From: Phycisphaera sp.
GTDB lineage: Bacteria; Planctomycetota; Phycisphaerae; Phycisphaerales; UBA1924
Assembly (NCBI GenBank): GCA_025916675.1
Contig: CP098402.1
Span: 2,723,205 to 2,787,204, forward strand
Direction: 5' to 3'
Length of the DNA stretch: 64,000 nucleotides
Each line of letters opens with the position of its first letter. Positions within the stretch are counted from its first letter, which is position 1. A model generated the notes under the pieces. That model worked only from the letters and a program-made list of their open reading frames with translations. It was not told the DNA's origin and ran no database searches. Of the stretch, positions 1 to 64,000 are shown one piece after another. The translations under genes and the position numbers were made by a program.

Positions 1-1
1 G

Positions 2-1648
2 CAGGTCGCACATTCGCACGAGGACGGCGGAAGCTGCTTTGTCTGCGACGCTGCGAAGCGAGACGCGGGTCGCCTGTGGTGTACCGAGCACGCCCGGTAC
101 GAGAACCGTTGCTGGATCTGCCAGCCGCAGCTTGAGGAGCCATCTCGGCCGTACTGCGAAGAGCACTATTTGTACCAGGACGAGTGCCACCTCTGCAATC
201 CGGTACTCGCTACTTCCGAGGGAGCAGCGGCGGAATCCAGAGGTGGCCTACATGGGCACGGTGCTGACGAGACCTGCTTCATGTGTGACCCAGAGAAACG
301 TGACGCGGGCCGCTTGTGGTGCACCGAACATACTCGGTACGAGGACCGTTGCTGGATCTGCCAGCCCCAGTTGAAGGACAGCTCTCGAGCGTACTGCGAG
401 CAGCACTTCCTCTACGAAGATGAGTGCCACCTTTGCAACCCATCGCAGGGTGGCGCCTCGGCTACACCATCTCGCGATGATGCTCCGGCGATGTTCTGTC
501 ATGAGCACGGCGTGGACGAGATTGAATGCGGGATCTGCCAGCCACAGCTCGCCACGACGCTCGCTCCTGGCGAGTCGTTGCTCGTCCGCATGCCCTCAGC
601 GAGATCGGCCGAACTTGCCGGGCTGACGCTTGAGCGACCAGACCGCGGGGCCGCATCGCCCTCGATCAGCCTCCTAGGCGAGGTCCGCTACAACGGGAAC
701 AGGTTGGCGAAGCTCACGCCGTTAGCCCCCGGTGTCATCACAGACATCCGTGTTGATGTTGGCGACCAGGTTGAAGAAGGGAAGATTCTCGCGGTTATCA
801 ATTCCATGGCGGTGGCACAGGCGAAGTCCGCGTACCTGTCCAAGATCGCAGAGCTCGAAGCGAGAACCACCGTGTTCGATCGTGAGCAGAAGCTCGTCAA
901 CGAGAACATCGCGGCTCGCCGGGACTTCCAGGATGCCCAGGCGGCTCTGAAGCTCGCTGAGCTTGAGATGCGTCGCACACACCAGCAACTCATCAACCTC
1001 GGCTTTATCGAGTCGGAAGTCTCCGGCATCGCAGCCGAGCAGTCGTCGTCATCGGACCTGTACGTTAGGGCACCTTTTAACGGCACTGTCGTAGAACGGA
1101 CAGCCGTTCTGGGCGAGGCAGCGGATTCGGAGGGGTCACTCTTCGAGATCGCCGACCTGACGACCATGTGGATCGAGCTTGCGGTCCCTGAAGAGCAAGC
1201 GTTTCAGATCGAGCGTGGCGGGGACATCGTCGCGAGAGTCCGGGCTTTGCCCGGACTGGAGATCCCCGGACAGATTACCTGGATCAGCCCGCGTATCGAT
1301 GAACGCACACGCATGGTTCGGGCTCGTGCGACGGTCCTGAACGACCGCAGCGTCCTTCGGCACGGCATGTTCACAGAGGTTGCCGCGATGATCGGCGGTA
1401 CTACGAACTCGCTGCTTGTCCCCGGTGAAGCGGTGCACGAGATCGATGGCACATCTTTCGTGTTTGTGCAGCAGGAACCGGATCTGTTCGCGGTTCGGCG
1501 TGTCGATGTAGGCGTGCGCACAGCCTCAGGTACCGTTGCGATTCTGGCGGGCCTCACCGAGAACGATGCCGTTGTAACCGGTGGCAGTTTCACCATGAAG
1601 ACTGAGTTTCTCAAGTCCCGACTCGGCGCGGGATGCGTCGACGACTGA
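2..1648 (+). CDS. RND efflux periplasmic adaptor with Cys-rich metal-knuckle N-terminus (5'-partial)
   Basis: The reading frame is open from base 2, so the start lies upstream of the window. The first ~180 visible residues are packed with CxxC and Cx2H pairs (for example CWICQPQ, WCTEH, YCEQH, CHLCNP), which look like tandem zinc-knuckle or treble-clef metal-binding units. From about 660 the protein becomes a HlyD/CusB-type membrane-fusion protein: a barrel-sandwich segment (APGVITDIRVDVGDQV), an alpha-hairpin rich in Glu/Ala/Leu, the returning lipoyl half (APFNGTVVERTAVLGE) and a beta-barrel. This family bridges an inner-membrane RND pump and an outer-membrane channel for metal cations. The RND pump gene follows 12 bp later, so the two form an operon. 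The Cys-rich front is unusual for adaptors and may sense or pre-bind metal (inference). No outer-membrane channel gene follows directly in this first unit. Confidence 0.88.
   Translation, partial: QVAHSHEDGGSCFVCDAAKRDAGRLWCTEHARYENRCWICQPQLEEPSRPYCEEHYLYQDECHLCNPVLATSEGAAAESRGGLHGHGADETCFMCDPEKRDAGRLWCTEHTRYEDRCWICQPQLKDSSRAYCEQHFLYEDECHLCNPSQGGASATPSRDDAPAMFCHEHGVDEIECGICQPQLATTLAPGESLLVRMPSARSAELAGLTLERPDRGAASPSISLLGEVRYNGNRLAKLTPLAPGVITDIRVDVGDQVEEGKILAVINSMAVAQAKSAYLSKIAELEARTTVFDREQKLVNENIAARRDFQDAQAALKLAELEMRRTHQQLINLGFIESEVSGIAAEQSSSSDLYVRAPFNGTVVERTAVLGEAADSEGSLFEIADLTTMWIELAVPEEQAFQIERGGDIVARVRALPGLEIPGQITWISPRIDERTRMVRARATVLNDRSVLRHGMFTEVAAMIGGTTNSLLVPGEAVHEIDGTSFVFVQQEPDLFAVRRVDVGVRTASGTVAILAGLTENDAVVTGGSFTMKTEFLKSRLGAGCVDD
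35..440 (+). repeat. Internal 240-bp-offset duplication encoding Cys/His knuckles
   Basis: Two copies of a roughly 165-bp coding segment start at 35 and 275, an offset of exactly 240 bp (80 codons). Both encode the order CxxC, RDAGRLWCTEH, RYExRCWICQPQL, YCExH, DECHLCNP. Nucleotide identity is high but there are many synonymous differences, so the duplication is old and maintained at protein level. The first copy may be preceded by others beyond the window start. Confidence 0.85.
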
Positions 1649-1660
1649 TCCGGAGCCCCT

Positions 1661-4600
1661 ATGCTGACCCGTCTTATCGAGATCTCGCTCCGGAACAGGG
1701 TGCTCGTCATTCTGCTGTTCGCGATTGCATGCGCCGCAGGCGTCTATCGGATGATCCAGCTCCCGATCGACGCGTTTCCCGACACGACACCGATCCAGGT
1801 GCAGATCAACACGGTGGCCCCCGCGCTCAGCCCCGAAGAGATCGAGCAACAGATCACGCTCCCTGTCGAACTCTCAATCGGCGGGCTTCCCGGTCTCCAG
1901 AACGTGCGGTCGGTCTCAAAGTTCGGGTTCTCGCAGGTCGTAGCCACGTTCGATGATGACATTCGCATCATCGACGCCCGGCAGTACATCACGGAGCGGC
2001 TTTCGGCGGTCGAACTGCCAGACGGCGTCGGAAGTCCGGAACTCGGACCAATCGCGACTGGTCTCGGCGAGGTCTTTCACTATGTCATCCGGTCGGAGAC
2101 CGGTGAACACTCCACCGAAGAACTCCGGACCATCCACGATTGGGTGATCAAGCCTGAGCTTCGGAAGGTCCCTGGTGTCGCCGAAGTCAATTCGTGGGGC
2201 GGCCTGGAGCGCCAGTATCACGTCGTCGTCAAGCCGGAAGCGTTGATCAAGTTTGGTTTTACGCTTGAGGATGTGCAGGATGCTCTACGGCGTAACAACG
2301 CCAACGTAGGCGGCGGGCAAATCGTCACCTCCGGTGAGGCGAGGGTGGTCCGAGGGTTGGCGCGCGTGGCGACTATCGAAGAGATCGAAGCCATCGTGGT
2401 CGACTCTAGCGATGGCACGCCGGTGCAGATTCAGGATGTCGCGGAGGTGGAGATCGGCAGCGAGATCCGCCGCGGTGCGGTCTCGGCATACGGCGAAGGC
2501 GAGGTCGTTCTCGGCCTCGCCTTCATGCTGATGGGCGAGAACAGCCGTGTTGTGACCGAAGAGCTGCGTGAACGGCTCGAGTCGCTCTCGCCATCGCTGC
2601 CGCCTGACGTTGTCGTGGATGTGGTGTATGACCGGACGCTGCTCGTCGAGCAGGTCATTAAGACGGTCGAACACAATCTCGTGATCGGTGCCGTGCTAGT
2701 AATCATCGTTTTGCTCATTATCCTAGGAAATATCCGGGCCGGCCTGCTCGTAGCCGTCGCCATTCCGATCTCCATGCTGTTCGCCGTGCAGGGCATGTAT
2801 GAGTTCGCGATCGCAGCGAGCTTGCTCAGCCTTGGCGCAATCGATTTCGGCATCCTCGTCGATGGCTCGGTGGTTATGACCGAAGCGAACCTCCGTTCTC
2901 TGAAAGAGCGCCAGCGGACGCTTGGCCGGAAACTCTCGCCGTCCGAACGGCGAGAGTCAATCGCGACGTCCAGCGCGCGAGTTGTCCGACCGATCGTATT
3001 CGGGATGGGGATCATTACGCTCGTCTTTGCGCCCGTGTTGACGCTGGAAGGCATCGAAGGGAAGATGTTCAGGCCGATGGCGTGGACGTTCATCTTCGCA
3101 CTCCTCGGAGCCCTTCTGGTTGCGGTCTTCCTGTCGCCGGTTCTGTCGTACTACTTCCTCCCGCGTCGCGTGAAACCCAAGGACGCTGTCTTGATTCGCG
3201 GCTTGGCTGGGGCATACGGCTGGGCGGTTGGCGGGGCGATCAGGCTCCGGTGGGTAGTCATGCTGCTGGCCGTGGCGTTGCTAAGTGTCGCGGGCTACCA
3301 AAGCACGCGGATGGGCGGCGAGTTCATCCCACGGCTCAGTGAGGGGTCGATGGTCGTGAACACGATCCGTCTCGCCGGTGTCTCCATCGATGAGTCAGTG
3401 CGCTACAACACGCGGATCGAGGAAGTGCTGCTCGATGAGTTTCCGGACGAAATCGAGCACATATGGAGCCGCATCGGGACGGCGGAGGTGGCGACCGATC
3501 CGATGGGGATCGAGCTGACAGATATCTTCCTGACGCTCACGCCGCGTGCGGATTGGACGATAGCTGACACGCAGTCGGATCTCGTAATCGAGATGGAGAA
3601 GACTATTTCACAATTCCCCGGCGTCAACATGGTGTTCACGCAGCCGATCGAGATGCGCATGAACGAGATGGCCTCGGGGATCCGGTCGGACATCGGAATC
3701 AAGATTTTCGGCGACGACTTCGATGAGCTGCTCCGGATCGCCGATGACGTTCAACGCGTGCTTTTGGATATCCCGGGCGCTTCAGACATCTCGGTGGATC
3801 AGATCACGGGACAACCATCATTGTCTGTCTCTGTCGATCAGTCTCGCGTTGCCCGCTACGGCGTTGCCGCCAGCGAGGTCTTGGACTTCGTCGAGGCAAT
3901 TGGGGGCATCCGAGTCGGCGAGGTATTCGAGGGACAGCGTGTCTTCCCGTTGGTCGTCAGACTGCCGCAGCAGTTCAGGGAAGACGTGGCCGCGGTATCG
4001 TCGGTTCGCATTCCGACCGAAGGCGGAGTCGCCGTACCGCTGTCGTCGATGGCATCCGTCGATCTGACGGAGGGTTCGGCCACGATCAACCGAGAATGGA
4101 GCAGGAGGCTCATTCGCGTGCAGTGCAACGTGAGCGGAAGAGATCCGGCGTCTTTCGTCCAAGAAGCTCGAGCGGCAATCGAATCGCAGGTCGCATTGCC
4201 CGAGGGTTACGTGCTTGAGTGGGGAGGGCAGTTTGAGAATCTTGAACGCGCCAGGACTCGGCTGCTCGTCGTTGTACCTGCCGTCCTGCTCATGGTGTTC
4301 TTCCTGCTGTACTTCAGTCTGAAGAATTTGCGGGATGTCGTCATCATCTACACCTGCATTCCTTTCGCAGCGGTCGGCGCGATACTCGCATTGTGGTGGC
4401 GAGACATCCCGTTCAGTGTCAGTGCAGTTGTCGGCTTTATCGCCCTCACAGGTATTGCTGTACTCAATGGGCAGATCCTGATTACCGCTATTCGGGATGC
4501 TCTGGAAACAAGGGGACCGAAGAAGGACGCGATCATTGCGGCCTCAAAGACCCGCCTTCAACCAGTGCTCGCAACGGCGATCACCGATATCGCGGGGTTC

Positions 4601-4774
4601 ATTCCGATGGCAATTGCAACAGGCGTGGGAAGTGAAATCCAGCGACCGCTGGCGACGGTGGTGATCGGCGGGATGGTCACCTCAACACTCCTCACGTTGT
4701 TCGTGCTGCCAGCAATTGCATCGGTCTTTATGCAACGGGGTCCGGGGCATGTCGACTCGGAGGGTGTTGAGTGA
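1661..4774 (+). CDS. Heavy-metal efflux RND transporter (CzcA/CusA-like), system 1
   Basis: A 1037-residue protein, full length for the HME-RND family, which exports metal cations using proton-motive force. The N-terminal helix is followed by the porter domain (FPDTTPIQVQI), and TM4 carries the HME signature with an intramembrane acidic residue (AIDFGILVDGSVVM). A second porter half follows (residues ~570-850), then the C-terminal helix bundle. The ATG is preceded by GGAG at 1652 and sits 12 bp after the adaptor stop. The stop overlaps the next start (GTGA), so adaptor, pump and CDF gene are probably co-transcribed. The exact metal cannot be read from the sequence; the signature fits divalent-cation (Czc-like) better than Cu/Ag pumps, but this is uncertain. 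Confidence 0.92.
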   Translation: MLTRLIEISLRNRVLVILLFAIACAAGVYRMIQLPIDAFPDTTPIQVQINTVAPALSPEEIEQQITLPVELSIGGLPGLQNVRSVSKFGFSQVVATFDDDIRIIDARQYITERLSAVELPDGVGSPELGPIATGLGEVFHYVIRSETGEHSTEELRTIHDWVIKPELRKVPGVAEVNSWGGLERQYHVVVKPEALIKFGFTLEDVQDALRRNNANVGGGQIVTSGEARVVRGLARVATIEEIEAIVVDSSDGTPVQIQDVAEVEIGSEIRRGAVSAYGEGEVVLGLAFMLMGENSRVVTEELRERLESLSPSLPPDVVVDVVYDRTLLVEQVIKTVEHNLVIGAVLVIIVLLIILGNIRAGLLVAVAIPISMLFAVQGMYEFAIAASLLSLGAIDFGILVDGSVVMTEANLRSLKERQRTLGRKLSPSERRESIATSSARVVRPIVFGMGIITLVFAPVLTLEGIEGKMFRPMAWTFIFALLGALLVAVFLSPVLSYYFLPRRVKPKDAVLIRGLAGAYGWAVGGAIRLRWVVMLLAVALLSVAGYQSTRMGGEFIPRLSEGSMVVNTIRLAGVSIDESVRYNTRIEEVLLDEFPDEIEHIWSRIGTAEVATDPMGIELTDIFLTLTPRADWTIADTQSDLVIEMEKTISQFPGVNMVFTQPIEMRMNEMASGIRSDIGIKIFGDDFDELLRIADDVQRVLLDIPGASDISVDQITGQPSLSVSVDQSRVARYGVAASEVLDFVEAIGGIRVGEVFEGQRVFPLVVRLPQQFREDVAAVSSVRIPTEGGVAVPLSSMASVDLTEGSATINREWSRRLIRVQCNVSGRDPASFVQEARAAIESQVALPEGYVLEWGGQFENLERARTRLLVVVPAVLLMVFFLLYFSLKNLRDVVIIYTCIPFAAVGAILALWWRDIPFSVSAVVGFIALTGIAVLNGQILITAIRDALETRGPKKDAIIAASKTRLQPVLATAITDIAGFIPMAIATGVGSEIQRPLATVVIGGMVTSTLLTLFVLPAIASVFMQRGPGHVDSEGVE

Positions 4775-5373
4775 GTAGGTGCGACTGCGCAGATGAAGCA
4801 ATTGGACTCGAGCAGAGGACTCTTGTCACGCTGCTCACGATCAACGGTGTGATGTTTGTCGTCGAGATCATCGTTGGTTGGATTGCGGAATCTACCGCGC
4901 TTCTGGCCGATTCGCTTGATATGCTGGCGGATGCAGCAGTTTATGGAATCGCACTGTATGCAACCAGCCGGGCTGACCACACGCAGCGGACCGCGGCACG
5001 ATTCAGCGGCGTTCTCCAGATCGCATTGGGTCTTGGGGTTCTGGTCGAGGTCGTTCGACGGGTGGCCTTCGGCAGCGAGCCGACGAGTCACCTGATGATC
5101 GGGGCTGGGGCCGTCGCGCTTGTTGCGAATCTGATCTGTCTCCGGCTTATCGCGAAACATCGAGAGGGCGGTGCGCACATGCGAGCGTCCTGGATCTTCT
5201 CGAAGAACGACGTAATCGCGAATACTGGTGTCATCGTGGCCGGGCTTCTCGTGATGGCTTCGCGTAGCAGCGTCCCCGATCTGCTCGTCGGTTCCATCGT
5301 TGCTGTAGTCGTTGTTCGGGGTGGCGTCCAGATCCTGAGAGTTGCATGTCAGTCTCAGGAAGCTCACGGTTGA
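4771..5373 (+). CDS. Short CDF-family cation transporter lacking the cytoplasmic domain
   Basis: 200 residues beginning with GTG, overlapping the pump stop by 4 bp. Six hydrophobic helices match the cation diffusion facilitator membrane domain. TM2 carries DSLDMLADA in place of the usual HxxxD and TM5 carries SKNDVIANTG. The C-terminal cytoplasmic domain (~80-100 residues) of typical CDF proteins is absent; the protein stops after TM6. Such short CDF proteins are often found beside RND metal pumps. The N-terminus has a Cys pair (RCDCAD) that could touch metal. Likely role: moving the same metal into the periplasm for the RND pump (inference). Confidence 0.8.
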   Translation: MSRCDCADEAIGLEQRTLVTLLTINGVMFVVEIIVGWIAESTALLADSLDMLADAAVYGIALYATSRADHTQRTAARFSGVLQIALGLGVLVEVVRRVAFGSEPTSHLMIGAGAVALVANLICLRLIAKHREGGAHMRASWIFSKNDVIANTGVIVAGLLVMASRSSVPDLLVGSIVAVVVVRGGVQILRVACQSQEAHG

Positions 5374-5488
5374 ATCCTCCGCGAAGCGAGTCTCATGAAG
5401 CTCGTTGCGAGCATCGGTGAATGCTTCAGGCCTGTGATTGCAAAGATTCATGAACCCGCCGTCGGCTGCCGAGGTATACTTGAAATAG

Positions 5489-5914
5489 ATGAGCATTCGC
5501 CCACTCGCCATCCTGCTCACCGCGATCATCGCGTTCCACACCTCCTTTGGCGGTGCCGGCGGTGTTGCGGTGCTTTGCCTCGGTGGCGGTCATCAGCACG
5601 CACCGGCAGAGTCCGATCACTGCGAATCCTCGTGCAGCCACGACGTGTCATGGCCGCTCCCGGTGCCCGTGGGAGAGCATGAGCACGACTGTGGCTGTAC
5701 CGATGTCGAGATCACGACCGCGGAACTCCTGACACTCCCCCGCAGCGACGGTGGGAGCGATGTGCCGCCCGCGATTGTCTCGTCTCCTTCGTGGGGCGTC
5801 GTCATTGCGGAGGCCGGTCTTGGTCGCCGCGGCCCGCCGATGCCGCCGCCTTGGTTCGACCCCGGCGGGGTCCACAGGCTCGCCATCGTGGCGAGCGTTC
5901 GCCTGACCATCTGA
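5489..5914 (+). CDS. Exported His/Cys-containing protein of the metal locus, function unknown
   Basis: A 141-residue ORF. The N-terminus (RPLAILLTAIIAFHTSFGGAG) looks like a signal peptide or anchor. It is followed by a short His/Cys-rich stretch (GGGHQHAPAESDHCESSCSH, later HEHDCGCTD), which suggests metal binding in the periplasm. The rest is Pro/Gly-rich without a recognisable fold. A TATACT box lies at 5475-5480, only about 8 bp before the ATG, so if used it would give a nearly leaderless message. The position between the two RND units supports a role in metal handling. No family assigned. Confidence 0.65.
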   Translation: MSIRPLAILLTAIIAFHTSFGGAGGVAVLCLGGGHQHAPAESDHCESSCSHDVSWPLPVPVGEHEHDCGCTDVEITTAELLTLPRSDGGSDVPPAIVSSPSWGVVIAEAGLGRRGPPMPPPWFDPGGVHRLAIVASVRLTI

Positions 5915-5999
5915 TTCCTGTCTGTTCCTTCGCGCGTGCCGCAGCGGCTTGGTCCGTTGCGGCGGGTATCGCTTTGGACCCAGACAGGGATCGCAAACC

Positions 6000-7484
6000 A
6001 TGGACAATCTGAAACGCCCGCGTCGAACGCGGGCCATGCTGCCGGGCCTCGGCTCGGCGGTGGCCCTGACAGCTCTTGCGGGCTGCCAGTCGTACGAGCG
6101 GGTGCCGCTGGAGTTGGCCGACCACAGGGCCGCGCTCGATGCACGGCTCGTTGCCACTGAACCCATCTCGGACTTCGTTGAGCGGCTCGCCGAGGCCGGC
6201 AACCAGGTGCCGGACAAGTTCGACCCGAACGATGGGCTCTCCCCTGAAGAGGGCGAGGTGCTCGCGCTGTTCTACAACCCCGACCTCCGGCTCGCTCGCC
6301 TCGATGCCGGTGTCGCGCTGGCGAACTTTGAAACGGCAGGGTTGTGGGAGGATCCCCAGTTTGGCTTCGATGGTGCGGAGATCCTCTCGCCCGCCGGGCC
6401 GTTCGAGTACGGGCTCACGCTGAGCCTGACGATCCCGATCTCGGGGCGGCTCGGCGTCGAGAAGGACCGGGCCGGAGCGGCGTACGAGGCCGAGCTCCGA
6501 CGCATCGTGGATGCCGAGTGGAGCACGCGGGCCGCGGTTCGCTCGGCTTGGGCGTCGTGGTCCGCGGCGTCCGAGCGGCTCCGCTTGCTGCGCGAGGTGA
6601 TCGGTCAAATTGAGCGGATCTCGGCTATCACCGACGGTCTGGAGACAGCGGGAGAACTCTCGCGGGTCGAGGCTCGGCTCCTGCGCGCCGAGTTGGTCGA
6701 GACCCGGGCGGATGTCGCGGAGGCGGTGTTCGCAGAGGCCCGGGACCGGGTCGAACTTCTCGGTTTGATGGGGCTATCGCCGGATGCTTCGGTGGAGTTG
6801 CTGCCGGCGAGTCCGCCTGCATCGACTGCCGAGATGGGTGATGCAATTGAACGGCTCATCTCGGCGAACACGACACTCGCGGTGCGCCGGGCCGAGTATC
6901 AAATCGCTGAAGAGACGCTCCGCCTGGAAGTCCGCAAGCAATATCCGGACATTTCGATTGGCGCGGGCTACGGGAGCGAGGATAACGACGATCGCCTGCT
7001 GCTTGGCGTGTCGATCCCCATACCGATCCTCAACGCCAACCGGGGGGGCATCGCCGACGCCAGGGCTCGCCGCGATTTGGCTCGGGCCGCGGCCGAGACA
7101 ACCTTCGAACGTCTGGCTCGCGAACTCACGCTGGCCCGTGCTGCGTACGACGTCGCGCGCACGCAGCGAGACGCGTTCGAGCGTGATCTCGTGCCGATGC
7201 TCGACGAGCAGGCAGCCGAAGTCGAGCAACTGATCGACCTTGGCGAGGTCAACACGCTGCTCTTGCTTGAGACCGTCACGCGGCAGTTCGAGGCCAAGAG
7301 CCGGCTGCTCGATGTTCGTCTGGCCGAGTCCAACGCGACAATCGAGATCACTCGACTGCTCGGTCCGGACGAGCCGGAATCGCCGGCCCCTATCGAGCCC
7401 GCGACCGACGATGACACCACCACAACGAACACACCACACACCGCGGCGAGAGGCAACACTCCCGCCGAGGAGGCATCCCGATGA
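6000..7484 (+). CDS. TolC-like outer-membrane efflux lipoprotein (CusC/NodT type)
   Basis: The start at 6000 is chosen because it yields a lipoprotein signal: RRTRAM, a hydrophobic stretch, then LTALAGC with Cys29 as lipidation site. An upstream in-frame ATG at 5949 would put 17 extra residues in front. The 494-residue body is rich in long Ala/Arg/Glu helices and has two OEP repeats, with the typical LTLSLTIPISGRLG strand in the first and LLGVSIPIPILNANRGGI in the second. These form the trimeric beta-barrel/alpha-tunnel channel. The stop overlaps the adaptor start (ATGA), so it is the channel of RND system 2, and possibly also serves system 1, which has none of its own. Confidence 0.88.
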   Translation: MDNLKRPRRTRAMLPGLGSAVALTALAGCQSYERVPLELADHRAALDARLVATEPISDFVERLAEAGNQVPDKFDPNDGLSPEEGEVLALFYNPDLRLARLDAGVALANFETAGLWEDPQFGFDGAEILSPAGPFEYGLTLSLTIPISGRLGVEKDRAGAAYEAELRRIVDAEWSTRAAVRSAWASWSAASERLRLLREVIGQIERISAITDGLETAGELSRVEARLLRAELVETRADVAEAVFAEARDRVELLGLMGLSPDASVELLPASPPASTAEMGDAIERLISANTTLAVRRAEYQIAEETLRLEVRKQYPDISIGAGYGSEDNDDRLLLGVSIPIPILNANRGGIADARARRDLARAAAETTFERLARELTLARAAYDVARTQRDAFERDLVPMLDEQAAEVEQLIDLGEVNTLLLLETVTRQFEAKSRLLDVRLAESNATIEITRLLGPDEPESPAPIEPATDDDTTTTNTPHTAARGNTPAEEASR

Positions 7485-8953
7485 ACACTATGGAACGGGC
7501 GATCGCGATCGCGATCGCGGCACTTGTGCCGCTGACACTGGCCGCCTGCGATGGCGGATCCCAATCTACCGGCGAGGCCGAGCACGACAAGAGCAACGGA
7601 CTCGACCACTTATCAGAAGCCGAGGCCGTGGCGACCGGGTCCGACCGCGTCGCTATCCCCGCCGCGGTGCGGTCGAACCTGGGCATCAGCTTCGTCAAGG
7701 TCGAGCGCCGGCGGGTCGAGCAGACGCTCCGCGTGCCGGGTCGGTTCGAGTATCTGCCCACGGCACGGCGAGAGTATCGCACGGCAGTGCCCGGGCGGGT
7801 TGAGCTGCTCGTCGAGCAGTTCGAGCGGGTCGAAGCGGGCCAACCGCTCTACCGGCTCGATTCGCCGTCTTGGCGGGAGATGCAGCAGCAACTCGCCGAT
7901 GCCGAGGCACAGATCGAGCGGCTCGACGCCCGGCTTGCAAACTTCGAGCCGCTGCTCGCGGCGCATCAGCAGCACGAGGACAGCCTCCACGAGAGCGTCG
8001 CGGTCTGGAACGAGCGGGTCGATCAGTTGCAATCGGTGCGCGAGGCCGGCGGCGGCCGCGTCGACGAACTCGCCCAGGCCCGTGCGTCGCTGGCCAGCAC
8101 CCGCGCCGACCTGGCCAGCGTGATGGAGAAGAAGGCGGAACTCGGAGCGGATCGGCAGCAAACGATTGCCGACCTCCGCGCGGCTCGGTCACGCCTGGAT
8201 TATCTGCTTGATGCGGCCTCCTCGGTCGTCTCTCGTTCCAGGGACGTACTCGCCCAGACCGTCGAAACGCCTCACGGGACCGAGCCGGTGTGGGCCGCGA
8301 TCGCCGCGATCGAGGTGATCGCATCCGAAGCCGGCGTCGTAGAAATGTTGGGCCTGACCAACGGCTCGTGGGCCGACGAGAAGACACCCGTCGTCACCGT
8401 CGTGCAGCCCGACCGGCTCCGTTTCCAGGCGTCCGGGCTGCAGAGCGATCTGGGCGTGCTGCGAGATGGGCTCACCGCCCGGATTGTGCCGCCAACGCCA
8501 ACCGCCGCCGGACGCGCCGTACCCCTGACCGAGACCATGGATGGCACCATCTCGCTCGGGCTGGCCGGCGACCCGAACGACCGCACGCTCGAACTGTTCG
8601 TCGTCCCCGACGAACTCAGACCCTGGGCCCGGCCCGGCATCTCGGCTCAACTGGAAATCGTGACGGACGCGACGGCTTCGCCCGAACTCGCCATCCCGCT
8701 CGCCGCGGTGCAGCGAGACGGGCTCTCCCCCGTAATCTTCCGACGCAATCCCAGCAACCCGAACGAGGCGATCCGCATGGAGGCCGACCTCGGCCTTGAC
8801 GACGGGCGCTGGGTCGCCTTGCTCAGCGGTCTGCGTGACGGCGACGAGATCGTGCTCGATGGTGCTTTCCAACTCATGCTCGCGACGAGCGGATCGATCC
8901 AGAAGGGTGGCCACTTCCACTCCGATGGCACGTTCCACGAAGAGGAGCACTGA
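7481..8953 (+). CDS. RND efflux periplasmic adaptor lipoprotein (CusB/CzcB-like), system 2
   Basis: 490 residues. The signal peptide ends in the lipobox LTLAACD, with Cys23. The barrel-sandwich segment around residues 90-125 (VPGRVELLVEQFERVEAGQPL) leads to a long coiled-coil hairpin (about 130-245, with repeated RLDARLAN, EAQIERL, ELAQARASLASTRADLASV). The returning lipoyl half and a beta-barrel follow. The C-terminus contains an HFHSDGTFH cluster that may bind metal. It overlaps the channel gene by 4 bp and is 3 bp from the pump gene, so channel, adaptor and pump are translationally coupled. It lacks the Cys-knuckle front seen in the system 1 adaptor. Confidence 0.88.
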   Translation: MNTMERAIAIAIAALVPLTLAACDGGSQSTGEAEHDKSNGLDHLSEAEAVATGSDRVAIPAAVRSNLGISFVKVERRRVEQTLRVPGRFEYLPTARREYRTAVPGRVELLVEQFERVEAGQPLYRLDSPSWREMQQQLADAEAQIERLDARLANFEPLLAAHQQHEDSLHESVAVWNERVDQLQSVREAGGGRVDELAQARASLASTRADLASVMEKKAELGADRQQTIADLRAARSRLDYLLDAASSVVSRSRDVLAQTVETPHGTEPVWAAIAAIEVIASEAGVVEMLGLTNGSWADEKTPVVTVVQPDRLRFQASGLQSDLGVLRDGLTARIVPPTPTAAGRAVPLTETMDGTISLGLAGDPNDRTLELFVVPDELRPWARPGISAQLEIVTDATASPELAIPLAAVQRDGLSPVIFRRNPSNPNEAIRMEADLGLDDGRWVALLSGLRDGDEIVLDGAFQLMLATSGSIQKGGHFHSDGTFHEEEH

Positions 8954-8956
8954 GCC

Positions 8957-11900
8957 ATGCTGAAGGCCGTCATCCGGTTCTCACTCCGTTACTCCACGCT
9001 CGTGCTCATCGCGGCGGTCATGATCGTTGGCTATGCCGGCTATCGCCTGCCGAAGATGAGCGTCGATGTGTTCCCCGAGCTCAACGCGCCGACCGTCACG
9101 ATCATGGCCGAGTCCGGCGGGCTCGCCGCCGACGAGGTCGAGCAGTACGTCACCTTCCCCATTGAGACCGCCGTCAATGGCATGACGGGTGTCCGCCGAG
9201 TCCGCAGCGCGAGTGCCATCGGGCTGGGCATCGTCTGGGTGGATCTTGAGTGGGGCACTGATCTCTACGACGCTCGCCAGCTCGTCTCTGAGCGGCTCGT
9301 GACCGCTCGGGAAAACCTCCCCGACGAGGTCGAGCCGTTCATCACGCCCATCACGTCCATTGCCGGCGAGATCATGCTGATCTCCCTGTCGTCGCCCGAT
9401 GGGTCGGTCAGCCCCATGCAGCTCCGCGCCTACGGCGAGTTCGAGCTGCGCAACAAGATCCTCGCCGTGCCAGGCGTTGCGCAGGCCGTCGCCATCGGCG
9501 GCGAACTGCCCGAATACCAAGTCAATGTCGATCAGGAACGGCTGAGGCTCTACGACCTGACCATCACGGATGTCGTGGAGGCCGCGGGCGGCGCGCATAG
9601 CACCGCCAGCGGTGGTTACCTGGTACACGTCGACAACTTCGAGATCCCCATCCGCCAGCAGAGCCGGGTGACGCGCCCGGAGGACATCGCCAACACGATC
9701 ATCAAGTACCACGAGGGCGTGCCCGTGACGATCGGCCAGGTCGCCGAGGTCATCCTCGGGCCGGCGATCAAGCGGGGTACCGCTTCCGAAGGCGGCCAGC
9801 CCGCTGTCGTGCTGTCCATCCAGAAGTCGCCGGGCACGAACACGCTCGCCCTGACCGACCAACTCGATGCACTCTTCGATCAGATCGAGCCCACGCTGCC
9901 CGAGGGCGTGGTGCTCAACCGCGATGTCGTCCGCCAGTCGCACTTCATCGACCGGGCGGTCCACAACGTAACCAAGGTGCTGCTCGAGGCGATCGTCATC
10001 GTGCTCGTCGTGTTGGTCCTGTTCCTGATGAACCTGCGGACCACGCTCATCACGCTCACGGCGATCCCCATCTCGCTGGCCGTTGGCCTGCTGATGATGG
10101 ATGCGCTGAACCTCGGGCTCAATGTCATGACGCTTGGCGGACTCACCGTCGCGATCGGCGTGCTCGTCGACGACGCGATCATCGATGTGGAGAACGTTTT
10201 CCGCCGCCTGAAACAGAACCGGGCCTTGCCAGAGGCGGGCCGGCGCCCGTTCACGGAAATCATCTTTGACGCCAGCAACGAGATCCGACCCGCGATGGTC
10301 TTTGCAACGGTCATCATCGTGATGGTGTTCGTGCCCCTGCTGTTCCTGCAGGGGCTCGAAGGCCGGTTCTTCCAGCCCCTGGCACTCACCTACATGATCT
10401 CGATTCTTGCCTCGCTCGTCGTGGCCCTCACCGTGGTTCCCGCGATGTGCCGGTTCCTGCTGAGGGGCCGATTGGGCGGGAAGCACGAGGACCGCGACGG
10501 CTTCCTCGTTCGGCTGCTCAAGCGTGGCTACGAGCCCGCGCTTCGGGCGGCGATCCGTCTGCGCCTATGGGTGCTGGGAACCGCGGGGCTGGCCACGGTC
10601 GCGGCGATGTTGCTGGCCAGCACGTTCGGCAGCTCGTTCCTTCCATCATTCAACGAGGGCACGTTTACGGTCTTCCTGCTTGCTCCTCCCGGCACATCGA
10701 TCGTCGAGAGCGATCGGCTGGCCACCGAGGTAGAGAAGCAACTCGTTGAGATCGATGGCGTGCGCTCGGTCTCGCGTCGTACTGGCCGGGCCGAGCGTGA
10801 CGAGCACGCCGAGCCGGTGAGCAACTCCGAGATCGAGGTCACCGTCGATGCGGGGAGCGACCGACTCGAGGTGCGCGAGCAGATCGATCGCATTCTCGGG
10901 GCCGTCCCCGGCATCACGACGATGGTCGGCCAGCCCATCGAGCACCGGCTCAGCCACGTGCTTTCGGGTACGCCCGCGGCGATCGCCATCAACGTCTTTG
11001 GCGAAAACCTGACCGAGCTTCGTGATGTCGCCAAGGCTATCGAGGCCGAACTCCAAGGTCTTCCTGGCGCTCGCGATGTCAACGCCAACCGCGAGGTCCT
11101 GATCACCTCACTTCCCATCCGCTACCGGCACGCCGAGCTCGCGGCGGTCGGCCTCAGCCCAGCCGACGCCGCCGAGCAGGTCCGCGAGGCCCTCTACGGC
11201 GAGGTCGTGGACACCGTGAACCAGGGGGTGCGTCAGTACGACCTCGTCGTCCGGCTCGCACCCGAGGGGCGTGAATCCATCCGGCAGGTCCGCGACCTGC
11301 TGCTCCGCGGCCGGGGCGGGGCGACCGTTCGCCTGAGCGACGTCGCCGACATCGGTCCCGAGCGATCGAGCAACCTCATCACCCGCGAGAACGCGCAGCG
11401 GAAAGCGGTGGTGTCTCTCAACGTGGCCGAGGGCTCTAACCTGGGCGACCTGGTGGCCCAAGTACAGGAGCGTGTCGATCCTATCGTCCAACAGGCCGGA
11501 ATGACCGTGTCCTACGGAGGGCAGTTCGAGGCGCAGCAATCGGCCTCGCGCACAATTCTTGTCGTGGGCGTGGCGGTCGTACTCATCATGCTCATGCTGC
11601 TCCATATCTCAACCGGATCGATGCGGGCGGCGGTGCTCGTCATGCTCAACATGCCCCTGGCGCTCATCGGCGGCATCGCAGCGATCTACATCACTGAGGG
11701 CGGCGGGCCGATCGCCAACACACTCGCACTCGTTGGCATCGGCGGCGCCTACATTCCACCGGTCATCTCGATCGCCAGCATGGTCGGCTTCATCACCCTC
11801 TTTGGGATCGCCGTGCGCAACGGCATCCTGCTCATCAACCATTACAATCATCTCATGGAGACCGAGGGCGTCTCACTCGGCGAGGCCATCGTCCAAGGGT

Positions 11901-12193
11901 CGATGGAACGGCTCGTGCCGATCCTGATGACCGCGATCTCGGCGGCGCTTGGGCTTGTCCCGCTGGCGCTGGCTGCGGGTGAACCCGGTAGCGAACTGCT
12001 CGCGCCCCTCGCCATCGTCACCCTCGGGGGCCTGCTGACCTCGACGTTCTTAAATCTCATCGTTGTCCCGGCGGGGTACTCGCTCGTTTTCGGGCACAAG
12101 CCCGAGCGTCGTTCCGCGAATCGCCCATCCGTGTTGTCCCGTCTTGTCGGCGTTTTCCGCCGCCCCAAGACCATCACCAAAAAGGAGTCCTGA
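8957..12193 (+). CDS. Heavy-metal efflux RND transporter (CzcA/CusA-like), system 2
   Basis: 1078 residues, a complete HME-RND pump. TM4 reads GLTVAIGVLVDDAIIDVEN, carrying the acidic pair and Asn of HME pumps. The N-terminal porter contains FPELNAPTVTIMAES and the C-terminal half ends with a typical LFGIAVRNGILLINH helix. The charged tail (RPSVLSRLVGVFRRPKTITKKES) is cytoplasmic. It differs clearly from the system 1 pump, so the tandem is not a recent duplication. The next gene follows after 2 bp with an AAAGGAG ribosome-binding site inside the pump's 3' end. Confidence 0.92.
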   Translation: MLKAVIRFSLRYSTLVLIAAVMIVGYAGYRLPKMSVDVFPELNAPTVTIMAESGGLAADEVEQYVTFPIETAVNGMTGVRRVRSASAIGLGIVWVDLEWGTDLYDARQLVSERLVTARENLPDEVEPFITPITSIAGEIMLISLSSPDGSVSPMQLRAYGEFELRNKILAVPGVAQAVAIGGELPEYQVNVDQERLRLYDLTITDVVEAAGGAHSTASGGYLVHVDNFEIPIRQQSRVTRPEDIANTIIKYHEGVPVTIGQVAEVILGPAIKRGTASEGGQPAVVLSIQKSPGTNTLALTDQLDALFDQIEPTLPEGVVLNRDVVRQSHFIDRAVHNVTKVLLEAIVIVLVVLVLFLMNLRTTLITLTAIPISLAVGLLMMDALNLGLNVMTLGGLTVAIGVLVDDAIIDVENVFRRLKQNRALPEAGRRPFTEIIFDASNEIRPAMVFATVIIVMVFVPLLFLQGLEGRFFQPLALTYMISILASLVVALTVVPAMCRFLLRGRLGGKHEDRDGFLVRLLKRGYEPALRAAIRLRLWVLGTAGLATVAAMLLASTFGSSFLPSFNEGTFTVFLLAPPGTSIVESDRLATEVEKQLVEIDGVRSVSRRTGRAERDEHAEPVSNSEIEVTVDAGSDRLEVREQIDRILGAVPGITTMVGQPIEHRLSHVLSGTPAAIAINVFGENLTELRDVAKAIEAELQGLPGARDVNANREVLITSLPIRYRHAELAAVGLSPADAAEQVREALYGEVVDTVNQGVRQYDLVVRLAPEGRESIRQVRDLLLRGRGGATVRLSDVADIGPERSSNLITRENAQRKAVVSLNVAEGSNLGDLVAQVQERVDPIVQQAGMTVSYGGQFEAQQSASRTILVVGVAVVLIMLMLLHISTGSMRAAVLVMLNMPLALIGGIAAIYITEGGGPIANTLALVGIGGAYIPPVISIASMVGFITLFGIAVRNGILLINHYNHLMETEGVSLGEAIVQGSMERLVPILMTAISAALGLVPLALAAGEPGSELLAPLAIVTLGGLLTSTFLNLIVVPAGYSLVFGHKPERRSANRPSVLSRLVGVFRRPKTITKKES

Positions 12194-12195
12194 CC

Positions 12196-12741
12196 ATGAA
12201 CGACCTCATCAAGATCTTCTCCGCCGCGGGCGTGGCCATCGCCCTGTCGCTCTCGTTGCCGGGCTGCGGGGAGTCTTCGGAGCCGTCCGCCGAGAACCAC
12301 TCCGCGGACGACGGTCACGATCACGACGGTGACGACCACGAGGGCGACGACCACGCCGGCCACGATCATGACGGCGACGACCACGAGGGGCCCGACCACG
12401 ACGAGGGCGACCACGAGGCACACGACCACGGCGAGATGCGGTCGCTCGGCAGCGTGACGATCGCCGGTACGACGCTGGTGGTCTCGGTGTCCGGCGACAT
12501 CGCGTCATCGTCCGAGGTGCACCTCGACCTCGAAGTCGAGTCCGGACCGGTTCCCGCCGCCGTGCGGTTCTGGGTTGGGGACGAGGCTGGGACGGGCGCG
12601 CTGAAGTCGAAGGCAGACGCCCACGACGACCACTTCCACGGGCAGACCGAGGCCCCGGAGAACATCGATGGGGCAAGCCTGTGGATCGAGGTCGAGACCG
12701 CCAGCGGCGAGCGACAGGCCGCCGCCGTACCGCTTCAGTAA
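12196..12741 (+). CDS. His/Asp-rich periplasmic metal-binding lipoprotein
   Basis: 181 residues. The signal peptide ends in SLPGC (Cys24). Residues ~34-75 consist of iterated HDHDGDDHEG-type motifs, a low-complexity metal-chelating region. A small beta-rich domain follows, ending with a further DAHDDHFHGQ cluster. It probably buffers Zn/Co/Ni/Cu in the periplasm and hands it to the pump (inference). It is tightly spaced between the RND pump and the CDF gene, which also starts with a His cluster. No named family is recognised beyond metal-binding low complexity. Confidence 0.75.
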   Translation: MNDLIKIFSAAGVAIALSLSLPGCGESSEPSAENHSADDGHDHDGDDHEGDDHAGHDHDGDDHEGPDHDEGDHEAHDHGEMRSLGSVTIAGTTLVVSVSGDIASSSEVHLDLEVESGPVPAAVRFWVGDEAGTGALKSKADAHDDHFHGQTEAPENIDGASLWIEVETASGERQAAAVPLQ

Positions 12742-12747
12742 ACATTC

Positions 12748-13653
12748 GTGAGCAACCACGACCACCACCACGGATCCGATCTCGGAACCCGCCCGCTCGC
12801 CTGGGCCGTCGCCATCAACCTCTTGCTGACGGCGGCCCAGGTCGTCGGGGGCGTGCTGTCGGGCAGCTTGTCCCTGGTCGCCGATGCCCTGCACAATTTC
12901 AGCGACGCGGCGGGCCTCCTGCTCGCGCTCGTCGCGCGCAAGATCTCGAAGCGTCCCGCTGATGCGCAGCGCACCTTCGGCTACGGTCGTGCCGAAGTGG
13001 TGGGCGGACTGATCAACCTCACGTCCATCATGGTCATCGCGGGCTACCTGCTCATCGAGGCGATCACCCGCACGTTTGATCGACCGGAGATCGACGGCTG
13101 GATGGTGGTGATTGTCGCGGGAATCGCGTTGGTCGTCGATGTCGCAACCGCTGTGCTCACCTACTCGATGTCCAAGGGCAGCGTAAACATCAAGGCCGCG
13201 TTTCTTCACAACGTCGCCGACGCGCTCGCCTCGGTGGCGGTCATCATCACCGGCACCCTGATCATCCTGTTTGATTGGTACTGGACCGATATCGTCGCGA
13301 CCATCGGAATCTCGGTCTACATCGTGTGGATGTCGTGGTCGCCGATGAAGCGGTGCATCCGGATTCTGATGCAGAGCGTGCCCGAAGGTCTGTCGATCGA
13401 GGAGATGGCACGGACGATCGCGGATGTCCGCGGCGTGCAGGGGGTGGCCCACCTGCACGTCTGGCCAATCGACGAGCAGCACGTCTCGCTGGAGGTTCGC
13501 GTCGAGATGCGGACCAACGCGTCCCTTCAGGACGCCCAGGCCGTACGCGAACACGTCCAGGCCGCTATCGCCGAGCGGTTCGGCATCGAGCACGCGACCA
13601 TCGAGGTGCGGCCGGCCGGAACGATGGACGAGGGCCTGGTGCCCGAGCATTGA
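12748..13653 (+). CDS. CDF-family zinc/cation transporter (CzcD-like), full length
   Basis: 301 residues, GTG start 6 bp after the lipoprotein stop. The N-terminus is His-rich (SNHDHHHGSD). TM2 has ADALHNFSDA and TM5 has FLHNVADALAS, the two HxxxD half-sites of the Zn2+ transport centre. The His-rich IL2 loop seen in some members is absent. The C-terminal ~85 residues form the ferredoxin-like cytoplasmic dimerisation domain (VQGVAHLHVWPIDEQH). It exports zinc or similar divalent cations from cytoplasm to periplasm. It is the last gene of the metal locus; no regulator (MerR, ArsR or two-component) is seen within the locus. Confidence 0.9.
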   Translation: MSNHDHHHGSDLGTRPLAWAVAINLLLTAAQVVGGVLSGSLSLVADALHNFSDAAGLLLALVARKISKRPADAQRTFGYGRAEVVGGLINLTSIMVIAGYLLIEAITRTFDRPEIDGWMVVIVAGIALVVDVATAVLTYSMSKGSVNIKAAFLHNVADALASVAVIITGTLIILFDWYWTDIVATIGISVYIVWMSWSPMKRCIRILMQSVPEGLSIEEMARTIADVRGVQGVAHLHVWPIDEQHVSLEVRVEMRTNASLQDAQAVREHVQAAIAERFGIEHATIEVRPAGTMDEGLVPEH

Positions 13654-13736
13654 GACATGGAGAGCCGGCGGCCCGTTGTTACTACTTGATGCCCCGCGTG
13701 GGCGAAGGTACGCCCCGCAGCCAGAGAGCCACATCG

Positions 13737-13871
13737 TCATGTTCGATCAGGATCCGGGGTAAAGGCCGGGACAGGCTTGGTTGCTTCGATCAGCAGCGTG
13801 CCGATTGATTCGTCGGCGACGACGTGGACCTCCTCGCCGATCAATACAACAACCCGCATTGCGTCCAACAT
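13737..13871 (-). CDS. Possible 44-residue small protein at the phage-module edge
   Basis: ATG at 13871, stop at 13737. The product is a short Val/Ile-rich beta-like stretch (MRVVVLIGEEVHVVADES) with an acidic Pro-containing tail (PAFTPDPDRT). An AGG triplet lies just upstream, but too close to the ATG to be a good ribosome-binding site. It has the same orientation as the terminase-like gene that ends 51 bp upstream of it. The remainder of the 13654-13921 interval shows nothing else. This is only a candidate; coding signal is weak for this length. Confidence 0.35.
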   Translation of the reverse strand: MLDAMRVVVLIGEEVHVVADESIGTLLIEATKPVPAFTPDPDRT

Positions 13872-13921
13872 ACCTGATAACGCCAAGCTTCACAACAGTA
13901 TTGTGACCGCCTCGGCCAGAT

Positions 13922-14485
13922 TTATCGCTGGGCTTCCCGGTTGATCCTGGCCCTCGCCGCGCCCACCTGCTCCTCAACCACCTTTCTCACGGCGTCCCAT
14001 CCCTTCTTGTCCAGCCCTAGCTCCGTCGCCACACGCTCCGCGACGGCCCGCGGCAGCTCGTCCAGGGCCTGGCACACGACGCCGAGGGCCTCGTTCCAGT
14101 TCGACCGCACCTCGTCGACGGGCAGCAGCTCCCCCTGCATCTTCCGCAGCTCGATCACCTTCATGTTGGCGATGGCGGTCTCCTTGATCGCCCGAGCCTT
14201 GTTGTACTCCTGCTGGGTCATGCTGGGGGCTCCCGTTGGCCGTGCGTGCCAAGGCTTGGCGGTTGAGCTTCCCGGCTTGCGGCCGGCGCCCTCGCGGCGT
14301 CCGCCGTGCCCGGTGTCCAGGACGTGCTCGGCCAACCACGCCCGGCACGCGTATTCATCCCACAGCCGCGATCCATCTGGCATGTGGCCGGCCGGCGGCA
14401 TGCCGTCCTGGGCGTACTTGCGCACCGTCGACGCGGCCAGCCCCAGGCGATCGGCGAGCTGCGAGGTGGTGAGCAGGTCGGGCAT
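13922..14485 (-). CDS. Phage terminase small subunit-like protein (Nu1/TerS type)
   Basis: 187 residues. An N-terminal MerR-like/excisionase-type helix-turn-helix (TTSQLADRLGLAASTVRKYA) is followed by a Gly/Arg linker. A helical region with KARAIKETAIANMKVIELRKMQGEL follows, the pattern shared by Nu1-type small terminases, in which a Q/K-G-E-L turn follows a long helix. In phages this subunit recognises the packaging site and recruits the large ATPase/nuclease subunit. No large terminase, portal or head gene follows: the next gene downstream in its direction is the 44-codon candidate and then the oppositely oriented metal locus. This makes the gene the terminal one of the phage-type module. 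Confidence 0.68.
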   Translation of the reverse strand: MPDLLTTSQLADRLGLAASTVRKYAQDGMPPAGHMPDGSRLWDEYACRAWLAEHVLDTGHGGRREGAGRKPGSSTAKPWHARPTGAPSMTQQEYNKARAIKETAIANMKVIELRKMQGELLPVDEVRSNWNEALGVVCQALDELPRAVAERVATELGLDKKGWDAVRKVVEEQVGAARARINREAQR

Positions 14486-14733
14486 GTCACGGGGGCTTCC
14501 TGGCTAGGCGATATCAAGATTCCGCGGCCCACTCGCACACGAATTGCGAACCACGGGCAACCTTCGTTTCTCATAGGGGCTGACTAGTACCCAACAGGGG
14601 GGGTAGGCGGCCCGCGCGTCATCGCTTCCCCCTGCGCCGTGCGATTGATCGGCGGCTCGCCTTGCCTCGCGCGAGATGCGAGGGCGTCATGTGTCCCAAC
14701 GCGTGGCATGGGGCCACGCCGGAGGACACGACC

Positions 14734-15132
14734 ATGACCACGACGAAGAGCACGAAGAAGACCACGACCAAGCGCCCCGCCAAGAGGGCCACGACAAAGA
14801 AGACGCCGCCCAAGCCGGCAGCCAAGAAGACGGCCACGAGGAAGCCCGCGCCCAACGCCGTCACCGCCGCGACCAAGAAGCCGGCCAAGCCCAAGCCCCG
14901 CAAGGGCAAGCAGCCCAGCGGCCTCGACCTCGCGGCGAAGGTGCTCGCGCGCGCGAGCGAGCCCCTGGCGGCCAAGACGATCGCCGAGCACGTGATCGCC
15001 GCGGGCTGGCAGACCAGCGGCAAGACGCCGCACGCGACGCTGTACGCCGCGATGACGCGTGAGATCCAGACCAAGGGCAAGGACGCCCGGTTCGTGAAGG
15101 TCGAGCGCGGACGGTTCAAAGCCAAAGCGTAA
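14734..15132 (+). CDS. HARE-HTH domain protein with histone H1-like basic tail
   Basis: The start at 14734 is chosen because GGAGGA precedes it with 7-bp spacing, giving 132 residues. Residues ~3-60 are a low-complexity Lys/Thr/Ala/Pro tail with repeated TTK, TKK and KPA motifs, as in histone H1-like bacterial proteins. Residues ~66-132 form a winged helix of the HARE-HTH type (LDLAAKVLARASEPLAAKTI, then SGKTPHATLYAAMTREI and ARFVKVERGRFKAK). It is the only plus-strand gene inside the minus-strand phage module and converges on the methyltransferase gene. A DNA-binding or nucleoid role is inferred. Confidence 0.75.
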   Translation: MTTTKSTKKTTTKRPAKRATTKKTPPKPAAKKTATRKPAPNAVTAATKKPAKPKPRKGKQPSGLDLAAKVLARASEPLAAKTIAEHVIAAGWQTSGKTPHATLYAAMTREIQTKGKDARFVKVERGRFKAKA

Positions 15133-15152
15133 CGGCATCACTCCCCACCCCC

Positions 15153-16517
15153 TCACGCCTCGGCCAACGCCGGGGCGTTCTCTCGTTGCGCCTTCCCACC
15201 TGTGAACTGCTCCCACCGCGTCACGATGACGTCGCAGTACAGCGGGTCCAGCTCCATCAGCAGCGCCCGGCGCTGCGTCTGCTCGGCGGCGATGAGCGTC
15301 GAGCCCGAGCCGCCGAAGAGGTCCAGCACGCGCTCGCCAGGCCTGGACGAGTACTGCATCGCGCGGACGGCCAGCTCGGCGGGCTTCTCGGTCAGGTGCA
15401 CCATGCTCTGGGGGTTGACCTTCTTGACCTGCCACACGTCGGGGACGTTGTTCGGCCCGAGGAAGACGTGGGCCGCGCCCTCGCGCCAGCCGTAGAAGCA
15501 CCACTCGTGGTCGCCCATGAAATCCTTGCGGCTGATCACCGGGTGCATCTTGTGCCAGATGATCTGCTGGGCGAACTTGAGCCCCGAGGCTTCGAGCGCG
15601 CTGGGATAGTTCGCGATGTTGGCATAGCCGCCCCAGATGTAGAACGCGCGACCGGGCTCGAGCGCATCCGATGCGTTCTGGAACCATGCCATGAGCAGCC
15701 GATCGAACTCTTCGTCGCTCACGAAGTCGTTGGCAAGCGGACGGTCCTTGGCGCGGAGCTTGGCTGTCGTGCCGCTGGTGGGCCCGGCCTTGCCCTTGGC
15801 GTCCAGGCCGCGGCCTCGCTTGGTCTTGCCCTGCTTCTGGGGTGCGAAGTTGGTCTGGCCAGTGACGAACGCGTTCTTGCTGCGCGGCTGGACGGCGACG
15901 TTGTAGGGCGGGTCGGTGTTGACCAGTTGCACGGGCTCACCATCCAGCAGGCGTTGCACGTGCTGGGCGTTCGATGAGTCGCCGCACAGCAGCCGGTGCT
16001 CGCCAAGGATCCACAGGTCGCCGGGCTGGGTGATCGCCTCGTCGGGCGGCTCGGGGACGCTGTCGGCTTCGCCCTCACCCTCGGCCACCTCGGGCTCGAG
16101 CAGCTTCTGGAGCTCACGCCCGGCGAAGCCCAGCAGGTTCCAATCCAGGTCCAGGTCCTGCAGGCCGGCCAGCTCGATGGGCAGCAGTTCGAGGTTCCAC
16201 TCGCTCAGTTCCGCGGTGCGGTTGTCGGCGATGCGGTAGGCACGCGCCTGCTCGGGCGCGAGATCCGCCGCGACGTGCACCGGCGCCTCCTCGAGCCCCA
16301 GCGACTGCGCCGCCTTCCACCGCGTGTGCCCGCACACGATCACGCCCTCAGCGTCCACCACGATCGGCTGGCGGAAGCCGAACCGCGTGATGCTCTCGGC
16401 CACCGCCGCAACCGCCTGGTCGTTGACGCGCGGGTTCCTCTCATAGGGCACGATGTCCGCCAGCTTCCGCATCTCGATCGCCAGCCCCACCTTCGATCCG
16501 CTTGCCACATTCGTCAT
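15153..16517 (-). CDS. ParB-N domain DNA methyltransferase (N6-Ade/N4-Cyt, beta class)
   Basis: 454 residues from the ATG at 16517, which has AAGGAG eight bases upstream; the frame runs further upstream without stops but is not coding-like. Residues ~15-105 are a ParB/Srx-type nuclease-like domain (YERNPRVNDQAVAAVAESI, VCGHTRWKAAQSLG). The methyltransferase half has catalytic motif IV NTDPPYN around residue 204 and the SAM-binding motif DLFGGSGSTLIA near the C-terminus, so the motif order is IV, target region, I (beta class). This architecture is common in prophages, where it modifies phage DNA against restriction. There is no partner nuclease gene. It lies between the packaging-type gene and the primase gene. 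Confidence 0.87.
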   Translation of the reverse strand: MTNVASGSKVGLAIEMRKLADIVPYERNPRVNDQAVAAVAESITRFGFRQPIVVDAEGVIVCGHTRWKAAQSLGLEEAPVHVAADLAPEQARAYRIADNRTAELSEWNLELLPIELAGLQDLDLDWNLLGFAGRELQKLLEPEVAEGEGEADSVPEPPDEAITQPGDLWILGEHRLLCGDSSNAQHVQRLLDGEPVQLVNTDPPYNVAVQPRSKNAFVTGQTNFAPQKQGKTKRGRGLDAKGKAGPTSGTTAKLRAKDRPLANDFVSDEEFDRLLMAWFQNASDALEPGRAFYIWGGYANIANYPSALEASGLKFAQQIIWHKMHPVISRKDFMGDHEWCFYGWREGAAHVFLGPNNVPDVWQVKKVNPQSMVHLTEKPAELAVRAMQYSSRPGERVLDLFGGSGSTLIAAEQTQRRALLMELDPLYCDVIVTRWEQFTGGKAQRENAPALAEA

Positions 16518-16822
16518 TGTCCACACTCCTTGGCGCCTTGCGCCGTGTGTTCGTTTCGTTGCCCACCGTTGGCCCCACGTTGGCTTGTGTCGCGTTGCTC
16601 GGCCGAGGGCGGGCGTTGCCGCCTCGGGGCGCCCTCGCCCGCACGCGGGCACGACGGGCGGACGCGGGAAAGAGGGGAGAGTCCCTAGAGATATGAAAGA
16701 GAGAGATACTTCTTTCACTTTCTTCAACCCTGTTCCTCTGCGCACCTTCTCCCCCCGCTTCCCTTCTCTCTGTAACACCCAGAGAAAGAAGTGAAAGATG
16801 TGAAGGAAGCCCCTGGCGCTGC
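16518..16822. other. 305-bp non-coding gap with purine tracts and iterated TGAAAGA motif; candidate replication origin
   Basis: No plausible gene. The methyltransferase-proximal half is GC-rich; the primase-proximal half (about 16670-16810) is an alternating purine/pyrimidine-tract region much richer in A and T than its surroundings. The heptamer TGAAAGA occurs at 16694-16700 and 16792-16798, and in inverse orientation at 16711-16717. Its position directly downstream of a Prim-Pol primase gene is where a phage or satellite replication origin could sit. This is an inference from position and repeats only. The methyltransferase ribosome-binding site lies at its left edge. Confidence 0.3.
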
Positions 16823-18955
16823 TTATGGAAGGGCATAGACCACCTTCCTTCTGCCCTTGGTGGGCTCGGCCCGCTCGACAAGCTGCCCGGTCTCCAGCAG
16901 GTTGTCGATGACCTCCTGCCGCTCGCGCTGGGTCAGGGCCTGCGTGCGGCGGCACAGCTCGCTGCGGCCGAGCTCTCCGCCCATCTCGCGCACGACGCGC
17001 AGCACCCGCTTCTGCCTCGCGTCGAAGACGCCCTCGGACACCCACTGCCCCGCGACGTGCAAAAGCCGCAGCGTCAGGTGCTCGCTCAGGCCGCACGCCC
17101 ACCGAGCCGCCGGCGCGTCGATCACCGCGTGCTCGCGGTTGGCCGAGCACGCGTGCAACAGGGCCAGCCGGCAGGCCTTCTCCTCGGCCCGGGCCCACGC
17201 GGCCGACACGCTGCCCGGGGCGCCCTCCATGCGGGCGTCGACCGTCGCGGCCAGCGCGTCGAAGATCGCTCGGGCTTCCCTCGTCGTTTCGATCAGGCGC
17301 GGCTGTGGGTGCTCGCGGGCCAGGTTCCCGCCGGGGATGTGCTCGTGCCACCACTGGGCCGCCTGGACCACCGACGCGGGCGCGTCGCGCTGCGTGGCCC
17401 AGCGGCGCGCCGGCCGCTCGTCGGTCTCGAAGACCAGCAGACGGGCCGCGAAGCCGTCGGCCAGGCTCTCGGTGGTCAGCGACTGGTAGAAGTGCTCGAA
17501 GACCGTCGTGCCGTAGACGATCACGCACGGCTGGTCGATGACCTTGTTGCGCTTGGGGTCGGCGTAGGCCTTGCCGCGGTACACCGTGTCGGCGCTCGAG
17601 TAGAGCTTCATCAGCGCCGTCAGCACGTTGTACAGGTGCGGGGCCCGCTTGGGGTCGCCGATGGTCCGCAGAAAGCGGCCGAACTCGTCCATCTGGAAGA
17701 GCACCGCGGGCTGGGCCTCGACGGCGCTGAACAGCCCCGCGTCCGAGGCCAGGTCCTCGTTGCCCTCCAGGTCGATGGCGCCCGCCTCGAAGAGGATCGC
17801 CTTGTTCACCTTGCGGGCGTGGTCCTTGCCCGCGCCCGAGTCGGCCACGCCCACGGCGTAGAGGTTCGTGCGGTTGCCCAGGGCGTCGCGCACCTTGCGT
17901 GCGGCCAGCACGGCCTGCAGGCACAGCGCCCCAGCAAGCGCCAGCACCGGCTGGGGCCGCTTGGCGGTCTCGAGGTTGAACCGCACGACCTCGCCGACGA
18001 AGCCGGGTACATCGAGCAGGTGCTCGGGGATCGGTCCGGGATCGGCGTGGACGATATGACGCGGCGTTGCCGTGAGCGCAGACAAGTCAACCGCAGTATG
18101 CAGCTCGTCGCGCTTCGCCTCCAGCAGCCACCCACGTGGGCGCTCGTGCGGCTTGCTCGTCGCGTCATCGATCTTGTGTTGGAGCTCCCGCTCGGTCCAC
18201 GACGGCTCGCACCGCGGGTTGTACCGTGTGGTGAGCAGGTGCAGTGCGACATCGGGTGCCAGCGCGAAGCCGTGGACGAGGGCGGTGGCCGCCGCGTAGG
18301 TCTGGTTGTGGCCACCGCTGCCGGCGATGGCGGGGGGCATGGCGTCGAGGTACGCGGCCGCGCGACGCTCGGCGTCGTCGTGGGGTGTGGTGGTGGTGGG
18401 AGCGCTCCGAGGTGTCTCGATGTTGCTACGCCGCTCGCGCACCGCGTTGGCCAGAGCACCCACGCACGCGGCAAGCATCGCAGCGGGCACCGTGACCGGC
18501 TCGCCCTCGAGCACGTCGTACCGCTCGCCGCTCGGATGCACACTGGGGCCGACCACCGTCTGGCATCCGGCCGACCGCAGCTCGATGATCATGTCCCCAC
18601 CAGCATCGGTGTGCTTCGCGGTGGTCGCGCCCTCGGCGACGTACCACCGGTGCGAGCCCGGCCGCCCCTCGCGCCCCGTCACCGCGTTCGTCGCAGGCAG
18701 GTACTGGTCCGCCAGCTCGACCGCCTCGTCGCAGTCCAGGTCGACGTCCACCAGCCAGCCGCTGGGCTCGCCGAGGATCAGGCCGATGTTGCACTCGCCT
18801 TGGAACTTCGACGCGAGTTCGTGCTCGTCCAGTCGAAGCGCCGGCCATCGCTTGAGCGTTGGCGCCTTCGCGCTGGCGGAGATCGGCACCACGCGCCAGC
18901 CGCGACGCGTGTACGCGATGGCCGCTTCGAGCGGGGTTGGGAGCGTCGCGGCCAT
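16823..18955 (-). CDS. Bifunctional Prim-Pol primase with DUF3987 helicase-like domain
   Basis: 710 residues. The N-terminal ~170 residues are an archaeo-eukaryotic Prim-Pol domain: CNIGLILGEPSGWLVDVDLD contains the catalytic Asp pair (residues 70 and 72), with SHRWYVA after it. The central and C-terminal part matches DUF3987 (GVADSGAGKDHARK P-loop-like turn near residue 375, then FQMDEFGRFL), a replicative-helicase-like ATPase domain of phages and plasmids. Together they would start and prime replication of the element. The start overlaps the helicase gene stop by one base, so the two genes are coupled. The last ~70 residues form a winged-helix-like tail. Confidence 0.85.
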   Translation of the reverse strand: MAATLPTPLEAAIAYTRRGWRVVPISASAKAPTLKRWPALRLDEHELASKFQGECNIGLILGEPSGWLVDVDLDCDEAVELADQYLPATNAVTGREGRPGSHRWYVAEGATTAKHTDAGGDMIIELRSAGCQTVVGPSVHPSGERYDVLEGEPVTVPAAMLAACVGALANAVRERRSNIETPRSAPTTTTPHDDAERRAAAYLDAMPPAIAGSGGHNQTYAAATALVHGFALAPDVALHLLTTRYNPRCEPSWTERELQHKIDDATSKPHERPRGWLLEAKRDELHTAVDLSALTATPRHIVHADPGPIPEHLLDVPGFVGEVVRFNLETAKRPQPVLALAGALCLQAVLAARKVRDALGNRTNLYAVGVADSGAGKDHARKVNKAILFEAGAIDLEGNEDLASDAGLFSAVEAQPAVLFQMDEFGRFLRTIGDPKRAPHLYNVLTALMKLYSSADTVYRGKAYADPKRNKVIDQPCVIVYGTTVFEHFYQSLTTESLADGFAARLLVFETDERPARRWATQRDAPASVVQAAQWWHEHIPGGNLAREHPQPRLIETTREARAIFDALAATVDARMEGAPGSVSAAWARAEEKACRLALLHACSANREHAVIDAPAARWACGLSEHLTLRLLHVAGQWVSEGVFDARQKRVLRVVREMGGELGRSELCRRTQALTQRERQEVIDNLLETGQLVERAEPTKGRRKVVYALP

Positions 18956-20637
18956 CAGAACGGGATCTCATCGTCAGGGATCGCGAGCACGAGTTCGGGC
19001 GCTACGTCCGGGTCGTCCAGCCGCGCGGGCTTGGGGCCAAGCTCGCTGGCGACGATGCGGTCGAACTTCTCGCCAGCCACGCGGCGCACGGTGATGCGGC
19101 TCGGCTCGGCCAGGGCACCTGCGTTGGCTAGCTCGACGGCCCCTTCGGCGTCGCCGGGCGCGGGCTCGTGCGAGCGCAGAAGCCACCAGTCGACCGCCTT
19201 CGATCGTGCGTAGCCGCCGTGGCCGATGGCGATCCACTCGCTGACGGTCTCCGTAAGCGACACGTGGTAGTCGACCCGCATCGTCGGCGGGGCATCGGGC
19301 TTGCGGCGGCTGTGGTGTACCCTATAGCTCACCGACTGTACCTCGTGCTCGTGCTCGCTCGCCTGCCCGGTCAGAATGCCCGCGTCGCTCGCCTCGATCC
19401 CATGCTGTGTCCGCTCGGGCTCCGGGAAGGCGTGGCCGCACTCGGGGCACTCCCGGCATCCGGTGGCGACCAGCTCGTTGCACGCGGGGCACTCTTTCGC
19501 CGGAGGCGGGCCACCGCTCTGCCCGGGACGCTTGGCCGACAGCGCATCGACCGGGCCGTGCCGCAGCACGTTGCCCGCGAAGTCGAGCACCAGGCAGTCG
19601 GCCTTGCCCGGCGACAGGCGAAACCCCCGCCCGACCATCTGGTAGTACAGCCCGCAGCTCATCGTCGGCCGCAGCAAGGCGACGCAATCGACGTGCGGGG
19701 CGTCGAAACCCGTGGTCAGCATGTTCACGTTGGCGAGGTAGCGCAGATCACCCGATCGAAACCGCCCGATCAACTCGTCACGCTCTGCTGGCGGCGTCTT
19801 CGAGCACACGAAGCCGCACTCGATGCCGTGCCGCTCGGCCAGCACGCGGGCCACGTGTCGCCCGTGCCGCACGCCACTCGCGAAGATCAGCGTCGCTGCC
19901 CGGTCCCGCGTCTGATCGGCGATCTCGGCGCAGGCCCCATCGACCAGCGAGGCCTCATCCATCATCGCCTCGGTCTCGCCCGCGATGAACTCCCCGCCGC
20001 GGACGTGCAACGAGCTAACGTCCGCCCGCGTCGCGCCGGCGCGAGTGCGCAGCGGCGAGAGGTACCCATCGCGGATCAGCTCGGCTACTCCGATCTCGTA
20101 GCACACGTCGCTGAGCACGTGGCCGTCGCCGCACAAGGGCCCACCCTTCAAGCGGTACGGCGTCGCGGTCAGGCCCACCACCCGCGCGTGCGGGCAGTTG
20201 GTCTTCAGGTCATTGAGGAACCGACGGTACATCCCCTCGTCGGCGTGCGGCACCATGTGCGCCTCGTCGATCAGGACGAGATCGATCGGCCCGCCCTCGG
20301 CGACCAGCTCACACGCGCGGCCGTGCACGCTCTGGATGCCCGCGATGGTCACCGGCGCGCCGAGCTCGCGTTGCTTGAGCCCCGCCGAGTAGATGCCCAT
20401 GGGCAAACCCGGCGAGACCTCGTGCAGCTTGTCCGCTGCCTGCCCGAGCAGCTCCTTCTGGTGGGCCAGGATCAGCACGCGGCCGCTCCACCCCTCCGCC
20501 ACGTCGCGGCAGATCGTCGCGATCACGGGCGTTTTGCCGCCGCCCGTGGGGATCACGACGCACGGATTCCCATCGCGATCCGTGAGGAACGCGTACGCCG
20601 CGTCGATCGCCTCGCGCTGGTAGGGGCGCAGCTCCAT
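18955..20637 (-). CDS. DEAD/DEAH-box helicase of phage replication module
   Basis: 560 residues. Superfamily 2 motifs are in order: I at PTGGGKT (residues ~30-36), II at LIDEAH, III at GLTATPY, then domain 2 with FRSGDLRYLANVNMLTTGFD (IV/V) and QMVGRGFRL (VI). After the helicase core is a zinc ribbon (CPACNELVATGCRECPECGH). The C-terminal region (VDYHVSLTETVSEWI...) resembles the tail of phage UvsW/RadD-type helicases. Likely role: branch migration or remodelling in recombination-dependent replication. It starts by TGATG overlap with rusA, so the genes from 21.5 to 16.8 kb form one operon. Confidence 0.88.
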   Translation of the reverse strand: MELRPYQREAIDAAYAFLTDRDGNPCVVIPTGGGKTPVIATICRDVAEGWSGRVLILAHQKELLGQAADKLHEVSPGLPMGIYSAGLKQRELGAPVTIAGIQSVHGRACELVAEGGPIDLVLIDEAHMVPHADEGMYRRFLNDLKTNCPHARVVGLTATPYRLKGGPLCGDGHVLSDVCYEIGVAELIRDGYLSPLRTRAGATRADVSSLHVRGGEFIAGETEAMMDEASLVDGACAEIADQTRDRAATLIFASGVRHGRHVARVLAERHGIECGFVCSKTPPAERDELIGRFRSGDLRYLANVNMLTTGFDAPHVDCVALLRPTMSCGLYYQMVGRGFRLSPGKADCLVLDFAGNVLRHGPVDALSAKRPGQSGGPPPAKECPACNELVATGCRECPECGHAFPEPERTQHGIEASDAGILTGQASEHEHEVQSVSYRVHHSRRKPDAPPTMRVDYHVSLTETVSEWIAIGHGGYARSKAVDWWLLRSHEPAPGDAEGAVELANAGALAEPSRITVRRVAGEKFDRIVASELGPKPARLDDPDVAPELVLAIPDDEIPF

Positions 20638-21014
20638 CAGCCCATGGCCTCCACGGTGACGACGACCAGCCCGCCCTTGACAACCTCGCCGCGCAGGACC
20701 TCCAGCCCATCGATCTGCTCGTCGTCGCGGTACGCCCCACCGGGCTGGGCCAGCGCGTCGAGCAGCGCCTTGAGCACGTTGTCCAGGTCGCGCCGGCGAC
20801 GGTCGGGCGGGTGCACCACGACGCGCACCGCGACGCGGCCATCGAACGCCCGCACGCGCCGCACCGCCAGTGTCCGCGCCACCGCCGACCGGAAGCGCCG
20901 GCCCTGAGCGCTCACGATCGTGCGCGAACCCGCCCGCCGCCAGTAGTGGTTCACGCTCGGCGGGTAGGGCAGGCTTAGCTCGATGGTCCGGCTCACCTCA
21001 CTGGTCCGACTCAC
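20637..21014 (-). CDS. rusA: RusA-family Holliday junction resolvase
   Basis: The GTG start at 21014 overlaps the DUF669 gene stop (GTGA) and gives 125 residues, the normal RusA size. The conserved acidic clusters are present: RRRDLDNVLKALLDAL and YRDDEQIDGLEV carry the catalytic Asp residues. RusA dimers cut four-way junctions in phage recombination and replication intermediates. The N-terminal strand SLPYPPSVNHYWR is typical. The position between DUF669 and the helicase matches phage recombination modules. Confidence 0.85.
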   Translation of the reverse strand: MSRTSEVSRTIELSLPYPPSVNHYWRRAGSRTIVSAQGRRFRSAVARTLAVRRVRAFDGRVAVRVVVHPPDRRRRDLDNVLKALLDALAQPGGAYRDDEQIDGLEVLRGEVVKGGLVVVTVEAMG

Positions 21015-21481
21015 TTGCGCCACGGCACGCCGCCCCCGGTGGAAGTGTTGGTGGTGCAGTTTGTGGGGCTGGTAGGCTGCGAGCCGACGCGCTTGGCGTA
21101 GCCCTTGATGGTGTTGGTGATCTCGCCGGTGTCGTTGCGCTTCGTGCACGCGACCCTGACGAGCACCGGAACACTGTGCAGCTCGGCCGAGTCGCGGGGA
21201 CGCGTCACGCCGACCGCAGTACACAGGCTGGCCAGCGACGACCGCGCGATCGCCACCGTCCGGTCGTTGGGGTGCTCGAGCACGAAGCGGTCCCACAGCT
21301 TGCGCCCCTTGTGCTCGCCCTCGAGCACCTCCAGCTCGACCTGGAGGTACTTCCCGTCGCCCTTCTTGGTCGGCTTCATCTGCGAGTCGCTGGCGGCACA
21401 CAGGTACTGCCCGGCGGGCAGGGGCGCGAAGTCGCCGGCGGGCTCCACTTGCGTTGCGTCGAATCCGTTCAGGTCTGCCAT
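21011..21481 (-). CDS. DUF669 family protein
   Basis: 156 residues from the ATG at 21481, with GAGG about eight bases upstream. It shows the DUF669 pattern: PAGQYLCAASDSQMKPTKKG, then LQVELEVLEGEHKGRKLWDRF, consistent with an OB-like fold, and a low-complexity Ser/Thr/Gly C-terminus ending GGGVPWRK, resembling the flexible tails of ssDNA-binding proteins. DUF669 genes sit in phage recombination operons next to Sak4-like ATPases and nucleases, as here. The function is not established; an ssDNA-binding accessory role is inferred. Confidence 0.8.
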   Translation of the reverse strand: MADLNGFDATQVEPAGDFAPLPAGQYLCAASDSQMKPTKKGDGKYLQVELEVLEGEHKGRKLWDRFVLEHPNDRTVAIARSSLASLCTAVGVTRPRDSAELHSVPVLVRVACTKRNDTGEITNTIKGYAKRVGSQPTSPTNCTTNTSTGGGVPWRK

Positions 21482-21572
21482 GGTCGTGTCCTCTGTATTG
21501 CGTGCGGTCGGACGCCGGTGCGTGCCCGAACGCATCGGTGCGCACCGGCCAACCGGATCGCAAGTGCTTGTG

Positions 21573-22364
21573 TCAGTCGGCGTTGGGTTCGGTCTCGTTT
21601 TGTTCGTCGGTATCGATGTCGGGCGTCTCGCCGCGCGCGTACGCCCGGTAGATGCGCTCGTCGAGCGGGATCTCGTCGGGCAGGTTCAGCCGGTTCTTCG
21701 CCAGGTGGCTCGGCCGCTCGGTGGTCTTGAGCACCCGTTCGCCCTGGCCGATGGCCTGCACACGCGTGCGGTCGAAGCCCTCCTTCGTGGTCTTTGTGTG
21801 GACGCGGTACGTGGCGAACAGCACCTCGTCGCACCACTCCTGGATCAGCGCCGACGCGTGGCGGTTCAGGCGCGGGCCGTAGCGGTCGTAGCTCTCGGTC
21901 TCGGGGTTGGAGAACTTCTCGATGGCCGCGTGCGCGATGAGCACGACCTGCATGCCACGCTCGCGCCGCAGGGCGTCCAGCCCGGCGAGCACCTCGCGCC
22001 AGGGTTCGAGGGCGAACACGTAACCCTTGCCGTAGCCGATGTCCTCGATGGACTGCACCTGCCGGTCGAGGCAGACCTTCGCGTGGATCAGCCGCTCGAG
22101 CCAGTCGAGGCTGTCGATGACGATGGTCTTGTAGGTGTGTTCTTCGGTGTAGAGCTCACCGAGAGCGCCGATCACCTGTTCGAGGTCGGTGGCCAGCGGG
22201 AAGCGCGGCGCGTCGATGTCCGCCAGGCCGTCCTCGGTCTGGATGAACACCGGGTCCTCGGCCATCGCCCCGAACGTGCTCTTGCCGATCCCGTGCGTGC
22301 CGTACACCAGCACGCGACGCGGCATCCGCGTGCGGCCGGTTTCGATGGATTCCAGAAGTCCCAT
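21573..22364 (-). CDS. AAA_24/Sak4-like phage ATPase (RecA-fold recombination protein)
   Basis: 263 residues. Walker A is YGTHGIGKSTFG at residues ~21-32, followed by PVFIQTEDGLADIDAPRFP; Walker B is KTIVIDSLDWLE. The C-terminal part contains GFDRTRVQAIGQGERVLKT, as in the phage nucleotide-binding AAA_24 family. These proteins are RecA-like single-strand annealing or recombination ATPases. Neighbours (nuclease upstream, DUF669 and RusA downstream) fit a complete phage homologous-recombination cassette. Confidence 0.83.
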   Translation of the reverse strand: MGLLESIETGRTRMPRRVLVYGTHGIGKSTFGAMAEDPVFIQTEDGLADIDAPRFPLATDLEQVIGALGELYTEEHTYKTIVIDSLDWLERLIHAKVCLDRQVQSIEDIGYGKGYVFALEPWREVLAGLDALRRERGMQVVLIAHAAIEKFSNPETESYDRYGPRLNRHASALIQEWCDEVLFATYRVHTKTTKEGFDRTRVQAIGQGERVLKTTERPSHLAKNRLNLPDEIPLDERIYRAYARGETPDIDTDEQNETEPNAD

Positions 22365-22385
22365 GGTCTGTCTCCTTGGTGTATT

Positions 22386-23222
22386 TCAGTTGGTTGGGGT
22401 GGTCAGCAGCCGCAGCGACTCGTACCCGGTGGGCCACGCGTCTCGCCCGCGGCATCGCTTGAGTTCGGCCATGGCCCGCTCGTTGTCCTTGCGCGCCGCG
22501 TCCAGCAGCGCGTCGTCGACCCGCCACACCCCACAGCGGAACGGCTCGCGCTTCTCAACGGCGATCAGATGCACGGGTAATGCGTGACCGCACGCCTGAC
22601 GCACCAGCTCGCGGTAGAAGGCCAGTTGGTGCGCGTAGCCGAAGTCGCGGACCTGGGCCTCGAAGCCGTCCAGGTCCTGGCAGGTCTTGAGGTCAACGAT
22701 GCCGCGACCCTCGACCGGGTTGATCCAATCCAGCCGCCCCTGGCACGCGTGCCCGTCGTACTCGACCCGCACCACACCCTCGGCGACCCCGTCGGCCAGC
22801 AGCTCGCGGGCGAAGATGTGGTCCTTCACCGCGCCGGCCATCCGCTCGACGATGGCCGCGTCGGAATCGCCCAGCACCGCCTTGCCGCAGCCGGCCGCCC
22901 ACTTCTGGAACGCCTTGGTCGTGCGCCCGAACGGCTCGCCCGTCTTCGGGTTCACCGGCCCACCCATCGCGTACTCGGTCCTGTACCGCTCACGGCCCTC
23001 GAGCGTCAGCACGTGCGCCGCACGCCCGACGACATACGCCGACCGGTCCGGTTCGTTGACCAGCCCCTGCCGCTTGCGGCGGTACAGCAGCGGGCACCGC
23101 CGAAAGTCACCCAGCGCGTGCGAGCTGAGGTGCTCGCGGGCCTTGGCGTGGTACACCGCCGCGGGCTCGCGGATCAGGAAGGAGAGGCTGAGGGTTGCCG
23201 GACGGCAGCAGCAGGGCGTCAC
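22386..23222 (-). CDS. PD-(D/E)XK exonuclease of phage recombination cassette
   Basis: The frame is open far upstream; the GTG at 23222 is chosen because it overlaps the preceding gene's stop by 4 bp, giving 278 residues. The core reads HALGDFRRCPLLYRR and GRAAHVLTLEG, then the nuclease motif QGRLDWINPVEGRGIVDLKT (Asp ... DxK) and YAHQLAFYRELV, typical of Cas4/RecB-like and YqaJ-related phage exonucleases. It would resect DNA ends to give single strands for the Sak4-like ATPase. The first ~20 residues (CCC...) are doubtful and a slightly later start is possible. Confidence 0.75.
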   Translation of the reverse strand: MTPCCCRPATLSLSFLIREPAAVYHAKAREHLSSHALGDFRRCPLLYRRKRQGLVNEPDRSAYVVGRAAHVLTLEGRERYRTEYAMGGPVNPKTGEPFGRTTKAFQKWAAGCGKAVLGDSDAAIVERMAGAVKDHIFARELLADGVAEGVVRVEYDGHACQGRLDWINPVEGRGIVDLKTCQDLDGFEAQVRDFGYAHQLAFYRELVRQACGHALPVHLIAVEKREPFRCGVWRVDDALLDAARKDNERAMAELKRCRGRDAWPTGYESLRLLTTPTN

Positions 23223-23563
23223 CGCACACCCCCACCACCGCTCCGCGGGCACGAGGCGCATCGCGGCTTGCCGCAACCGCCTTCGGGCCGCGAGCAAGAC
23301 AGTCGGCGGACCCTGTAGCCTTCGGCTCCAAGCTCCCGGGTCAGGAACGCAGCAAAGACGCGGGCGACCGCACGACCCGAGCCGGTCTGGCAATCGAGCA
23401 GCACCGATGTGGTCGGCGTATCGATGCGATAGCGGACCTCCAGCCGCACGCGGGCCTCGCCGTGCAAGCCCTCAACGGCCAGCACGGCGAGGTGCAGCGT
23501 GCTCTCGATCTCGGCCAGGTCGGTGCCCTGGCCAAACTCGAAGCGGGTGATCGTCTTGTCCAT
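23219..23563 (-). CDS. Hypothetical phage-module protein with C-terminal Cys cluster
   Basis: 114 residues. The first ~85 residues alternate strand and helix (ITRFEFGQGTDLAEIESTLHLAVLAV, then VRYRIDTPTTSVLLDCQTGSGR). The end carries a Cys-rich cluster (CSRPEGGCGKPRCASC) that could bind zinc. It overlaps the nuclease gene by 4 bp and so is probably co-translated with it. No family is recognised. Confidence 0.6.
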   Translation of the reverse strand: MDKTITRFEFGQGTDLAEIESTLHLAVLAVEGLHGEARVRLEVRYRIDTPTTSVLLDCQTGSGRAVARVFAAFLTRELGAEGYRVRRLSCSRPEGGCGKPRCASCPRSGGGGVR

Positions 23564-23629
23564 GGCACGGGCCCTCCGGCGGGGTGCTCCCCCACCGTTG
23601 ACCTATGCCATGTGCTGCTAGGGTGCGCG

Positions 23630-24217
23630 CTACCCGAGGTCGAGGTCCTCCAACTGCCTCGAGATCCGCTTGCGTTCGCGGTCGATCGCGTGGCGAGCCA
23701 CCGACTTCCCAGTCCGTCGCGACCACTCTCGGGCCGTCGCAGTCGAGCCGTGCGCCGCGACGTGCTCGATCAGCTCGCGGTCAGAGGCGGTAAGCCGGTC
23801 CAGTGCCAGGCCAAGATCTTCGGCCAGATCCGATGACTTCAGATCCGATCGGCTCCACAGCTCCCGCCGGCGCCGGCCATCGGCCTCAGACAAGCCTGTA
23901 GCCAGCGTGAACCCGGTCTGGCGGTCGAGTTCCTCATCGATCGAGGCCGGCTTCTGCCAGCCCCCGCGTTTGAGCGCCCGTCTGGACCGGAGTTCCATGC
24001 GGAAGCAGTTGGTAGAGATCTTGATGGCGAACGCCTCGATCGTGCCCCGGCCTGGGTCGTACCGGTGGGCGTTCGTGAAGAGCTGGATCAGGGCAAGCTG
24101 GACGAGGTCGTCCTCGTCGGCGTTACAGAGAGCGTGACGGCAGCACATGACCCTTGCCTTGGACTTGATGAGAGCACGGATGCGGGGATCGCCAACCAGC
24201 AGGTCGGGGTCGACCAT
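23630..24217 (-). CDS. Sigma-70-like RNA polymerase sigma factor (ECF type)
   Basis: 195 residues. Region 2 is seen in DEDDLVQLALIQLFTNAHRYDPGRGTIEAFAIKISTNCFR (core binding and -10 recognition), a charged linker follows, then region 4 with LDRLTASDRELIEHVAAHGSTATAREWSRRTGKSVARHAIDRERKR as the -35-binding helix-turn-helix. It stands at the head of the phage recombination/replication operon (66 bp upstream of the next gene), so it may direct transcription of that module. No anti-sigma partner is seen. Confidence 0.75.
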   Translation of the reverse strand: MVDPDLLVGDPRIRALIKSKARVMCCRHALCNADEDDLVQLALIQLFTNAHRYDPGRGTIEAFAIKISTNCFRMELRSRRALKRGGWQKPASIDEELDRQTGFTLATGLSEADGRRRRELWSRSDLKSSDLAEDLGLALDRLTASDRELIEHVAAHGSTATAREWSRRTGKSVARHAIDRERKRISRQLEDLDLG

Positions 24218-24380
24218 CGGATTCCTCCGAGGTCGACCGCGGGCTCACCAACCAGCCACGCCGCCACGCCATGGGCATCTGGCCGTGGCACGATGCCGCG
24301 GGATGCAGGGGCGTCCGTAGCTGGCCGGTTTCGAGCTGGCCGACCTCGGACGAGGCCCGCGGTGTCGCCGCGACAACGAC

Positions 24381-24410
24381 AAGACGACGGGCCGATGGGC
24401 CCGTCGTCTT
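24381..24410 (-). terminator. Strong 13-bp hairpin between the unknown gene pair and the sigma gene
   Basis: A perfect 13-bp stem (AAGACGACGGGCC and its complement) with a 4-base loop. It lies 29 bp beyond the stop of the gene ending at 24439. No clean T run follows, so it may be a terminator or a strong RNA structure insulating the two minus-strand units. The rest of 24218-24438 shows no gene. Confidence 0.55.
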
Positions 24411-24438
24411 ACTCACTAATGCGTTGTCCTATAAAGAT

Positions 24439-25407
24439 TTATGAGACTTGATGAAACTTTGTGGCCCTGTCGCGGGGACTCGACGCGACACGCCTGGAGA
24501 CGGACGCGGAGTCCTCCGAACGCATGACTTCGTCTGGGCCGCCGTTTCGTAGAACCGCCCGACGGACACGGTCCTTGGAGATCGGGCGTTTCAGCGCCTC
24601 GGTGAGCAACGTTCCCGCCTTGCGATAGGAGCCAGTCTCGCGATAGGCCCGCAAGAAGACCTCATCGGTGAGCTCGTTCTTCACGACCGAGTGGACCGCT
24701 TGCTCGATCACCTGCTTACGCATCGCGGGGTCCGTCGGAACAAAACTGCGTGCCTCGGCCGCCTGGTCGGCTTCGTCCACGGCTGCCAAGATCGCCTCCG
24801 CATCCAGCACCATCTGGCCATCTTCGACGCGGGCCACTTCCGCGAGCGTCAAGACGGCCGGGATCGCGCCAGGCCAGATCCGCTCGTCCGGCACGGTGTC
24901 GGGAACCAGCACGATGGCCCGTCCTCCCGGTCCTAAGTGGTTGGCGATCGCTCGGCCGTCCTCGGCCTCTAGCCCAACAGCAAGGACCAAGTTGCGATTC
25001 TGGCCGGAGACCTTCAACGTCCCCACTCGCCAATACCGCTGTTCGACCACAGACTTCGCCCGCCCCTTGGGATTGAGCGCTCGGGCGACCGCTTGCGCCA
25101 GCCCCTCGGGGTTTGGTCGCCATCCCTTGGTCATGTTCTCGGTGATCTCGACGCGAAGGAATTGCGGGCAAGCGATGAACAGCCGTCGGTGGCCACCCTC
25201 GTCCTCGAAGACCTCGACCGGCTCGACGTGCCAGTCGTCGCATTCGGGGCAGGTGACCTCCACCGTGGTCCCTGCCACGAGCAAGCCCAACGAGGCCATA
25301 GTTTCCGCGCCATCCTCTGGCCAGTCCTCCACCTCGTGGTAGTCAAAGAACGCCGTCGGCTCACCCATCGACGATAACAGCACGGCGAATAGCTCGTCGA
25401 AAGTCAT
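24439..25407 (-). CDS. Unrecognised 322-residue protein with zinc pair and C-terminal HTH
   Basis: No family recognised. The N-terminal ~70 residues are acidic and predicted helical (MTFDELFAVLLSSMG). A VTCPECDDWHVE motif and a later IACPQ may form a zinc site. A central domain has strands (LVLAVGLEAEDGRAIANHL, GRAIVLVPDT). Near residues 240-285 a helix-turn-helix-like segment is visible (VFLRAYRETGSYRKAGTLLTEAL). The tail is Ser/Arg-rich. Its ATG overlaps the stop of the upstream 390-residue gene (ATGA), so the two products are probably made together. The location beside a restriction-modification operon makes a defence or regulatory role plausible, but this is only context. Confidence 0.65.
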   Translation of the reverse strand: MTFDELFAVLLSSMGEPTAFFDYHEVEDWPEDGAETMASLGLLVAGTTVEVTCPECDDWHVEPVEVFEDEGGHRRLFIACPQFLRVEITENMTKGWRPNPEGLAQAVARALNPKGRAKSVVEQRYWRVGTLKVSGQNRNLVLAVGLEAEDGRAIANHLGPGGRAIVLVPDTVPDERIWPGAIPAVLTLAEVARVEDGQMVLDAEAILAAVDEADQAAEARSFVPTDPAMRKQVIEQAVHSVVKNELTDEVFLRAYRETGSYRKAGTLLTEALKRPISKDRVRRAVLRNGGPDEVMRSEDSASVSRRVASSPRDRATKFHQVS

Positions 25408-26576
25408 TGGCTAACCCCCCACTCCCTGAGGCACCACTCGCCGATCTCGCGGTCTTCGTCTGGCTTGCTCTTGAGCGTGCAACCGTTGGGACTGCTGACG
25501 TCGAAGCTCATCGTTCGGGCCCGCCTCTTGAAACCGGGTGCAAACTTCAGCTCGAAAGTCACGCGGGCCACACGCGACCGCACGCCACACAACCCAACCT
25601 CTTGCAGCTTCTGGTAAGCTCGAATGATCGACAGGTCGTGATCGCGCGAATCGGCAGACAACTCGATGTATCCGCTGCGGCCACGAGTCCGAATCCGGAC
25701 TCGTCGAATCCGAGCACGCTGAACGCCATGCGCAGGATTGAACTTCAGAGGCTGGGAATCTTGGAGCAGATGATCGAGGGCGTAGGTCGGCCGCGCCACC
25801 TCGCGATACCGGATCTGCTTGTGGTACACCGTCTCACAGAAGATGCCATGCAAATCAGTGAGGAGTTGTGCTCCGCCGTGGGACCATATCTCCAACACGC
25901 CCTTCTGGGGCTCCAGACTGAACACGATCTGGAACGCCATTCGCGCATGGAGCGGTTCAGGCAGCCGTGCATCCTCGGGATAGATCAGATGGGTTTCTGC
26001 ATAGTCGTCCAGATACGCAAAGAAGTACTCGATGCCTTGACGATGCAAGTGATTGACAACACAATAGCGACCGCGGAGTTGTGTCTTACGGAAGTGTGCT
26101 GCCAATCTCTCGCCCAAGCTCTCTTTAAGGGCATCGTCAATCTTGACGGCACACGTTGGCAGACCCGTGGCCTTGTGCCAGTACTGTTGCTGGGCGAGAG
26201 CGTCGGCGTGCACAAACATCGCGACCTCTTGGAACCGCGACGGGCTCTTGAGGTACAGCCACAGGGCCTTGCTCTGGCTGGACTTCAAGCGATCGAATTG
26301 CTTTTGCTCTTCGACCGGGTGGCTCTGCACTTCCTCGATGACCGCGGTGAGGTTGTTTCGGCCTGCGATGTCATGGATCTGCCTGAGGACGACCTCGACC
26401 TCGACCCTGCGCCGGGCGGGCATCCGCTCGACCACTATGAAGAAATGTTTTGGAGTACTCACACCCAGGAGATCGGCGGAGCTCAGATCCACTTCGCTGC
26501 ACTGCTTGAGGAAGGAGCACAGCAGGTTGATGTCGCACTGGCTTACGGTTCGCTCAGGATCAAAGGCAGCCGCCAT
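25404..26576 (-). CDS. Unrecognised 390-residue protein, first gene of a two-gene unit
   Basis: No family recognised. The sequence is soluble-looking, mixed alpha/beta, with many His and Arg residues (WHKATGLPTC, GRYCVVNHLHRQGIEYFFAYLDDY, FSLEPQKGVLEIWSHGG) and no obvious P-loop, nuclease or transmembrane motif. The C-terminal third (RIRRVRIRTRGRSGYIELSADSRDHD, then VTFELKFAPGFKRRARTMSFDV) is strand-rich and basic, which could suit nucleic-acid binding. Codon choice is less GC-rich than in the phage module to its left. It is transcribed divergently from hsdM and co-translated with the 322-residue gene. Confidence 0.68.
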   Translation of the reverse strand: MAAAFDPERTVSQCDINLLCSFLKQCSEVDLSSADLLGVSTPKHFFIVVERMPARRRVEVEVVLRQIHDIAGRNNLTAVIEEVQSHPVEEQKQFDRLKSSQSKALWLYLKSPSRFQEVAMFVHADALAQQQYWHKATGLPTCAVKIDDALKESLGERLAAHFRKTQLRGRYCVVNHLHRQGIEYFFAYLDDYAETHLIYPEDARLPEPLHARMAFQIVFSLEPQKGVLEIWSHGGAQLLTDLHGIFCETVYHKQIRYREVARPTYALDHLLQDSQPLKFNPAHGVQRARIRRVRIRTRGRSGYIELSADSRDHDLSIIRAYQKLQEVGLCGVRSRVARVTFELKFAPGFKRRARTMSFDVSSPNGCTLKSKPDEDREIGEWCLREWGVSQ

Positions 26577-26892
26577 CGAGATCTCCGTGATGTCACCCGT
26601 CGCTCAAGAACACACCCCTTCGCCACTGCCATCCATCGCAGCATTCGATGATACCCCGTGAGCCAAGAGGCATTGCGCTTCGCAACATGTCGGTTGTAGA
26701 CCACCGCCAAGATCGGATGACGACTCCGCGAGCAAGGGGACCTGGCCATTACCGGCGACCCAAGGCTTGCGTCGCCCCTGTCCAATCCGCTACCCGATCT
26801 CGGGGTAAGAAGACCTCTGACCCAGCGACAAGCCGCCAATTGCTGGAAGCGGGGCCTGCCCGAAGGCCGCCACCCCGCAACAATGCCAACGC
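26577..26892. other. 316-bp divergent intergenic region, no gene seen
   Basis: Separates the minus-strand unknown pair from the plus-strand hsdM operon and must hold both promoters. No clear -10/-35 pair, tRNA, repeat or hairpin was found by eye. Short open frames across it have no coding character. Confidence 0.5.
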
Positions 26893-28578
26893 ATGAGCAC
26901 CAAACCATCCCCGAGCACCGACCTCGACTACGCCGACACCCTCTGGAAGGCCGCCGACGCCCTGCGCGGCCAGGTCGACGCGGCGGAATACAAGCACGTC
27001 GTGCTCGGCCTGCTGTTCCTGAAGTACATCAGCGACTCGTTCGAGTCGCGCCGCGACGAGCTCAGGGCCGAGCTTGAGAAGGACGGCATCAAGGGGGAGC
27101 AACTCGAAGGGCTGCTCGAAAGCCGCGACGAGTACACCGCCGAGCGGGTGTTCTGGGTGCCGCCCGAGGCCCGCTGGCCCAACCTCCAGAACCAGGCCAC
27201 GCGGGCCGACATCGCCACGCTGATCGACGACGCCATCCTCGCCGTCGAGCGCGACAACCCCGCATTGAAGAGTAAGCTCCCCCGCGACTACGCCCGCCGC
27301 GGCATCGCGCCCGAGAAGATGAAGGCCCTGATCGACCTGATCGCCGACATCGGCTTCAAGGGCGAGCGGGCCAAGGCCCGCGACACGCTCGGCCGCGTCT
27401 ACGAGTACTTCCTTGGCAAGTTCGCCCAGGCCGAGGGCAAGCTGGGCGGCGAGTTCTACACGCCGCGGTGCGTAGTGCGGCTGCTGGTCGAGATGCTCGA
27501 GCCGTATAGCGGCCGGGTGTACGACCCGTGCTGCGGCTCGGGCGGCATGTTCGTGCAGTCCGAGCGCTTCGTCGAGGTCCACGGCGACCGCGACGACATC
27601 TCGATCTACGGGCAGGAGAGCAACCCCACGACGTGGCGGCTGGCCCACATGAACCTGGCCATCCACGGCATCGAGGCCAACCTGGGCAAGCAACCCAGCG
27701 ACACGTTCCTGCGCAACGCCCACCCGGACCTCAAGGCCGACTACATCCTGGCCAACCCGCCATTCAATGTTTCCGATTGGTCGGGCCAGTTGCTAGAGGG
27801 CGACGCCCGCTGGCAGTACGGCACGCCGCCCAAGGGCAACGCCAACTACGCGTGGATCCAGCACTTCATCCACCACATGGCCCCGCCCAACGGCAAGGGC
27901 GGCGGCGTGGCCGGCTTCGTCATGGCCAACGGCTCGCTCTCCAGCAACAGCGGCGGCGAGGGCGAGATCCGGCGGAACATCGTCGAGGCCGACCTGGTCG
28001 ACGCCATCGTGGCGCTGCCGGCGCAGCTCTTCTACACCACGGGCATCCCGGTGTGCCTGTGGTTCCTGACGCGGGACAAGACGGGCAAGAACCTGCCGAA
28101 TGGCGGGCGGGATCGCACGGGCGAGACGCTGTTCATCGACGCCCGCAAGCTGGGCGCGATGCAGACGCGCACCCTTCGAGTCCTCACCGGCGGCGACGAG
28201 GGCGAGACGATGCTGGCCGACGGCCTGGGCGACCCCAACCACGACAGCGACCTGGGCCGCATCGCCTACACCTTCCGCCAATGGCGCGGCGAGCCGGCGC
28301 CCAAGTGGTGGAAGGCCAAGACGCACGGCGAATGGAAGTATGCCGACATCCCCGGCTTCTGCAAGAAAGCCACCATCCCCGACATCGACGAGCACGGCTC
28401 CGTGCTCACGCCGGGGCGGTACGTGGGGGCCGAAGAGCAGGAGGAGGACAGCGAGCCGTTCGAGGTGAAGTACCCGCGGCTGGTGGCGGAGCTTGAGGCG
28501 TGCTTTGCGGAGGGGGAGCGGTTGACGGGGGTGATCCGAGAACGGCTTACGCACGTCGGCGCCTCGAAAGAGACCTAG
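26893..28578 (+). CDS. hsdM: Type I restriction-modification DNA methyltransferase subunit
   Basis: 561 residues. The N-terminal helical HsdM_N domain ([30 protein letters not shown]) is followed by the N6-adenine methyltransferase core: SAM motif DPCCGSGG at residues 211-218 and catalytic NPPF at 288-291. It modifies adenines in the bipartite target set by HsdS and is required for both modification and cleavage complexes. It opens a five-gene operon: hsdM, a cyclase-like gene, hsdS, an Abi_C gene, hsdR. The gene is strongly GC-rich, in contrast to the genes inserted after it. Confidence 0.93.
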
Positions 28579-28581
28579 CCA

Positions 28582-29508
28582 ATGGAGTCTAACACTACAC
28601 CTAACATTCCCGCGACGCCATTGCACACAGTCGAGGTGTGTGATCACATCGTCTGCCTGCTCGACCTATTAGGTCAAAAACACCATCTCACGGATTGGTC
28701 CGTTATGCCTTTGGATGACGTCCTCACAGACTCCATGAAGGACGCTATCTACAAAACGGCAGACATCATCTGGCACTATCGGCACCAGCTCACTCACTAT
28801 GCGAACGAGTTCAACAAGCCTACGATTCCGAAAGAACTAATCTCGACACTGCCGGTAGAACAGCAGGATTTCTATTACCGCGTCCGCGACACGAGGCTGC
28901 GCACCCAGCAATTCTCGGATACATTTCTTGTATACGCCCCGCTGCAAACCTCTAAACGTGAACGCACTGTGCTTCCCGTATTTGGAGTGTTGTTTGGCTG
29001 TTGCCTGACAATGCTGCAATCTTTAGCCAGTGGCATCCCAGTCCGAGGAGGTATCGACGTAGGTGTTGGCATTGAGCTAAGCGAGTCCAATTTTTATGGC
29101 CCGAGTCTAGCGACAGCCCACTATCTTGAGAACAAGATTGCGAGGTATCCACGTATTGTTGTCTGCGAGAATGCTGTTTCTATGCTGGACGCCATTATCG
29201 ACGGCACAAGCCACTTCATTGGTCAGGATGAACTGCTGAACGAAATAAGTCGACGGGCTGCGGAGGATTGCCGCGCCCTGCTCACCCAGGATGACGATGA
29301 AGAATGGATCATCGACTACCTTGGACCTCATGTGTCTGAAGTGTTCAAACGTCTTCCGATCGAACCGCTGGAGATGAACACTCTTCGCATGTCCGCACAC
29401 GCCTTTGCTCAAAAGGAACTAGCCCGCTTTCAACAACTTGCCGACGAGACCCATGCCGCGCGGTACTCTAGGTTATGTGCATACTTCGTCAGACGAGGGT
29501 TGGAATGA
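28582..29508 (+). CDS. Class III nucleotidyl-cyclase-like domain protein inside the type I R-M operon
   Basis: 308 residues, 3 bp after hsdM and overlapping hsdS (ATGA). The pattern fits a divergent class III adenylate/guanylate-cyclase-like fold: a first strand with IVCLLDLLGQKHHL (Asp28, first metal-binding position), RTQQFSDTFLVY (Asp113, second metal-binding position), VRGGIDVGVGIE (155-164), NFYGPSLATAHYLENKIARYP (170-190) and RIVVC. The last part matches the VyGpxlxxAxxLE segment of cyclase domains. The C-terminal ~90 residues are helical without a known domain. It could make a cyclic nucleotide as an alarm signal, as Pycsar cyclases do, or be a catalytically silent sensor. No typical Pycsar effector adjoins it, but an Abi_C gene lies two genes downstream. 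The gene is distinctly more AT-rich than hsdM. Confidence 0.62.
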   Translation: MESNTTPNIPATPLHTVEVCDHIVCLLDLLGQKHHLTDWSVMPLDDVLTDSMKDAIYKTADIIWHYRHQLTHYANEFNKPTIPKELISTLPVEQQDFYYRVRDTRLRTQQFSDTFLVYAPLQTSKRERTVLPVFGVLFGCCLTMLQSLASGIPVRGGIDVGVGIELSESNFYGPSLATAHYLENKIARYPRIVVCENAVSMLDAIIDGTSHFIGQDELLNEISRRAAEDCRALLTQDDDEEWIIDYLGPHVSEVFKRLPIEPLEMNTLRMSAHAFAQKELARFQQLADETHAARYSRLCAYFVRRGLE

Positions 29509-30833
29509 CCACGGGAGAGTGGACAATACGGCGCCTCGGGGACTTGGTCTCAATCAAACACGGGTGGCCGTTCAAGAGCGAGTACTTTTCCGACGAGCTC
29601 ACTGGACGACCGATCGTTGTTGCGGTCGGCAATTTCAGATACGACGGCGGATTCAGATTTGGAGAGACTGCGATAAAGGAGTACCGGGGAGCGTATCCGG
29701 ATGAGTACAGACTCGAAGCCGGCGACATTGTCCTGATCATGACCTGTCAAACACAAGGCGGAGAGATCCTTGGAGTACCGGCGACGATACCTGACGACGG
29801 CAATATATACCTGCACAATCAGCGTCTGGGCAAAGTAGCGGTCAAAGAGCCGGGGCTCATCGATAGACGATTCCTCTTTCATGTTTTCAAGTCCTACACC
29901 TTTAATGCTGAACTGTGTGCGACTGCGTCCGGTTCAAAGATTCTCCACACAGCCCCAACTCGCATCGAGGCGTTTGAGTTCGCGTGCCCTCGGCTAGACG
30001 AGCAGGTCGCCATCGCTAGCGTGCTTGAGGCACTGGACGACAAGATCGAGCAGAACCGGCGAACGGCGCTGGCGCTCGAGCGGCTGGCGCGGGCGATCTT
30101 CCGGGCGTGGTTTGTGGACTTCGAGCCCGTGAAAGCCAAGGCCGCCGGCGCCGCCTCATTCCCCTCCATGCCCCAGCCCGCCTTCGACGCCCTGCCGACC
30201 CGCCTGGTCGATTCGGCCATCGGGCCGGTGCCGGAGGGGTGGGAGTTGAAGTCGTTGGCCGAGGCGTGCCAGATCGTGAGTGGCGGCACGCCCAAGCGGT
30301 CCGTGGCATCGTACTGGGGTGGCGAGGTACCTTGGTATTCCGTCAAGGATGCACCAGCCGAAGGTCAACCGTGGGTCATCCATACTGGCGAATCAATCAC
30401 GGACGACGGAGTCGCAAATAGCACCGTGAGAATCGTCCCGAAGGGCGCGACAATCATCTCGGCCCGCGGAACCGTTGGCCGTCTCGCGATGGCCGGGCGG
30501 AGTATGGCATTCAACCAATCGTGCTATGGGCTGCTTCCACCCGACGGCAAAAGCTTCGGCTACATCTACTTGTTGCTGCAAACCGCTGTAGACCGCCTGC
30601 AACAACGCACGCATGGCTCTGTGTTTGAGACGGTAACTCGGTCCACTTTCGAGGGTATCGATGTCGTGGCGCCGGAGCCCTCGGTACTATTGTCCTTCGG
30701 CCAAGTGGTCACGCCCCTCTTGGAGCTCTTACACGCTCTGGAAGTTGAGTCATCGAAGCTTGCGGACATGCGAGACTATTTGCTGCCCAGACTTCTGACT
30801 GGGCAAGTGAGAGTCGGAGAGTCGCATGGCTGA
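29505..30833 (+). CDS. hsdS: Type I restriction-modification specificity subunit
   Basis: The start at 29505 overlaps the previous stop (ATGA) and begins MTTGEWTIRRLGDLVSIKHG; a frame start 30 bp earlier would add ten unlikely residues. The product has 442 residues with the usual HsdS plan: TRD1 (~1-165), the central conserved helix (LDEQVAIASVLEALDDKIEQNRRTALALERLARAIFRAWFVDFEPVKAK), TRD2 starting GWELKSLAEACQIVSGGTP, and the C-terminal helix ending DMRDYLLPRLLTGQVRV. The two TRDs read the two halves of the bipartite DNA target. Base composition switches inside the gene: TRD segments are AT-richer, the central conserved segment is GC-rich. Confidence 0.92.
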   Translation: MTTGEWTIRRLGDLVSIKHGWPFKSEYFSDELTGRPIVVAVGNFRYDGGFRFGETAIKEYRGAYPDEYRLEAGDIVLIMTCQTQGGEILGVPATIPDDGNIYLHNQRLGKVAVKEPGLIDRRFLFHVFKSYTFNAELCATASGSKILHTAPTRIEAFEFACPRLDEQVAIASVLEALDDKIEQNRRTALALERLARAIFRAWFVDFEPVKAKAAGAASFPSMPQPAFDALPTRLVDSAIGPVPEGWELKSLAEACQIVSGGTPKRSVASYWGGEVPWYSVKDAPAEGQPWVIHTGESITDDGVANSTVRIVPKGATIISARGTVGRLAMAGRSMAFNQSCYGLLPPDGKSFGYIYLLLQTAVDRLQQRTHGSVFETVTRSTFEGIDVVAPEPSVLLSFGQVVTPLLELLHALEVESSKLADMRDYLLPRLLTGQVRVGESHG

Positions 30834-31550
30834 TCGATTAACCGCACAGTCATTTCAGATGCATGGAGCACGACATGCTTTCGCCGATGGTCCATTCGTC
30901 GAGCCGATCGAACAACAGCTAGCTGCAATTGAGCAATCCATCGTCAGCGTGCCGGACTTCGCCTTCGATTTGTCAAAGACACTCGTAGAGTCTGTGTGCA
31001 AGACAATTCTCGCTGACATCGGTCAGCCGGCCGACCCTAATTGGGATTGCCCACGCTTACTCAAGGAGACAACCAACCGACTCTCACTGCTCCCTGCCGA
31101 GTATCCAAACCCGGCAAAGCCCAGGGAGTCGATTGAGAAGACTCTACGAGGCCTGCTACAAACCATCCAGGGGCTTTGCGAGCTTCGGAACAACTTTGGT
31201 ATGGCCTCGCACGGCCGCGACGGCCACGGCAGGCGACTCGACTTGCGGCAAGCTACTTTGGCGGCGCAAGCCGCCGATACGATCGCTGCTTTTATTTATC
31301 GAATGCACAGGGATAGCGCTTCGCGGTCGCCTGGAGCAAGAGTTTACTATGAGGATCATTCGGAGTTCAACACGTGGCTAGATGAAGAGAATGAGCTCAT
31401 CGACATCGGAACGGTCACACTACAGCCGAGTAGGGTTCTGTTCCATATGGACGTTGAAGCATACAAAACTGCGGTGAACGACTACTTGGCGGACAAGCAA
31501 GGAACTGGCGAAAAAGGCCAGTCCTCAACCAACAGCACCGAGGATGCTCC

Positions 31551-31554
<4 letters not shown>
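30826..31554 (+). CDS. Abortive-infection family protein with Abi_C-type domain
   Basis: 242 residues, overlapping the end of hsdS by 8 bp and the hsdR start by 4 bp. The key signature is LCELRNNFGMASHGRDGHGRR at residues ~117-137, followed by a helix (LRQATLAAQAADTIAAFIYRM). This matches the abortive-infection C-terminal domain (RN..G..HG, then an Ala-rich helix). The first ~110 residues are helical (FDLSKTLVESVCKTILADIG). The tail is Ser/Thr/Asp-rich. Family knowledge: Abi_C proteins accompany phage-defence genes; the biochemical activity is unclear, and RN..H motifs recall HEPN-type RNases (inference). The gene is AT-richer than hsdR. Confidence 0.78.
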
Positions 31555-34637
<3,083 letters not shown>

Positions 34638-34643
34638 TCGCTG

Positions 34644-35090
34644 CTACGTCGAACTCGTAGTTAGGCATTTTCTCCACATCGCTCTCTGACGTGACCAGTC
34701 CGTCACCTGAGTGATCGCCCTCGTGTGTCGCTCGGTGACCGGATCCCGTCCCTCCGCCACGACCGGCAGAAACAGGACCTCTTCCTGGATATCAGGCGCT
34801 AGGTGCAGCAGATTCATGATCTGCGTCATCCGCGGTTGCGTAACTCGAGCGAGATGGGCCAGCTCGGTCAGGTTGTCGACTACACCGTCGCGGAGAAGAC
34901 CGTCATAGCGGATCGCAAGGGCCATGAGGCGTGACACCCGCGGCACTCGGCCAACCGGGGCGTCTGGGGCCCCGCCACTGGCCAGAGGGGTACTCCCCGG
35001 ATCATGATCTGGCTCAAGCGATGAGCCGACGACGGCCCGCTTGCGGTGCCCCTTGACGGCGAAGTGGATCTGGCGGGTCACCGTGGTCAT
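34644..35090 (-). CDS. Recombinase-associated HTH/ParB-like DNA-binding protein
   Basis: 148 residues from the ATG at 35090, overlapping the recombinase stop (ATGA). A basic N-terminus (QIHFAVKGHRKRAVVG) and a Pro/Gly linker precede RVSRLMALAIRYDGLLRDGVVDNLTELAHLARVTQPRMTQIMNLLHLAP, a clear helix-turn-helix. Proteins of this build commonly follow large serine recombinases and DUF2924 genes in bacterial islands. Possible role: transcriptional control or a directionality partner of the recombinase (inference). It converges with hsdR, with six bases between stops. Confidence 0.75.
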   Translation of the reverse strand: MTTVTRQIHFAVKGHRKRAVVGSSLEPDHDPGSTPLASGGAPDAPVGRVPRVSRLMALAIRYDGLLRDGVVDNLTELAHLARVTQPRMTQIMNLLHLAPDIQEEVLFLPVVAEGRDPVTERHTRAITQVTDWSRQRAMWRKCLTTSST

Positions 35091-36673
35091 GCCGCGTCTC
35101 CGAGTATGCGGTCGATGAGGGCACGGATGCTCGTTGGGCGGAACGTTACCGAGACGCTCTGGGCCTCGGCGTCGTACTCCACCACGCTGATCAGCAGTCG
35201 CAGCAGCCGGGCCTGCTCGCGAGGGATCAGATTCTGCCAAAGTAGTTCGAAGTCGGCGAATGCCGCCGATGCCTCCTCCGGGCCGATGCTCTCTCGCCCG
35301 AGCTCGGCGAGCCGCTCTTCGACCGCGGGCAATCGGTTCTGGGCATCGCTCAGACGCTCGTGGAGTTCTGCAATGCGTGCGGAGACCTCCGTGGTGGCGG
35401 CGCCGTCGGAGGCCAGCCGTCGAAGCTCGCGATCGTGCTGGGAGAGCTCCCGTCTCAGCCCATCACGTTCGGCTTTGGCCGCTTCAATGTCAGCCCCCAC
35501 CGCGGTTTGGGCATCGGCCAGCACTCGCACAAGCAGATCCCGGTCGTTGGCTAACCCACGGATCTCGTCGATGACGACCCGCTCGATTTCTGCTGCCGGC
35601 AATGTCCCGGAAGGACATGAGCCCGCCCCACGCTTCATGGCCCGAACGCAGCGGTAGTAGCGGTACGACTTTCCGTTGCGGCCGCCGGTAAAGGTGTGGG
35701 ACATCGAGTGATCGCAGCACTTGCACCGAAGCAGGCCTCGGAGCAGCGCACCATACTTGTTGCGCACCTCGACCCCTCCGGTTCGGCCGTTGTGCTTCAG
35801 CAAGGCCTGAACCCGATCGAACACCTCGCGGTCGATGATGGGCTCGTGCTCGCCGTCGTACACATCCCCCTTGTGGCAAATCTTGCCAACGAACACGGGG
35901 TTGGTCAGCAGTACATACAACGTGGCCTTGTCGAAGGGTCGGCCGCCGAGGTGTTTGCCTTTCTTTGTGATGCGTCGCTTGTTGGGCCACTGGCGATGGG
36001 CGAGCTCGCTGGCCACCGTGAGCAAAGACTCCTTGGCCAAGTACAACTTGAAGATCTCGCGGACTCTGGCCGCCTCCTTTGCGTTGATCACTAGCCGCGG
36101 GCTTGGACCGGACCGATCGACGTCGTAGCCCAGAACCGGCACGCCACCCGCCCACTTACCCCTGCGCTTCTGGGCCGCGATCTTGTCGCGGATGCGCTCT
36201 CCGATGATCTCACGCTCGAACTGGGCGAAGGACAGCAGGATGTTCAGCGTCAGTCGTCCCATCGAGCTGGTGGTGTTGAACTGCTGCGTCACCGAAACGA
36301 ACGAGACGCCATTGCGATCAAACGTTTCCACGATCCGGCTGAAGTCCATGAGAGATCGGCTTAGGCGATCGACCTTGTACACCACGACACAATCGATCTT
36401 GCCCGCTTCCACATCTCGGAGAAGCCGGTCGAGCGCCGGCCGCTCCATGCTGCCACCAGAGAATCCGCCATCGTCGTAGCGGTCGGGCAGACACGTCCAG
36501 CCCTCGGCCTTCTGGCTGGCAACGAACGCCTCGGCGCTCTCCCGCTGGGCGTCGAGCGAGTTGAATTCCTGGTCTAACCCCTCCTCGCTGCTCTTTCGGG
36601 TGTAGATGGCGCATCGCACCCCTGGCCTTGGCTTGCCAGCCCCCGCGTCGCTCTTCTGACGAGAAGTTCTCAT
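35087..36673 (-). CDS. Large serine recombinase/integrase
   Basis: 528 residues. The resolvase catalytic domain begins CAIYTRKSSEEGLDQEFNSL, with the probable nucleophile Ser28, then DRYDDGGFSGGSMERPALDRLL and VVYKVDRLSRSLMDFS. The recombinase domain (GGVPVLGYDVD...) is followed by a zinc beta-ribbon (CKCCDHSMSHTF ... YRCVRAMKRGAGSCPSG) and a long coiled coil (~390-460, KAERDGLRRELSQHDRELRRL). All conserved parts are intact. It would integrate and, with a partner, excise the element. Its stop and start overlap both flanking genes, making a tight operon. Confidence 0.9.
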   Translation of the reverse strand: MRTSRQKSDAGAGKPRPGVRCAIYTRKSSEEGLDQEFNSLDAQRESAEAFVASQKAEGWTCLPDRYDDGGFSGGSMERPALDRLLRDVEAGKIDCVVVYKVDRLSRSLMDFSRIVETFDRNGVSFVSVTQQFNTTSSMGRLTLNILLSFAQFEREIIGERIRDKIAAQKRRGKWAGGVPVLGYDVDRSGPSPRLVINAKEAARVREIFKLYLAKESLLTVASELAHRQWPNKRRITKKGKHLGGRPFDKATLYVLLTNPVFVGKICHKGDVYDGEHEPIIDREVFDRVQALLKHNGRTGGVEVRNKYGALLRGLLRCKCCDHSMSHTFTGGRNGKSYRYYRCVRAMKRGAGSCPSGTLPAAEIERVVIDEIRGLANDRDLLVRVLADAQTAVGADIEAAKAERDGLRRELSQHDRELRRLASDGAATTEVSARIAELHERLSDAQNRLPAVEERLAELGRESIGPEEASAAFADFELLWQNLIPREQARLLRLLISVVEYDAEAQSVSVTFRPTSIRALIDRILGDAA

Positions 36674-37176
36674 GGCTTGCCTCCGAGGCGGAAGAATCGG
36701 AAGCCGTTGATGTGGCTTCCAGTTACGTGCTTTGCCACGGCGGTTAGCGTGCGGAAGCGGTCGCCGTCGTACTCGAATCCCTGACCCTCGGGCAGCACCA
36801 GCACTCGGATCGTGCGGCTCTTGTACTCGCGCACGATGACTGATCCTGGCTCCGGTATCCTCGGGTCGGGATCGCTGCCGGGCCGGAAGGCACGCTCGTG
36901 CGTCACGATCGAGCCTGTCTGCGGCGGGTGGATGACGGTCTTGGGAGCCATCACTCGTACCTCGGCATCGTCGGCCAACTCGGCTGCCCGGCGCCTCGCA
37001 CGCTCGGACAGGTCGCCCTCAGCCTTGGCCTGCATGCGCCAGGCGATCTTTCGGATCAGATAGTGCCGATGCCGCGTGCGGCTCCGATAGCCGTGCAACT
37101 CCACGAATCGATCGAGTAGGTCGCCCGTTGTCATCGCATCGAGTGACGCGAGTTGTTCATCCAAAGCGGTTGCCAT
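36670..37176 (-). CDS. DUF2924 domain protein
   Basis: 168 residues with a strong AAGGAGGAG ribosome-binding site. The pattern LDAMTTGDLLDRFVELHGYRSRTRHRHYLIRKIAWRMQ, then GSVIVREYKSRTIRVLVLPEGQGFEYDGDRFRTLTAVAKHVTGSHINGFRFF, is that of DUF2924, whose C-terminus resembles an RAMA-like DNA-binding module. It is regularly encoded just upstream of large serine recombinases. A DNA-binding accessory role in integration or excision is inferred. Confidence 0.85.
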   Translation of the reverse strand: MATALDEQLASLDAMTTGDLLDRFVELHGYRSRTRHRHYLIRKIAWRMQAKAEGDLSERARRRAAELADDAEVRVMAPKTVIHPPQTGSIVTHERAFRPGSDPDPRIPEPGSVIVREYKSRTIRVLVLPEGQGFEYDGDRFRTLTAVAKHVTGSHINGFRFFRLGGKP

Positions 37177-37200
37177 CGCGGGCTCCTCCTTCAGCGCCGT

Positions 37201-37425
37201 TCAGAGACTCGGCCCTTCACCACCGGGCCGCGGAGCCACACTGAGGCCGGAATCTTCCGCAAGGTCAAGGCATGCACCGCTTGCTTCTGAACCGTTATTG
37301 AAGGAACTGGTGGTCCGCGATCGTGCGAGGCGAACCGAACGAATCAAGCCCTGCGAGAGGATGCTGGCCACCTCGTCGCGGCGCTCGTCTGTGGTCATGC
37401 TCTCTGGATTTCGCGTCCTGTCCAT
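37201..37425 (-). CDS. Small recombinase-operon protein
   Basis: 74 residues from the ATG at 37425. The segment TTDERRDEVASILSQGLIRSVR resembles the short helical proteins that head DUF2924-recombinase operons; the Ser/Gly/Pro-rich rest (LARSRTTSSFNNGSEASGAC) is disordered-looking. A longer frame reaches 37515, but that upstream part is not coding-like. No clear ribosome-binding site is seen. Function unknown. Confidence 0.55.
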   Translation of the reverse strand: MDRTRNPESMTTDERRDEVASILSQGLIRSVRLARSRTTSSFNNGSEASGACLDLAEDSGLSVAPRPGGEGPSL

Positions 37426-37802
37426 GGGGCACCCTGGGAATTGTCGGCGAAGGGGCGACCGCGTCGGCCTCCCTCTGGTGTCTATGCCAACCACCCGTGT
37501 GGTGCGCGCACACATGACCCGCGAGTCTGTGTTTTGGCTGCTATTGCGTCAGGGTGGAGACCACAAACTCAGTGGTTGTGCGCGCGTTGCAGAGACAACC
37601 ACGCGTGAACCACGACGGCGGTCTCCTTCCCGTGCCGAGAGACTCGGGCCGAGGGTTGGCTGTCGATCGAGGATCGAGGCCGACGTGGGTTATCAAGTGG
37701 GAGCAGGTGAGAGACCGCTCGGATGTCGCAACACGCGCCCGACGGCGGCAAGCGGCCCGAAGCAGCTGGCGTCTCTGACCAGCGTCCCCTGAAAACCACA
37801 AA
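37426..37802. other. Intergenic stretch at the probable right edge of the mobile element
   Basis: No gene. It contains a perfect 10-bp palindrome GTGCGCGCAC at 37502-37511 and an inverted repeat GTGGTTGT (37572-37579) / ACAACCAC (37595-37602) with a 15-bp spacer. Serine recombinases act at short imperfect inverted repeats near their own gene, so either could belong to an attachment site or promoter operator. No matching sequence was found by eye near 13.65-13.9 kb. Confidence 0.3.
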
Positions 37803-37824
37803 GCCGGCTGCTTTCGCAACCGGC
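37803..37824 (-). terminator. Intrinsic terminator after the tRNA gene
   Basis: 9-bp stem (GCCGGTTGC with GCAGCCGGC, one G-T pair) closed by a GAAA tetraloop, followed in the minus direction by TTTGTGGTTTT. It begins 7 bp after the tRNA 3' end. Confidence 0.75.
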
Positions 37825-37831
37825 CGGGCAA

Positions 37832-37906
37832 TGGCGAGGGAGGGACTCGAACCCTCGACCTCCGGGTTATGAATCCAGCGCTCTAGACCAGCTGAGCTAC
37901 CTCGCC
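37832..37906 (-). tRNA. tRNA with CAU anticodon, probably elongator tRNA-Met
   Basis: 75 nt, folds into a full cloverleaf: acceptor GGCGAGG/CCTCGCC, D arm GCTC...GAGC, anticodon loop TTCATAA (anticodon CAT), variable AGGTC, T arm GAGGG-TTCGAGT-CCCTC, discriminator A. CCA is not encoded. The stem lacks the unpaired first acceptor position of initiator tRNA. A lysidine-modified tRNA-Ile(CAU) cannot be fully excluded. It lies about 300 bp from the recombinase operon. Confidence 0.9.
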
Positions 37907-37980
37907 TGGAGATCCGACCGCCGGGCTGGCCCGGGGGTGGGTCGGGATGATAGCGGGGCTGGGCCGCCGGTGCGGGCCGC

Positions 37981-38373
37981 TCAGGTCGTCCGGGGCTGGC
38001 CCTCGCCCGAGGGCGGGTCGGCCGGGCGGGCGGGCACGGCGTCGGGTCGTCCGACGTCGCCGGCGGGGGGAACGTCGTGGAAGGCGTCGCCGCGGTAGGC
38101 CGTGCCCTTGGGGGCCTCGAGTTCCGGGGCGGCCACGCTGCGTTCGCCTTCACGCTCGCGGGCGTCGGGCTTGCGCGACTCCTCCTCGATCTCGTCGGTG
38201 ATGCCCTTGACACCCCGCTTGAACTCGATGATGGACCGGCCCACATTGCGGCCCACGTCGGGCAGGCGGCGGCCGAAGAGCAGCACCGCCACGATCAGGA
38301 TGGCCCCGATCTCAACCGGGCCGAGGGGCCCGATGAGTGCCAGGGGAAGGGTCGAGATGGCGGGCATTGGCAT
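37981..38373 (-). CDS. tatA: Twin-arginine translocase TatA/E subunit
   Basis: 130 residues. One transmembrane helix near the N-terminus (PVEIGAILIVAVLLFG) is followed by the hallmark RRLPDVGRNVGRSIIEFKRG amphipathic helix. The C-terminal ~70 residues are hydrophilic and Pro-rich, longer than in minimal TatA, which leaves TatB possible. It forms the protein-conducting assembly for folded, Tat-signal-bearing proteins; one candidate substrate is encoded at 49.1 kb. No tatC is present in the window. Confidence 0.88.
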   Translation of the reverse strand: MPMPAISTLPLALIGPLGPVEIGAILIVAVLLFGRRLPDVGRNVGRSIIEFKRGVKGITDEIEEESRKPDAREREGERSVAAPELEAPKGTAYRGDAFHDVPPAGDVGRPDAVPARPADPPSGEGQPRTT

Positions 38374-38494
38374 GGCGTTCCTCTTGGCTAATCCAAGTCT
38401 GCCGGCCTGTCCAAGTCAACTTTGGGGCCGAGGACCACCGGCTTCCATCGCATCCTAACGCCCTGAAAACAAAACACTTGCAGCGGATGGCCCC

Positions 38495-38908
38495 TCAGAG
38501 CCCCAGGCGGACCAGCACGTCGTCCAGGATGGCCCGGGCCGTCACCTCGTCGCCGGCGGGTTCGAGGGTGATGCCAAGCCCCACGGCCGAAGGGGTCAGG
38601 CCGGTACGAACCACCACCCGCTTGTAGCCGCCCAGGGCCGTCCCATCGGGCCCCTTGGCGGCCAGATAGCCCCGGTCGCGGGTCGCCTCATCGGCCTCTA
38701 TCGCGTAGCCGCGGGCTAGCAGGGCCTCGACGGCGGCGTAGTGGGCACCAGGCACGGTGACGGCGTCGGGCAATTCGACGCTCAGCGTCCGCCCCCTCCA
38801 GGTGGCCACGGTCCGGCTCTCGCCCTGGTAGCGTTCGGAGGTCTGACAGCCCGCCAGCATTGTCACGATCAGGGCGAGGGCGGCGAGTTGTCGTCTTTTG
38901 GAAGCCAC
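38495..38908 (-). CDS. Small lipoprotein, function unknown
   Basis: 137 residues. The signal peptide KRRQLAALALIVTMLAGCQ has a lipobox LAGC (Cys21). The mature part has the strand pattern RTVATWRGRTLSVELPDAVTVPGAHYAAVEALLARGYAIE..., resembling small DUF3568-like lipoproteins with an amyloid/beta-rich domain (uncertain). Its start lies 40 bp inside the 3' end of the upstream NYN gene, so the two are probably co-transcribed. Confidence 0.7.
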   Translation of the reverse strand: MASKRRQLAALALIVTMLAGCQTSERYQGESRTVATWRGRTLSVELPDAVTVPGAHYAAVEALLARGYAIEADEATRDRGYLAAKGPDGTALGGYKRVVVRTGLTPSAVGLGITLEPAGDEVTARAILDDVLVRLGL

Positions 38909-39771
38909 TTAGTCATGTCCAGATCGGCCGGGTCGAGGTTCAGGCCGGAATCTTTGATGAGGTCGAGGACGTCTTGGGGGAGATCGCCAGATGGCAGAGG
39001 GCCAGATGGCAGATCGGGAGTGGGCACCTCGGTTTCCCTTGGGGGCGATGGAACATTCGGAGCCCTGGTCGTGCGGGGCGAGCCGTTGGCTCCCAGCAGG
39101 TCCTTGGGGATCTTGAGCCCCTCGTGGGCGTGGGGGCTCTTGGCTCGCCTACGGGCGCGATCGTCATCAAGCCCGCGCCTGGCCGCCTCGGAGATGTCGG
39201 CCACGGGGCCGATGCCGGGCGTGCGCTCCTCGCCAGGCTCGTCGCCGTAACCAAAGAGCGACATCCAATACCCCACGGCGTAGCTATTGAGCGGCACCTG
39301 GGCGGCGAAGCCTGGCAACTCGGGCTTGGGCTTGCGTTCGCTGTCGCCGGCGATCTGGCGAAGGAAGTCCTCGCTGGTCAGGCTGCGCGCGCGTCGCCGC
39401 CTGGCCGCGCGCACGAGGCGGCGGTCGGTCGAAACCACCAGCAGCCGGCGCGGCGCGCTGTCGCGGGCAATCAGCAGCTCGATCACGTCGTCGGCCTCGC
39501 GGTCGGCCCCCGAGTACACGACATCGAGCCCGGCGATCTCCCGGCCCGAGGGCGCGGTGTTCACCGGTTGCGGCGCTCCGCCGCCGTCTTGGTCTTCGCT
39601 CGCGCCCGCCGCCGCCCTTGGGCCGACACCATCGGACACCAGCACCGCCCGCCGCCTGCTGTAGCGGCTGGTGGAGATCAGCCGCGCGAGCCCGGGTACG
39701 TCGAGCCCGGCCAGGTGGCCGGGCAGCACGCCGGTGACGTGGAGGACGTTGGATGTGTCGATGAGGAGCAT
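38869..39771 (-). CDS. NYN/PIN-like RNase domain protein
   Basis: 300 residues. The N-terminal ~140 residues have the NYN (YacP-like PIN) layout: MLLIDTSNVLHVTG with a catalytic-type Asp5 and Asn8, DVVYSGADREADDVIELLIA and RLLVVSTDRRLVRAARRRRA, giving the acidic residues of the metal site. The remainder is Pro/Ser/Arg-rich and probably flexible, ending DVLDLIKDSGLNLDPADLD. YacP-like proteins act in rRNA or mRNA processing. It ends inside the lipoprotein gene start and begins 3 bp after the kmo stop, so the three genes form one unit. Confidence 0.75.
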   Translation of the reverse strand: MLLIDTSNVLHVTGVLPGHLAGLDVPGLARLISTSRYSRRRAVLVSDGVGPRAAAGASEDQDGGGAPQPVNTAPSGREIAGLDVVYSGADREADDVIELLIARDSAPRRLLVVSTDRRLVRAARRRRARSLTSEDFLRQIAGDSERKPKPELPGFAAQVPLNSYAVGYWMSLFGYGDEPGEERTPGIGPVADISEAARRGLDDDRARRRAKSPHAHEGLKIPKDLLGANGSPRTTRAPNVPSPPRETEVPTPDLPSGPLPSGDLPQDVLDLIKDSGLNLDPADLDMTKWLPKDDNSPPSP

Positions 39772-39774
39772 CGA

Positions 39775-41247
39775 TCAGGCTGGCTGAGCGCCGAGCACTC
39801 GCCGGGCTTGCTCGGCGACACGCGCGCGCCATTGTTCATTGTTGAGCTCTCGCAGCGACTCGGGTGGTACACGTTCGACGACTTGCGACACAGCCACATC
39901 CAACGCACGCCCGCGCTGCTGCGCTTCGGCGTAGGGCACGTTCGTAAAGCTCACCAGGTTGTACAGGGGCGTGGCTCGCTCGGGCATGTCTTGCCCGAGC
40001 GCGGCGTGGATCGCCTGCTCGACCTTCTTGTGATACAGAAAGGCCGCGTCGGCGACCTTCTCGCGCATCTCGGTGAAGTTGGCGATGGCCATGTCGGCGA
40101 TGGCGTTGGCGTTGTCGACGCGCGCTTTCCAGAATGGGTCCAAGACGCTCTCGATGTTGCCGCCGGCTTCCTCGATCATCTCGGCGAGGATGCGGCAATC
40201 CTCGAACGCCACGTTCATGCCCTGGCCGAAGAAGGGGACGATGGCGTGGGCGGCGTCGCCCAGGATGAGGCTCTTGCCCCGCCGCCAGGGCTCGCAGCGC
40301 ACGGTGACGAGGCTGCTCGTGGGGTTGTCGCGAAAGTCGGCCTCGAGCGTGGGCATGAGCCAGCGCGTGTCGGGGTAATGCTCGTTGAAGAACGCGCGCA
40401 CGCCGGCGTCGTCGAGCGCCTCGACCGCGCGGAAGCCGTGCCCGCCGCCCGTGGGGTCGGCGAACGGCCAGAACAGCGTGCAGGTGAACGAGCGATCGGG
40501 GTTGGGCAGGGCGATCATCATCGATGCGCCCCCGCCACGGCCGGCCCAGATGTGCAGGCCCTTGGGGTCCATCGCATACCCGTTGTGCTTCTCGGCAACG
40601 CCACCGGGCAAGTCGGGCAGATCGACCGGCGCGGGGATGTGCAACTCCTTGTAGCCCGCGTCGAGGTAGTGCTGGCTGTAGTCGAAGCGGTCGGTCATCT
40701 GCATGGCGTGCCGGACGGCGCTGAAGGCGCCGTCGGCGCCGATGATGATTCGGCCTTGCAACTCGACCTCGCCGCTCGTTGTGTCGAAGGTCGCCTTGGC
40801 GCTGTCGAGGTCGAGCCCCGTGCAGCGGTGGTCGAACAGCAGCGTCACGCCCGGCGTCTGCTCGGCAGCATCCAATAAGGCAATATTCAACCCACCACGC
40901 GACACGCTCAGGATCGCATCGGCGGGGTCCTGGCTGTAGGGCTGGAAGACCGTGCCCTCGCCCGTCGCGTTGGTCAGGCTCTCGGGGTGCATGATGCGGC
41001 CGGGCATGGGCAACGCGCCCTCCAGCACCTGGTCGGCGATGCCCGCATCCTTGAGAGCCGTGATGCCCCGGACCGACAGCGCCAGGTTGATCGACCGGCC
41101 GCCGACGTACCCCTTGGCCCTGGGGTCGCCCCGCCGCTCGGCCACGACGACTTCGAAGCCCTGTTTGGCGAGCAGGACGGCCAGCAGCGAGCCGGCCAGG
41201 CCGGCGCCGATGAGCAGGATGGGGGCGGGATTCGGGGTCGCGTTCAT
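39775..41247 (-). CDS. kmo: Kynurenine 3-monooxygenase (FAD-dependent)
   Basis: 490 residues from the ATG at 41247; the frame extends further upstream into 21-bp repeats, which are not part of the gene. The Rossmann motif is ILLIGAGLAGSLLAV (GxGxxG at residues 14-19), followed by YVGGRSINLALSVRG, characteristic of KMO, and the second FAD motif ILGDAAHAIVPFFGQGMNVAFED. It hydroxylates L-kynurenine to 3-hydroxykynurenine using NADPH and O2, a step toward NAD or tryptophan breakdown products. The C-terminal helix region is present although a clear membrane anchor is not. No other kynurenine-pathway gene is in the window. Confidence 0.88.
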   Translation of the reverse strand: MNATPNPAPILLIGAGLAGSLLAVLLAKQGFEVVVAERRGDPRAKGYVGGRSINLALSVRGITALKDAGIADQVLEGALPMPGRIMHPESLTNATGEGTVFQPYSQDPADAILSVSRGGLNIALLDAAEQTPGVTLLFDHRCTGLDLDSAKATFDTTSGEVELQGRIIIGADGAFSAVRHAMQMTDRFDYSQHYLDAGYKELHIPAPVDLPDLPGGVAEKHNGYAMDPKGLHIWAGRGGGASMMIALPNPDRSFTCTLFWPFADPTGGGHGFRAVEALDDAGVRAFFNEHYPDTRWLMPTLEADFRDNPTSSLVTVRCEPWRRGKSLILGDAAHAIVPFFGQGMNVAFEDCRILAEMIEEAGGNIESVLDPFWKARVDNANAIADMAIANFTEMREKVADAAFLYHKKVEQAIHAALGQDMPERATPLYNLVSFTNVPYAEAQQRGRALDVAVSQVVERVPPESLRELNNEQWRARVAEQARRVLGAQPA

Positions 41248-41316
41248 CGGCCGATCGTAGGGATTGGCCACGATCCACCCGCCCCGAGAGACTGGAAGCC
41301 CCGCACACGCCATCGC

Positions 41317-41547
41317 CCAGGCGGATGAACCGCATGCCCCGCGCTGGTTTCCCCTCGCCAACCCCGCCCGGGCGAACGCCCAAGGCGGCTGGCCGCGTGC
41401 CCCGCGGTGCGGACCGCGTGCCCCGTTGAACGGGGCACGCGTCCCGTGGAGCGGGGCACGCGGTCCGTTGGGCGGGGCGAGCGGCCCGTCGGGGCGGGCG
41501 TTCGCCCGATTCGGGTGGGCGTGCGGCCCGTGGGGGCGGGCGTGGGC
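41317..41547. repeat. Degenerate 21-bp tandem repeat array, 11 units, GC-rich
   Basis: Eleven contiguous 21-bp units with boundaries at 41317, 41338, 41359 and so on to 41547. Consecutive units share a start like CCCG(T/C)NG and an end like GGGCRNGCG; the best-conserved neighbours begin at 41422 and 41443 (CCCGTTGAACGGGGCACGCG and CCCGTGGAGCGGGGCACGCG). The period is a multiple of 3, so every frame stays open across it, which explains the spurious long ORFs here. It lies between kmo and a lipoprotein gene. There are no spacers, so it is not CRISPR. This array accounts for most of the 41248-41623 gap. Confidence 0.8.
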
Positions 41548-41623
41548 GATCGGTCGGCGTTCGAGGGCTGCACTGGGCTATGCTCGCCAACACAACCTTT
41601 GCCTAACAGGAAGGCCGACCTCA

Positions 41624-42217
41624 ATGTTCATCTCAACACTGTCCAAGGTCATGCTGTGTGGCGGTCTTACATTAGCTTTCACGTGTTGTTTGGCTGCATG
41701 CAACCCGTACGCCTCTGGTATTGGAACATCCACGTCATTTGTAGACGAGTACCGACAGACTCAAACGGACGAAGTCCCGATCATCCTCGGCGCAGCAACC
41801 ACCCATGGCATTCGAGGCATGAAGCTCGTAAGAGAGAAAGCTGACGGAGATGTGCCCGAGCACTCGATCCATGTGTCAGTTCTCTCATCCTCATCCACGC
41901 CGCTCAATTCACTTCGCCTGGACGGAAGTGTAGAGACCATCACATTGTCAGGCACCTCTACATTGGCCGATGTAGATGCACGGTCATACGGCGTGATCTA
42001 TAACACCTTTGCGTTTTTCCCCATCACACCTCAGCAGATTCGAAAGTTGGATAGCTATGACGATTTGCTCATCGTGGTAGCAGGTGTCATCGAGTTCGGA
42101 CCTATCGAACTTGGACCAAAGGGTCGTTCAGCTATCCGGACATACATTGAAAACTTTGTCGACAAAGATGGAATAGGCGACAACGTCATTCGGTCCAAGA
42201 CTCGACGCACCAACTAA
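41624..42217 (+). CDS. Lipoprotein of unknown function, AT-richer than its neighbours
   Basis: 197 residues from the ATG at 41624, with AGGAAGG upstream. The signal peptide ends FTCCLAACNP (Cys26 lipobox). The mature part is acidic, with strand-rich stretches (EVPIILGAATTHGIRGMKLV, IHVSVLSSSSTPLNSLRLDGS, LIVVAGVIEFGPIELG). No family recognised. Codon use is much less GC-biased than in kmo or the downstream genes, which together with the repeat array directly upstream suggests acquisition by transfer. It converges on rnpB, sharing the terminator hairpin region. Confidence 0.7.
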   Translation: MFISTLSKVMLCGGLTLAFTCCLAACNPYASGIGTSTSFVDEYRQTQTDEVPIILGAATTHGIRGMKLVREKADGDVPEHSIHVSVLSSSSTPLNSLRLDGSVETITLSGTSTLADVDARSYGVIYNTFAFFPITPQQIRKLDSYDDLLIVVAGVIEFGPIELGPKGRSAIRTYIENFVDKDGIGDNVIRSKTRRTN

Positions 42218-42241
42218 CCGAAACTGGCGCAGCCAAAAGGC

Positions 42242-42271
42242 GACGGCCCCGGAGCTTCCCCCGGGGCCGTC
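42242..42271 (-). terminator. Terminator of rnpB (bidirectional hairpin)
   Basis: Perfect 11-bp stem GACGGCCCCGG / CCGGGGCCGTC with an 8-base loop. In the minus direction it is followed by GCCTTTTGG, fitting termination of RNase P RNA. In the plus direction it follows the lipoprotein stop by 24 bp and could end that transcript too. Confidence 0.8.
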
Positions 42272-42276
42272 ATGTG

Positions 42277-42738
42277 GTCGCGTGCGGCCTGTAAGCCGAG
42301 TTCTGTCTCTGCCTTGGCGCGAACGGCCCTCCAAGGCAGATGACGGCCATTTCTCTGGCCACGCCGTTGCCGACGCGATCCAGGCTTGCGCCTGAGCGGT
42401 CCACCCGCCGCCTGCCGCCCGGGCCGGGCGTCGATGGCCCCCACTCTCGTGAGTCTCATCGCGGCGGCTGTATGACCTTGCACGCGGTGGGGTTTGCCGT
42501 GCCCCGATTGTCGCCAACCGGGCGGTGCGCTCTTACCGCACCATTTCAACCTTACCTGTGCGCTCGCGAACGAACGCCATCGGCGGTGTGTTTTCTGTGG
42601 CACTTTCCCTCGCCGGCTCGCGACCTTCACGAGTTCCGACGGGTGGGCGTTACCCACCACCGTTGCCCTGCCGTGCTCGGACTTTCCTCGAACAAGAAGA
42701 TCGCTCTTCTCGCCCGCGACCGTCCGGCCGCACTACTC
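42277..42738 (-). ncRNA. rnpB: RNase P RNA, bacterial type A
   Basis: Read on the minus strand, the conserved RNase P core elements are present: GAGGAAAGTCCGAGC near the 5' end (P4 5' strand and CR-I), GAAAGTGCCACAGAAAA, AGGTAAGGTTGAAATGGTGCGGTAAGAGCGCACC (P10-P12 region with GGTAAGAGC), and ACAGAACTCGGCTTACAGG at the 3' end (P4 3' strand). P1 pairs GTGCGGCC (starting at 42733) with GGCCGCAC (ending at 42282). A -10-like TATAGT lies at 42748-42753, predicting initiation near 42740. It is the catalytic RNA for tRNA 5' maturation. End coordinates are estimates. Open frames crossing it are spurious. Confidence 0.93.
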
Positions 42739-42777
42739 GTACCCCCTACTATACGCGCACCGCCGGAGCGACCGACC

Positions 42778-43776
42778 TTGGACCCCACCCTCGCCATATG
42801 GGCCACGCCCGAGCAAGCGCCGCTGCTGAGCGCGCTGGCCGAGGAACTCGGCGCGAGCATCGTGGCCGCGGCCTCGCCCGTGCGGGCCCACGGCACGACG
42901 CTGGCCGACTCGCTTGACGCGACCTTCGCCGGCGACCTGCTCGACCTCTTGAACACCGACGCGAAGGCCGTGCTGCTGGCCACCGCGTGCGAGGGCTACG
43001 GCGACGCGTTGCCCCAGGCCGTTGCCCGCGCCGCTGCCGAGGGCCGGCGTGTTGCGACGCTCTCGCCGCTGCCCATGCCGCCGAGCGACGCCGCCGAGCC
43101 GTGGCACGCACCCAACCAGGGCCGCGTGCCCACCGATGCCGTCCGCTTTGGGCCGCTGCTGCGCCACAGCCCGGCGGCGCAAGAGGCCGAGGAAACGCTG
43201 GTCGCCTTCGGCGAGGTCCGCAGCGCGATGTTCGCGGGCTTCCGAGACCCGACCATGGCCGGCCAGGGCGCAACTGGCGCGCTGCTGGTCGACGCGCTCG
43301 ACCTGCTGGTGAGCATGCTGGGCGAGGCCGAGCGCGTGGAGGCCTCGCTCAACGGGCCGACGAAGCCTTCGGCAAATCTATCCTTGGGCGCGCTCACCGG
43401 AGACCTGACCGCCCACGCCCGCTTCGAGAACGGCAGCTCGGCCGCCATCATGCTCAGCGACCGCGCGGGCGGCTGGCAACGCCGCGCCACGCTGCTGGGC
43501 GAGAAGGGCCGGCTCGAGCTTGGTGACGACGGCCACCGCTGGATCGATCCCGCGGGCAAGACCATTGACAGCACCGAGCGGCGTGCGCGATCGAAGGCCG
43601 CCGACCAGGACCGCGCCGCCCTCGACGCGCTGGTGGGGTTCATGTCGCCTTTACTGGATGGCCGCGCGACGGCGCCGCTGGACACGGTGCATCTTGGGCC
43701 GATGGCGGCGGCCGTGTTGCTGAGTGCGCGGACGGGGCAGGCGGAGAGTCCGAGCACGCTGCGGGCGATGGTGTAA
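42778..43776 (+). CDS. GFO/IDH/MocA-like oxidoreductase-family protein
   Basis: 332 residues from a TTG at 42778 with GGAG about ten bases upstream; longer frames would run through rnpB and are rejected. The sequence shows an N-terminal Ala-rich alpha/beta domain (LDPTLAIWATPEQAPLLSALAEEL, then LLDLLNTDAKAVLLATACEGYGDALPQAV) and a C-terminal region with GEVRSAMFAGFRDPT, ALLVDALDLLVSMLGEAERVEAS, ARFENGSSAAIMLSDRAGGWQRRATLLGEKGRLELGDDG, which matches the GFO/IDH/MocA C-terminal domain. A clear GxGxxG NAD motif is not visible, so cofactor binding is uncertain. The start region overlaps the rnpB promoter on the other strand. Confidence 0.6.
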   Translation: MDPTLAIWATPEQAPLLSALAEELGASIVAAASPVRAHGTTLADSLDATFAGDLLDLLNTDAKAVLLATACEGYGDALPQAVARAAAEGRRVATLSPLPMPPSDAAEPWHAPNQGRVPTDAVRFGPLLRHSPAAQEAEETLVAFGEVRSAMFAGFRDPTMAGQGATGALLVDALDLLVSMLGEAERVEASLNGPTKPSANLSLGALTGDLTAHARFENGSSAAIMLSDRAGGWQRRATLLGEKGRLELGDDGHRWIDPAGKTIDSTERRARSKAADQDRAALDALVGFMSPLLDGRATAPLDTVHLGPMAAAVLLSARTGQAESPSTLRAMV

Positions 43777-43809
43777 GGTACGCCGCAGGCTTAAGAATCT
43801 CGTGCTGAG

Positions 43810-43956
43810 TCATTCATCCCGGCGTGAACGAGGCCGTCGGCTGAACCACTCGCGAAGCGTTCGCAAGTGCAGAAAATCATCTTCGAGCCAGCTTCGTACA
43901 GCCACGACCAGAAATATTACTACCGCGATCAGGGCAACTTCGACATACCTATTCAC
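43810..43956 (-). CDS. Possible 48-residue single-pass membrane protein
   Basis: GTG at 43956, stop at 43810, directly after the helicase gene (12 bp). The product begins with a short polar end, then one hydrophobic helix (VEVALIAVVIFLVVAV), then a charged amphipathic region (RSWLEDDFLHLRTLREWFSR) ending in a basic cluster (RRPRSRRDE). Positive-inside charge distribution fits N-out/C-in topology. The ribosome-binding site is weak. Composition and the well-formed helix favour a real small gene, but there is no homology evidence. Confidence 0.42.
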   Translation of the reverse strand: MNRYVEVALIAVVIFLVVAVRSWLEDDFLHLRTLREWFSRRPRSRRDE

Positions 43957-43968
43957 GGTCGTTTTCCA

Positions 43969-46374
43969 TCAATCCACGCGCGTCAACCGCGCATACTCCA
44001 AAATCAGTGTCTTCACCCCAATCCCCGTAAACTCCACGCGCGCCCGGGCGCCAGGCCCCGCGCCGCAACTCAGCACCTTCCCCACGCCAAACTGCGGATG
44101 CCGCACGCGCGAGCCGACACGCAAAGAGGCAGCTTGCTGCTCGTCGTCGCCCCAGGGGTCGAAGTCGTCGCTCCCGCCGCTGCTGTAATCACTGAACCCG
44201 TCGGCGCGGTCGCTGAAGCTCACGTGCTCGGCGTCCTGATCGCCGATCTCGCTGAGGAAGCGGCTGGGGATCGTCCGCTCGGGCACGCCCCGCACCGCGC
44301 GCACGCGGGCGCTCGTGATGATGAGCCGCTTCATGGCGCGGGTGATGCCCACGAACGCGAGGCGGCGTTCCTCTTCCAGCTCGGCCTCGCTCTCGCGGGC
44401 CCGGCTGTGCGGCAGGGTGCCCTCTTCGAGGCCGATCATCGCGACGGCGGGGAATTCCAGGCCCTTGCTGGCGTGCAGGGTCATGAGCGTGACCGCCCCG
44501 CCCGCCGCGTCGACGGCGTCCTGGTCGCTCACGAGCGCCACGGTCTCGAGCCAGGCGCGCAGCATCGCCAGCAAGGGCGGCTCCTCGGCGTCCTTCCCGG
44601 CGCTCGCGCTCTCGGCGTCGGTGAACGCGAACGGGTCACCCGCCGGGTCGTACTCTCGCTCGAACTCGGCCGCGCCGGTGATGAGCTGGTCGAGGTTGTC
44701 CAGCCGGCTCTCGTCCTCCTCACCGCCCGATTTCGCTCGGCTCTGGTACATGGAGCGAAGGCCGCTGTCGTCGATGACGCGGGCCACCAGATCGGCCAGC
44801 GTCGTGCTGACCTCGGCCCCCATGAAGCTGCCGTGGCCGGTCCAGCCCTCGACCATCTTCACGAAGTCCTTGCAGGAGTTGGCCGATCTTGAGGTCACCT
44901 CGGCGTGCTTCTCGGGCTCGCGCAAGAGATCGAACAGCGGCACGCCCGCCATCCCCGCCGCGGCGTCGAGCTTATTCAGGCTGGTCTTGCCGATGCCGCG
45001 CGTGGGCGTGTTGACGATCCTCAGGAGTGAGATGTTGTCCGCCGGGTTCGCGACGACGCGCAGGTACGCGATCGTGTTCTTGATTTCTTCTCTGTCATAG
45101 AACGCCGTCCCCCGCGCGATGCGGTACGGCACCGCGTGCGAACGCATGGCGTCCTCGATCACGCGGCTGAGCGCGTTCGTGCGGTAGAACACCGCCATGT
45201 CGCGCCATTCCAGCCCGTCCTCGGCCCGCGCCTTCAGCCAGTCGGCGACCAGCTCGGCCTCGTGCCGCTCGTCCTGGCACAGCACGGCCTCGACTGGCTC
45301 GCCGCCCCCGGTGCTGGTGAACAGGTCCTTGTGCTTGCGGCGTTTGTTTTTCGTGATCAGCGTGTCGGCGGCCTTGAGGATCGGCGCGGTGGAACGAAAA
45401 TTCTCGCCAAGGGGGATCACCTCGCATGCGGGGTACTGCTGCTCGAACTCGAGGATGTTGCTGATGTCCGCCCCGCGCCAGCCGTAGATGCTCTGATCGG
45501 GATCGCCCACGACGCAGAAGTTGGGCCCCTTGTCGCCGCGGCCGTCCTGCCCGGCCTCTCCAGCAAGCAACGCGGCGATCTCGAATTGGGCGCGGTTGGT
45601 GTCCTGGTACTCGTCGATGAGCAGGTACTGCCACCGCTCGCGGAGCTCCGCTCGGGCCTGCTCGCTCTTGCGTAACAACTTCGCGGTCAGCAGCAATAGG
45701 TCATCGAAGTCGACCGCGCCGGCGGAACGCATCGCCTGCTGGTACGCGCCATAGATCCGCGCCACCTGCTTGGTATAAAAATCCATCGCGTTCGCCGCGT
45801 ACGCGTCGGCGTCCTGCAGCTCGTTCTTGGCCCCGCTGATGGCGTTGAGCACGCTCCTGGGCGCCCAGTTGCTGCTGTCCATCCCCAGGTCCTTGATGGT
45901 CCGCTTCATGAGGGCGACCTGGTCGGACGTGTCGTAGATGGTGAAGTCGGGCTTGAGGTGCGGCAGCGCCTCGTCGTCGGCGTAGCGCCGCAGCAATCGC
46001 GCACACAGGCTGTGGAACGTGGCGACGGTCAGCCCCCGCGTGCGACGCGAGTCGGAGCCGTCCTGCCCCCCCAGCAGCACGCCCACCCGCTCGCGCATCT
46101 CGGCGGCGGCCTTGTTGGTAAAGGTCAACGCCAGGATCGACCACGGCGGCACGCCCAGCCGCACCAGGTGCCCGATGCGCCGGGTGATCACCCGGGTCTT
46201 CCCGCTGCCCGCGGCCGCCAGCACCAGCACCGGGCCCTCGGTGGCCAGCACGGCCCGCTGCTGGGCGTCGGTCAGGTCGGCCAGGAGGGGGTCCGGCTGG
46301 TCTTCGTGGGGCTGGATGGGTTGGGTGGGCAGTTCGTCGGTCATGGTGCCATCCGTGGCGAGAGAGTCGTCCAT
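43969..46374 (-). CDS. UvrD/PcrA-type SF1 DNA helicase
   Basis: 801 residues, full length for PcrA/UvrD. Motif Q is seen at LTDAQQRAV, Walker A AAAGSGKT (residues ~53-60), Ia LALTFTNKAAAEMR, II LLIDEYQDTNRAQ, III VGDPDQSIYGWRGAD, IV IPLGENFRST, V LMTLHASKGLEFPAV and VI EERRLAFVGITRAM. The C-terminal ~50 residues form the Tudor-like domain (GSRVRHPQFGVGKVLSC). It acts in nucleotide excision and mismatch repair and in removing RecA from DNA. The gene faces away from the dockerin gene, with a divergent promoter region between. Confidence 0.93.
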   Translation of the reverse strand: MDDSLATDGTMTDELPTQPIQPHEDQPDPLLADLTDAQQRAVLATEGPVLVLAAAGSGKTRVITRRIGHLVRLGVPPWSILALTFTNKAAAEMRERVGVLLGGQDGSDSRRTRGLTVATFHSLCARLLRRYADDEALPHLKPDFTIYDTSDQVALMKRTIKDLGMDSSNWAPRSVLNAISGAKNELQDADAYAANAMDFYTKQVARIYGAYQQAMRSAGAVDFDDLLLLTAKLLRKSEQARAELRERWQYLLIDEYQDTNRAQFEIAALLAGEAGQDGRGDKGPNFCVVGDPDQSIYGWRGADISNILEFEQQYPACEVIPLGENFRSTAPILKAADTLITKNKRRKHKDLFTSTGGGEPVEAVLCQDERHEAELVADWLKARAEDGLEWRDMAVFYRTNALSRVIEDAMRSHAVPYRIARGTAFYDREEIKNTIAYLRVVANPADNISLLRIVNTPTRGIGKTSLNKLDAAAGMAGVPLFDLLREPEKHAEVTSRSANSCKDFVKMVEGWTGHGSFMGAEVSTTLADLVARVIDDSGLRSMYQSRAKSGGEEDESRLDNLDQLITGAAEFEREYDPAGDPFAFTDAESASAGKDAEEPPLLAMLRAWLETVALVSDQDAVDAAGGAVTLMTLHASKGLEFPAVAMIGLEEGTLPHSRARESEAELEEERRLAFVGITRAMKRLIITSARVRAVRGVPERTIPSRFLSEIGDQDAEHVSFSDRADGFSDYSSGGSDDFDPWGDDEQQAASLRVGSRVRHPQFGVGKVLSCGAGPGARARVEFTGIGVKTLILEYARLTRVD

Positions 46375-46548
46375 ACGCCAGCGTAAGGCCCCCAGCCGCG
46401 TTCCGGCGGGGCTGATCGAAAGTCCGCAAACCTTGCCACTTTCTCTCCCCGAGGGACGAATGGCCTTGGGAATCTGCCCAGAGTGCTGTACACTGGTCCG
46501 TGGCTGGCCCTCCGAGCGTTGGGCCCCGCCCCCGGGAGGAACATCGCG

Positions 46549-48267
46549 ATGCGTACCACTTCGAAGTCGAACAAAGCACTGATCGTTCTCGCCGGTCTGG
46601 CCCCCGGCACGGCCGCCCTGGCCCAGGGCTTCCCCGCCGAGCTGGATCTCGGCTCGCTCGACGGCACCAACGGCTTCAAGATCCTGGGCATCAGCCCGGG
46701 TGAGTTCGCCGGCCGGGCCATCTGCTCGGCGGGCGATATGAACGGCGACGGCATCGACGATATGGCCATCGCCGCCAACGGCGCCGCCCCGGGCGGGCGC
46801 GTCGAGGCCGGCTCGGTCTATGTGATCTATGGCAAGGAAGAACTGTTCGAGGCCGCCATCGACCTGTCGCTCATTGACGGCACCAATGGCTTCGTCATCA
46901 ACGGTGTGGAAGCCGGTGACTACGCCGGCACCAGCCTGTCCAGCGTGGGCGACATCAATGGCGACGGGTACGACGACTTGGCCATCGGCGCACCGGGTGC
47001 CTATAGGTTCGCTGGCGCGGCCTACATGGTGTTCGGCGCCGAGGGCGGGCCACCGGCGGTGGTCGAACTCTCGTCCTTAGACGGCTCCAACGGCGCGGCG
47101 TTCTACGGCTCGGGCGCGGACTACCGATTCGGCGGTTCGGTTGCTGGTGGCGACTTTAATGGTGACGGGCTCGGCGACCTGCTCGTCGGCGCAGCTGGCG
47201 CAAGTGGATTCGGTCGGGCTGGATCGGGCGAGGGCTACGTGCTCTTTGGTCGTCCCGAGGGCGAGCCCTTCCCCGCGAGCATGACCCGCGACGACCTGGA
47301 CGGTGACAACGGTTTCACGCTCATCGGTGGAGCGGGGCAGCAAATGGGCCGCACCGTCGCCTCGCTCGGCGACATCAACGGCGATGGTGCCGACGAGATC
47401 GCCGTCGGGAGCAGCGTCGCGGCCTTCCCGGGCCGCAGCTATGCGGGAGCCATCGCCATCCTCAAGGGCCAGACGGACGCCATTTGGGAAGGGGCCTACG
47501 ACCTGACCGAAACCAACGAAAACCAGACCCTCATCGAGGGCCAGGATTCCTTCATCGGCGTTGGCTCGGGCATGGACGGCATTGGTGACATCGACGGCGA
47601 CGGCTACGAGGACTTCCTGTTCACCGCCCAGATCGCGGGGCAGGCCTACACCGTCTTCGGCGGCCCTTCCCTGCCCGAACGGTTCACGCCCGCTGATCTG
47701 GACGGCAGCAACGGCTTCGCGTTTGCGGGCATACCCGGCGACGCCATCGCCGCGTGCGCGGGCGTGGGCGATATCAATGGCGACGGATTGGCCGACGCCA
47801 TCGTTGGCGGGGCGGGTGCCGACATCTCGGGGTACAACGCGGGCACGAGTTGGGCCTGCCTGGGCCAGGCCGACCGATCCCGCGTCGAGGTCGCCTTCCG
47901 GGACTTCGGTGCCGACGACGGCTTCGCGTGCCTTGGCGAGGACGACCAAGATCGATCCGGCCTGGCAGTGGGCGGCGGGTGCGACCTCAACGCCGACGGT
48001 GTGCCCGACATCCTGATCGGCGCCCTCCAGCACAACCCAGGCTCGGCCATCAACGCCGGCGCGGGCTATGTGATCTTCGGCGGCCCACCCACGGCTAACC
48101 CCTGCCGCGCCGACCTGGACGGCGATGGCCTCCTGACGATCTTCGACTTCCTCGAGTTCCTAAACCTGTTCGATGCGGGCGATCTGGCCGCCGACTTCGA
48201 TGGCAGCGGTGTGCTCTCGTTCTTCGACTTCCTGGCATTCCAAAACGAGTTCAGCGCGGGCTGCTAA
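46549..48267 (+). CDS. Secreted FG-GAP (integrin-alpha-like) protein with GC-type dockerin tail
   Basis: The start at 46549 follows GGGAGGA with 8-bp spacing and gives a signal peptide (KALIVLAGLAPGTAALAQG); 572 residues. Seven FG-GAP-type calcium loops are seen (for example GDMNGDGIDDMAIA, GDINGDGYDDLAIGAPGA, GDFNGDGLGDLLVGAAGA, GDINGDGLADAIVGGAGA), which build a beta-propeller. The C-terminal ~55 residues are a dockerin-like pair of EF-hand loops (ADLDGDGLLTIFDFLEFLN, ADFDGSGVLSFFDFLAFQN) ending SAGC, the GC-type dockerin known from Phycisphaerales. It is probably a cell-surface or extracellular attachment protein. Confidence 0.9.
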   Translation: MRTTSKSNKALIVLAGLAPGTAALAQGFPAELDLGSLDGTNGFKILGISPGEFAGRAICSAGDMNGDGIDDMAIAANGAAPGGRVEAGSVYVIYGKEELFEAAIDLSLIDGTNGFVINGVEAGDYAGTSLSSVGDINGDGYDDLAIGAPGAYRFAGAAYMVFGAEGGPPAVVELSSLDGSNGAAFYGSGADYRFGGSVAGGDFNGDGLGDLLVGAAGASGFGRAGSGEGYVLFGRPEGEPFPASMTRDDLDGDNGFTLIGGAGQQMGRTVASLGDINGDGADEIAVGSSVAAFPGRSYAGAIAILKGQTDAIWEGAYDLTETNENQTLIEGQDSFIGVGSGMDGIGDIDGDGYEDFLFTAQIAGQAYTVFGGPSLPERFTPADLDGSNGFAFAGIPGDAIAACAGVGDINGDGLADAIVGGAGADISGYNAGTSWACLGQADRSRVEVAFRDFGADDGFACLGEDDQDRSGLAVGGGCDLNADGVPDILIGALQHNPGSAINAGAGYVIFGGPPTANPCRADLDGDGLLTIFDFLEFLNLFDAGDLAADFDGSGVLSFFDFLAFQNEFSAGC

Positions 48268-48866
48268 CGGCGGCGCCCGAGCGGAACAACCAACAACGTC
48301 GCGAACCCGATCAACGCCCCCGGCGAAGGCACGATGACGATCGTCGTCGACGCCTCGGTGAGATCGGCGAGAGCCGAGCGGCCAGTGCGGGACATGCGAT
48401 CCGGATACACGTCGTAGCGGCTGGTCAGCGTCGACAGCCCGATCTCTCGCGACGTGAAGTCGGCAATGGTGATCTCGGCCCGCCAAAGGGCGATCGGGTT
48501 CGTCGGATCGCCGTAGATGTGGTAGGGCAGATGGTACTGCCCGGCGATGATGCCCTCCACGCGCAGGCCATCGGCCGATACATCCCCCGGGTGCGTCCCC
48601 GGCGCGATCATCGAGGGATCGAGTTCGGGGGCTATCCAGAGCCCATCGGTGGCCCGCACTTCGGTCAGCGTTGCACCAAAGCAGTAGTCGGCCGGATCAA
48701 ACTCGGTCCACAGCGTCACCACCGCCGTCGGCTGGCTCGGGCTCAGATCGTTGCTGACCTCGAAGTACAGCCGCTCGCCGTTGGCCAGAGCGGTCGCCGA
48801 TCCGATCGACAGTACGATCGGCAGTACCGTGGTTGCTGCAACACGGATCGCATGCGTAGGGGTCAT
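48264..48866 (-). CDS. Exported protein with PEP-CTERM-like sorting tail
   Basis: Start chosen at 48866 (MTPTHAIRVAATTV, then LSIGSATALANG as signal peptide); an ATG at 48890 is an alternative. The ~200-residue product is an extracellular beta-rich domain with no named family, ending in VPSPGALIGFATLLVVPLGRRR. That tail has the Val-Pro-x-Pro motif, a hydrophobic helix and an Arg cluster of PEP-CTERM exosortase substrates. The stop overlaps the stop of the convergent dockerin gene by four bases. Confidence 0.72.
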   Translation of the reverse strand: MTPTHAIRVAATTVLPIVLSIGSATALANGERLYFEVSNDLSPSQPTAVVTLWTEFDPADYCFGATLTEVRATDGLWIAPELDPSMIAPGTHPGDVSADGLRVEGIIAGQYHLPYHIYGDPTNPIALWRAEITIADFTSREIGLSTLTSRYDVYPDRMSRTGRSALADLTEASTTIVIVPSPGALIGFATLLVVPLGRRR

Positions 48867-49073
48867 GGCATTCTTTCTCACCGTTGGCATCACATAGGAC
48901 TCGGCATGTCTGCTCGGGATCATAGTGACCCACAGAACACCCCAGAGCGAGTGCCAACAACCGCCAGACAAATCTCAGAACGGACTCAGACCCTTCCCAG
49001 GGCTTCTGGCGGGCGGATGTGGTACAACATCATCGAGCCATGTTGGGACCACGAGCCCAGGAGGGAAGTCCAA

Positions 49074-50537
49074 ATGCCCGCAGCAAACACCACCACCACC
49101 ACCACCACAACCCGCCGCGGCTTCATCGCCGGATCACTCGCACTGGCAGGCACCGCTGGCGCAGCCAGCGCGGGCCTTCCCCTCACTTCTTCGCGCCGCG
49201 TTGGCCCGCGGGCCCAACGCCTCATCGACGCCGTCACGCGTGGCGACCACTCGACGGTCGATCGGGAACTGACACTCCAGCCCCAGCTGATCTCGACCCG
49301 CGACGACAAGGGCCGCGGCCTGTTCACGCTCGCCCTGGTGTGCCGGCATCCACGCGTGTGCGAGGTGCTGCGGCAGCACGGCCACGAGCCCGACCTGCAC
49401 GAGTCGGCGGCCCTGCTCGATTGGGATCGCGTCGACGAGCTCGCCGCGGCCGACCAGAGCCGCGTGAACGAGACGCACCCCATCGGCGGCACGGCCATGT
49501 TCGCGGCGGCCTTGGGCGGGGCGGGATCGGACATGTGGCGCGTCTATCGCTACTGCGGCCTGCCCAACCGGCGGGCCGACGGCGGCGTCTCTCCCCTGCG
49601 CGCCGCGCTCGACCACCCCGCCCTGGCCACCGCGGAGCTGACCGCCGCCACGCTGCTGGGCAACGGGGCCGACGCGAGCCAGGTCGGCCCCGATGGATGG
49701 ACACCGCTGCACGCCGCCGCCGCACGCGGCAGCACCGAGATCATCGAGATGCTGGTGCGCAAGGACGCCCCAATCGACGCGACCACGCCGCAGGGCCACC
49801 GCGCCATCGACCTGGCCGAACGGCTCGGCCACGAGGCCGCCGCCGCGATGCTGCTCGACCACGCCCGGATCCCCCGCGAGCACACCGCCGGCCGGCGGGC
49901 CCTCGACGCCAGCGGCGCGCCCTACGCACCGCCGGCCTTCGCGGACCTACCACTCCCCATCCGACGCGACTTCGTCGGCGCGGCGCACGGCAACCTGGCG
50001 GCGCTGAAGGAACGCGTGGCCGAGGACCCGCGCTTCGTGCATTCGGTGGCGACGACCAACGAGGCCGCCGTCGAGGCGGGCGCACACATGGGCAACGTCG
50101 AGATTGTGGAATACCTGCTTGATCTTGGCGCACCCTACGACCTCCCCACCGCCGTCATGCGCGGAGACGAAGCCACCGTTCGCGCCAGACTGAAAGCCGA
50201 TCCGCAATCCGTCAACGAACGCGGGGCCCACGACTATCCGTTGCTGTGGTACCCATCCATAGGCCGCGGATCGCCCAAGATGGTGGCTATCGCCGTACTA
50301 CTGCTCGACGCGGGCGCGTTGGTCGAGCGCCAGCACTACCTGGGCACGACCGCCCTGCACCTGGCCGCCCAGCGTGGCCACGCCGACCTTGCGGAACTGA
50401 TGCTCGACCACGGCGCGAACCCGAATCGTGTTGGACGCAAATTCTCGGCCGAGGGCCAGACGCCGCTGCACCTGGCCGAGCGGGGCGGCCACGACGGCAT
50501 CGCCGCCCTCTTGCGCTCGCGCGGCGCGACGGGCTGA
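49074..50537 (+). CDS. Ankyrin-repeat protein with twin-arginine signal
   Basis: 487 residues from the ATG at 49074 (AGGAGGG upstream). The N-terminus is eight Thr residues (6-13) followed by RRGFIAGSLALAGTAGAASA, a clear Tat signal with Arg14-Arg15. The mature part contains several ankyrin repeats (DGWTPLHAAAARGSTEIIEMLV, QGHRAIDLAERLGHEAAAAML, GTTALHLAAQRGHADLAELMLDHGANPN, GQTPLHLAERGGHDGIAALL), so it is probably a periplasmic protein-interaction scaffold. The 16-bp gap to the CadC-like gene suggests an operon. Confidence 0.85.
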   Translation: MPAANTTTTTTTTRRGFIAGSLALAGTAGAASAGLPLTSSRRVGPRAQRLIDAVTRGDHSTVDRELTLQPQLISTRDDKGRGLFTLALVCRHPRVCEVLRQHGHEPDLHESAALLDWDRVDELAAADQSRVNETHPIGGTAMFAAALGGAGSDMWRVYRYCGLPNRRADGGVSPLRAALDHPALATAELTAATLLGNGADASQVGPDGWTPLHAAAARGSTEIIEMLVRKDAPIDATTPQGHRAIDLAERLGHEAAAAMLLDHARIPREHTAGRRALDASGAPYAPPAFADLPLPIRRDFVGAAHGNLAALKERVAEDPRFVHSVATTNEAAVEAGAHMGNVEIVEYLLDLGAPYDLPTAVMRGDEATVRARLKADPQSVNERGAHDYPLLWYPSIGRGSPKMVAIAVLLLDAGALVERQHYLGTTALHLAAQRGHADLAELMLDHGANPNRVGRKFSAEGQTPLHLAERGGHDGIAALLRSRGATG

Positions 50538-50553
50538 CGGCATAATCTCCCCC

Positions 50554-51429
50554 ATGCCCGACGCCCCGCGCGCCCACGCCTACCGCATCGGCGAGTTCTG
50601 GTTCGACCCGCGGACCGGCGAGCTCGCCCCGCACGACAACGGCAAGGTTGCGCGAACGCTCGCGCCCCAGCCGGCTGGGCTGCTGTTGCTGCTGGCCGAG
50701 AATCCTGGCTCACTGGTCACCCACGAGACCATCCGCGACCGCCTGTGGCCCGATGCGCTCGTCGAGTACGACCAGGGCGTGCACCACTGCATGCGGCTCA
50801 TCCGCTCGGCACTCGGCGACTCGGCCCGCAGGCCGGAGTTCATCGAGACGCTCCCCAAGCGCGGCTACCGGCTGCTGGCACACGTCACCCCTCCCTCCAA
50901 CTGTGGTGATGCCCCGACCACGACCCCTCGCGAAGTACCCGCGCCATCGCCCACGAGCCGACCCGATCGCAAGAAGATGACCCTCGCCCTGGCCGCGAGC
51001 GCCGCGCTGCTCGCGCTCGTGGTTGTGTCCATCGCGAGGGTCGCTACGCCGTCACCGGACACCGTCACCGTCGGCATCATGCCGTTCGCCCATCCCGACG
51101 CGCCGTCGCTGTCTCGAGAGGCCGGCCCCATCGCCGAGCTGCTCGTCGCCGAGCTGACCACCAGCCCCGAACTGGCGATCATCGGCCCATCGACGACCCA
51201 ACAGCACGCCGGCGCGCCGGGCCTGGAGGCCGTCGCGCGAGAACTCGACGCGGCCTACCTCGTGCATCCGAGGTTCGTCAACCAGGACGGCACGTGGCGC
51301 GTGCTCGTCGAGATCATCCGGGCCGCGGACGGTGCGCACGTCTGGACGGTGTGGCTCGACAGCCCGGTCGATGCGGATCAAGCCACCGCCACGATCGCTC
51401 GTGCCGTGCGCGACACCGCCGGCCGCTGA
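50554..51429 (+). CDS. CadC/ToxR-like membrane-anchored winged-helix regulator
   Basis: 291 residues. The N-terminal ~110 residues form an OmpR/PhoB-type winged helix (FDPRTGELAPHDNG, LLLLLAENPGSLVTHETIRDRLWPD, ... RLIRSALGDSARRPEFIETLPKRGYRLLAHV). A Pro/Thr linker and one transmembrane helix (residues ~142-162) follow. The periplasmic part (VTVGIMPFAHP, IAELLVAELTTSPELAIIGPS, LDAAYLVHPRFVNQDGTWRVLVEII, DGAHVWTVWLDSP) matches the FlgO/TolB-N-like sensor domain seen after CadC-type regulators. It may sense periplasmic conditions and control the adjacent ankyrin gene (inference). Confidence 0.82.
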   Translation: MPDAPRAHAYRIGEFWFDPRTGELAPHDNGKVARTLAPQPAGLLLLLAENPGSLVTHETIRDRLWPDALVEYDQGVHHCMRLIRSALGDSARRPEFIETLPKRGYRLLAHVTPPSNCGDAPTTTPREVPAPSPTSRPDRKKMTLALAASAALLALVVVSIARVATPSPDTVTVGIMPFAHPDAPSLSREAGPIAELLVAELTTSPELAIIGPSTTQQHAGAPGLEAVARELDAAYLVHPRFVNQDGTWRVLVEIIRAADGAHVWTVWLDSPVDADQATATIARAVRDTAGR

Positions 51430-51468
51430 CCGCACGCCGCCGGCCCGCTCCGGGCGGGCACGCCGTGC

Positions 51469-51594
51469 CCCGAGCCCGGCGGCCATCGCCCGCACCGCCG
51501 CCCCCCCCGGGGCGGGCCCGGCCACGATCGGGCCGCTCGGGCCGGCGACGACGACGCCAGACGGGGCGTGCGGTCGCCCGGCCGGGATGCCGGC
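51469..51594. repeat. GC-rich 21-bp-phased degenerate repeat segment
   Basis: Six 21-bp blocks beginning 51469, 51490, 51511, 51532, 51553 and 51574 show weakly similar ends (CCATCGC, CACGATCGG, GGGCGTGCGG), the same style as the array at 41.3-41.5 kb. Similarity between units is low and the boundaries are less certain. Open frames over 51430-52006 on both strands have no coding character. Confidence 0.45.
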
Positions 51595-51740
51595 GGCACG
51601 CGGGCCACCCTCCCCCGCCGCGAGGGCCCCGAGCGGCCCGAACCGACAGAATCGGCCCTCCGAAGCCATGAGCGGGACTCCTCGTCTATCGCGGTGCCCT
51701 GCCGGGCCCGAACTGGCCCCACGCGGGGGCCGGGTGCGGC

Positions 51741-51908
51741 CATGCGAGAGCCCGGTGGCACCAGTCGAGGACAACATAGTCCCAGTCGAGAGCAGCCTGG
51801 CACCAGCCGAGAGCCGAGTGGTGCCAGTCGAGAGCAATCTGGCACCAGTCGAGCGTCGCGTGGAGCCAGTCGAGAACAAAATGGCTGTAGTCGAGAGCAG
51901 AATGGTCC
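51741..51908. repeat. 21-bp tandem repeat array with conserved CAGTCGAG core
   Basis: Eight 21-bp units; the core CAGTCGAG (or a one-base variant) starts at 51762, 51783, 51804, 51825, 51846, 51867 and 51888, with a degenerate unit at 51741. Between cores is a half-conserved GAGCANNNTGGCAC-like segment. Phasing is exact over seven units. In the plus frame it would encode a heptad of the type APVESRV, but no gene with a start signal contains it. It lies between the CadC-like gene and the SIR2-like gene and, with the previous repeat, fills most of a 577-bp gap. Confidence 0.85.
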
Positions 51909-52006
51909 CGTTATCCGGGCCTTTTGGGGTGGGCGGGGCCGGGTCGCGGGCGGTTTCCCGGTCCGGGCAGGGCGCGGACGCGAGCCCTCGGGATGGCCGG
52001 GCCGCG

Positions 52007-53092
52007 TCAGGCCTTGGGCAGGTCCCACTCGGCGTCGAGGGTCTGGATGTTGTCGTCGAGGAGTTCGCCGCAGGTGCGTTGGAGGTCAAACCGAAGCAGT
52101 TCGGCGGCACTGTCGTAGAAAGACCGCGCAAAGAGCATGCGAGCGACCTCCTTCCGTCGCGACGCGGTGAGCCCGAGTGCCGTGCCAATGGCAACCGGGT
52201 TTTCGGAGACTTGCTTGCCCTGGTAAATGAAACGCGGATCGTGCAGATATCCCGGTCTGTATGGAAAACTCAGCAGTTTCATGTTCTCCTTATCAAACCC
52301 GAAGCCTAAAAAGCAAACCACCTGTGCCTGCGCAATCGCGTGGCGAGCTTGCTGATGCATTTTATTTGCTTCCTCGGAAGCTCGCTCGCCCACGAGCCGG
52401 AGGGTCTTCTGCCAGCGGGCGATGTCGTGCTCGCCGTATCTAACGTTAGAGTCCAACTCATTCCACCGCTCGTACGCCTGAACGGGATCGCCGGGCTTGT
52501 AGCCGGGTCCAATGTGTGGCATATCACCGACCGAGCCGTGCATATGGATGATCTGGCCTGGGTCAAGCTCCGCGTTTGCCTTGGCAGGGTCGTTCGCAAG
52601 CTCACGCGTCGAGAGCATCATGAAACACTCAAGCGATCGGTCATAATTGAAGGTCACAAAAGTGACCTTCCTTTCCGTAGGATCCTCTGCGGTTGGCCCC
52701 ATCCGGTCGGCCAGCCAGTTGTAGAGCCGCGGCTGACGGAACAGCAAGTCCTGACGCTCGCAATGGCTGATGATCAGTCCAATCAACGCCGCACCGATCG
52801 GACGTTGCTCTGGGCGATGCTTCAGGAAGGTATCTATCGAGTACGTCCCGCTCCGCATGAAGCTCTTGCCGAAGTCTTTCAGCCGCTTGTCGCTGTAGTA
52901 GACTTGGAGCAGGTCGTCTCGATCCGACCAGAGCGCGTTCCATACATCGCGAAGCGCCTCCGTCGCGTCGTCCGGACATCGCTCATCCAACGCAAGCGCG
53001 ATGATCGCACTGCGAAGCTGCGAGCCGAGCGGGAAGCCGTACTCGCAGCTCGCGCCGGCGCCGAGGATGAAGACGGTTTTCTTGCGGATCAT
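52007..53092 (-). CDS. Stand-alone SIR2-like domain protein
   Basis: 361 residues. SIR2 motifs are visible: VFILGAGASCEYGFPLG (NAD-binding turn at residues 11-15), FVTFNYDRSLE (FNYD, 148-151) and IIHMHGSVGDMP (probable catalytic His185), then VVCFLGFGFDKEN near 280. The Cys4 zinc finger of protein deacetylases is absent, as in prokaryotic SIR2-like NADases used in phage defence. No second effector or sensor domain is clear; the C-terminal ~60 residues are helical. Function as an NAD-depleting defence protein is inferred from the family. Codon use is less GC-rich than the flanking genes. Confidence 0.8.
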   Translation of the reverse strand: MIRKKTVFILGAGASCEYGFPLGSQLRSAIIALALDERCPDDATEALRDVWNALWSDRDDLLQVYYSDKRLKDFGKSFMRSGTYSIDTFLKHRPEQRPIGAALIGLIISHCERQDLLFRQPRLYNWLADRMGPTAEDPTERKVTFVTFNYDRSLECFMMLSTRELANDPAKANAELDPGQIIHMHGSVGDMPHIGPGYKPGDPVQAYERWNELDSNVRYGEHDIARWQKTLRLVGERASEEANKMHQQARHAIAQAQVVCFLGFGFDKENMKLLSFPYRPGYLHDPRFIYQGKQVSENPVAIGTALGLTASRRKEVARMLFARSFYDSAAELLRFDLQRTCGELLDDNIQTLDAEWDLPKA

Positions 53093-53153
53093 GACACGCA
53101 GGATAGAAGGCCGTTGCGTCGTGGGCGGTGCCGCGCCGGCCCGGCCAGAGGAC

Positions 53154-53642
53154 TCAGCCCAGCACGAACCTCGGACGCTCGGCCCGGAGCATCTGGAAGG
53201 GGCTCAGCCACGCCGCGCCCACACCCTGGCACGCGTCGGGGATCTTGACCGAATGCTTGGAGTTGGCCGGGCGTTCGCGGGTCACCAGCGTGTGCTTGCC
53301 GGCAAGGGCGTGGGCCACGAGGAACGAGTCGGCCGTGTCCAGGAAGGTGTTCTTGGCCGCCTGGCTGTAGACGGGGTGGGCGTCGGTCCACTCGGCGACC
53401 GTCGCGTAGGCCGCCAGGACCTCGGCGGTGTCCTTGAGAAAGAAGCCGTCGTCGAGCCCGTCGGCCCACACGCTCAGATCATCCTCGCCGGTGGCCATCT
53501 CGCTCGCGATGCGCTCGATGCTGTGCACGCGGCCCGCTCGATGGGCGTCCACGAGCCAATCCCAATACGCGGGGCAGAAGCTGGGCTGGTAGTAGAGGTT
53601 GGCGGCCTCGATGAACACGTTGGCGTCCAGCAGGTAGGCCAT
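53154..53642 (-). CDS. DUF4411 PIN-like protein, probable toxin of a pair
   Basis: 162 residues beginning MAYLLDANVFIEAANLYY, a PIN-domain start with a catalytic Asp. Later acidic residues appear in RIASEMATGEDDLSVWADGLDDGFFL and KNTFLDTADSFLVAHALAGKHTLVTRE, completing a PIN-like metal site, and PDACQGVGAAWLSPFQMLR is typical of DUF4411. It starts by one-base overlap (TGATG) with the upstream ImmA/IrrE-type gene. Such pairs are widespread and treated as toxin-antitoxin-like; RNase activity is inferred. Confidence 0.82.
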   Translation of the reverse strand: MAYLLDANVFIEAANLYYQPSFCPAYWDWLVDAHRAGRVHSIERIASEMATGEDDLSVWADGLDDGFFLKDTAEVLAAYATVAEWTDAHPVYSQAAKNTFLDTADSFLVAHALAGKHTLVTRERPANSKHSVKIPDACQGVGAAWLSPFQMLRAERPRFVLG

Positions 53643-54793
53643 CAGAACTCGACCCCGACCTGGGCGCTCAGCTCGCGGAAGGTCTTCATGTTGTTGAAGC
53701 CCAGAAGCCCGAACGCCTCGGTGAACGTCGAGCGCCCCTCCAGCGTGCTCACGGCCACGGCCCGGGCGAACCGCTCGCCCACGCGGGCCAGCGTGGTGCG
53801 GTAGAAGTCCCCGCCGCTGGACGAGCCAACGCGTCGCAATCGGCCGATCTCGGCGTCGTACGCCCCCTCGAACGCGTCGCGGTTCAGCAGGCCCGCGTCG
53901 AGCAGCCGGCGAAGGATGACCAGCGTGCTGACCTTGAACTTCCTGGCCATCCGTTGCGTCTCGCGTTCCAGATCGTTCGAAGGGTCGAACGCCGCCGCGA
54001 TCTCGTTCAAGGGAACCAGAAGCTCGGCGGCCACGGCGTTGCACCATGCTTCGGTCCTTTGGGTCGGCATGGCGCGTGGGCCCGCGTCGGACAGGGCGCT
54101 CTGGCCCAGCCACAGGTGGGCCAGCTCGTGGGCCAGCGTGAACATCTGCGCGCTCTTGGTGTCCTTGCCGTTCACGAAGACCAGCGGCGCGAGGTCGTCG
54201 GCCAGCGCGAAGCCGCGGAACTCGTCGGGGTTCAGCGGCCGCTGGGTGTTGCTGGCGACGATGCCGCTGGCCATGACCAGCACGCCCGCGTCCTGGGCCT
54301 GCTGGCGGAACTGCCTGAGGGCCATCTCCCACGTCGGGAAGCTGGCCCGCTCGGCGACGCTGAACCGCAGCAGGTCACGCATGCGGCCGGCGATGGCGGC
54401 CGGGTCGTCGGTCAAGGCCGCCGTGCCCGCGAACGCGACGGGCTCCAGCCCGCTGCTGCGCGCGTACCGCTGGTACCACTCCTGGCGGCGCTGGCAATCG
54501 TGGATCGTGTCCAAGAGCTCGGGCGAGGGCCTTCGCACTCCTTTCCCCGCCACCGTGCGGAAGTCGGGGATGGGCACCGGTTCTTCCGGCGGTGTGCCCA
54601 GGAAGAAGTATCCCAGCGGCGCGTGCGTCGCCCGGGCGAAGCCCTCGAGCTGCTTGAGCGTGGGCTGGGCGTCGCCGGCCAGCCACTCAGCGAGCTTACC
54701 GAATCGGTGCTCGAGGTCGGCCGGCTCCTTGCGAGCGCGGTCGAGCGCCCACTGGAGCATCGCCGGCTTGACTGGTACGCGGAGTGTCGCCAT
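53642..54793 (-). CDS. XRE/ImmA-IrrE family metallopeptidase paired with the DUF4411 gene
   Basis: 383 residues from the ATG at 54793; the frame upstream is not coding-like. The N-terminal ~65 residues resemble an XRE-type helix-turn-helix (DLEHRFGKLAEWLAGDAQPTLKQLEGFARATHAPLGYFFLG). The zinc-peptidase motif AHELAHLWLG (HExxH at residues 222-226) is followed by EAWCNAVAAELLVP, supplying the third ligand. ImmA/IrrE-like proteases cleave repressors or antitoxins. As partner of the PIN-like gene it probably regulates expression and activity of the toxin. Confidence 0.85.
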   Translation of the reverse strand: MATLRVPVKPAMLQWALDRARKEPADLEHRFGKLAEWLAGDAQPTLKQLEGFARATHAPLGYFFLGTPPEEPVPIPDFRTVAGKGVRRPSPELLDTIHDCQRRQEWYQRYARSSGLEPVAFAGTAALTDDPAAIAGRMRDLLRFSVAERASFPTWEMALRQFRQQAQDAGVLVMASGIVASNTQRPLNPDEFRGFALADDLAPLVFVNGKDTKSAQMFTLAHELAHLWLGQSALSDAGPRAMPTQRTEAWCNAVAAELLVPLNEIAAAFDPSNDLERETQRMARKFKVSTLVILRRLLDAGLLNRDAFEGAYDAEIGRLRRVGSSSGGDFYRTTLARVGERFARAVAVSTLEGRSTFTEAFGLLGFNNMKTFRELSAQVGVEF

Positions 54794-55139
54794 GGTTCCC
54801 CTGCCCACGAGGCTCGTGGCCCCGGGGCCATCGTAGTGCCCAGTGGCCGCCGTTTGTTCGGACCACGGCCGTGACCACAGTTTTCGGGCCTTAGCGTTCT
54901 TGCTCTCCAATAGGGAGCGTGCCGCCCTGCCGGTTTTGACCCGGCATCGCACGCTCGGAAGGGCACTCCTGCCCGGCATGATCCGCCCACTCGGTGCCAC
55001 CACACCCCACAAGCAAAATTTTTCTCCAATCGGAGTGAAGTCGCGTTCTTGACTTCCCGACATTGCTCCTGTGGGGCGGCACGGTCGCCGCCCGAGATTC
55101 TTTCAAGGCGCGGGACGGAACTCGCGCAAGGAGTTTCCA
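54794..55139. other. 346-bp divergent intergenic region with nested inverted repeat
   Basis: No gene. It holds the promoters of the ImmA-type gene (minus) and of the 218-residue gene (plus); a TTGACT hexamer at about 55045 could be a -35 for the latter. A nested inverted repeat is present: GAGCGTGC (54915-54922) with GCACGCTC (54949-54956), enclosing GCCGG/CCGGC (54929-54933, 54941-54945). It could be an operator for the XRE-type regulator or an RNA structure. Confidence 0.4.
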
Positions 55140-55796
55140 ATGGTGATCCCTGTGAAGAAGTCCGAAGAGCTCGCGTTCTTTGAGCAGCGAGCCCCCATCT
55201 GGGAGGCCAACGCCGCCCAGCTCAACCTGTCGATCGAACGCACCGCCGAGCTGACGGCGCTCACGAACGCGGCGCGCGCGGCGTACGACCAAGCCCAGAG
55301 CCTGCGCTCGCAAGCGAAGGCCGCCACGAGCGCGCAGAACCAGGCGCTCACCGCGATGCACAATCTCGGGGCCGAGCTCATCAAGAGCATCCGCACCACC
55401 GCCGAGCTGGAGAACGACCCCAGCCTCTACGGCATCGCCCAGATCCCCGAGCCGAAGGATCCCGCGCCCATCCCGCCCGTCGAGGCGAGCAACCTGAGCT
55501 TCGACCTCTTGAACGACGGCGCCCTCGAGCTGGCCTGGGACGGCCGCGTCTCGACCGGCACAACATATATCGTCCAGCGCGCCATCACGCCCGCCGGCGG
55601 CAGCCAGGGCACCTACCAGGACCTCGGCTTCGCCGACGAGAAGCGCTTCGTCGACACGACCATCCCCGCGGGCACCGAACGTGCCAGCTACGTCGTGCGC
55701 GCCAAGAAGGGCGGGACCATCACCGCCGGCACCGCGCCCATCACCGTGCGATTCACCATCGGCGGCAACGGCCAGGCGGTGGCCGAGGCGGCGTGA
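55140..55796 (+). CDS. Hypothetical protein with helical N-terminus and Fn3-like domain
   Basis: 218 residues; the start at 55140 has AAGGAG at good distance. Residues ~25-90 form an Ala/Gln-rich helical coiled coil (ERTAELTALTNAARAAYDQAQSLRSQAKAAT). After a Pro-rich linker (EPKDPAPIPPVEASN), residues ~115-205 have a fibronectin-III-like strand pattern (GALELAWDGRVSTGTTYIVQRAI ... RFVDTTIPAGTERASYVVRAKKG ... PITVRFTIG). There is no signal peptide. Function unknown; a terminator hairpin follows. Confidence 0.7.
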   Translation: MVIPVKKSEELAFFEQRAPIWEANAAQLNLSIERTAELTALTNAARAAYDQAQSLRSQAKAATSAQNQALTAMHNLGAELIKSIRTTAELENDPSLYGIAQIPEPKDPAPIPPVEASNLSFDLLNDGALELAWDGRVSTGTTYIVQRAITPAGGSQGTYQDLGFADEKRFVDTTIPAGTERASYVVRAKKGGTITAGTAPITVRFTIGGNGQAVAEAA

Positions 55797-55881
55797 TGGC
55801 CTCGCTTGGTCGGGCGGAGCCCTCCCGGCGCGATGGGTAGAGCTTTGTAGGAATGGTAGTTCGAAGAGTCGGGAGAAGGGC

Positions 55882-55913
55882 AAGGGTCGGCGTTGGTCGA
55901 CCCTTTGTTCTTT
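55882..55913 (+). terminator. Intrinsic terminator after the Fn3-like gene
   Basis: 8-bp stem AAGGGTCG / CGACCCTT with an 8-base loop, followed by TGTTCTTTATC. It lies 86 bp after the stop at 55796. Confidence 0.65.
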
Positions 55914-55939
55914 ATCGTCTCGGCGGCGGGCCCGTGCGG

Positions 55940-56404
55940 CTACACCGTGATGCGTCGGAAGTACTCGGCCGCCGGCTCGCGATACAGCCCGCGATCGGCG
56001 AACCGCGTGGCGAACCCCTCGGCCAGGGCATCAACGAGCACCAGCGCGAAATCACCAGACAATTCGAAGCCCGCATCATCCCACTCGACTCGGAATCGCA
56101 GATACCACCGACGAGAACGATCCTCGACGCCGCAGTACACCAAATCGTCCTCGGGCGTCGCGACCAGCAGGTCTCGCGGCGAGGAAACATCGCTGAATAG
56201 CCGCGCGAAAACCACCGACCCGACGAAAAAGTGCAAGCCGTCGTGCTGCAGCCAATCGTGGAATCGCGTCAACTCCGCGTGCGGATCGACATTATGCAAG
56301 AAGGCAACCACGTCCTTCAGCAACGCGGACAACCGGGCCGCCGGCATCGGCTCGCACCAGAAGCACACGCCGTCGATGGGCTCGTAATCGTATTGGGTTG
56401 CCAT
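55940..56404 (-). CDS. Hypothetical 154-residue protein
   Basis: No family recognised. A soluble, acidic alpha/beta protein rich in aromatic residues (YEPIDGVCFWCEP, FHDWLQHDGLHFFVG, RRWYLRFRVEWDDAGFEL). It ends GLYREPAAEYFRRITV. It stands 12 bp upstream of the permease gene in the same direction, so the pair may be co-transcribed. Confidence 0.6.
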   Translation of the reverse strand: MATQYDYEPIDGVCFWCEPMPAARLSALLKDVVAFLHNVDPHAELTRFHDWLQHDGLHFFVGSVVFARLFSDVSSPRDLLVATPEDDLVYCGVEDRSRRWYLRFRVEWDDAGFELSGDFALVLVDALAEGFATRFADRGLYREPAAEYFRRITV

Positions 56405-56416
56405 GGTCGCCCCGAT

Positions 56417-57979
56417 CTAATCGAACCGCAGCGCCTTCACCGGGTCCATCCAGGCAGCTCTGGCCGCGGGAACCAGCGCACCGACGACGCTCGCGATGAT
56501 GCCCCCCGCGACGATGATGACGAACTTCCTTGCGTCCAGGTCCGTGGGGATCGTCGTGAAGTAGTAGACGTTGGGGTCCCACACCTGCACGCCCAGGGCC
56601 TTGCCCAGCCACTCGTGGATGGGGTTGATGTTCGTGACAACCAGGGCCGCGAGCCCCGCGCCGAGCGCGCTGCCCACGATGCCGATGGCCAGGCCGTAGC
56701 CCACCCACACCGCCGCCACGCCGGTGCCGCTGGCGCCGATCGCACGGAGCACGCCGATGTCGCGCGTCTTCTCGCTGACCATCGCCCAGAAGATCGCCAG
56801 AACCAGGAACACGCTGGTCAGACTGACAACACCGAAGATGAACAGAACTAAGGTTGTCTCCTTCTGCACCGCCCCGATGAACATCGCGTTGCTCTGCTCG
56901 TACGTCTGGATGCCGATCGTCCGCGGCGTGGGGACCTCGCCTCGGTGGGCCTGCTCGAACTCGGCGTACACCGCGTTGGCGGCGGCCTCGAGTGCCTCGG
57001 TGCTCACGCCCGGCGCGGCGCGCACCAGGATGTCGGTCACCCGCGCCGGGCTCTCGCCGATGATGGTCGGCTTCACCGGGCGCTCGACGCCATCGGGACC
57101 GATCTCGACCGCGTACGGATTGCTCGTCGGGTCGATCCTGCGCGCCGCGCCCATTTGCAGCAGGTCTTGCAGCGCATCGAGGGGCACCAAGGCGAAGTGT
57201 GAGTCGTACGCGTAGTTGCCGGTGGCCAACTCGTTGGCGATAGGGAACTCGATCGTGCGTAGGTCGAGCGCGCCGGCACCCTCCTGGCCCAGTGGCAGCA
57301 CGGTGAGGCGGACACTCATCTCCGGAAGGAACGAGCGATCGATACGAACCCCGCCATTAGCAAGCCGCTGACTGCTGAAGCGAGGTACGTAAAAGTTTCC
57401 GGGGTTCACGCGCCAGTTCCAACTCGTCGCGGCGATACCCGTCACCATCGCCGCGTCGCCGTCGGGCGTGCGCAGCGTCCGTCCTTCGGCCAGCCAGCGT
57501 TCGAGATCGGCTCGGTTCGCCGGCTCGCCCCTCGGGTCGAGCAGCTCCGGCTGGCCGTCAGCGTTGAGCGGCACGGGGCCCGTGTGCGGCTCGATTGGCC
57601 GCCAGTACAGGCTATCTTCGTACACCGTCGCCCGGGCGTAGCTGGCCGGCTCCACGCCCAGAAGCTGCACGCTCACAGGCCGATCGTCGGGCAAGCCCAG
57701 GATCGCCAGCGTTTCGATGAGAGGCGAGGCGTGCTCGACCGCCGGATCGGCCTCCAGCCGCCCGACCAAGTCCTCATAGTGCCCAAAGCCCACGTGCTCC
57801 CAGGTGATGCGCAGGTCGCCGTCGGTCTTGCGGCCCTCGTTGACGAGCATCGTGAGGAACCCACCCATGACCGACCACACGATGAGCTCGGTCGCCACGC
57901 TCAGGGTCACCGCCATCGCCGCCAGCAGCGGGATGGCCTTGGTCGTCAGGTACTTTCGGGCCAGCAAAGCGGCGTACAT
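56417..57979 (-). CDS. FtsX-like ABC transporter permease (LolC/LolE type)
   Basis: Start chosen at 57979 (MYAALLARKYLTTKAIPLLA), the usual opening of this family; an ATG at 58063 would add 28 residues. About 520 residues: one N-terminal helix (IPLLAAMAVTLSVATELIVWSV), a large periplasmic MacB-PCD-like domain (~40-390), then three C-terminal helices (TTLVLFIFGVVSLTSVFLVLAIFWAMV; AAVWVGYGLAIGIVGSALGAGLAALVV; FVIIVAGGIIASVVGALVPA). EKTRDIGVLRAIGASGTGV is the FtsX coupling-helix region. It probably extracts lipoproteins or lipids with an ATPase encoded elsewhere; none is adjacent. Confidence 0.82.
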   Translation of the reverse strand: MYAALLARKYLTTKAIPLLAAMAVTLSVATELIVWSVMGGFLTMLVNEGRKTDGDLRITWEHVGFGHYEDLVGRLEADPAVEHASPLIETLAILGLPDDRPVSVQLLGVEPASYARATVYEDSLYWRPIEPHTGPVPLNADGQPELLDPRGEPANRADLERWLAEGRTLRTPDGDAAMVTGIAATSWNWRVNPGNFYVPRFSSQRLANGGVRIDRSFLPEMSVRLTVLPLGQEGAGALDLRTIEFPIANELATGNYAYDSHFALVPLDALQDLLQMGAARRIDPTSNPYAVEIGPDGVERPVKPTIIGESPARVTDILVRAAPGVSTEALEAAANAVYAEFEQAHRGEVPTPRTIGIQTYEQSNAMFIGAVQKETTLVLFIFGVVSLTSVFLVLAIFWAMVSEKTRDIGVLRAIGASGTGVAAVWVGYGLAIGIVGSALGAGLAALVVTNINPIHEWLGKALGVQVWDPNVYYFTTIPTDLDARKFVIIVAGGIIASVVGALVPAARAAWMDPVKALRFD

Positions 57980-58061
57980 GGCCCCAGTGTAGAGCCCCCC
58001 AAGGCCCACCACCGCCCAATAACCGCGTAACCCCGGTCGGGCCAAGGGGGTATGGTCACCC

Positions 58062-60068
58062 ATGAAGCCGTTCCCATCAATGCCGCGTCTCTCTCTCGCC
58101 GGCGGAGCCTCGCTCCTGATGCTGGCCGGGCTCGCCGCCTGCGCCAGCACGAGCAACCCCGCCGGCAACCAGCACCCACCCCAAGCCGGCCAGCCGCCGC
58201 GCACGATCCTGACCGAGAGCCCCACGGCGTCGAGCTTCGTCGCCGTGAGCGGCCGCTCGGGGGCGCTCATCGTCGATCGTTCCCGCATCGGCCGCACCGC
58301 GAGCGACCGGCCGATCTACGTCTACCGCGTCAGCCAGGGCCAGGGCGACCCCGACACCAAGCCCGGGCTGCTCATTGTCGCGGGCATCGACGGGCGGCAC
58401 ACCAGCGGGCCGGCGATCGCCCGAGAGCTCGTGGGCCACCTCGAACGCGAGGCCGACCTGGAGCACGCGACCGTCTACGTGATCCCCCGCGTCAACCGCG
58501 ACGCCCAAGACCGCGACGACTCGGGCCACGCCGTCCCCGGCGGCACGCTCACCAAAGAAGACGCCGACCGCGACGGCCGCCTCGACGAGGACGGCCCGCA
58601 GGACCTCAACGGGGACGGGCACATCACCATGATGCGCACCACCGAGCCCTCGCCCAAGTACGGCATCACGCTCACCCACGTGGTCGACCCCGACCAGCCG
58701 CGCCTGATGCGTCGCGCCGACGCGAGCAAGGGCGAGGTCGCCACCCACGCCATGCTGCCCGAGGCCAGCGACCAGGACGGCGACGGAGCAATGGGCGAGG
58801 ACGGCGCCGGCGGCGTCGACCTCAACAAGAACTTCCCCTATCGCTGGCCCGAGTACGCCAACGGCAACGGCGCGTATCCGCTGAGCGAGCCCGAGAGCAA
58901 AGCGCTGGCCACCTGGCTGTTGGGCAAGCCCAACATCATGGCCACGATCGTCTACGGCCCGCACGACACCATCATCAACGTGCCCGCCGCCAACGGCTAC
59001 GACCACACCGGCCGCGTGCCCAAGGGCCTGGAGCGCGCCGACAAGGAGCTGATGGACCGCCTGAGCGAGCAGTACAAGGAATCCACCAAGCTCAAGCAGG
59101 CGGAGAAGGAAAGCCTCGACGGCTCCTTCGCCGGCTGGGCGTACGCCCACCTCGGGCTGGTGACGATCGCCACCAACCCCTGGCAGCGCCCCGAGCCACC
59201 GAAAGAAGAGGGCGAAACAGACGAGGGTGCCGATGAGCAGGAAGAGCAGCCCGCCGAAGAGCCCAAACCCGACGAGCCGCCCTTTGTCATGATCGGCGAC
59301 TTCAAGCTCGTACTCACGCAGGACGCCATCCAGGGCGCGATGTCCGAGATCCAGAGCATGAGCCCGCAGGAGCAGGAAGCCCGCATGGAAGCCTTCCAGG
59401 CCCTACCCGCCGAGACGCAGCAACGCGTCATGACCATCGCCCAGGGCGCGCCCGACCCGATGGCCGAGCAAGAAGAATCGAAGCCGCAGCGACCCACGCG
59501 AGCACCGCGCAAGACCGGCAAGGCCTCCGACGACGCGAAGTGGCTCGCCTACGCCGACCGTGTGGGCGAGGGCTACGTCGACTGGCAGCCCTACGACCAC
59601 CCGCAACTGGGGCCGGTCGAGATCGGCGGCTTCGTGCCGGGATTCAAGATGAACGCCCCGCAAGACGCCCACGAGGGCATCATCGAGGCCCAGGGCGAGT
59701 TCATCGAGCAGTTGCTCGCGATGCTGCCCCGCGTGGTCATCGAGGATCCCGTGGTCGAGAAGGTCGAGGGCGGCGTGTGGCGCGTGAGCATGACCGTCCG
59801 CAACGACGGCGAGCTGCCCACCCGCACGGCTCTGGGCGCCAAGGCCCGCCGACTCACCCCGTACGTCCTCGCCCTCGACGTTCCGCAGGACACCCTCATC
59901 GCCGGCTCGACCATCAACCGCACCGACAGCATCGCACCGGGCGAGACCATGCGGGCCGAGTGGCTCGTGCTGGCCGACGACGGATCCACGCTGAACGCCC
60001 AGCTCCGCACCGAAGAGTTCGGCACGACCGACATCGAGATCGAACTGGCCGAGGGAGGCAACCAATGA
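58062..60068 (+). CDS. M14 carboxypeptidase-family lipoprotein, probably catalytically altered
   Basis: 668 residues. The signal peptide ends LAGLAACAS (Cys27 lipobox). The M14-like fold is traced by GLLIVAGIDGRHTSGPAIARELVGHL, HATVYVIPRVNRD, GVDLNKNFPYRWPEY and TIVYGPHD. In related proteins the first motif provides His and Glu zinc ligands (HGNE, or DGRHxxGxE); here the Glu position appears to be Pro (HTSGPA), so zinc binding is doubtful. An acidic Glu/Pro-rich insert (~385-412) and a C-terminal beta domain follow. It overlaps the next M14 gene by 4 bp (ATGA). It may be a non-catalytic partner of that enzyme. Confidence 0.78.
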   Translation: MKPFPSMPRLSLAGGASLLMLAGLAACASTSNPAGNQHPPQAGQPPRTILTESPTASSFVAVSGRSGALIVDRSRIGRTASDRPIYVYRVSQGQGDPDTKPGLLIVAGIDGRHTSGPAIARELVGHLEREADLEHATVYVIPRVNRDAQDRDDSGHAVPGGTLTKEDADRDGRLDEDGPQDLNGDGHITMMRTTEPSPKYGITLTHVVDPDQPRLMRRADASKGEVATHAMLPEASDQDGDGAMGEDGAGGVDLNKNFPYRWPEYANGNGAYPLSEPESKALATWLLGKPNIMATIVYGPHDTIINVPAANGYDHTGRVPKGLERADKELMDRLSEQYKESTKLKQAEKESLDGSFAGWAYAHLGLVTIATNPWQRPEPPKEEGETDEGADEQEEQPAEEPKPDEPPFVMIGDFKLVLTQDAIQGAMSEIQSMSPQEQEARMEAFQALPAETQQRVMTIAQGAPDPMAEQEESKPQRPTRAPRKTGKASDDAKWLAYADRVGEGYVDWQPYDHPQLGPVEIGGFVPGFKMNAPQDAHEGIIEAQGEFIEQLLAMLPRVVIEDPVVEKVEGGVWRVSMTVRNDGELPTRTALGAKARRLTPYVLALDVPQDTLIAGSTINRTDSIAPGETMRAEWLVLADDGSTLNAQLRTEEFGTTDIEIELAEGGNQ

Positions 60069-61864
60069 AACTCTATAAGAACCTCAAGACACTCCTGACC
60101 ATCGCCGCCCTCTGTGCAACACCCGCGCTCGCGCAAGACACGCCCGCCGCCCAGGACGGCAGCCAGCGGTACAACCCCGACTTCAAGGTCGACATCGCCT
60201 GGAACCGCTATTACGACTACGACCAGATCGTCGACCTGCTCAAGCAGATCGAGGCGGCCCACCCCGACCTGGTCACCCTCAAGAGCCTGGGCAAGAGCCT
60301 GCAAGGCCGCGACGTCTGGCTGGCCATCGCCAACAACCCCGAGACCGGCAAGGACACGACCAAGCCGGCCATGTACATCGACGGCAACATCCACGGCAAC
60401 GAGATCCAGGCCGCCGAGACCGTGCTCTACTCGCTGTGGATGCTGGTTGAGAGCCACGGCAAGAACGAGAACCTGACCGAACTGCTCGACGGCGCGAGCT
60501 TCTACTTCGTGCCCGTCACCAACCCCGACGGCCGCGCATGGTGGTTCGCCGAAGCGAACACCCCGAGTTCCAGCCGCCACAACCAGCGCCCCGTCGACAA
60601 CGACCGCGACGGCCAGGCCGACGAGGACGGCTACGACGACCTCGACGGCGACGGCTCCATCACCCAGATGTGGCGCAAGCGCGAGGGCGGGCCATTCAAG
60701 CGCAGCGAGACCGACCCGCGCCGCTTCGAGCGCGTCGGCCCCTTCGAACTCGGCGACTGGGAGTACCTGGGCTCCGAAGGCATCGACAACGACGGCGACG
60801 GCCGAATCAACGAAGACACCCCCTTCGCCGACGACATGAACCGCAACTGGCCGGGCGACTGGCAGCCCAACTACGCCCAGTTCGGCGCGGGCCCCCACCC
60901 CTTCAGCGCGCCCGAGACCCACGGCGTGGGCAAGTTCATCCTCACCCGCCCCAACATCGCCGCCGGCCAGAGCTACCACAACTCGGGCGGCATGATCCTG
61001 CGCGGGCCGGGCGACCAGAGCCGCGGCAGCTTCTACGACCGCTCCGACAGCCGCGTGTACGACCACATCGCCGCAACCGGCGCCCAGATGCTGCCCTACT
61101 ACCGCGACATGGTCATCTGGGAAGACCTCTACGGCGTCCACGGCGGCCAGGTGAACTGGCTGGCCGAAACCCTGGGCATCGTCAGCTTCACCAACGAGTT
61201 GTGGACCAACAACAAGCGCTACCAGGGCGAGGCCGCCCGCGAGAGCGAAGACCAGCAATGGCTCTGGCGAGATCACATGGTCTTCGGCACCGAGTTCACC
61301 GACTACACCGAGTACGACCACCCCGAGTACGGCCCCATCCTTGTCGGCGGAACCAACCGCTGGGGCTCGCGCCAGACGCCCACGTTCCTGCTCGAAGAAG
61401 AGGCCCACCGCAACTTCGCCTTCACCATGTACCACGCGCGCCAGATGCCGCTGCTGCGCTTCGGCCGCGTTGATATCGAGGAACGCTCGCCCGGCCTCTG
61501 GCAGGTGGACGTGGCCATCCGCAACGAGCGCCACATCCCCACGCGCCTCAGCGTCGCCCGCCGCAACAACATCGGCCGCAACGATCTGCTGCACTTCGAG
61601 GGCGAAGGCGCCAACATCGTCACCGCCGGCCGCGTGCGCGACTTCAACGACAAGCAGATGAACGAGATCCGCTTCGAGCCCGAGCGCATCCAGCTCAACG
61701 GGGGCATCGGCGGCATGGGCGAGACCATCTTCCGCTACCTCGTCAGGGGCGACAAAGGAAGCACCTTCACTCTGCGCTACCAGGCCGAGAAGGCCAAGGA
61801 CATCGAGCGCACCTTCACCCTCGAACCCACCAGCGAGCCCACGCCCAAGCCGCTGGGGCCCTGA
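60065..61864 (+). CDS. M14-family zinc carboxypeptidase, secreted
   Basis: 599 residues with a signal peptide (LLTIAALCATPALAQD). The metal motif MYIDGNIHGNEIQAAETVLY (HxxE) is intact, followed by PVTNPDGRAWWF, DDMNRNWPGDW, GQSYHNSGG (third zinc His) and VSFTNELW (probable catalytic Glu). DxDGDG-like acidic loops (DNDRDGQADEDGYDDLDGDGS, DNDGDGRINED) form a calcium-binding-like insert between ligands. A C-terminal beta domain (~480-590) matches its upstream neighbour. It cleaves C-terminal amino acids from peptides outside the cytoplasm. Confidence 0.88.
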   Translation: MKLYKNLKTLLTIAALCATPALAQDTPAAQDGSQRYNPDFKVDIAWNRYYDYDQIVDLLKQIEAAHPDLVTLKSLGKSLQGRDVWLAIANNPETGKDTTKPAMYIDGNIHGNEIQAAETVLYSLWMLVESHGKNENLTELLDGASFYFVPVTNPDGRAWWFAEANTPSSSRHNQRPVDNDRDGQADEDGYDDLDGDGSITQMWRKREGGPFKRSETDPRRFERVGPFELGDWEYLGSEGIDNDGDGRINEDTPFADDMNRNWPGDWQPNYAQFGAGPHPFSAPETHGVGKFILTRPNIAAGQSYHNSGGMILRGPGDQSRGSFYDRSDSRVYDHIAATGAQMLPYYRDMVIWEDLYGVHGGQVNWLAETLGIVSFTNELWTNNKRYQGEAARESEDQQWLWRDHMVFGTEFTDYTEYDHPEYGPILVGGTNRWGSRQTPTFLLEEEAHRNFAFTMYHARQMPLLRFGRVDIEERSPGLWQVDVAIRNERHIPTRLSVARRNNIGRNDLLHFEGEGANIVTAGRVRDFNDKQMNEIRFEPERIQLNGGIGGMGETIFRYLVRGDKGSTFTLRYQAEKAKDIERTFTLEPTSEPTPKPLGP

Positions 61865-61882
61865 TTCCTTACCAGTCCCGTG

Positions 61883-63196
61883 TCAGCCCGCCGCATCCAC
61901 CCGGTCCGCCGGGTCGGGCTGCGCGCGCCGGCCGGTGATCAGCCGCGCCCCGCGGCTCCAGAAGATGTACAGCCACGACCATTCCAGGATCGCGAACAGC
62001 TTACTCCGGAAGCCGATCAGGAACGAAACGTGGACCACCGACCACAGCACCCACGCGGCAAAACCACCAAAGCGGTACGAGCCGATCTCCGCCACGGCCC
62101 GCGCCCGGCCGATGGTCGCCATCGAGCCCTTGTCCCGATAATGGAACGCGCCCAGCTCATCACGTGAATGGCCGGCGAGTTCCGCCGCGATCAGGCGCCC
62201 CACGAACCGACCGGCCTGCATCGCCGTCTGCGCCACCCCCGGCACTATCTCACCGGTCTTCGGGTCCGCGTACGCCATCAGGTCACCAACGACGTACACG
62301 TCTCGATACCCGGGCACCGACAAGTCTTGCTCAACTTCCACGCGCCCCATGTTGTCCTTGGGCACGTTAAGCGTCCCAACCACCGACTCGGCCTTCAGCC
62401 CCGCAGCCCACAGCACGCAACGGCTGCCGATACGCCGCGCGTCTTCGCCCGTTCCAATAGTCACGCCATCCTCATCGACCACCGACGCCATCCCGCCCAG
62501 AACCACCTCAACACCCAGCTTCTCCAGGTCCCGCTTCGCACGCTCGGACAATTCCTCGTGGAACGTCGGCAGCACGCGATCGGCCCCCTCGACCAGCACG
62601 ACCATGGCCGTCCGCGTGTCCACACGCCGGAAGTCCCGCGGGATCGATTGCGTGGCGATCTCGGCGATCGCGCCCGCGAGTTCCACACCCGTGGGTCCCG
62701 CCCCGATGACCACGAATGTCAATTCCGCCCGACGCGCGTCATCATCGGACTCGACCTCGGCCGCCTCGAAGGCCAACAGCACTCGGTGGCGGATCTCCAG
62801 CGCATCGTCCACCGACTTCAGCCCGGGCGCAACGCCCGACCACTCGTCGTGCCCGAAGTAGTTGTGCCTCATGCCGCACGCCAGCACCAGGGAATCGAAC
62901 GGCAGCTCGTGCCCGCCGATTCGGATCGACTTCGCGTTAGCGTCGACCGACTCGGCCTCCCCCATCACCACCGTGCAGTTGCCCTGCTTGCGCATGATCC
63001 GCCGGATCGGTGCCGCGATGTTCGCCGGTGAGAGCGCCGCCGTCGCCACCTGGTAGAGCAGGGGTTGGAACAAGTGGTGATTCCGCCGATCGACCAACAC
63101 CACGTCGGCCTCGGCCCGCCCGAGCGCTCGCGCGCACGCGAGCCCGGCGAACCCTCCGCCCACAATCACGACCACCGGCCTCTTGCTCGTGCTCAT
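61883..63196 (-). CDS. ndh: Type II NADH:quinone oxidoreductase (NDH-2)
   Basis: 437 residues. FAD motif VVIVGGGFAGLACARALG near the N-terminus, NHHLFQPLLYQVATAALSPANIA (characteristic of NDH-2), second dinucleotide motif FVVIGAGPTGVELAGAIAE for NADH, and YVVGDLMAY plus VAQTAMQAGRFVGRLI near the C-terminus. The last ~60 residues carry the membrane-associating helix (FAAWVLWSVVHVSFLIGFRSKLFAILEWSWLYIFW). It transfers electrons from NADH to quinone without proton pumping. Its ATG overlaps the queG stop. Confidence 0.92.
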   Translation of the reverse strand: MSTSKRPVVVIVGGGFAGLACARALGRAEADVVLVDRRNHHLFQPLLYQVATAALSPANIAAPIRRIMRKQGNCTVVMGEAESVDANAKSIRIGGHELPFDSLVLACGMRHNYFGHDEWSGVAPGLKSVDDALEIRHRVLLAFEAAEVESDDDARRAELTFVVIGAGPTGVELAGAIAEIATQSIPRDFRRVDTRTAMVVLVEGADRVLPTFHEELSERAKRDLEKLGVEVVLGGMASVVDEDGVTIGTGEDARRIGSRCVLWAAGLKAESVVGTLNVPKDNMGRVEVEQDLSVPGYRDVYVVGDLMAYADPKTGEIVPGVAQTAMQAGRFVGRLIAAELAGHSRDELGAFHYRDKGSMATIGRARAVAEIGSYRFGGFAAWVLWSVVHVSFLIGFRSKLFAILEWSWLYIFWSRGARLITGRRAQPDPADRVDAAG

Positions 63197-64000
63197 CCGT
63201 CCATCGTAGAACGATGCCGCGCCACGACCTCGCCTGCCAACCGCTGGAGTTCCCCTTCCTCACCATGATCGCCGGCCAAGGCTCTCAACGCCACCAGCAA
63301 CCGAACGGACTGCCCGTGCGTGCGCCCCAACCGCTCGATCGCGTTCCCCGCCGCGATCACCGCGTTGCGCTTCATCATGCCAAGCTTTGCACGCTTCATG
63401 GCACTCTTCGCGAACGCCGCCCGCCGGGCGTCCTCGTCCCACCGCATGACATCGACCAGATCGAACGACGCCCGTTCCCCCGCGTACTCGGTGTTCGCTT
63501 CGCCCACATCGCCCGACCTTGGCGAGTTGTGCGGGCACACCTCCTGGCACACGTCGCAACCGAAGATCCACTCACCCATCCCTCGCTCAAGCTCGGCTGG
63601 GATCGGTTCGCGCCGCTCGATCGTCAAGTAACTGATACACCGGCTCGCGTCCACGCTGTAGGGCGTGATCGCATCGGTCGGGCACGCGTCAATACACCGC
63701 GTGCAGGTGCCGCAATGATCGACCTCTTCGCCGCTGCACAGCTCGAGTTCCAGCGTCGTCAGCACGCCGCCCAGCAGCATCCAGCTCCCAATCTTCGGAT
63801 GAATCAGCAGCGTGTGCTTGCCGACCCAACCGAGCCCCGCAGCGAGCGCAAGTTCCCGCTCATGCACGGGCGCGGTGTCGACAAACGCCCGCGTGCGCGC
63901 TCCAGGCCACAGTTCACCAATCTCGTCGCACAGCGTGTGCAGCCGCTTCTTCATCACCTTGTGATAATCACCGCCGTATGCATACCGCGCGACCCGGCCG
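63193..64000 (-). CDS. queG: Epoxyqueuosine reductase (3' part; 5' end beyond the window)
   Basis: The frame is open to the window end: residues before the internal GTG at 63957 read ARYAYGGDYHKVMKKRL, a conserved QueG motif, so the start lies outside. The visible ~269 residues contain FVDTAPVHERELALAAGLGWVGKHTLLIHP, two [4Fe-4S] cluster motifs (HCGTCTRCIDACPTDAI; CDVCQEVCPHN) and a C-terminal HEAT-like helical tail. QueG reduces epoxyqueuosine to queuosine in tRNA using cobalamin and iron-sulfur clusters. It is co-translated with ndh. Confidence 0.93.
   Translation of the reverse strand, partial: GRVARYAYGGDYHKVMKKRLHTLCDEIGELWPGARTRAFVDTAPVHERELALAAGLGWVGKHTLLIHPKIGSWMLLGGVLTTLELELCSGEEVDHCGTCTRCIDACPTDAITPYSVDASRCISYLTIERREPIPAELERGMGEWIFGCDVCQEVCPHNSPRSGDVGEANTEYAGERASFDLVDVMRWDEDARRAAFAKSAMKRAKLGMMKRNAVIAAGNAIERLGRTHGQSVRLLVALRALAGDHGEEGELQRLAGEVVARHRSTMDG

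What the first reader, a model, noticed from the sequence alone, without database searches (positions are those of the whole stretch)
24439..26576. Unrecognised two-gene unit divergent from the R-M operon
A 390-residue and a 322-residue protein are linked by an ATGA overlap, followed by a strong hairpin, and sit in the cargo zone of a mobile element next to restriction genes. The second has a CxxC site and an HTH-like region; the first has a basic strand-rich C-terminus. Neither matches a family known to me. Their pairing and location make them candidates for a new defence or counter-defence system.
Basis: inference. Interest (0 to 1): 0.72.

Follow-up and report, generated by a model that had tools for sequence, protein, structure and literature searches.

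The report
Phage immunity-region DNA-clamp gene pair
Two linked genes in a prophage remnant of a planctomycete-type bacterium encode a predicted DNA-gripping protein, shaped like a protein of our own chromosome-segregation machinery and like bacterial RdgC, plus a partner with a likely zinc site; they recur in the part of many phage genomes that holds anti-virus genes, so they are a good but untested candidate for a new defence module.

Summary
In detail: A (25404-26576 -, 390 aa) and B (24439-25407 -, 322 aa) overlap by ATGA and diverge from a type I R-M operon. They are one unit: all 24 of 101 searched genomes that have A also have B, and A-B distances correlate at r=0.92, against 0.28-0.59 for A with neighbouring genes. 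No Pfam, PADLOC or NCBIfam family matches credibly. The predicted fold of A ranks CENP-N/Chl4 and RdgC in all 16 top places, the fold published for lambda RexA. B has no predicted membrane segment, a conserved Cys/His cluster and varied C-terminal regions. In relatives the common order is integrase, variable defence cargo, XRE repressor, ImmA protease, A, B, sigma factor, replication genes: a temperate-phage immunity region, where lambda and CarolAnn carry rexAB. Best reading: a rex-like, DNA-damage-controlled exclusion module with a soluble partner in place of the RexB channel. Fold and linkage are computed; DNA binding, control and defence are inferred. The window copy lacks repressor and protease and lies in a truncated prophage. 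A non-defence role in phage recombination or lysogeny is the main rival. New variant of a known kind.

The parts
25404..26576 (-). Gene A, 390 aa, CENP-N/RdgC-like predicted fold (inferred DNA clamp)
   Evidence: phrog_37634 E=6e-24
24439..25407 (-). Gene B, 322 aa, N-terminal winged-helix-like part with Cys/His cluster, alpha-beta domain, C-terminal HTH-like part
24381..24410 (.). Strong hairpin after B, no T-run
26577..26892 (.). Divergent intergenic region between A and hsdM; the place where many relatives carry XRE and ImmA genes, not seen here
23630..24217 (-). Sigma-70 family factor gene that follows B here and in many relatives
   Evidence: Sigma70_r2 E=3e-9
26893..28578 (+). hsdM of the type I R-M cargo
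29475..30833 (+). hsdS
31551..34637 (+). hsdR (label from operon position and sequence, not scanned)
   Evidence: inference
16823..18955 (-). Prim-Pol/DUF3987 replication gene of the prophage core
18955..20637 (-). ResIII/Helicase_C helicase of the prophage core
21573..22364 (-). AAA_24 (PF13479) ATPase of the prophage core
13922..14485 (-). Terminase small subunit, left end of the prophage remnant
   Evidence: phrog_57 E=1.7e-23
35087..36673 (-). Serine integrase

Best explanation
A-B is a rex-like exclusion module in the immunity region of a family of temperate phages of planctomycete-type bacteria. A is a DNA clamp of the RdgC/RexA/CENP-N fold (fold predicted; DNA binding inferred). B is its soluble partner with a likely zinc site, a winged-helix-like N-terminus and an exchangeable C-terminal HTH-like region, serving as sensor, adaptor or effector where RexAB has a membrane channel (inferred). 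In many relatives the pair is read with an XRE repressor and an ImmA/IrrE protease of the CapH/CapP type, and often behind a restriction operon, so that DNA damage or a failed restriction attack would cleave the repressor and raise A-B as a second line of defence (inferred from the CapHP and CapKS precedents). In the window copy the repressor and protease are missing; its control is unknown.
For: One unit: B occurs in all 24 genomes with A among 101; coding overlap in 84 of 86 adjacent A-B pairs, duplicates included; distance correlation A-B 0.917 over 63 loci, 0.89 over 31 common loci against 0.585 (A-sigma) and 0.283 (A-AAA), 0.953 against 0.572 (A-HsdR) over 14. Fold: model pLDDT 86.5, pTM 0.68; the 16 best PDB hits are chain N of inner-kinetochore complexes (CENP-N/Chl4) or RdgC (prob 0.93-1.00), later listed rows have prob 0.20 or less; CENP-N/Chl4 Z up to 9.6 over A 58-261. 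Context: ImmA directly upstream in 43 of 81 deduplicated loci, all 43 with HExxH; XRE-ImmA-A contiguous in 31; of the 30 of these with a further gene in view, that gene is same-strand hsdR in 13, hsdS in 3, HmaC in 1, type III RE in 1, all within 25 nt. Type I R-M or Hma genes in 45 of 69 loci with three or more upstream genes; PADLOC hits for 7 of 10 chosen proteins meant to cover other loci. 65 virus contigs encode A; order integrase-cargo-XRE-ImmA-A-B-sigma-replication; a terminase large subunit on one such contig. Precedents: RexA has the RdgC fold (PMC11077077, passages); CarolAnn repressor-RexA-RexB; a regulator pair sandwiched between R-M and DUF4747/CarolAnn operons (PMC13373217, passages).
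Against: No defence assay exists. B shows no membrane segment, so the RexB step is absent. No A protein matches DUF4747 or RdgC profiles, and hhalign found no significant link to RexA or RdgC, though it also missed RexA-RdgC and lambda RexA-CarolAnn RexA. TM-scores are low (0.22-0.49 in the 16 best rows). The RdgC match by VIA-align (Z 7.4, rmsd 9.8) is tied with unrelated adaptin-appendage rows (Z 7.1, 6.9). The window copy and many relatives lack XRE-ImmA. Of 17 loci without the phage core and with three or more downstream genes, 8 have R-M or Hma genes and one more CRISPR genes; the rest have none that I found. Closeness to defence is partly a property of the phage cargo slot, not of A-B.
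Confidence: 0.5

Rival explanations
1. A-B is a phage housekeeping pair: an RdgC-like clamp and its partner that control the phage's own recombination and replication genes (AAA_24 ATPase, exonuclease, helicase, Prim-Pol) or the lysis-lysogeny decision; its place beside defence cargo is incidental.
For: The pair is constant and lies directly before the sigma factor and the replication/recombination genes; RdgC modulates RecA (PMC11077077 passages); six virus loci (L222, L242, L243, L244, L249, L263; L242-L244 look alike) have integrase-XRE-ImmA-A-B without cargo in the listing.
Against: In some loci without the phage core A-B still sits beside defence genes: Hma (L058, L134, L141), type I R-M (L056, L122, L132), IetS and PDC-S11 (scanned in L141, same clusters in L132), CRISPR I-G (L052); A coevolves weakly with the AAA gene (r 0.28).
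Confidence: 0.3
2. Counter-defence: A-B coats or clamps incoming phage DNA to shield it from host nucleases or restriction.
For: Predicted DNA-clamp fold; position among early phage genes.
Against: Lies in the repressor-protease operon in 31 loci, an arrangement of lysogenic expression in lambda and CarolAnn, not of immediate-early anti-restriction; also found outside the phage core beside defence genes.
Confidence: 0.08
3. A-B is an accessory subunit pair of the type I R-M system.
For: Same-strand order HsdR-XRE-ImmA-A with gaps of a few nucleotides in 13 loci.
Against: The same pair sits beside Hma, type III R-M, Druantia, BREX and CRISPR genes and A-HsdR correlation (0.57) is much weaker than A-B (0.95).
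Confidence: 0.04
4. A-B is a DNA segregation or stability module, in which A and B mark a site as CENP-N/L do at centromeres.
For: CENP-N-like fold over A 58-261; DNA-binding-type parts in B.
Against: No motor ATPase in the pair; the element carries an integrase.
Confidence: 0.05

Closest known systems
Lambda RexAB, CarolAnn gp44/gp43, Sbash gp30/gp31
   Same: A two-gene unit of phages, in lambda and CarolAnn next to the lysogenic repressor; RexA has the RdgC fold (PMC11077077, passages); CarolAnn order repressor-RexA-RexB near a serine integrase; Sejanus RexA lies near an IrrE-like gene
   Different: B shows no membrane helices but a Cys/His cluster and HTH-like parts; no A protein matches DUF4747
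RdgC
   Same: Foldseek prob 0.96-0.99; VIA-align over A 125-390, Z 7.4
   Different: No sequence-profile match; RdgC profile hit only 1 of 61 genomes searched, weakly
CENP-N/Chl4 (with CENP-L/Iml3)
   Same: Predicted fold over A 58-261, helical domain plus beta domain (Z up to 9.6)
   Different: Eukaryotic inner-kinetochore protein; no sequence match; function unrelated on the face of it
RdgC-histone operon of Halobacteria and Bacillus (PMC11390915, passages read)
   Same: RdgC-like protein with extra N- and C-terminal domains, partner with a winged-helix domain
   Different: That partner has a transmembrane domain and a histone gene leads the operon
CapH/CapP- and CapK/CapS-controlled immune operons (PMC13373217, passages read)
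   Same: XRE plus zinc protease of CapH/CapP type between an R-M operon and a downstream pair in relatives
   Different: Downstream pair is A-B; control not tested; regulator pair absent in the window copy

Membership tests
RexAB exclusion systems | First protein with RdgC/RexA fold | tested here: inconclusive
   CENP-N and RdgC fold found; RexA itself not compared directly
RexAB exclusion systems | DUF4747 sequence profile in RexA | tested here: not met
   none of 66 A proteins matches any Pfam family at E<=0.01
RexAB exclusion systems | Second protein is a membrane protein with several transmembrane helices | tested here: not met
   B best 19-residue hydropathy 1.18 against 2.39 for lambda RexB and 2.07 for CarolAnn gp43; 13 of 88 B family members exceed 1.6 and were not examined further
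RexAB exclusion systems | Expressed with the prophage repressor | tested here: inconclusive
   XRE-ImmA-A contiguous on one strand in 31 of 81 loci; not so in the window copy; expression not measured
RexAB exclusion systems | Excludes other phages | not testable with these tools
   needs plaque assays
RdgC (PF04381) | RdgC sequence profile | tested here: not met
   no Pfam match in 66 A proteins; hhalign negative but insensitive
RdgC (PF04381) | RdgC fold | tested here: inconclusive
   Foldseek prob 0.96-0.99 for three RdgC chains, E 1e-3 to 5e-3; VIA-align Z 7.4 and 6.2, rmsd 9.8 and 9.2 A, tied with unrelated rows
RdgC (PF04381) | Ring dimer that binds dsDNA and inhibits RecA | not testable with these tools
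   needs biochemistry
CENP-N/Chl4 | Helical N-terminal domain joined to the beta domain | tested here: met
   A 58-261 on CENP-N/Chl4, Foldseek prob up to 1.00, Z up to 9.6 with rmsd 5.4 A
CENP-N/Chl4 | Sequence profile | tested here: not met
   no Pfam match for any of 66 members
CapHP-controlled immune operon | XRE repressor and zinc protease genes directly upstream | tested here: not met
   not in the window copy; search of its genome with one ImmA found none, without a positive control in that call, and with one XRE only two weak hits elsewhere. In relatives met: 43 of 43 ImmA proteins with HExxH; PADLOC capP E=2.7e-16 and capH E=5.5e-10 for L041
CapHP-controlled immune operon | ssDNA-activated cleavage of the repressor | not testable with these tools
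   needs biochemistry

The most novel reading that the evidence does not exclude
A is a bacterial counterpart of the CENP-N architecture: it joins a CENP-N-like helical plus beta part (A 58-261) to an RdgC-like body (A 125-390), and it works with a dedicated second DNA-binding partner in phage immunity regions. The inner-kinetochore DNA clamp CENP-N/CENP-L would then descend from phage and mobile-element DNA clamps used in defence, and A-B would be a new class of DNA-damage-triggered second-line immunity.
Probability: 0.15. Interest if true: 0.85.

Novelty: new variant of a known kind. Interest (0 to 1): 0.6.

Why it matters
If right, it adds a rex-like module with a soluble partner to the known phage-exclusion systems, shows a phage family that keeps a fixed regulator-clamp unit beside an exchangeable defence slot, and gives bacterial material for testing where the CENP-N/CENP-L fold of kinetochores came from. 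It also gives a practical marker: the genes next to XRE-ImmA-A-B in these phages are a place to look for defence systems.

Tried and rejected
Family scans of A and B gave only chance hits (BIR E=0.25 for B; nothing). tblastn of A against 50,697 phage records found nothing, and single-sequence scans of viral contigs found nothing; an alignment query later found 65 loci. The PDB by sequence gave nothing credible. hhalign of the A profile against RdgC, RexA and CarolAnn-type RexA was negative, except a collinear match to the C-terminus of a single lambda RexA sequence (P=0.047) that vanished with four RexA sequences; I give it no weight. Positive controls of that test failed too, so it is insensitive. 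DUF4747 rang in 0 of 151 genomes and in none of 14 control genomes, so that search shows nothing. Lambda RexA is not among the 50 rows listed. For B, a PD-(D/E)XK-like arrangement over residues 99-221 (best Z 5.8) was considered and not claimed: the Z is within what the tool calls common arrangement, only two columns of 97-199 are mostly acidic (139, which is N in the window copy, and 150), and no lysine is among the columns conserved in 40 or more of 53. In the Tenderia plasmid the gene after A gave no BLAST match to the B family. A clean empty site was sought and not found: G002 and G005 share the left flank only up to 13497, and G004 carries a related remnant there. Phage major capsid PF05065: 0 of 11 virus records, which may be fragments. 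Small 'A-like' ORFs beside integrases are an unrelated integrase-neighbour ORF joined to the cluster by a fusion in L126. Gene calls and clusters are my own simple caller and single-linkage BLAST clusters, named from scanned representatives, so gene counts are approximate; the 81 loci are those left after removing A proteins under 340 aa and those sharing an identical C-terminal 150 residues.

Full report
Observation. The two ORFs are at the stated coordinates, overlap by ATGA and diverge from hsdM. Full-length homologues with open frames at up to 38% (A) and 44% (B) identity show them to be genes. The hairpin after B is strong (z -6.4) but lacks a T-run.

One unit. In 101 genomes (the window's own and 100 relatives) A occurs in 24 and B in 26; all 24 with A have B, and two have partial B matches only. 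A scan of one genome per species gave 78 further loci, mostly Planctomycetota MAGs, some the same contigs as; others bear names such as Nevskiales, Vicinamibacteraceae, Deltaproteobacteria, Cyanobacteria, Streptosporangiaceae, Smithella and Acidimicrobiia, which may be binning errors. Outside them are the isolate Nitrosospira multiformis, where A looks broken, and the plasmid of Candidatus Tenderia electrophaga, which has A and an adjoining gene at B's place that gave no BLAST match to B. Phylum-wide, 15 of 294 genomes have A, so it is sporadic, as mobile genes are. After removing duplicates and short pieces 81 loci remain, B being the next called gene in 64; misses include contig ends and gene-caller errors. 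A and B overlap in 84 of 86 adjacent pairs, duplicates included (27 by 14 nt, 26 by 8 nt). Distance matrices of A and B correlate at 0.917 (63 loci); over the same 31 loci A-B is 0.89, A-sigma 0.585, A-AAA 0.283; over 14 R-M loci A-B is 0.953, A-HsdR 0.572. No permutation of 500 reached the A-B values; that also holds for A with sigma, ImmA and HsdR, so the size of r, not its significance, sets A-B apart.

What A is. No Pfam family fits any of 66 A proteins at E 0.01; PHROG 37634 (unknown function) fits A at 6e-24. The AlphaFold2 model from 66 sequences has pLDDT 86.5 and pTM 0.68. Foldseek against the PDB gives chain N of inner-kinetochore complexes (CENP-N by name in four rows; the rest taken as CENP-N/Chl4 from the chain letter and recall) and RdgC in all of the first 16 ranks (E 5e-4 to 1.4e-2, prob 0.93-1.00); the other rows listed have prob 0.20 or less. 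VIA-align gives Chl4/CENP-N Z 9.6 (179 residues, rmsd 5.4) over 58-261, above the 7 to 8 that the tool calls usual for unmatched models; RdgC has Z 7.4 (219 residues, rmsd 9.8) over 125-390, tied with adaptin-appendage rows at 7.1 and 6.9. TM-scores are low (0.22-0.49), as bent multi-domain models can give. In the viral library the five best hits are phage proteins of 277-373 aa with prob 0.85-1.00; three are uncharacterised, one is named recombination-associated protein, one exonuclease. The shared fold of RdgC, RexA and IML3/CHL4 is published (PMC11077077, passages; PMC4080450, passages). That A binds DNA is inferred from that fold.

What B is. pLDDT 87.6, residues 299-322 below 50. The predicted elements at the N-terminus suggest a winged helix followed by a ribbon with C53, C56, H60 and C80 conserved, hence a likely zinc site; the first-ranked solved chain is 2x5c (prob 0.95-0.99, but E 0.04). 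The middle alpha-beta domain has no firm match. The C-terminal region differs between subfamilies, as swapped DNA-binding parts would. No membrane helix is seen by hydropathy in the window copy; 13 of 88 family members pass the crude 1.6 mark, and I did not examine them.

Where it sits. In relatives the common order is integrase, cargo, XRE, ImmA, A, B, sigma factor, AAA_24 ATPase, small genes (RusA and SSB labels are recalled or guessed), helicase, Prim-Pol, ParB-methyltransferase. XRE and ImmA of L041 match capH and capP of PADLOC. ImmA lies directly before A in 43 of 81 loci, all with HExxH; XRE-ImmA-A is contiguous in 31; in the 30 of these with a further gene, that gene is same-strand HsdR in 13, HsdS in 3, HmaC in 1 and type III RE in 1, all within 25 nt, divergent HmaA in 4 or DruE in 1, and something else in 7. 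Of 69 loci with three or more upstream genes 45 have type I R-M or Hma genes. For nine of the other loci (L079 standing for L075) I scanned 10 proteins: Cas8e (L036), type III R-M (L041, two), a partial JetC-like match (L049), a GajB-like helicase (L069), DruE (L079) and BrxC (L118); L123, L133 and L142 gave nothing. A second set of 10 gave CRISPR I-G Cas1 and Cas3 (L052), IetS and PDC-S11 (L141), a weak HmaC (Tenderia plasmid) and a weak RTasDnaG-like hit (L131); four Tenderia proteins gave nothing. The remaining loci without a named defence gene were not scanned. For scale, HsdM_N has 65 listed matches in 101 genomes of about 3-6 Mb, so a random 20-kb stretch would hold one in well under 1% of cases (my estimate); but the cargo slot itself explains much of the enrichment.

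The carrier is a phage. 65 of 67 candidate IMG/VR stretches encode A; among 62 of these in which my caller found A, B was next in 43, ImmA directly before in 26, an integrase in view in 22. One contig (L266, same record as L238) encodes a terminase large subunit. The window has the terminase small subunit at 13922-14485, the integrase at 35087-36673 and a tRNA-Met at 37832-37906; left of 13.9 kb the three ORFs scanned are RND-transporter and membrane-fusion genes. So the window holds a truncated prophage or satellite of about 23 kb. The host is taken as a planctomycete because a same-order relative (G080) has the contig length of CP050848.1, Planctomycetales bacterium ZRK34.

Mechanism. Lambda has cI-rexA-rexB, CarolAnn repressor-RexA-RexB near a serine integrase, Sejanus an HTH gene, RexA and an IrrE-like gene together. 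CapP, activated by ssDNA, cleaves CapH, and nearly 20% of capK-capS genes lie between an R-M operon and an immune operon such as CBASS or DUF4747/CarolAnn (PMC13373217, passages). The order HsdR-XRE-ImmA-A-B has the same layout. I therefore read A-B as a DNA-damage-controlled, rex-like second line. Shown here: linkage, fold prediction, gene order. Inferred: DNA clamping, control, partner role of B, defence. In the window copy I see no XRE or ImmA gene; a search of its genome with one relative's ImmA found none (no positive control in that call), so control there is unknown.

Membership and novelty. By sequence A belongs to none of DUF4747, RdgC or CENP-N; by predicted fold it falls in their common superfamily. 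The pair is not RexAB, since the membrane partner is missing. Literature searches (two searches listed only part of what they found) listed no paper that I recognised as describing this pair; only the named passages were read, and the library lacks most subscription papers. The nearest described arrangement is the RdgC-histone operon (PMC11390915, passages), with an RdgC-like protein and a winged-helix membrane protein.

Verdict. A real, recurrent two-gene unit of phage immunity regions; fold of A recognisable, pairing and setting new as far as searched; defence likely but untested.

Noticed in passing
window 30826-31554 (+): An Abi_C-domain protein (PF14355 E=2e-17; weak AbiJ in PADLOC) sits between hsdS and hsdR of the R-M operon.
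   Followed up: no
window 28582-29508 (+): A 308-aa protein between hsdM and hsdS matches only phrog_23933 of unknown function (E=2e-9).
   Followed up: no
window 13922-36673: Truncated prophage or satellite: terminase small subunit and integrase present, RND transporter genes to the left.
   Followed up: partly
L194 (G004:C19): A related prophage remnant at the same left junction in another genome of the genus, without A or B.
   Followed up: partly
window 23630-24217 (-): A phage-borne sigma-70 family factor follows B in the window and in many relatives; a second family that looks sigma-like by eye (cluster 31, not scanned) faces A in L035, L070, L077 and L083.
   Followed up: no
plasmid records; L159: Several listed plasmid rdgC genes adjoin DNA methyltransferase genes (Dam family; cytosine methyltransferase in L159).
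   Followed up: no
L192 (Mycobacterium phage Sejanus): RexA-family gene within 600 bases of an IrrE-like gene, next to an HTH gene and near the integrase.
   Followed up: no
L126 7743-9389: An ORF that joins the front part of A to an integrase-neighbour ORF, apparently by a deletion.
   Followed up: partly
L053 (G086): A second, broken copy of the unit beside pieces of HmaA, HmaB and HmaC.
   Followed up: no
window 45113-45205 (-): ARAGORN calls a tRNA with an unreadable anticodon.
   Followed up: no
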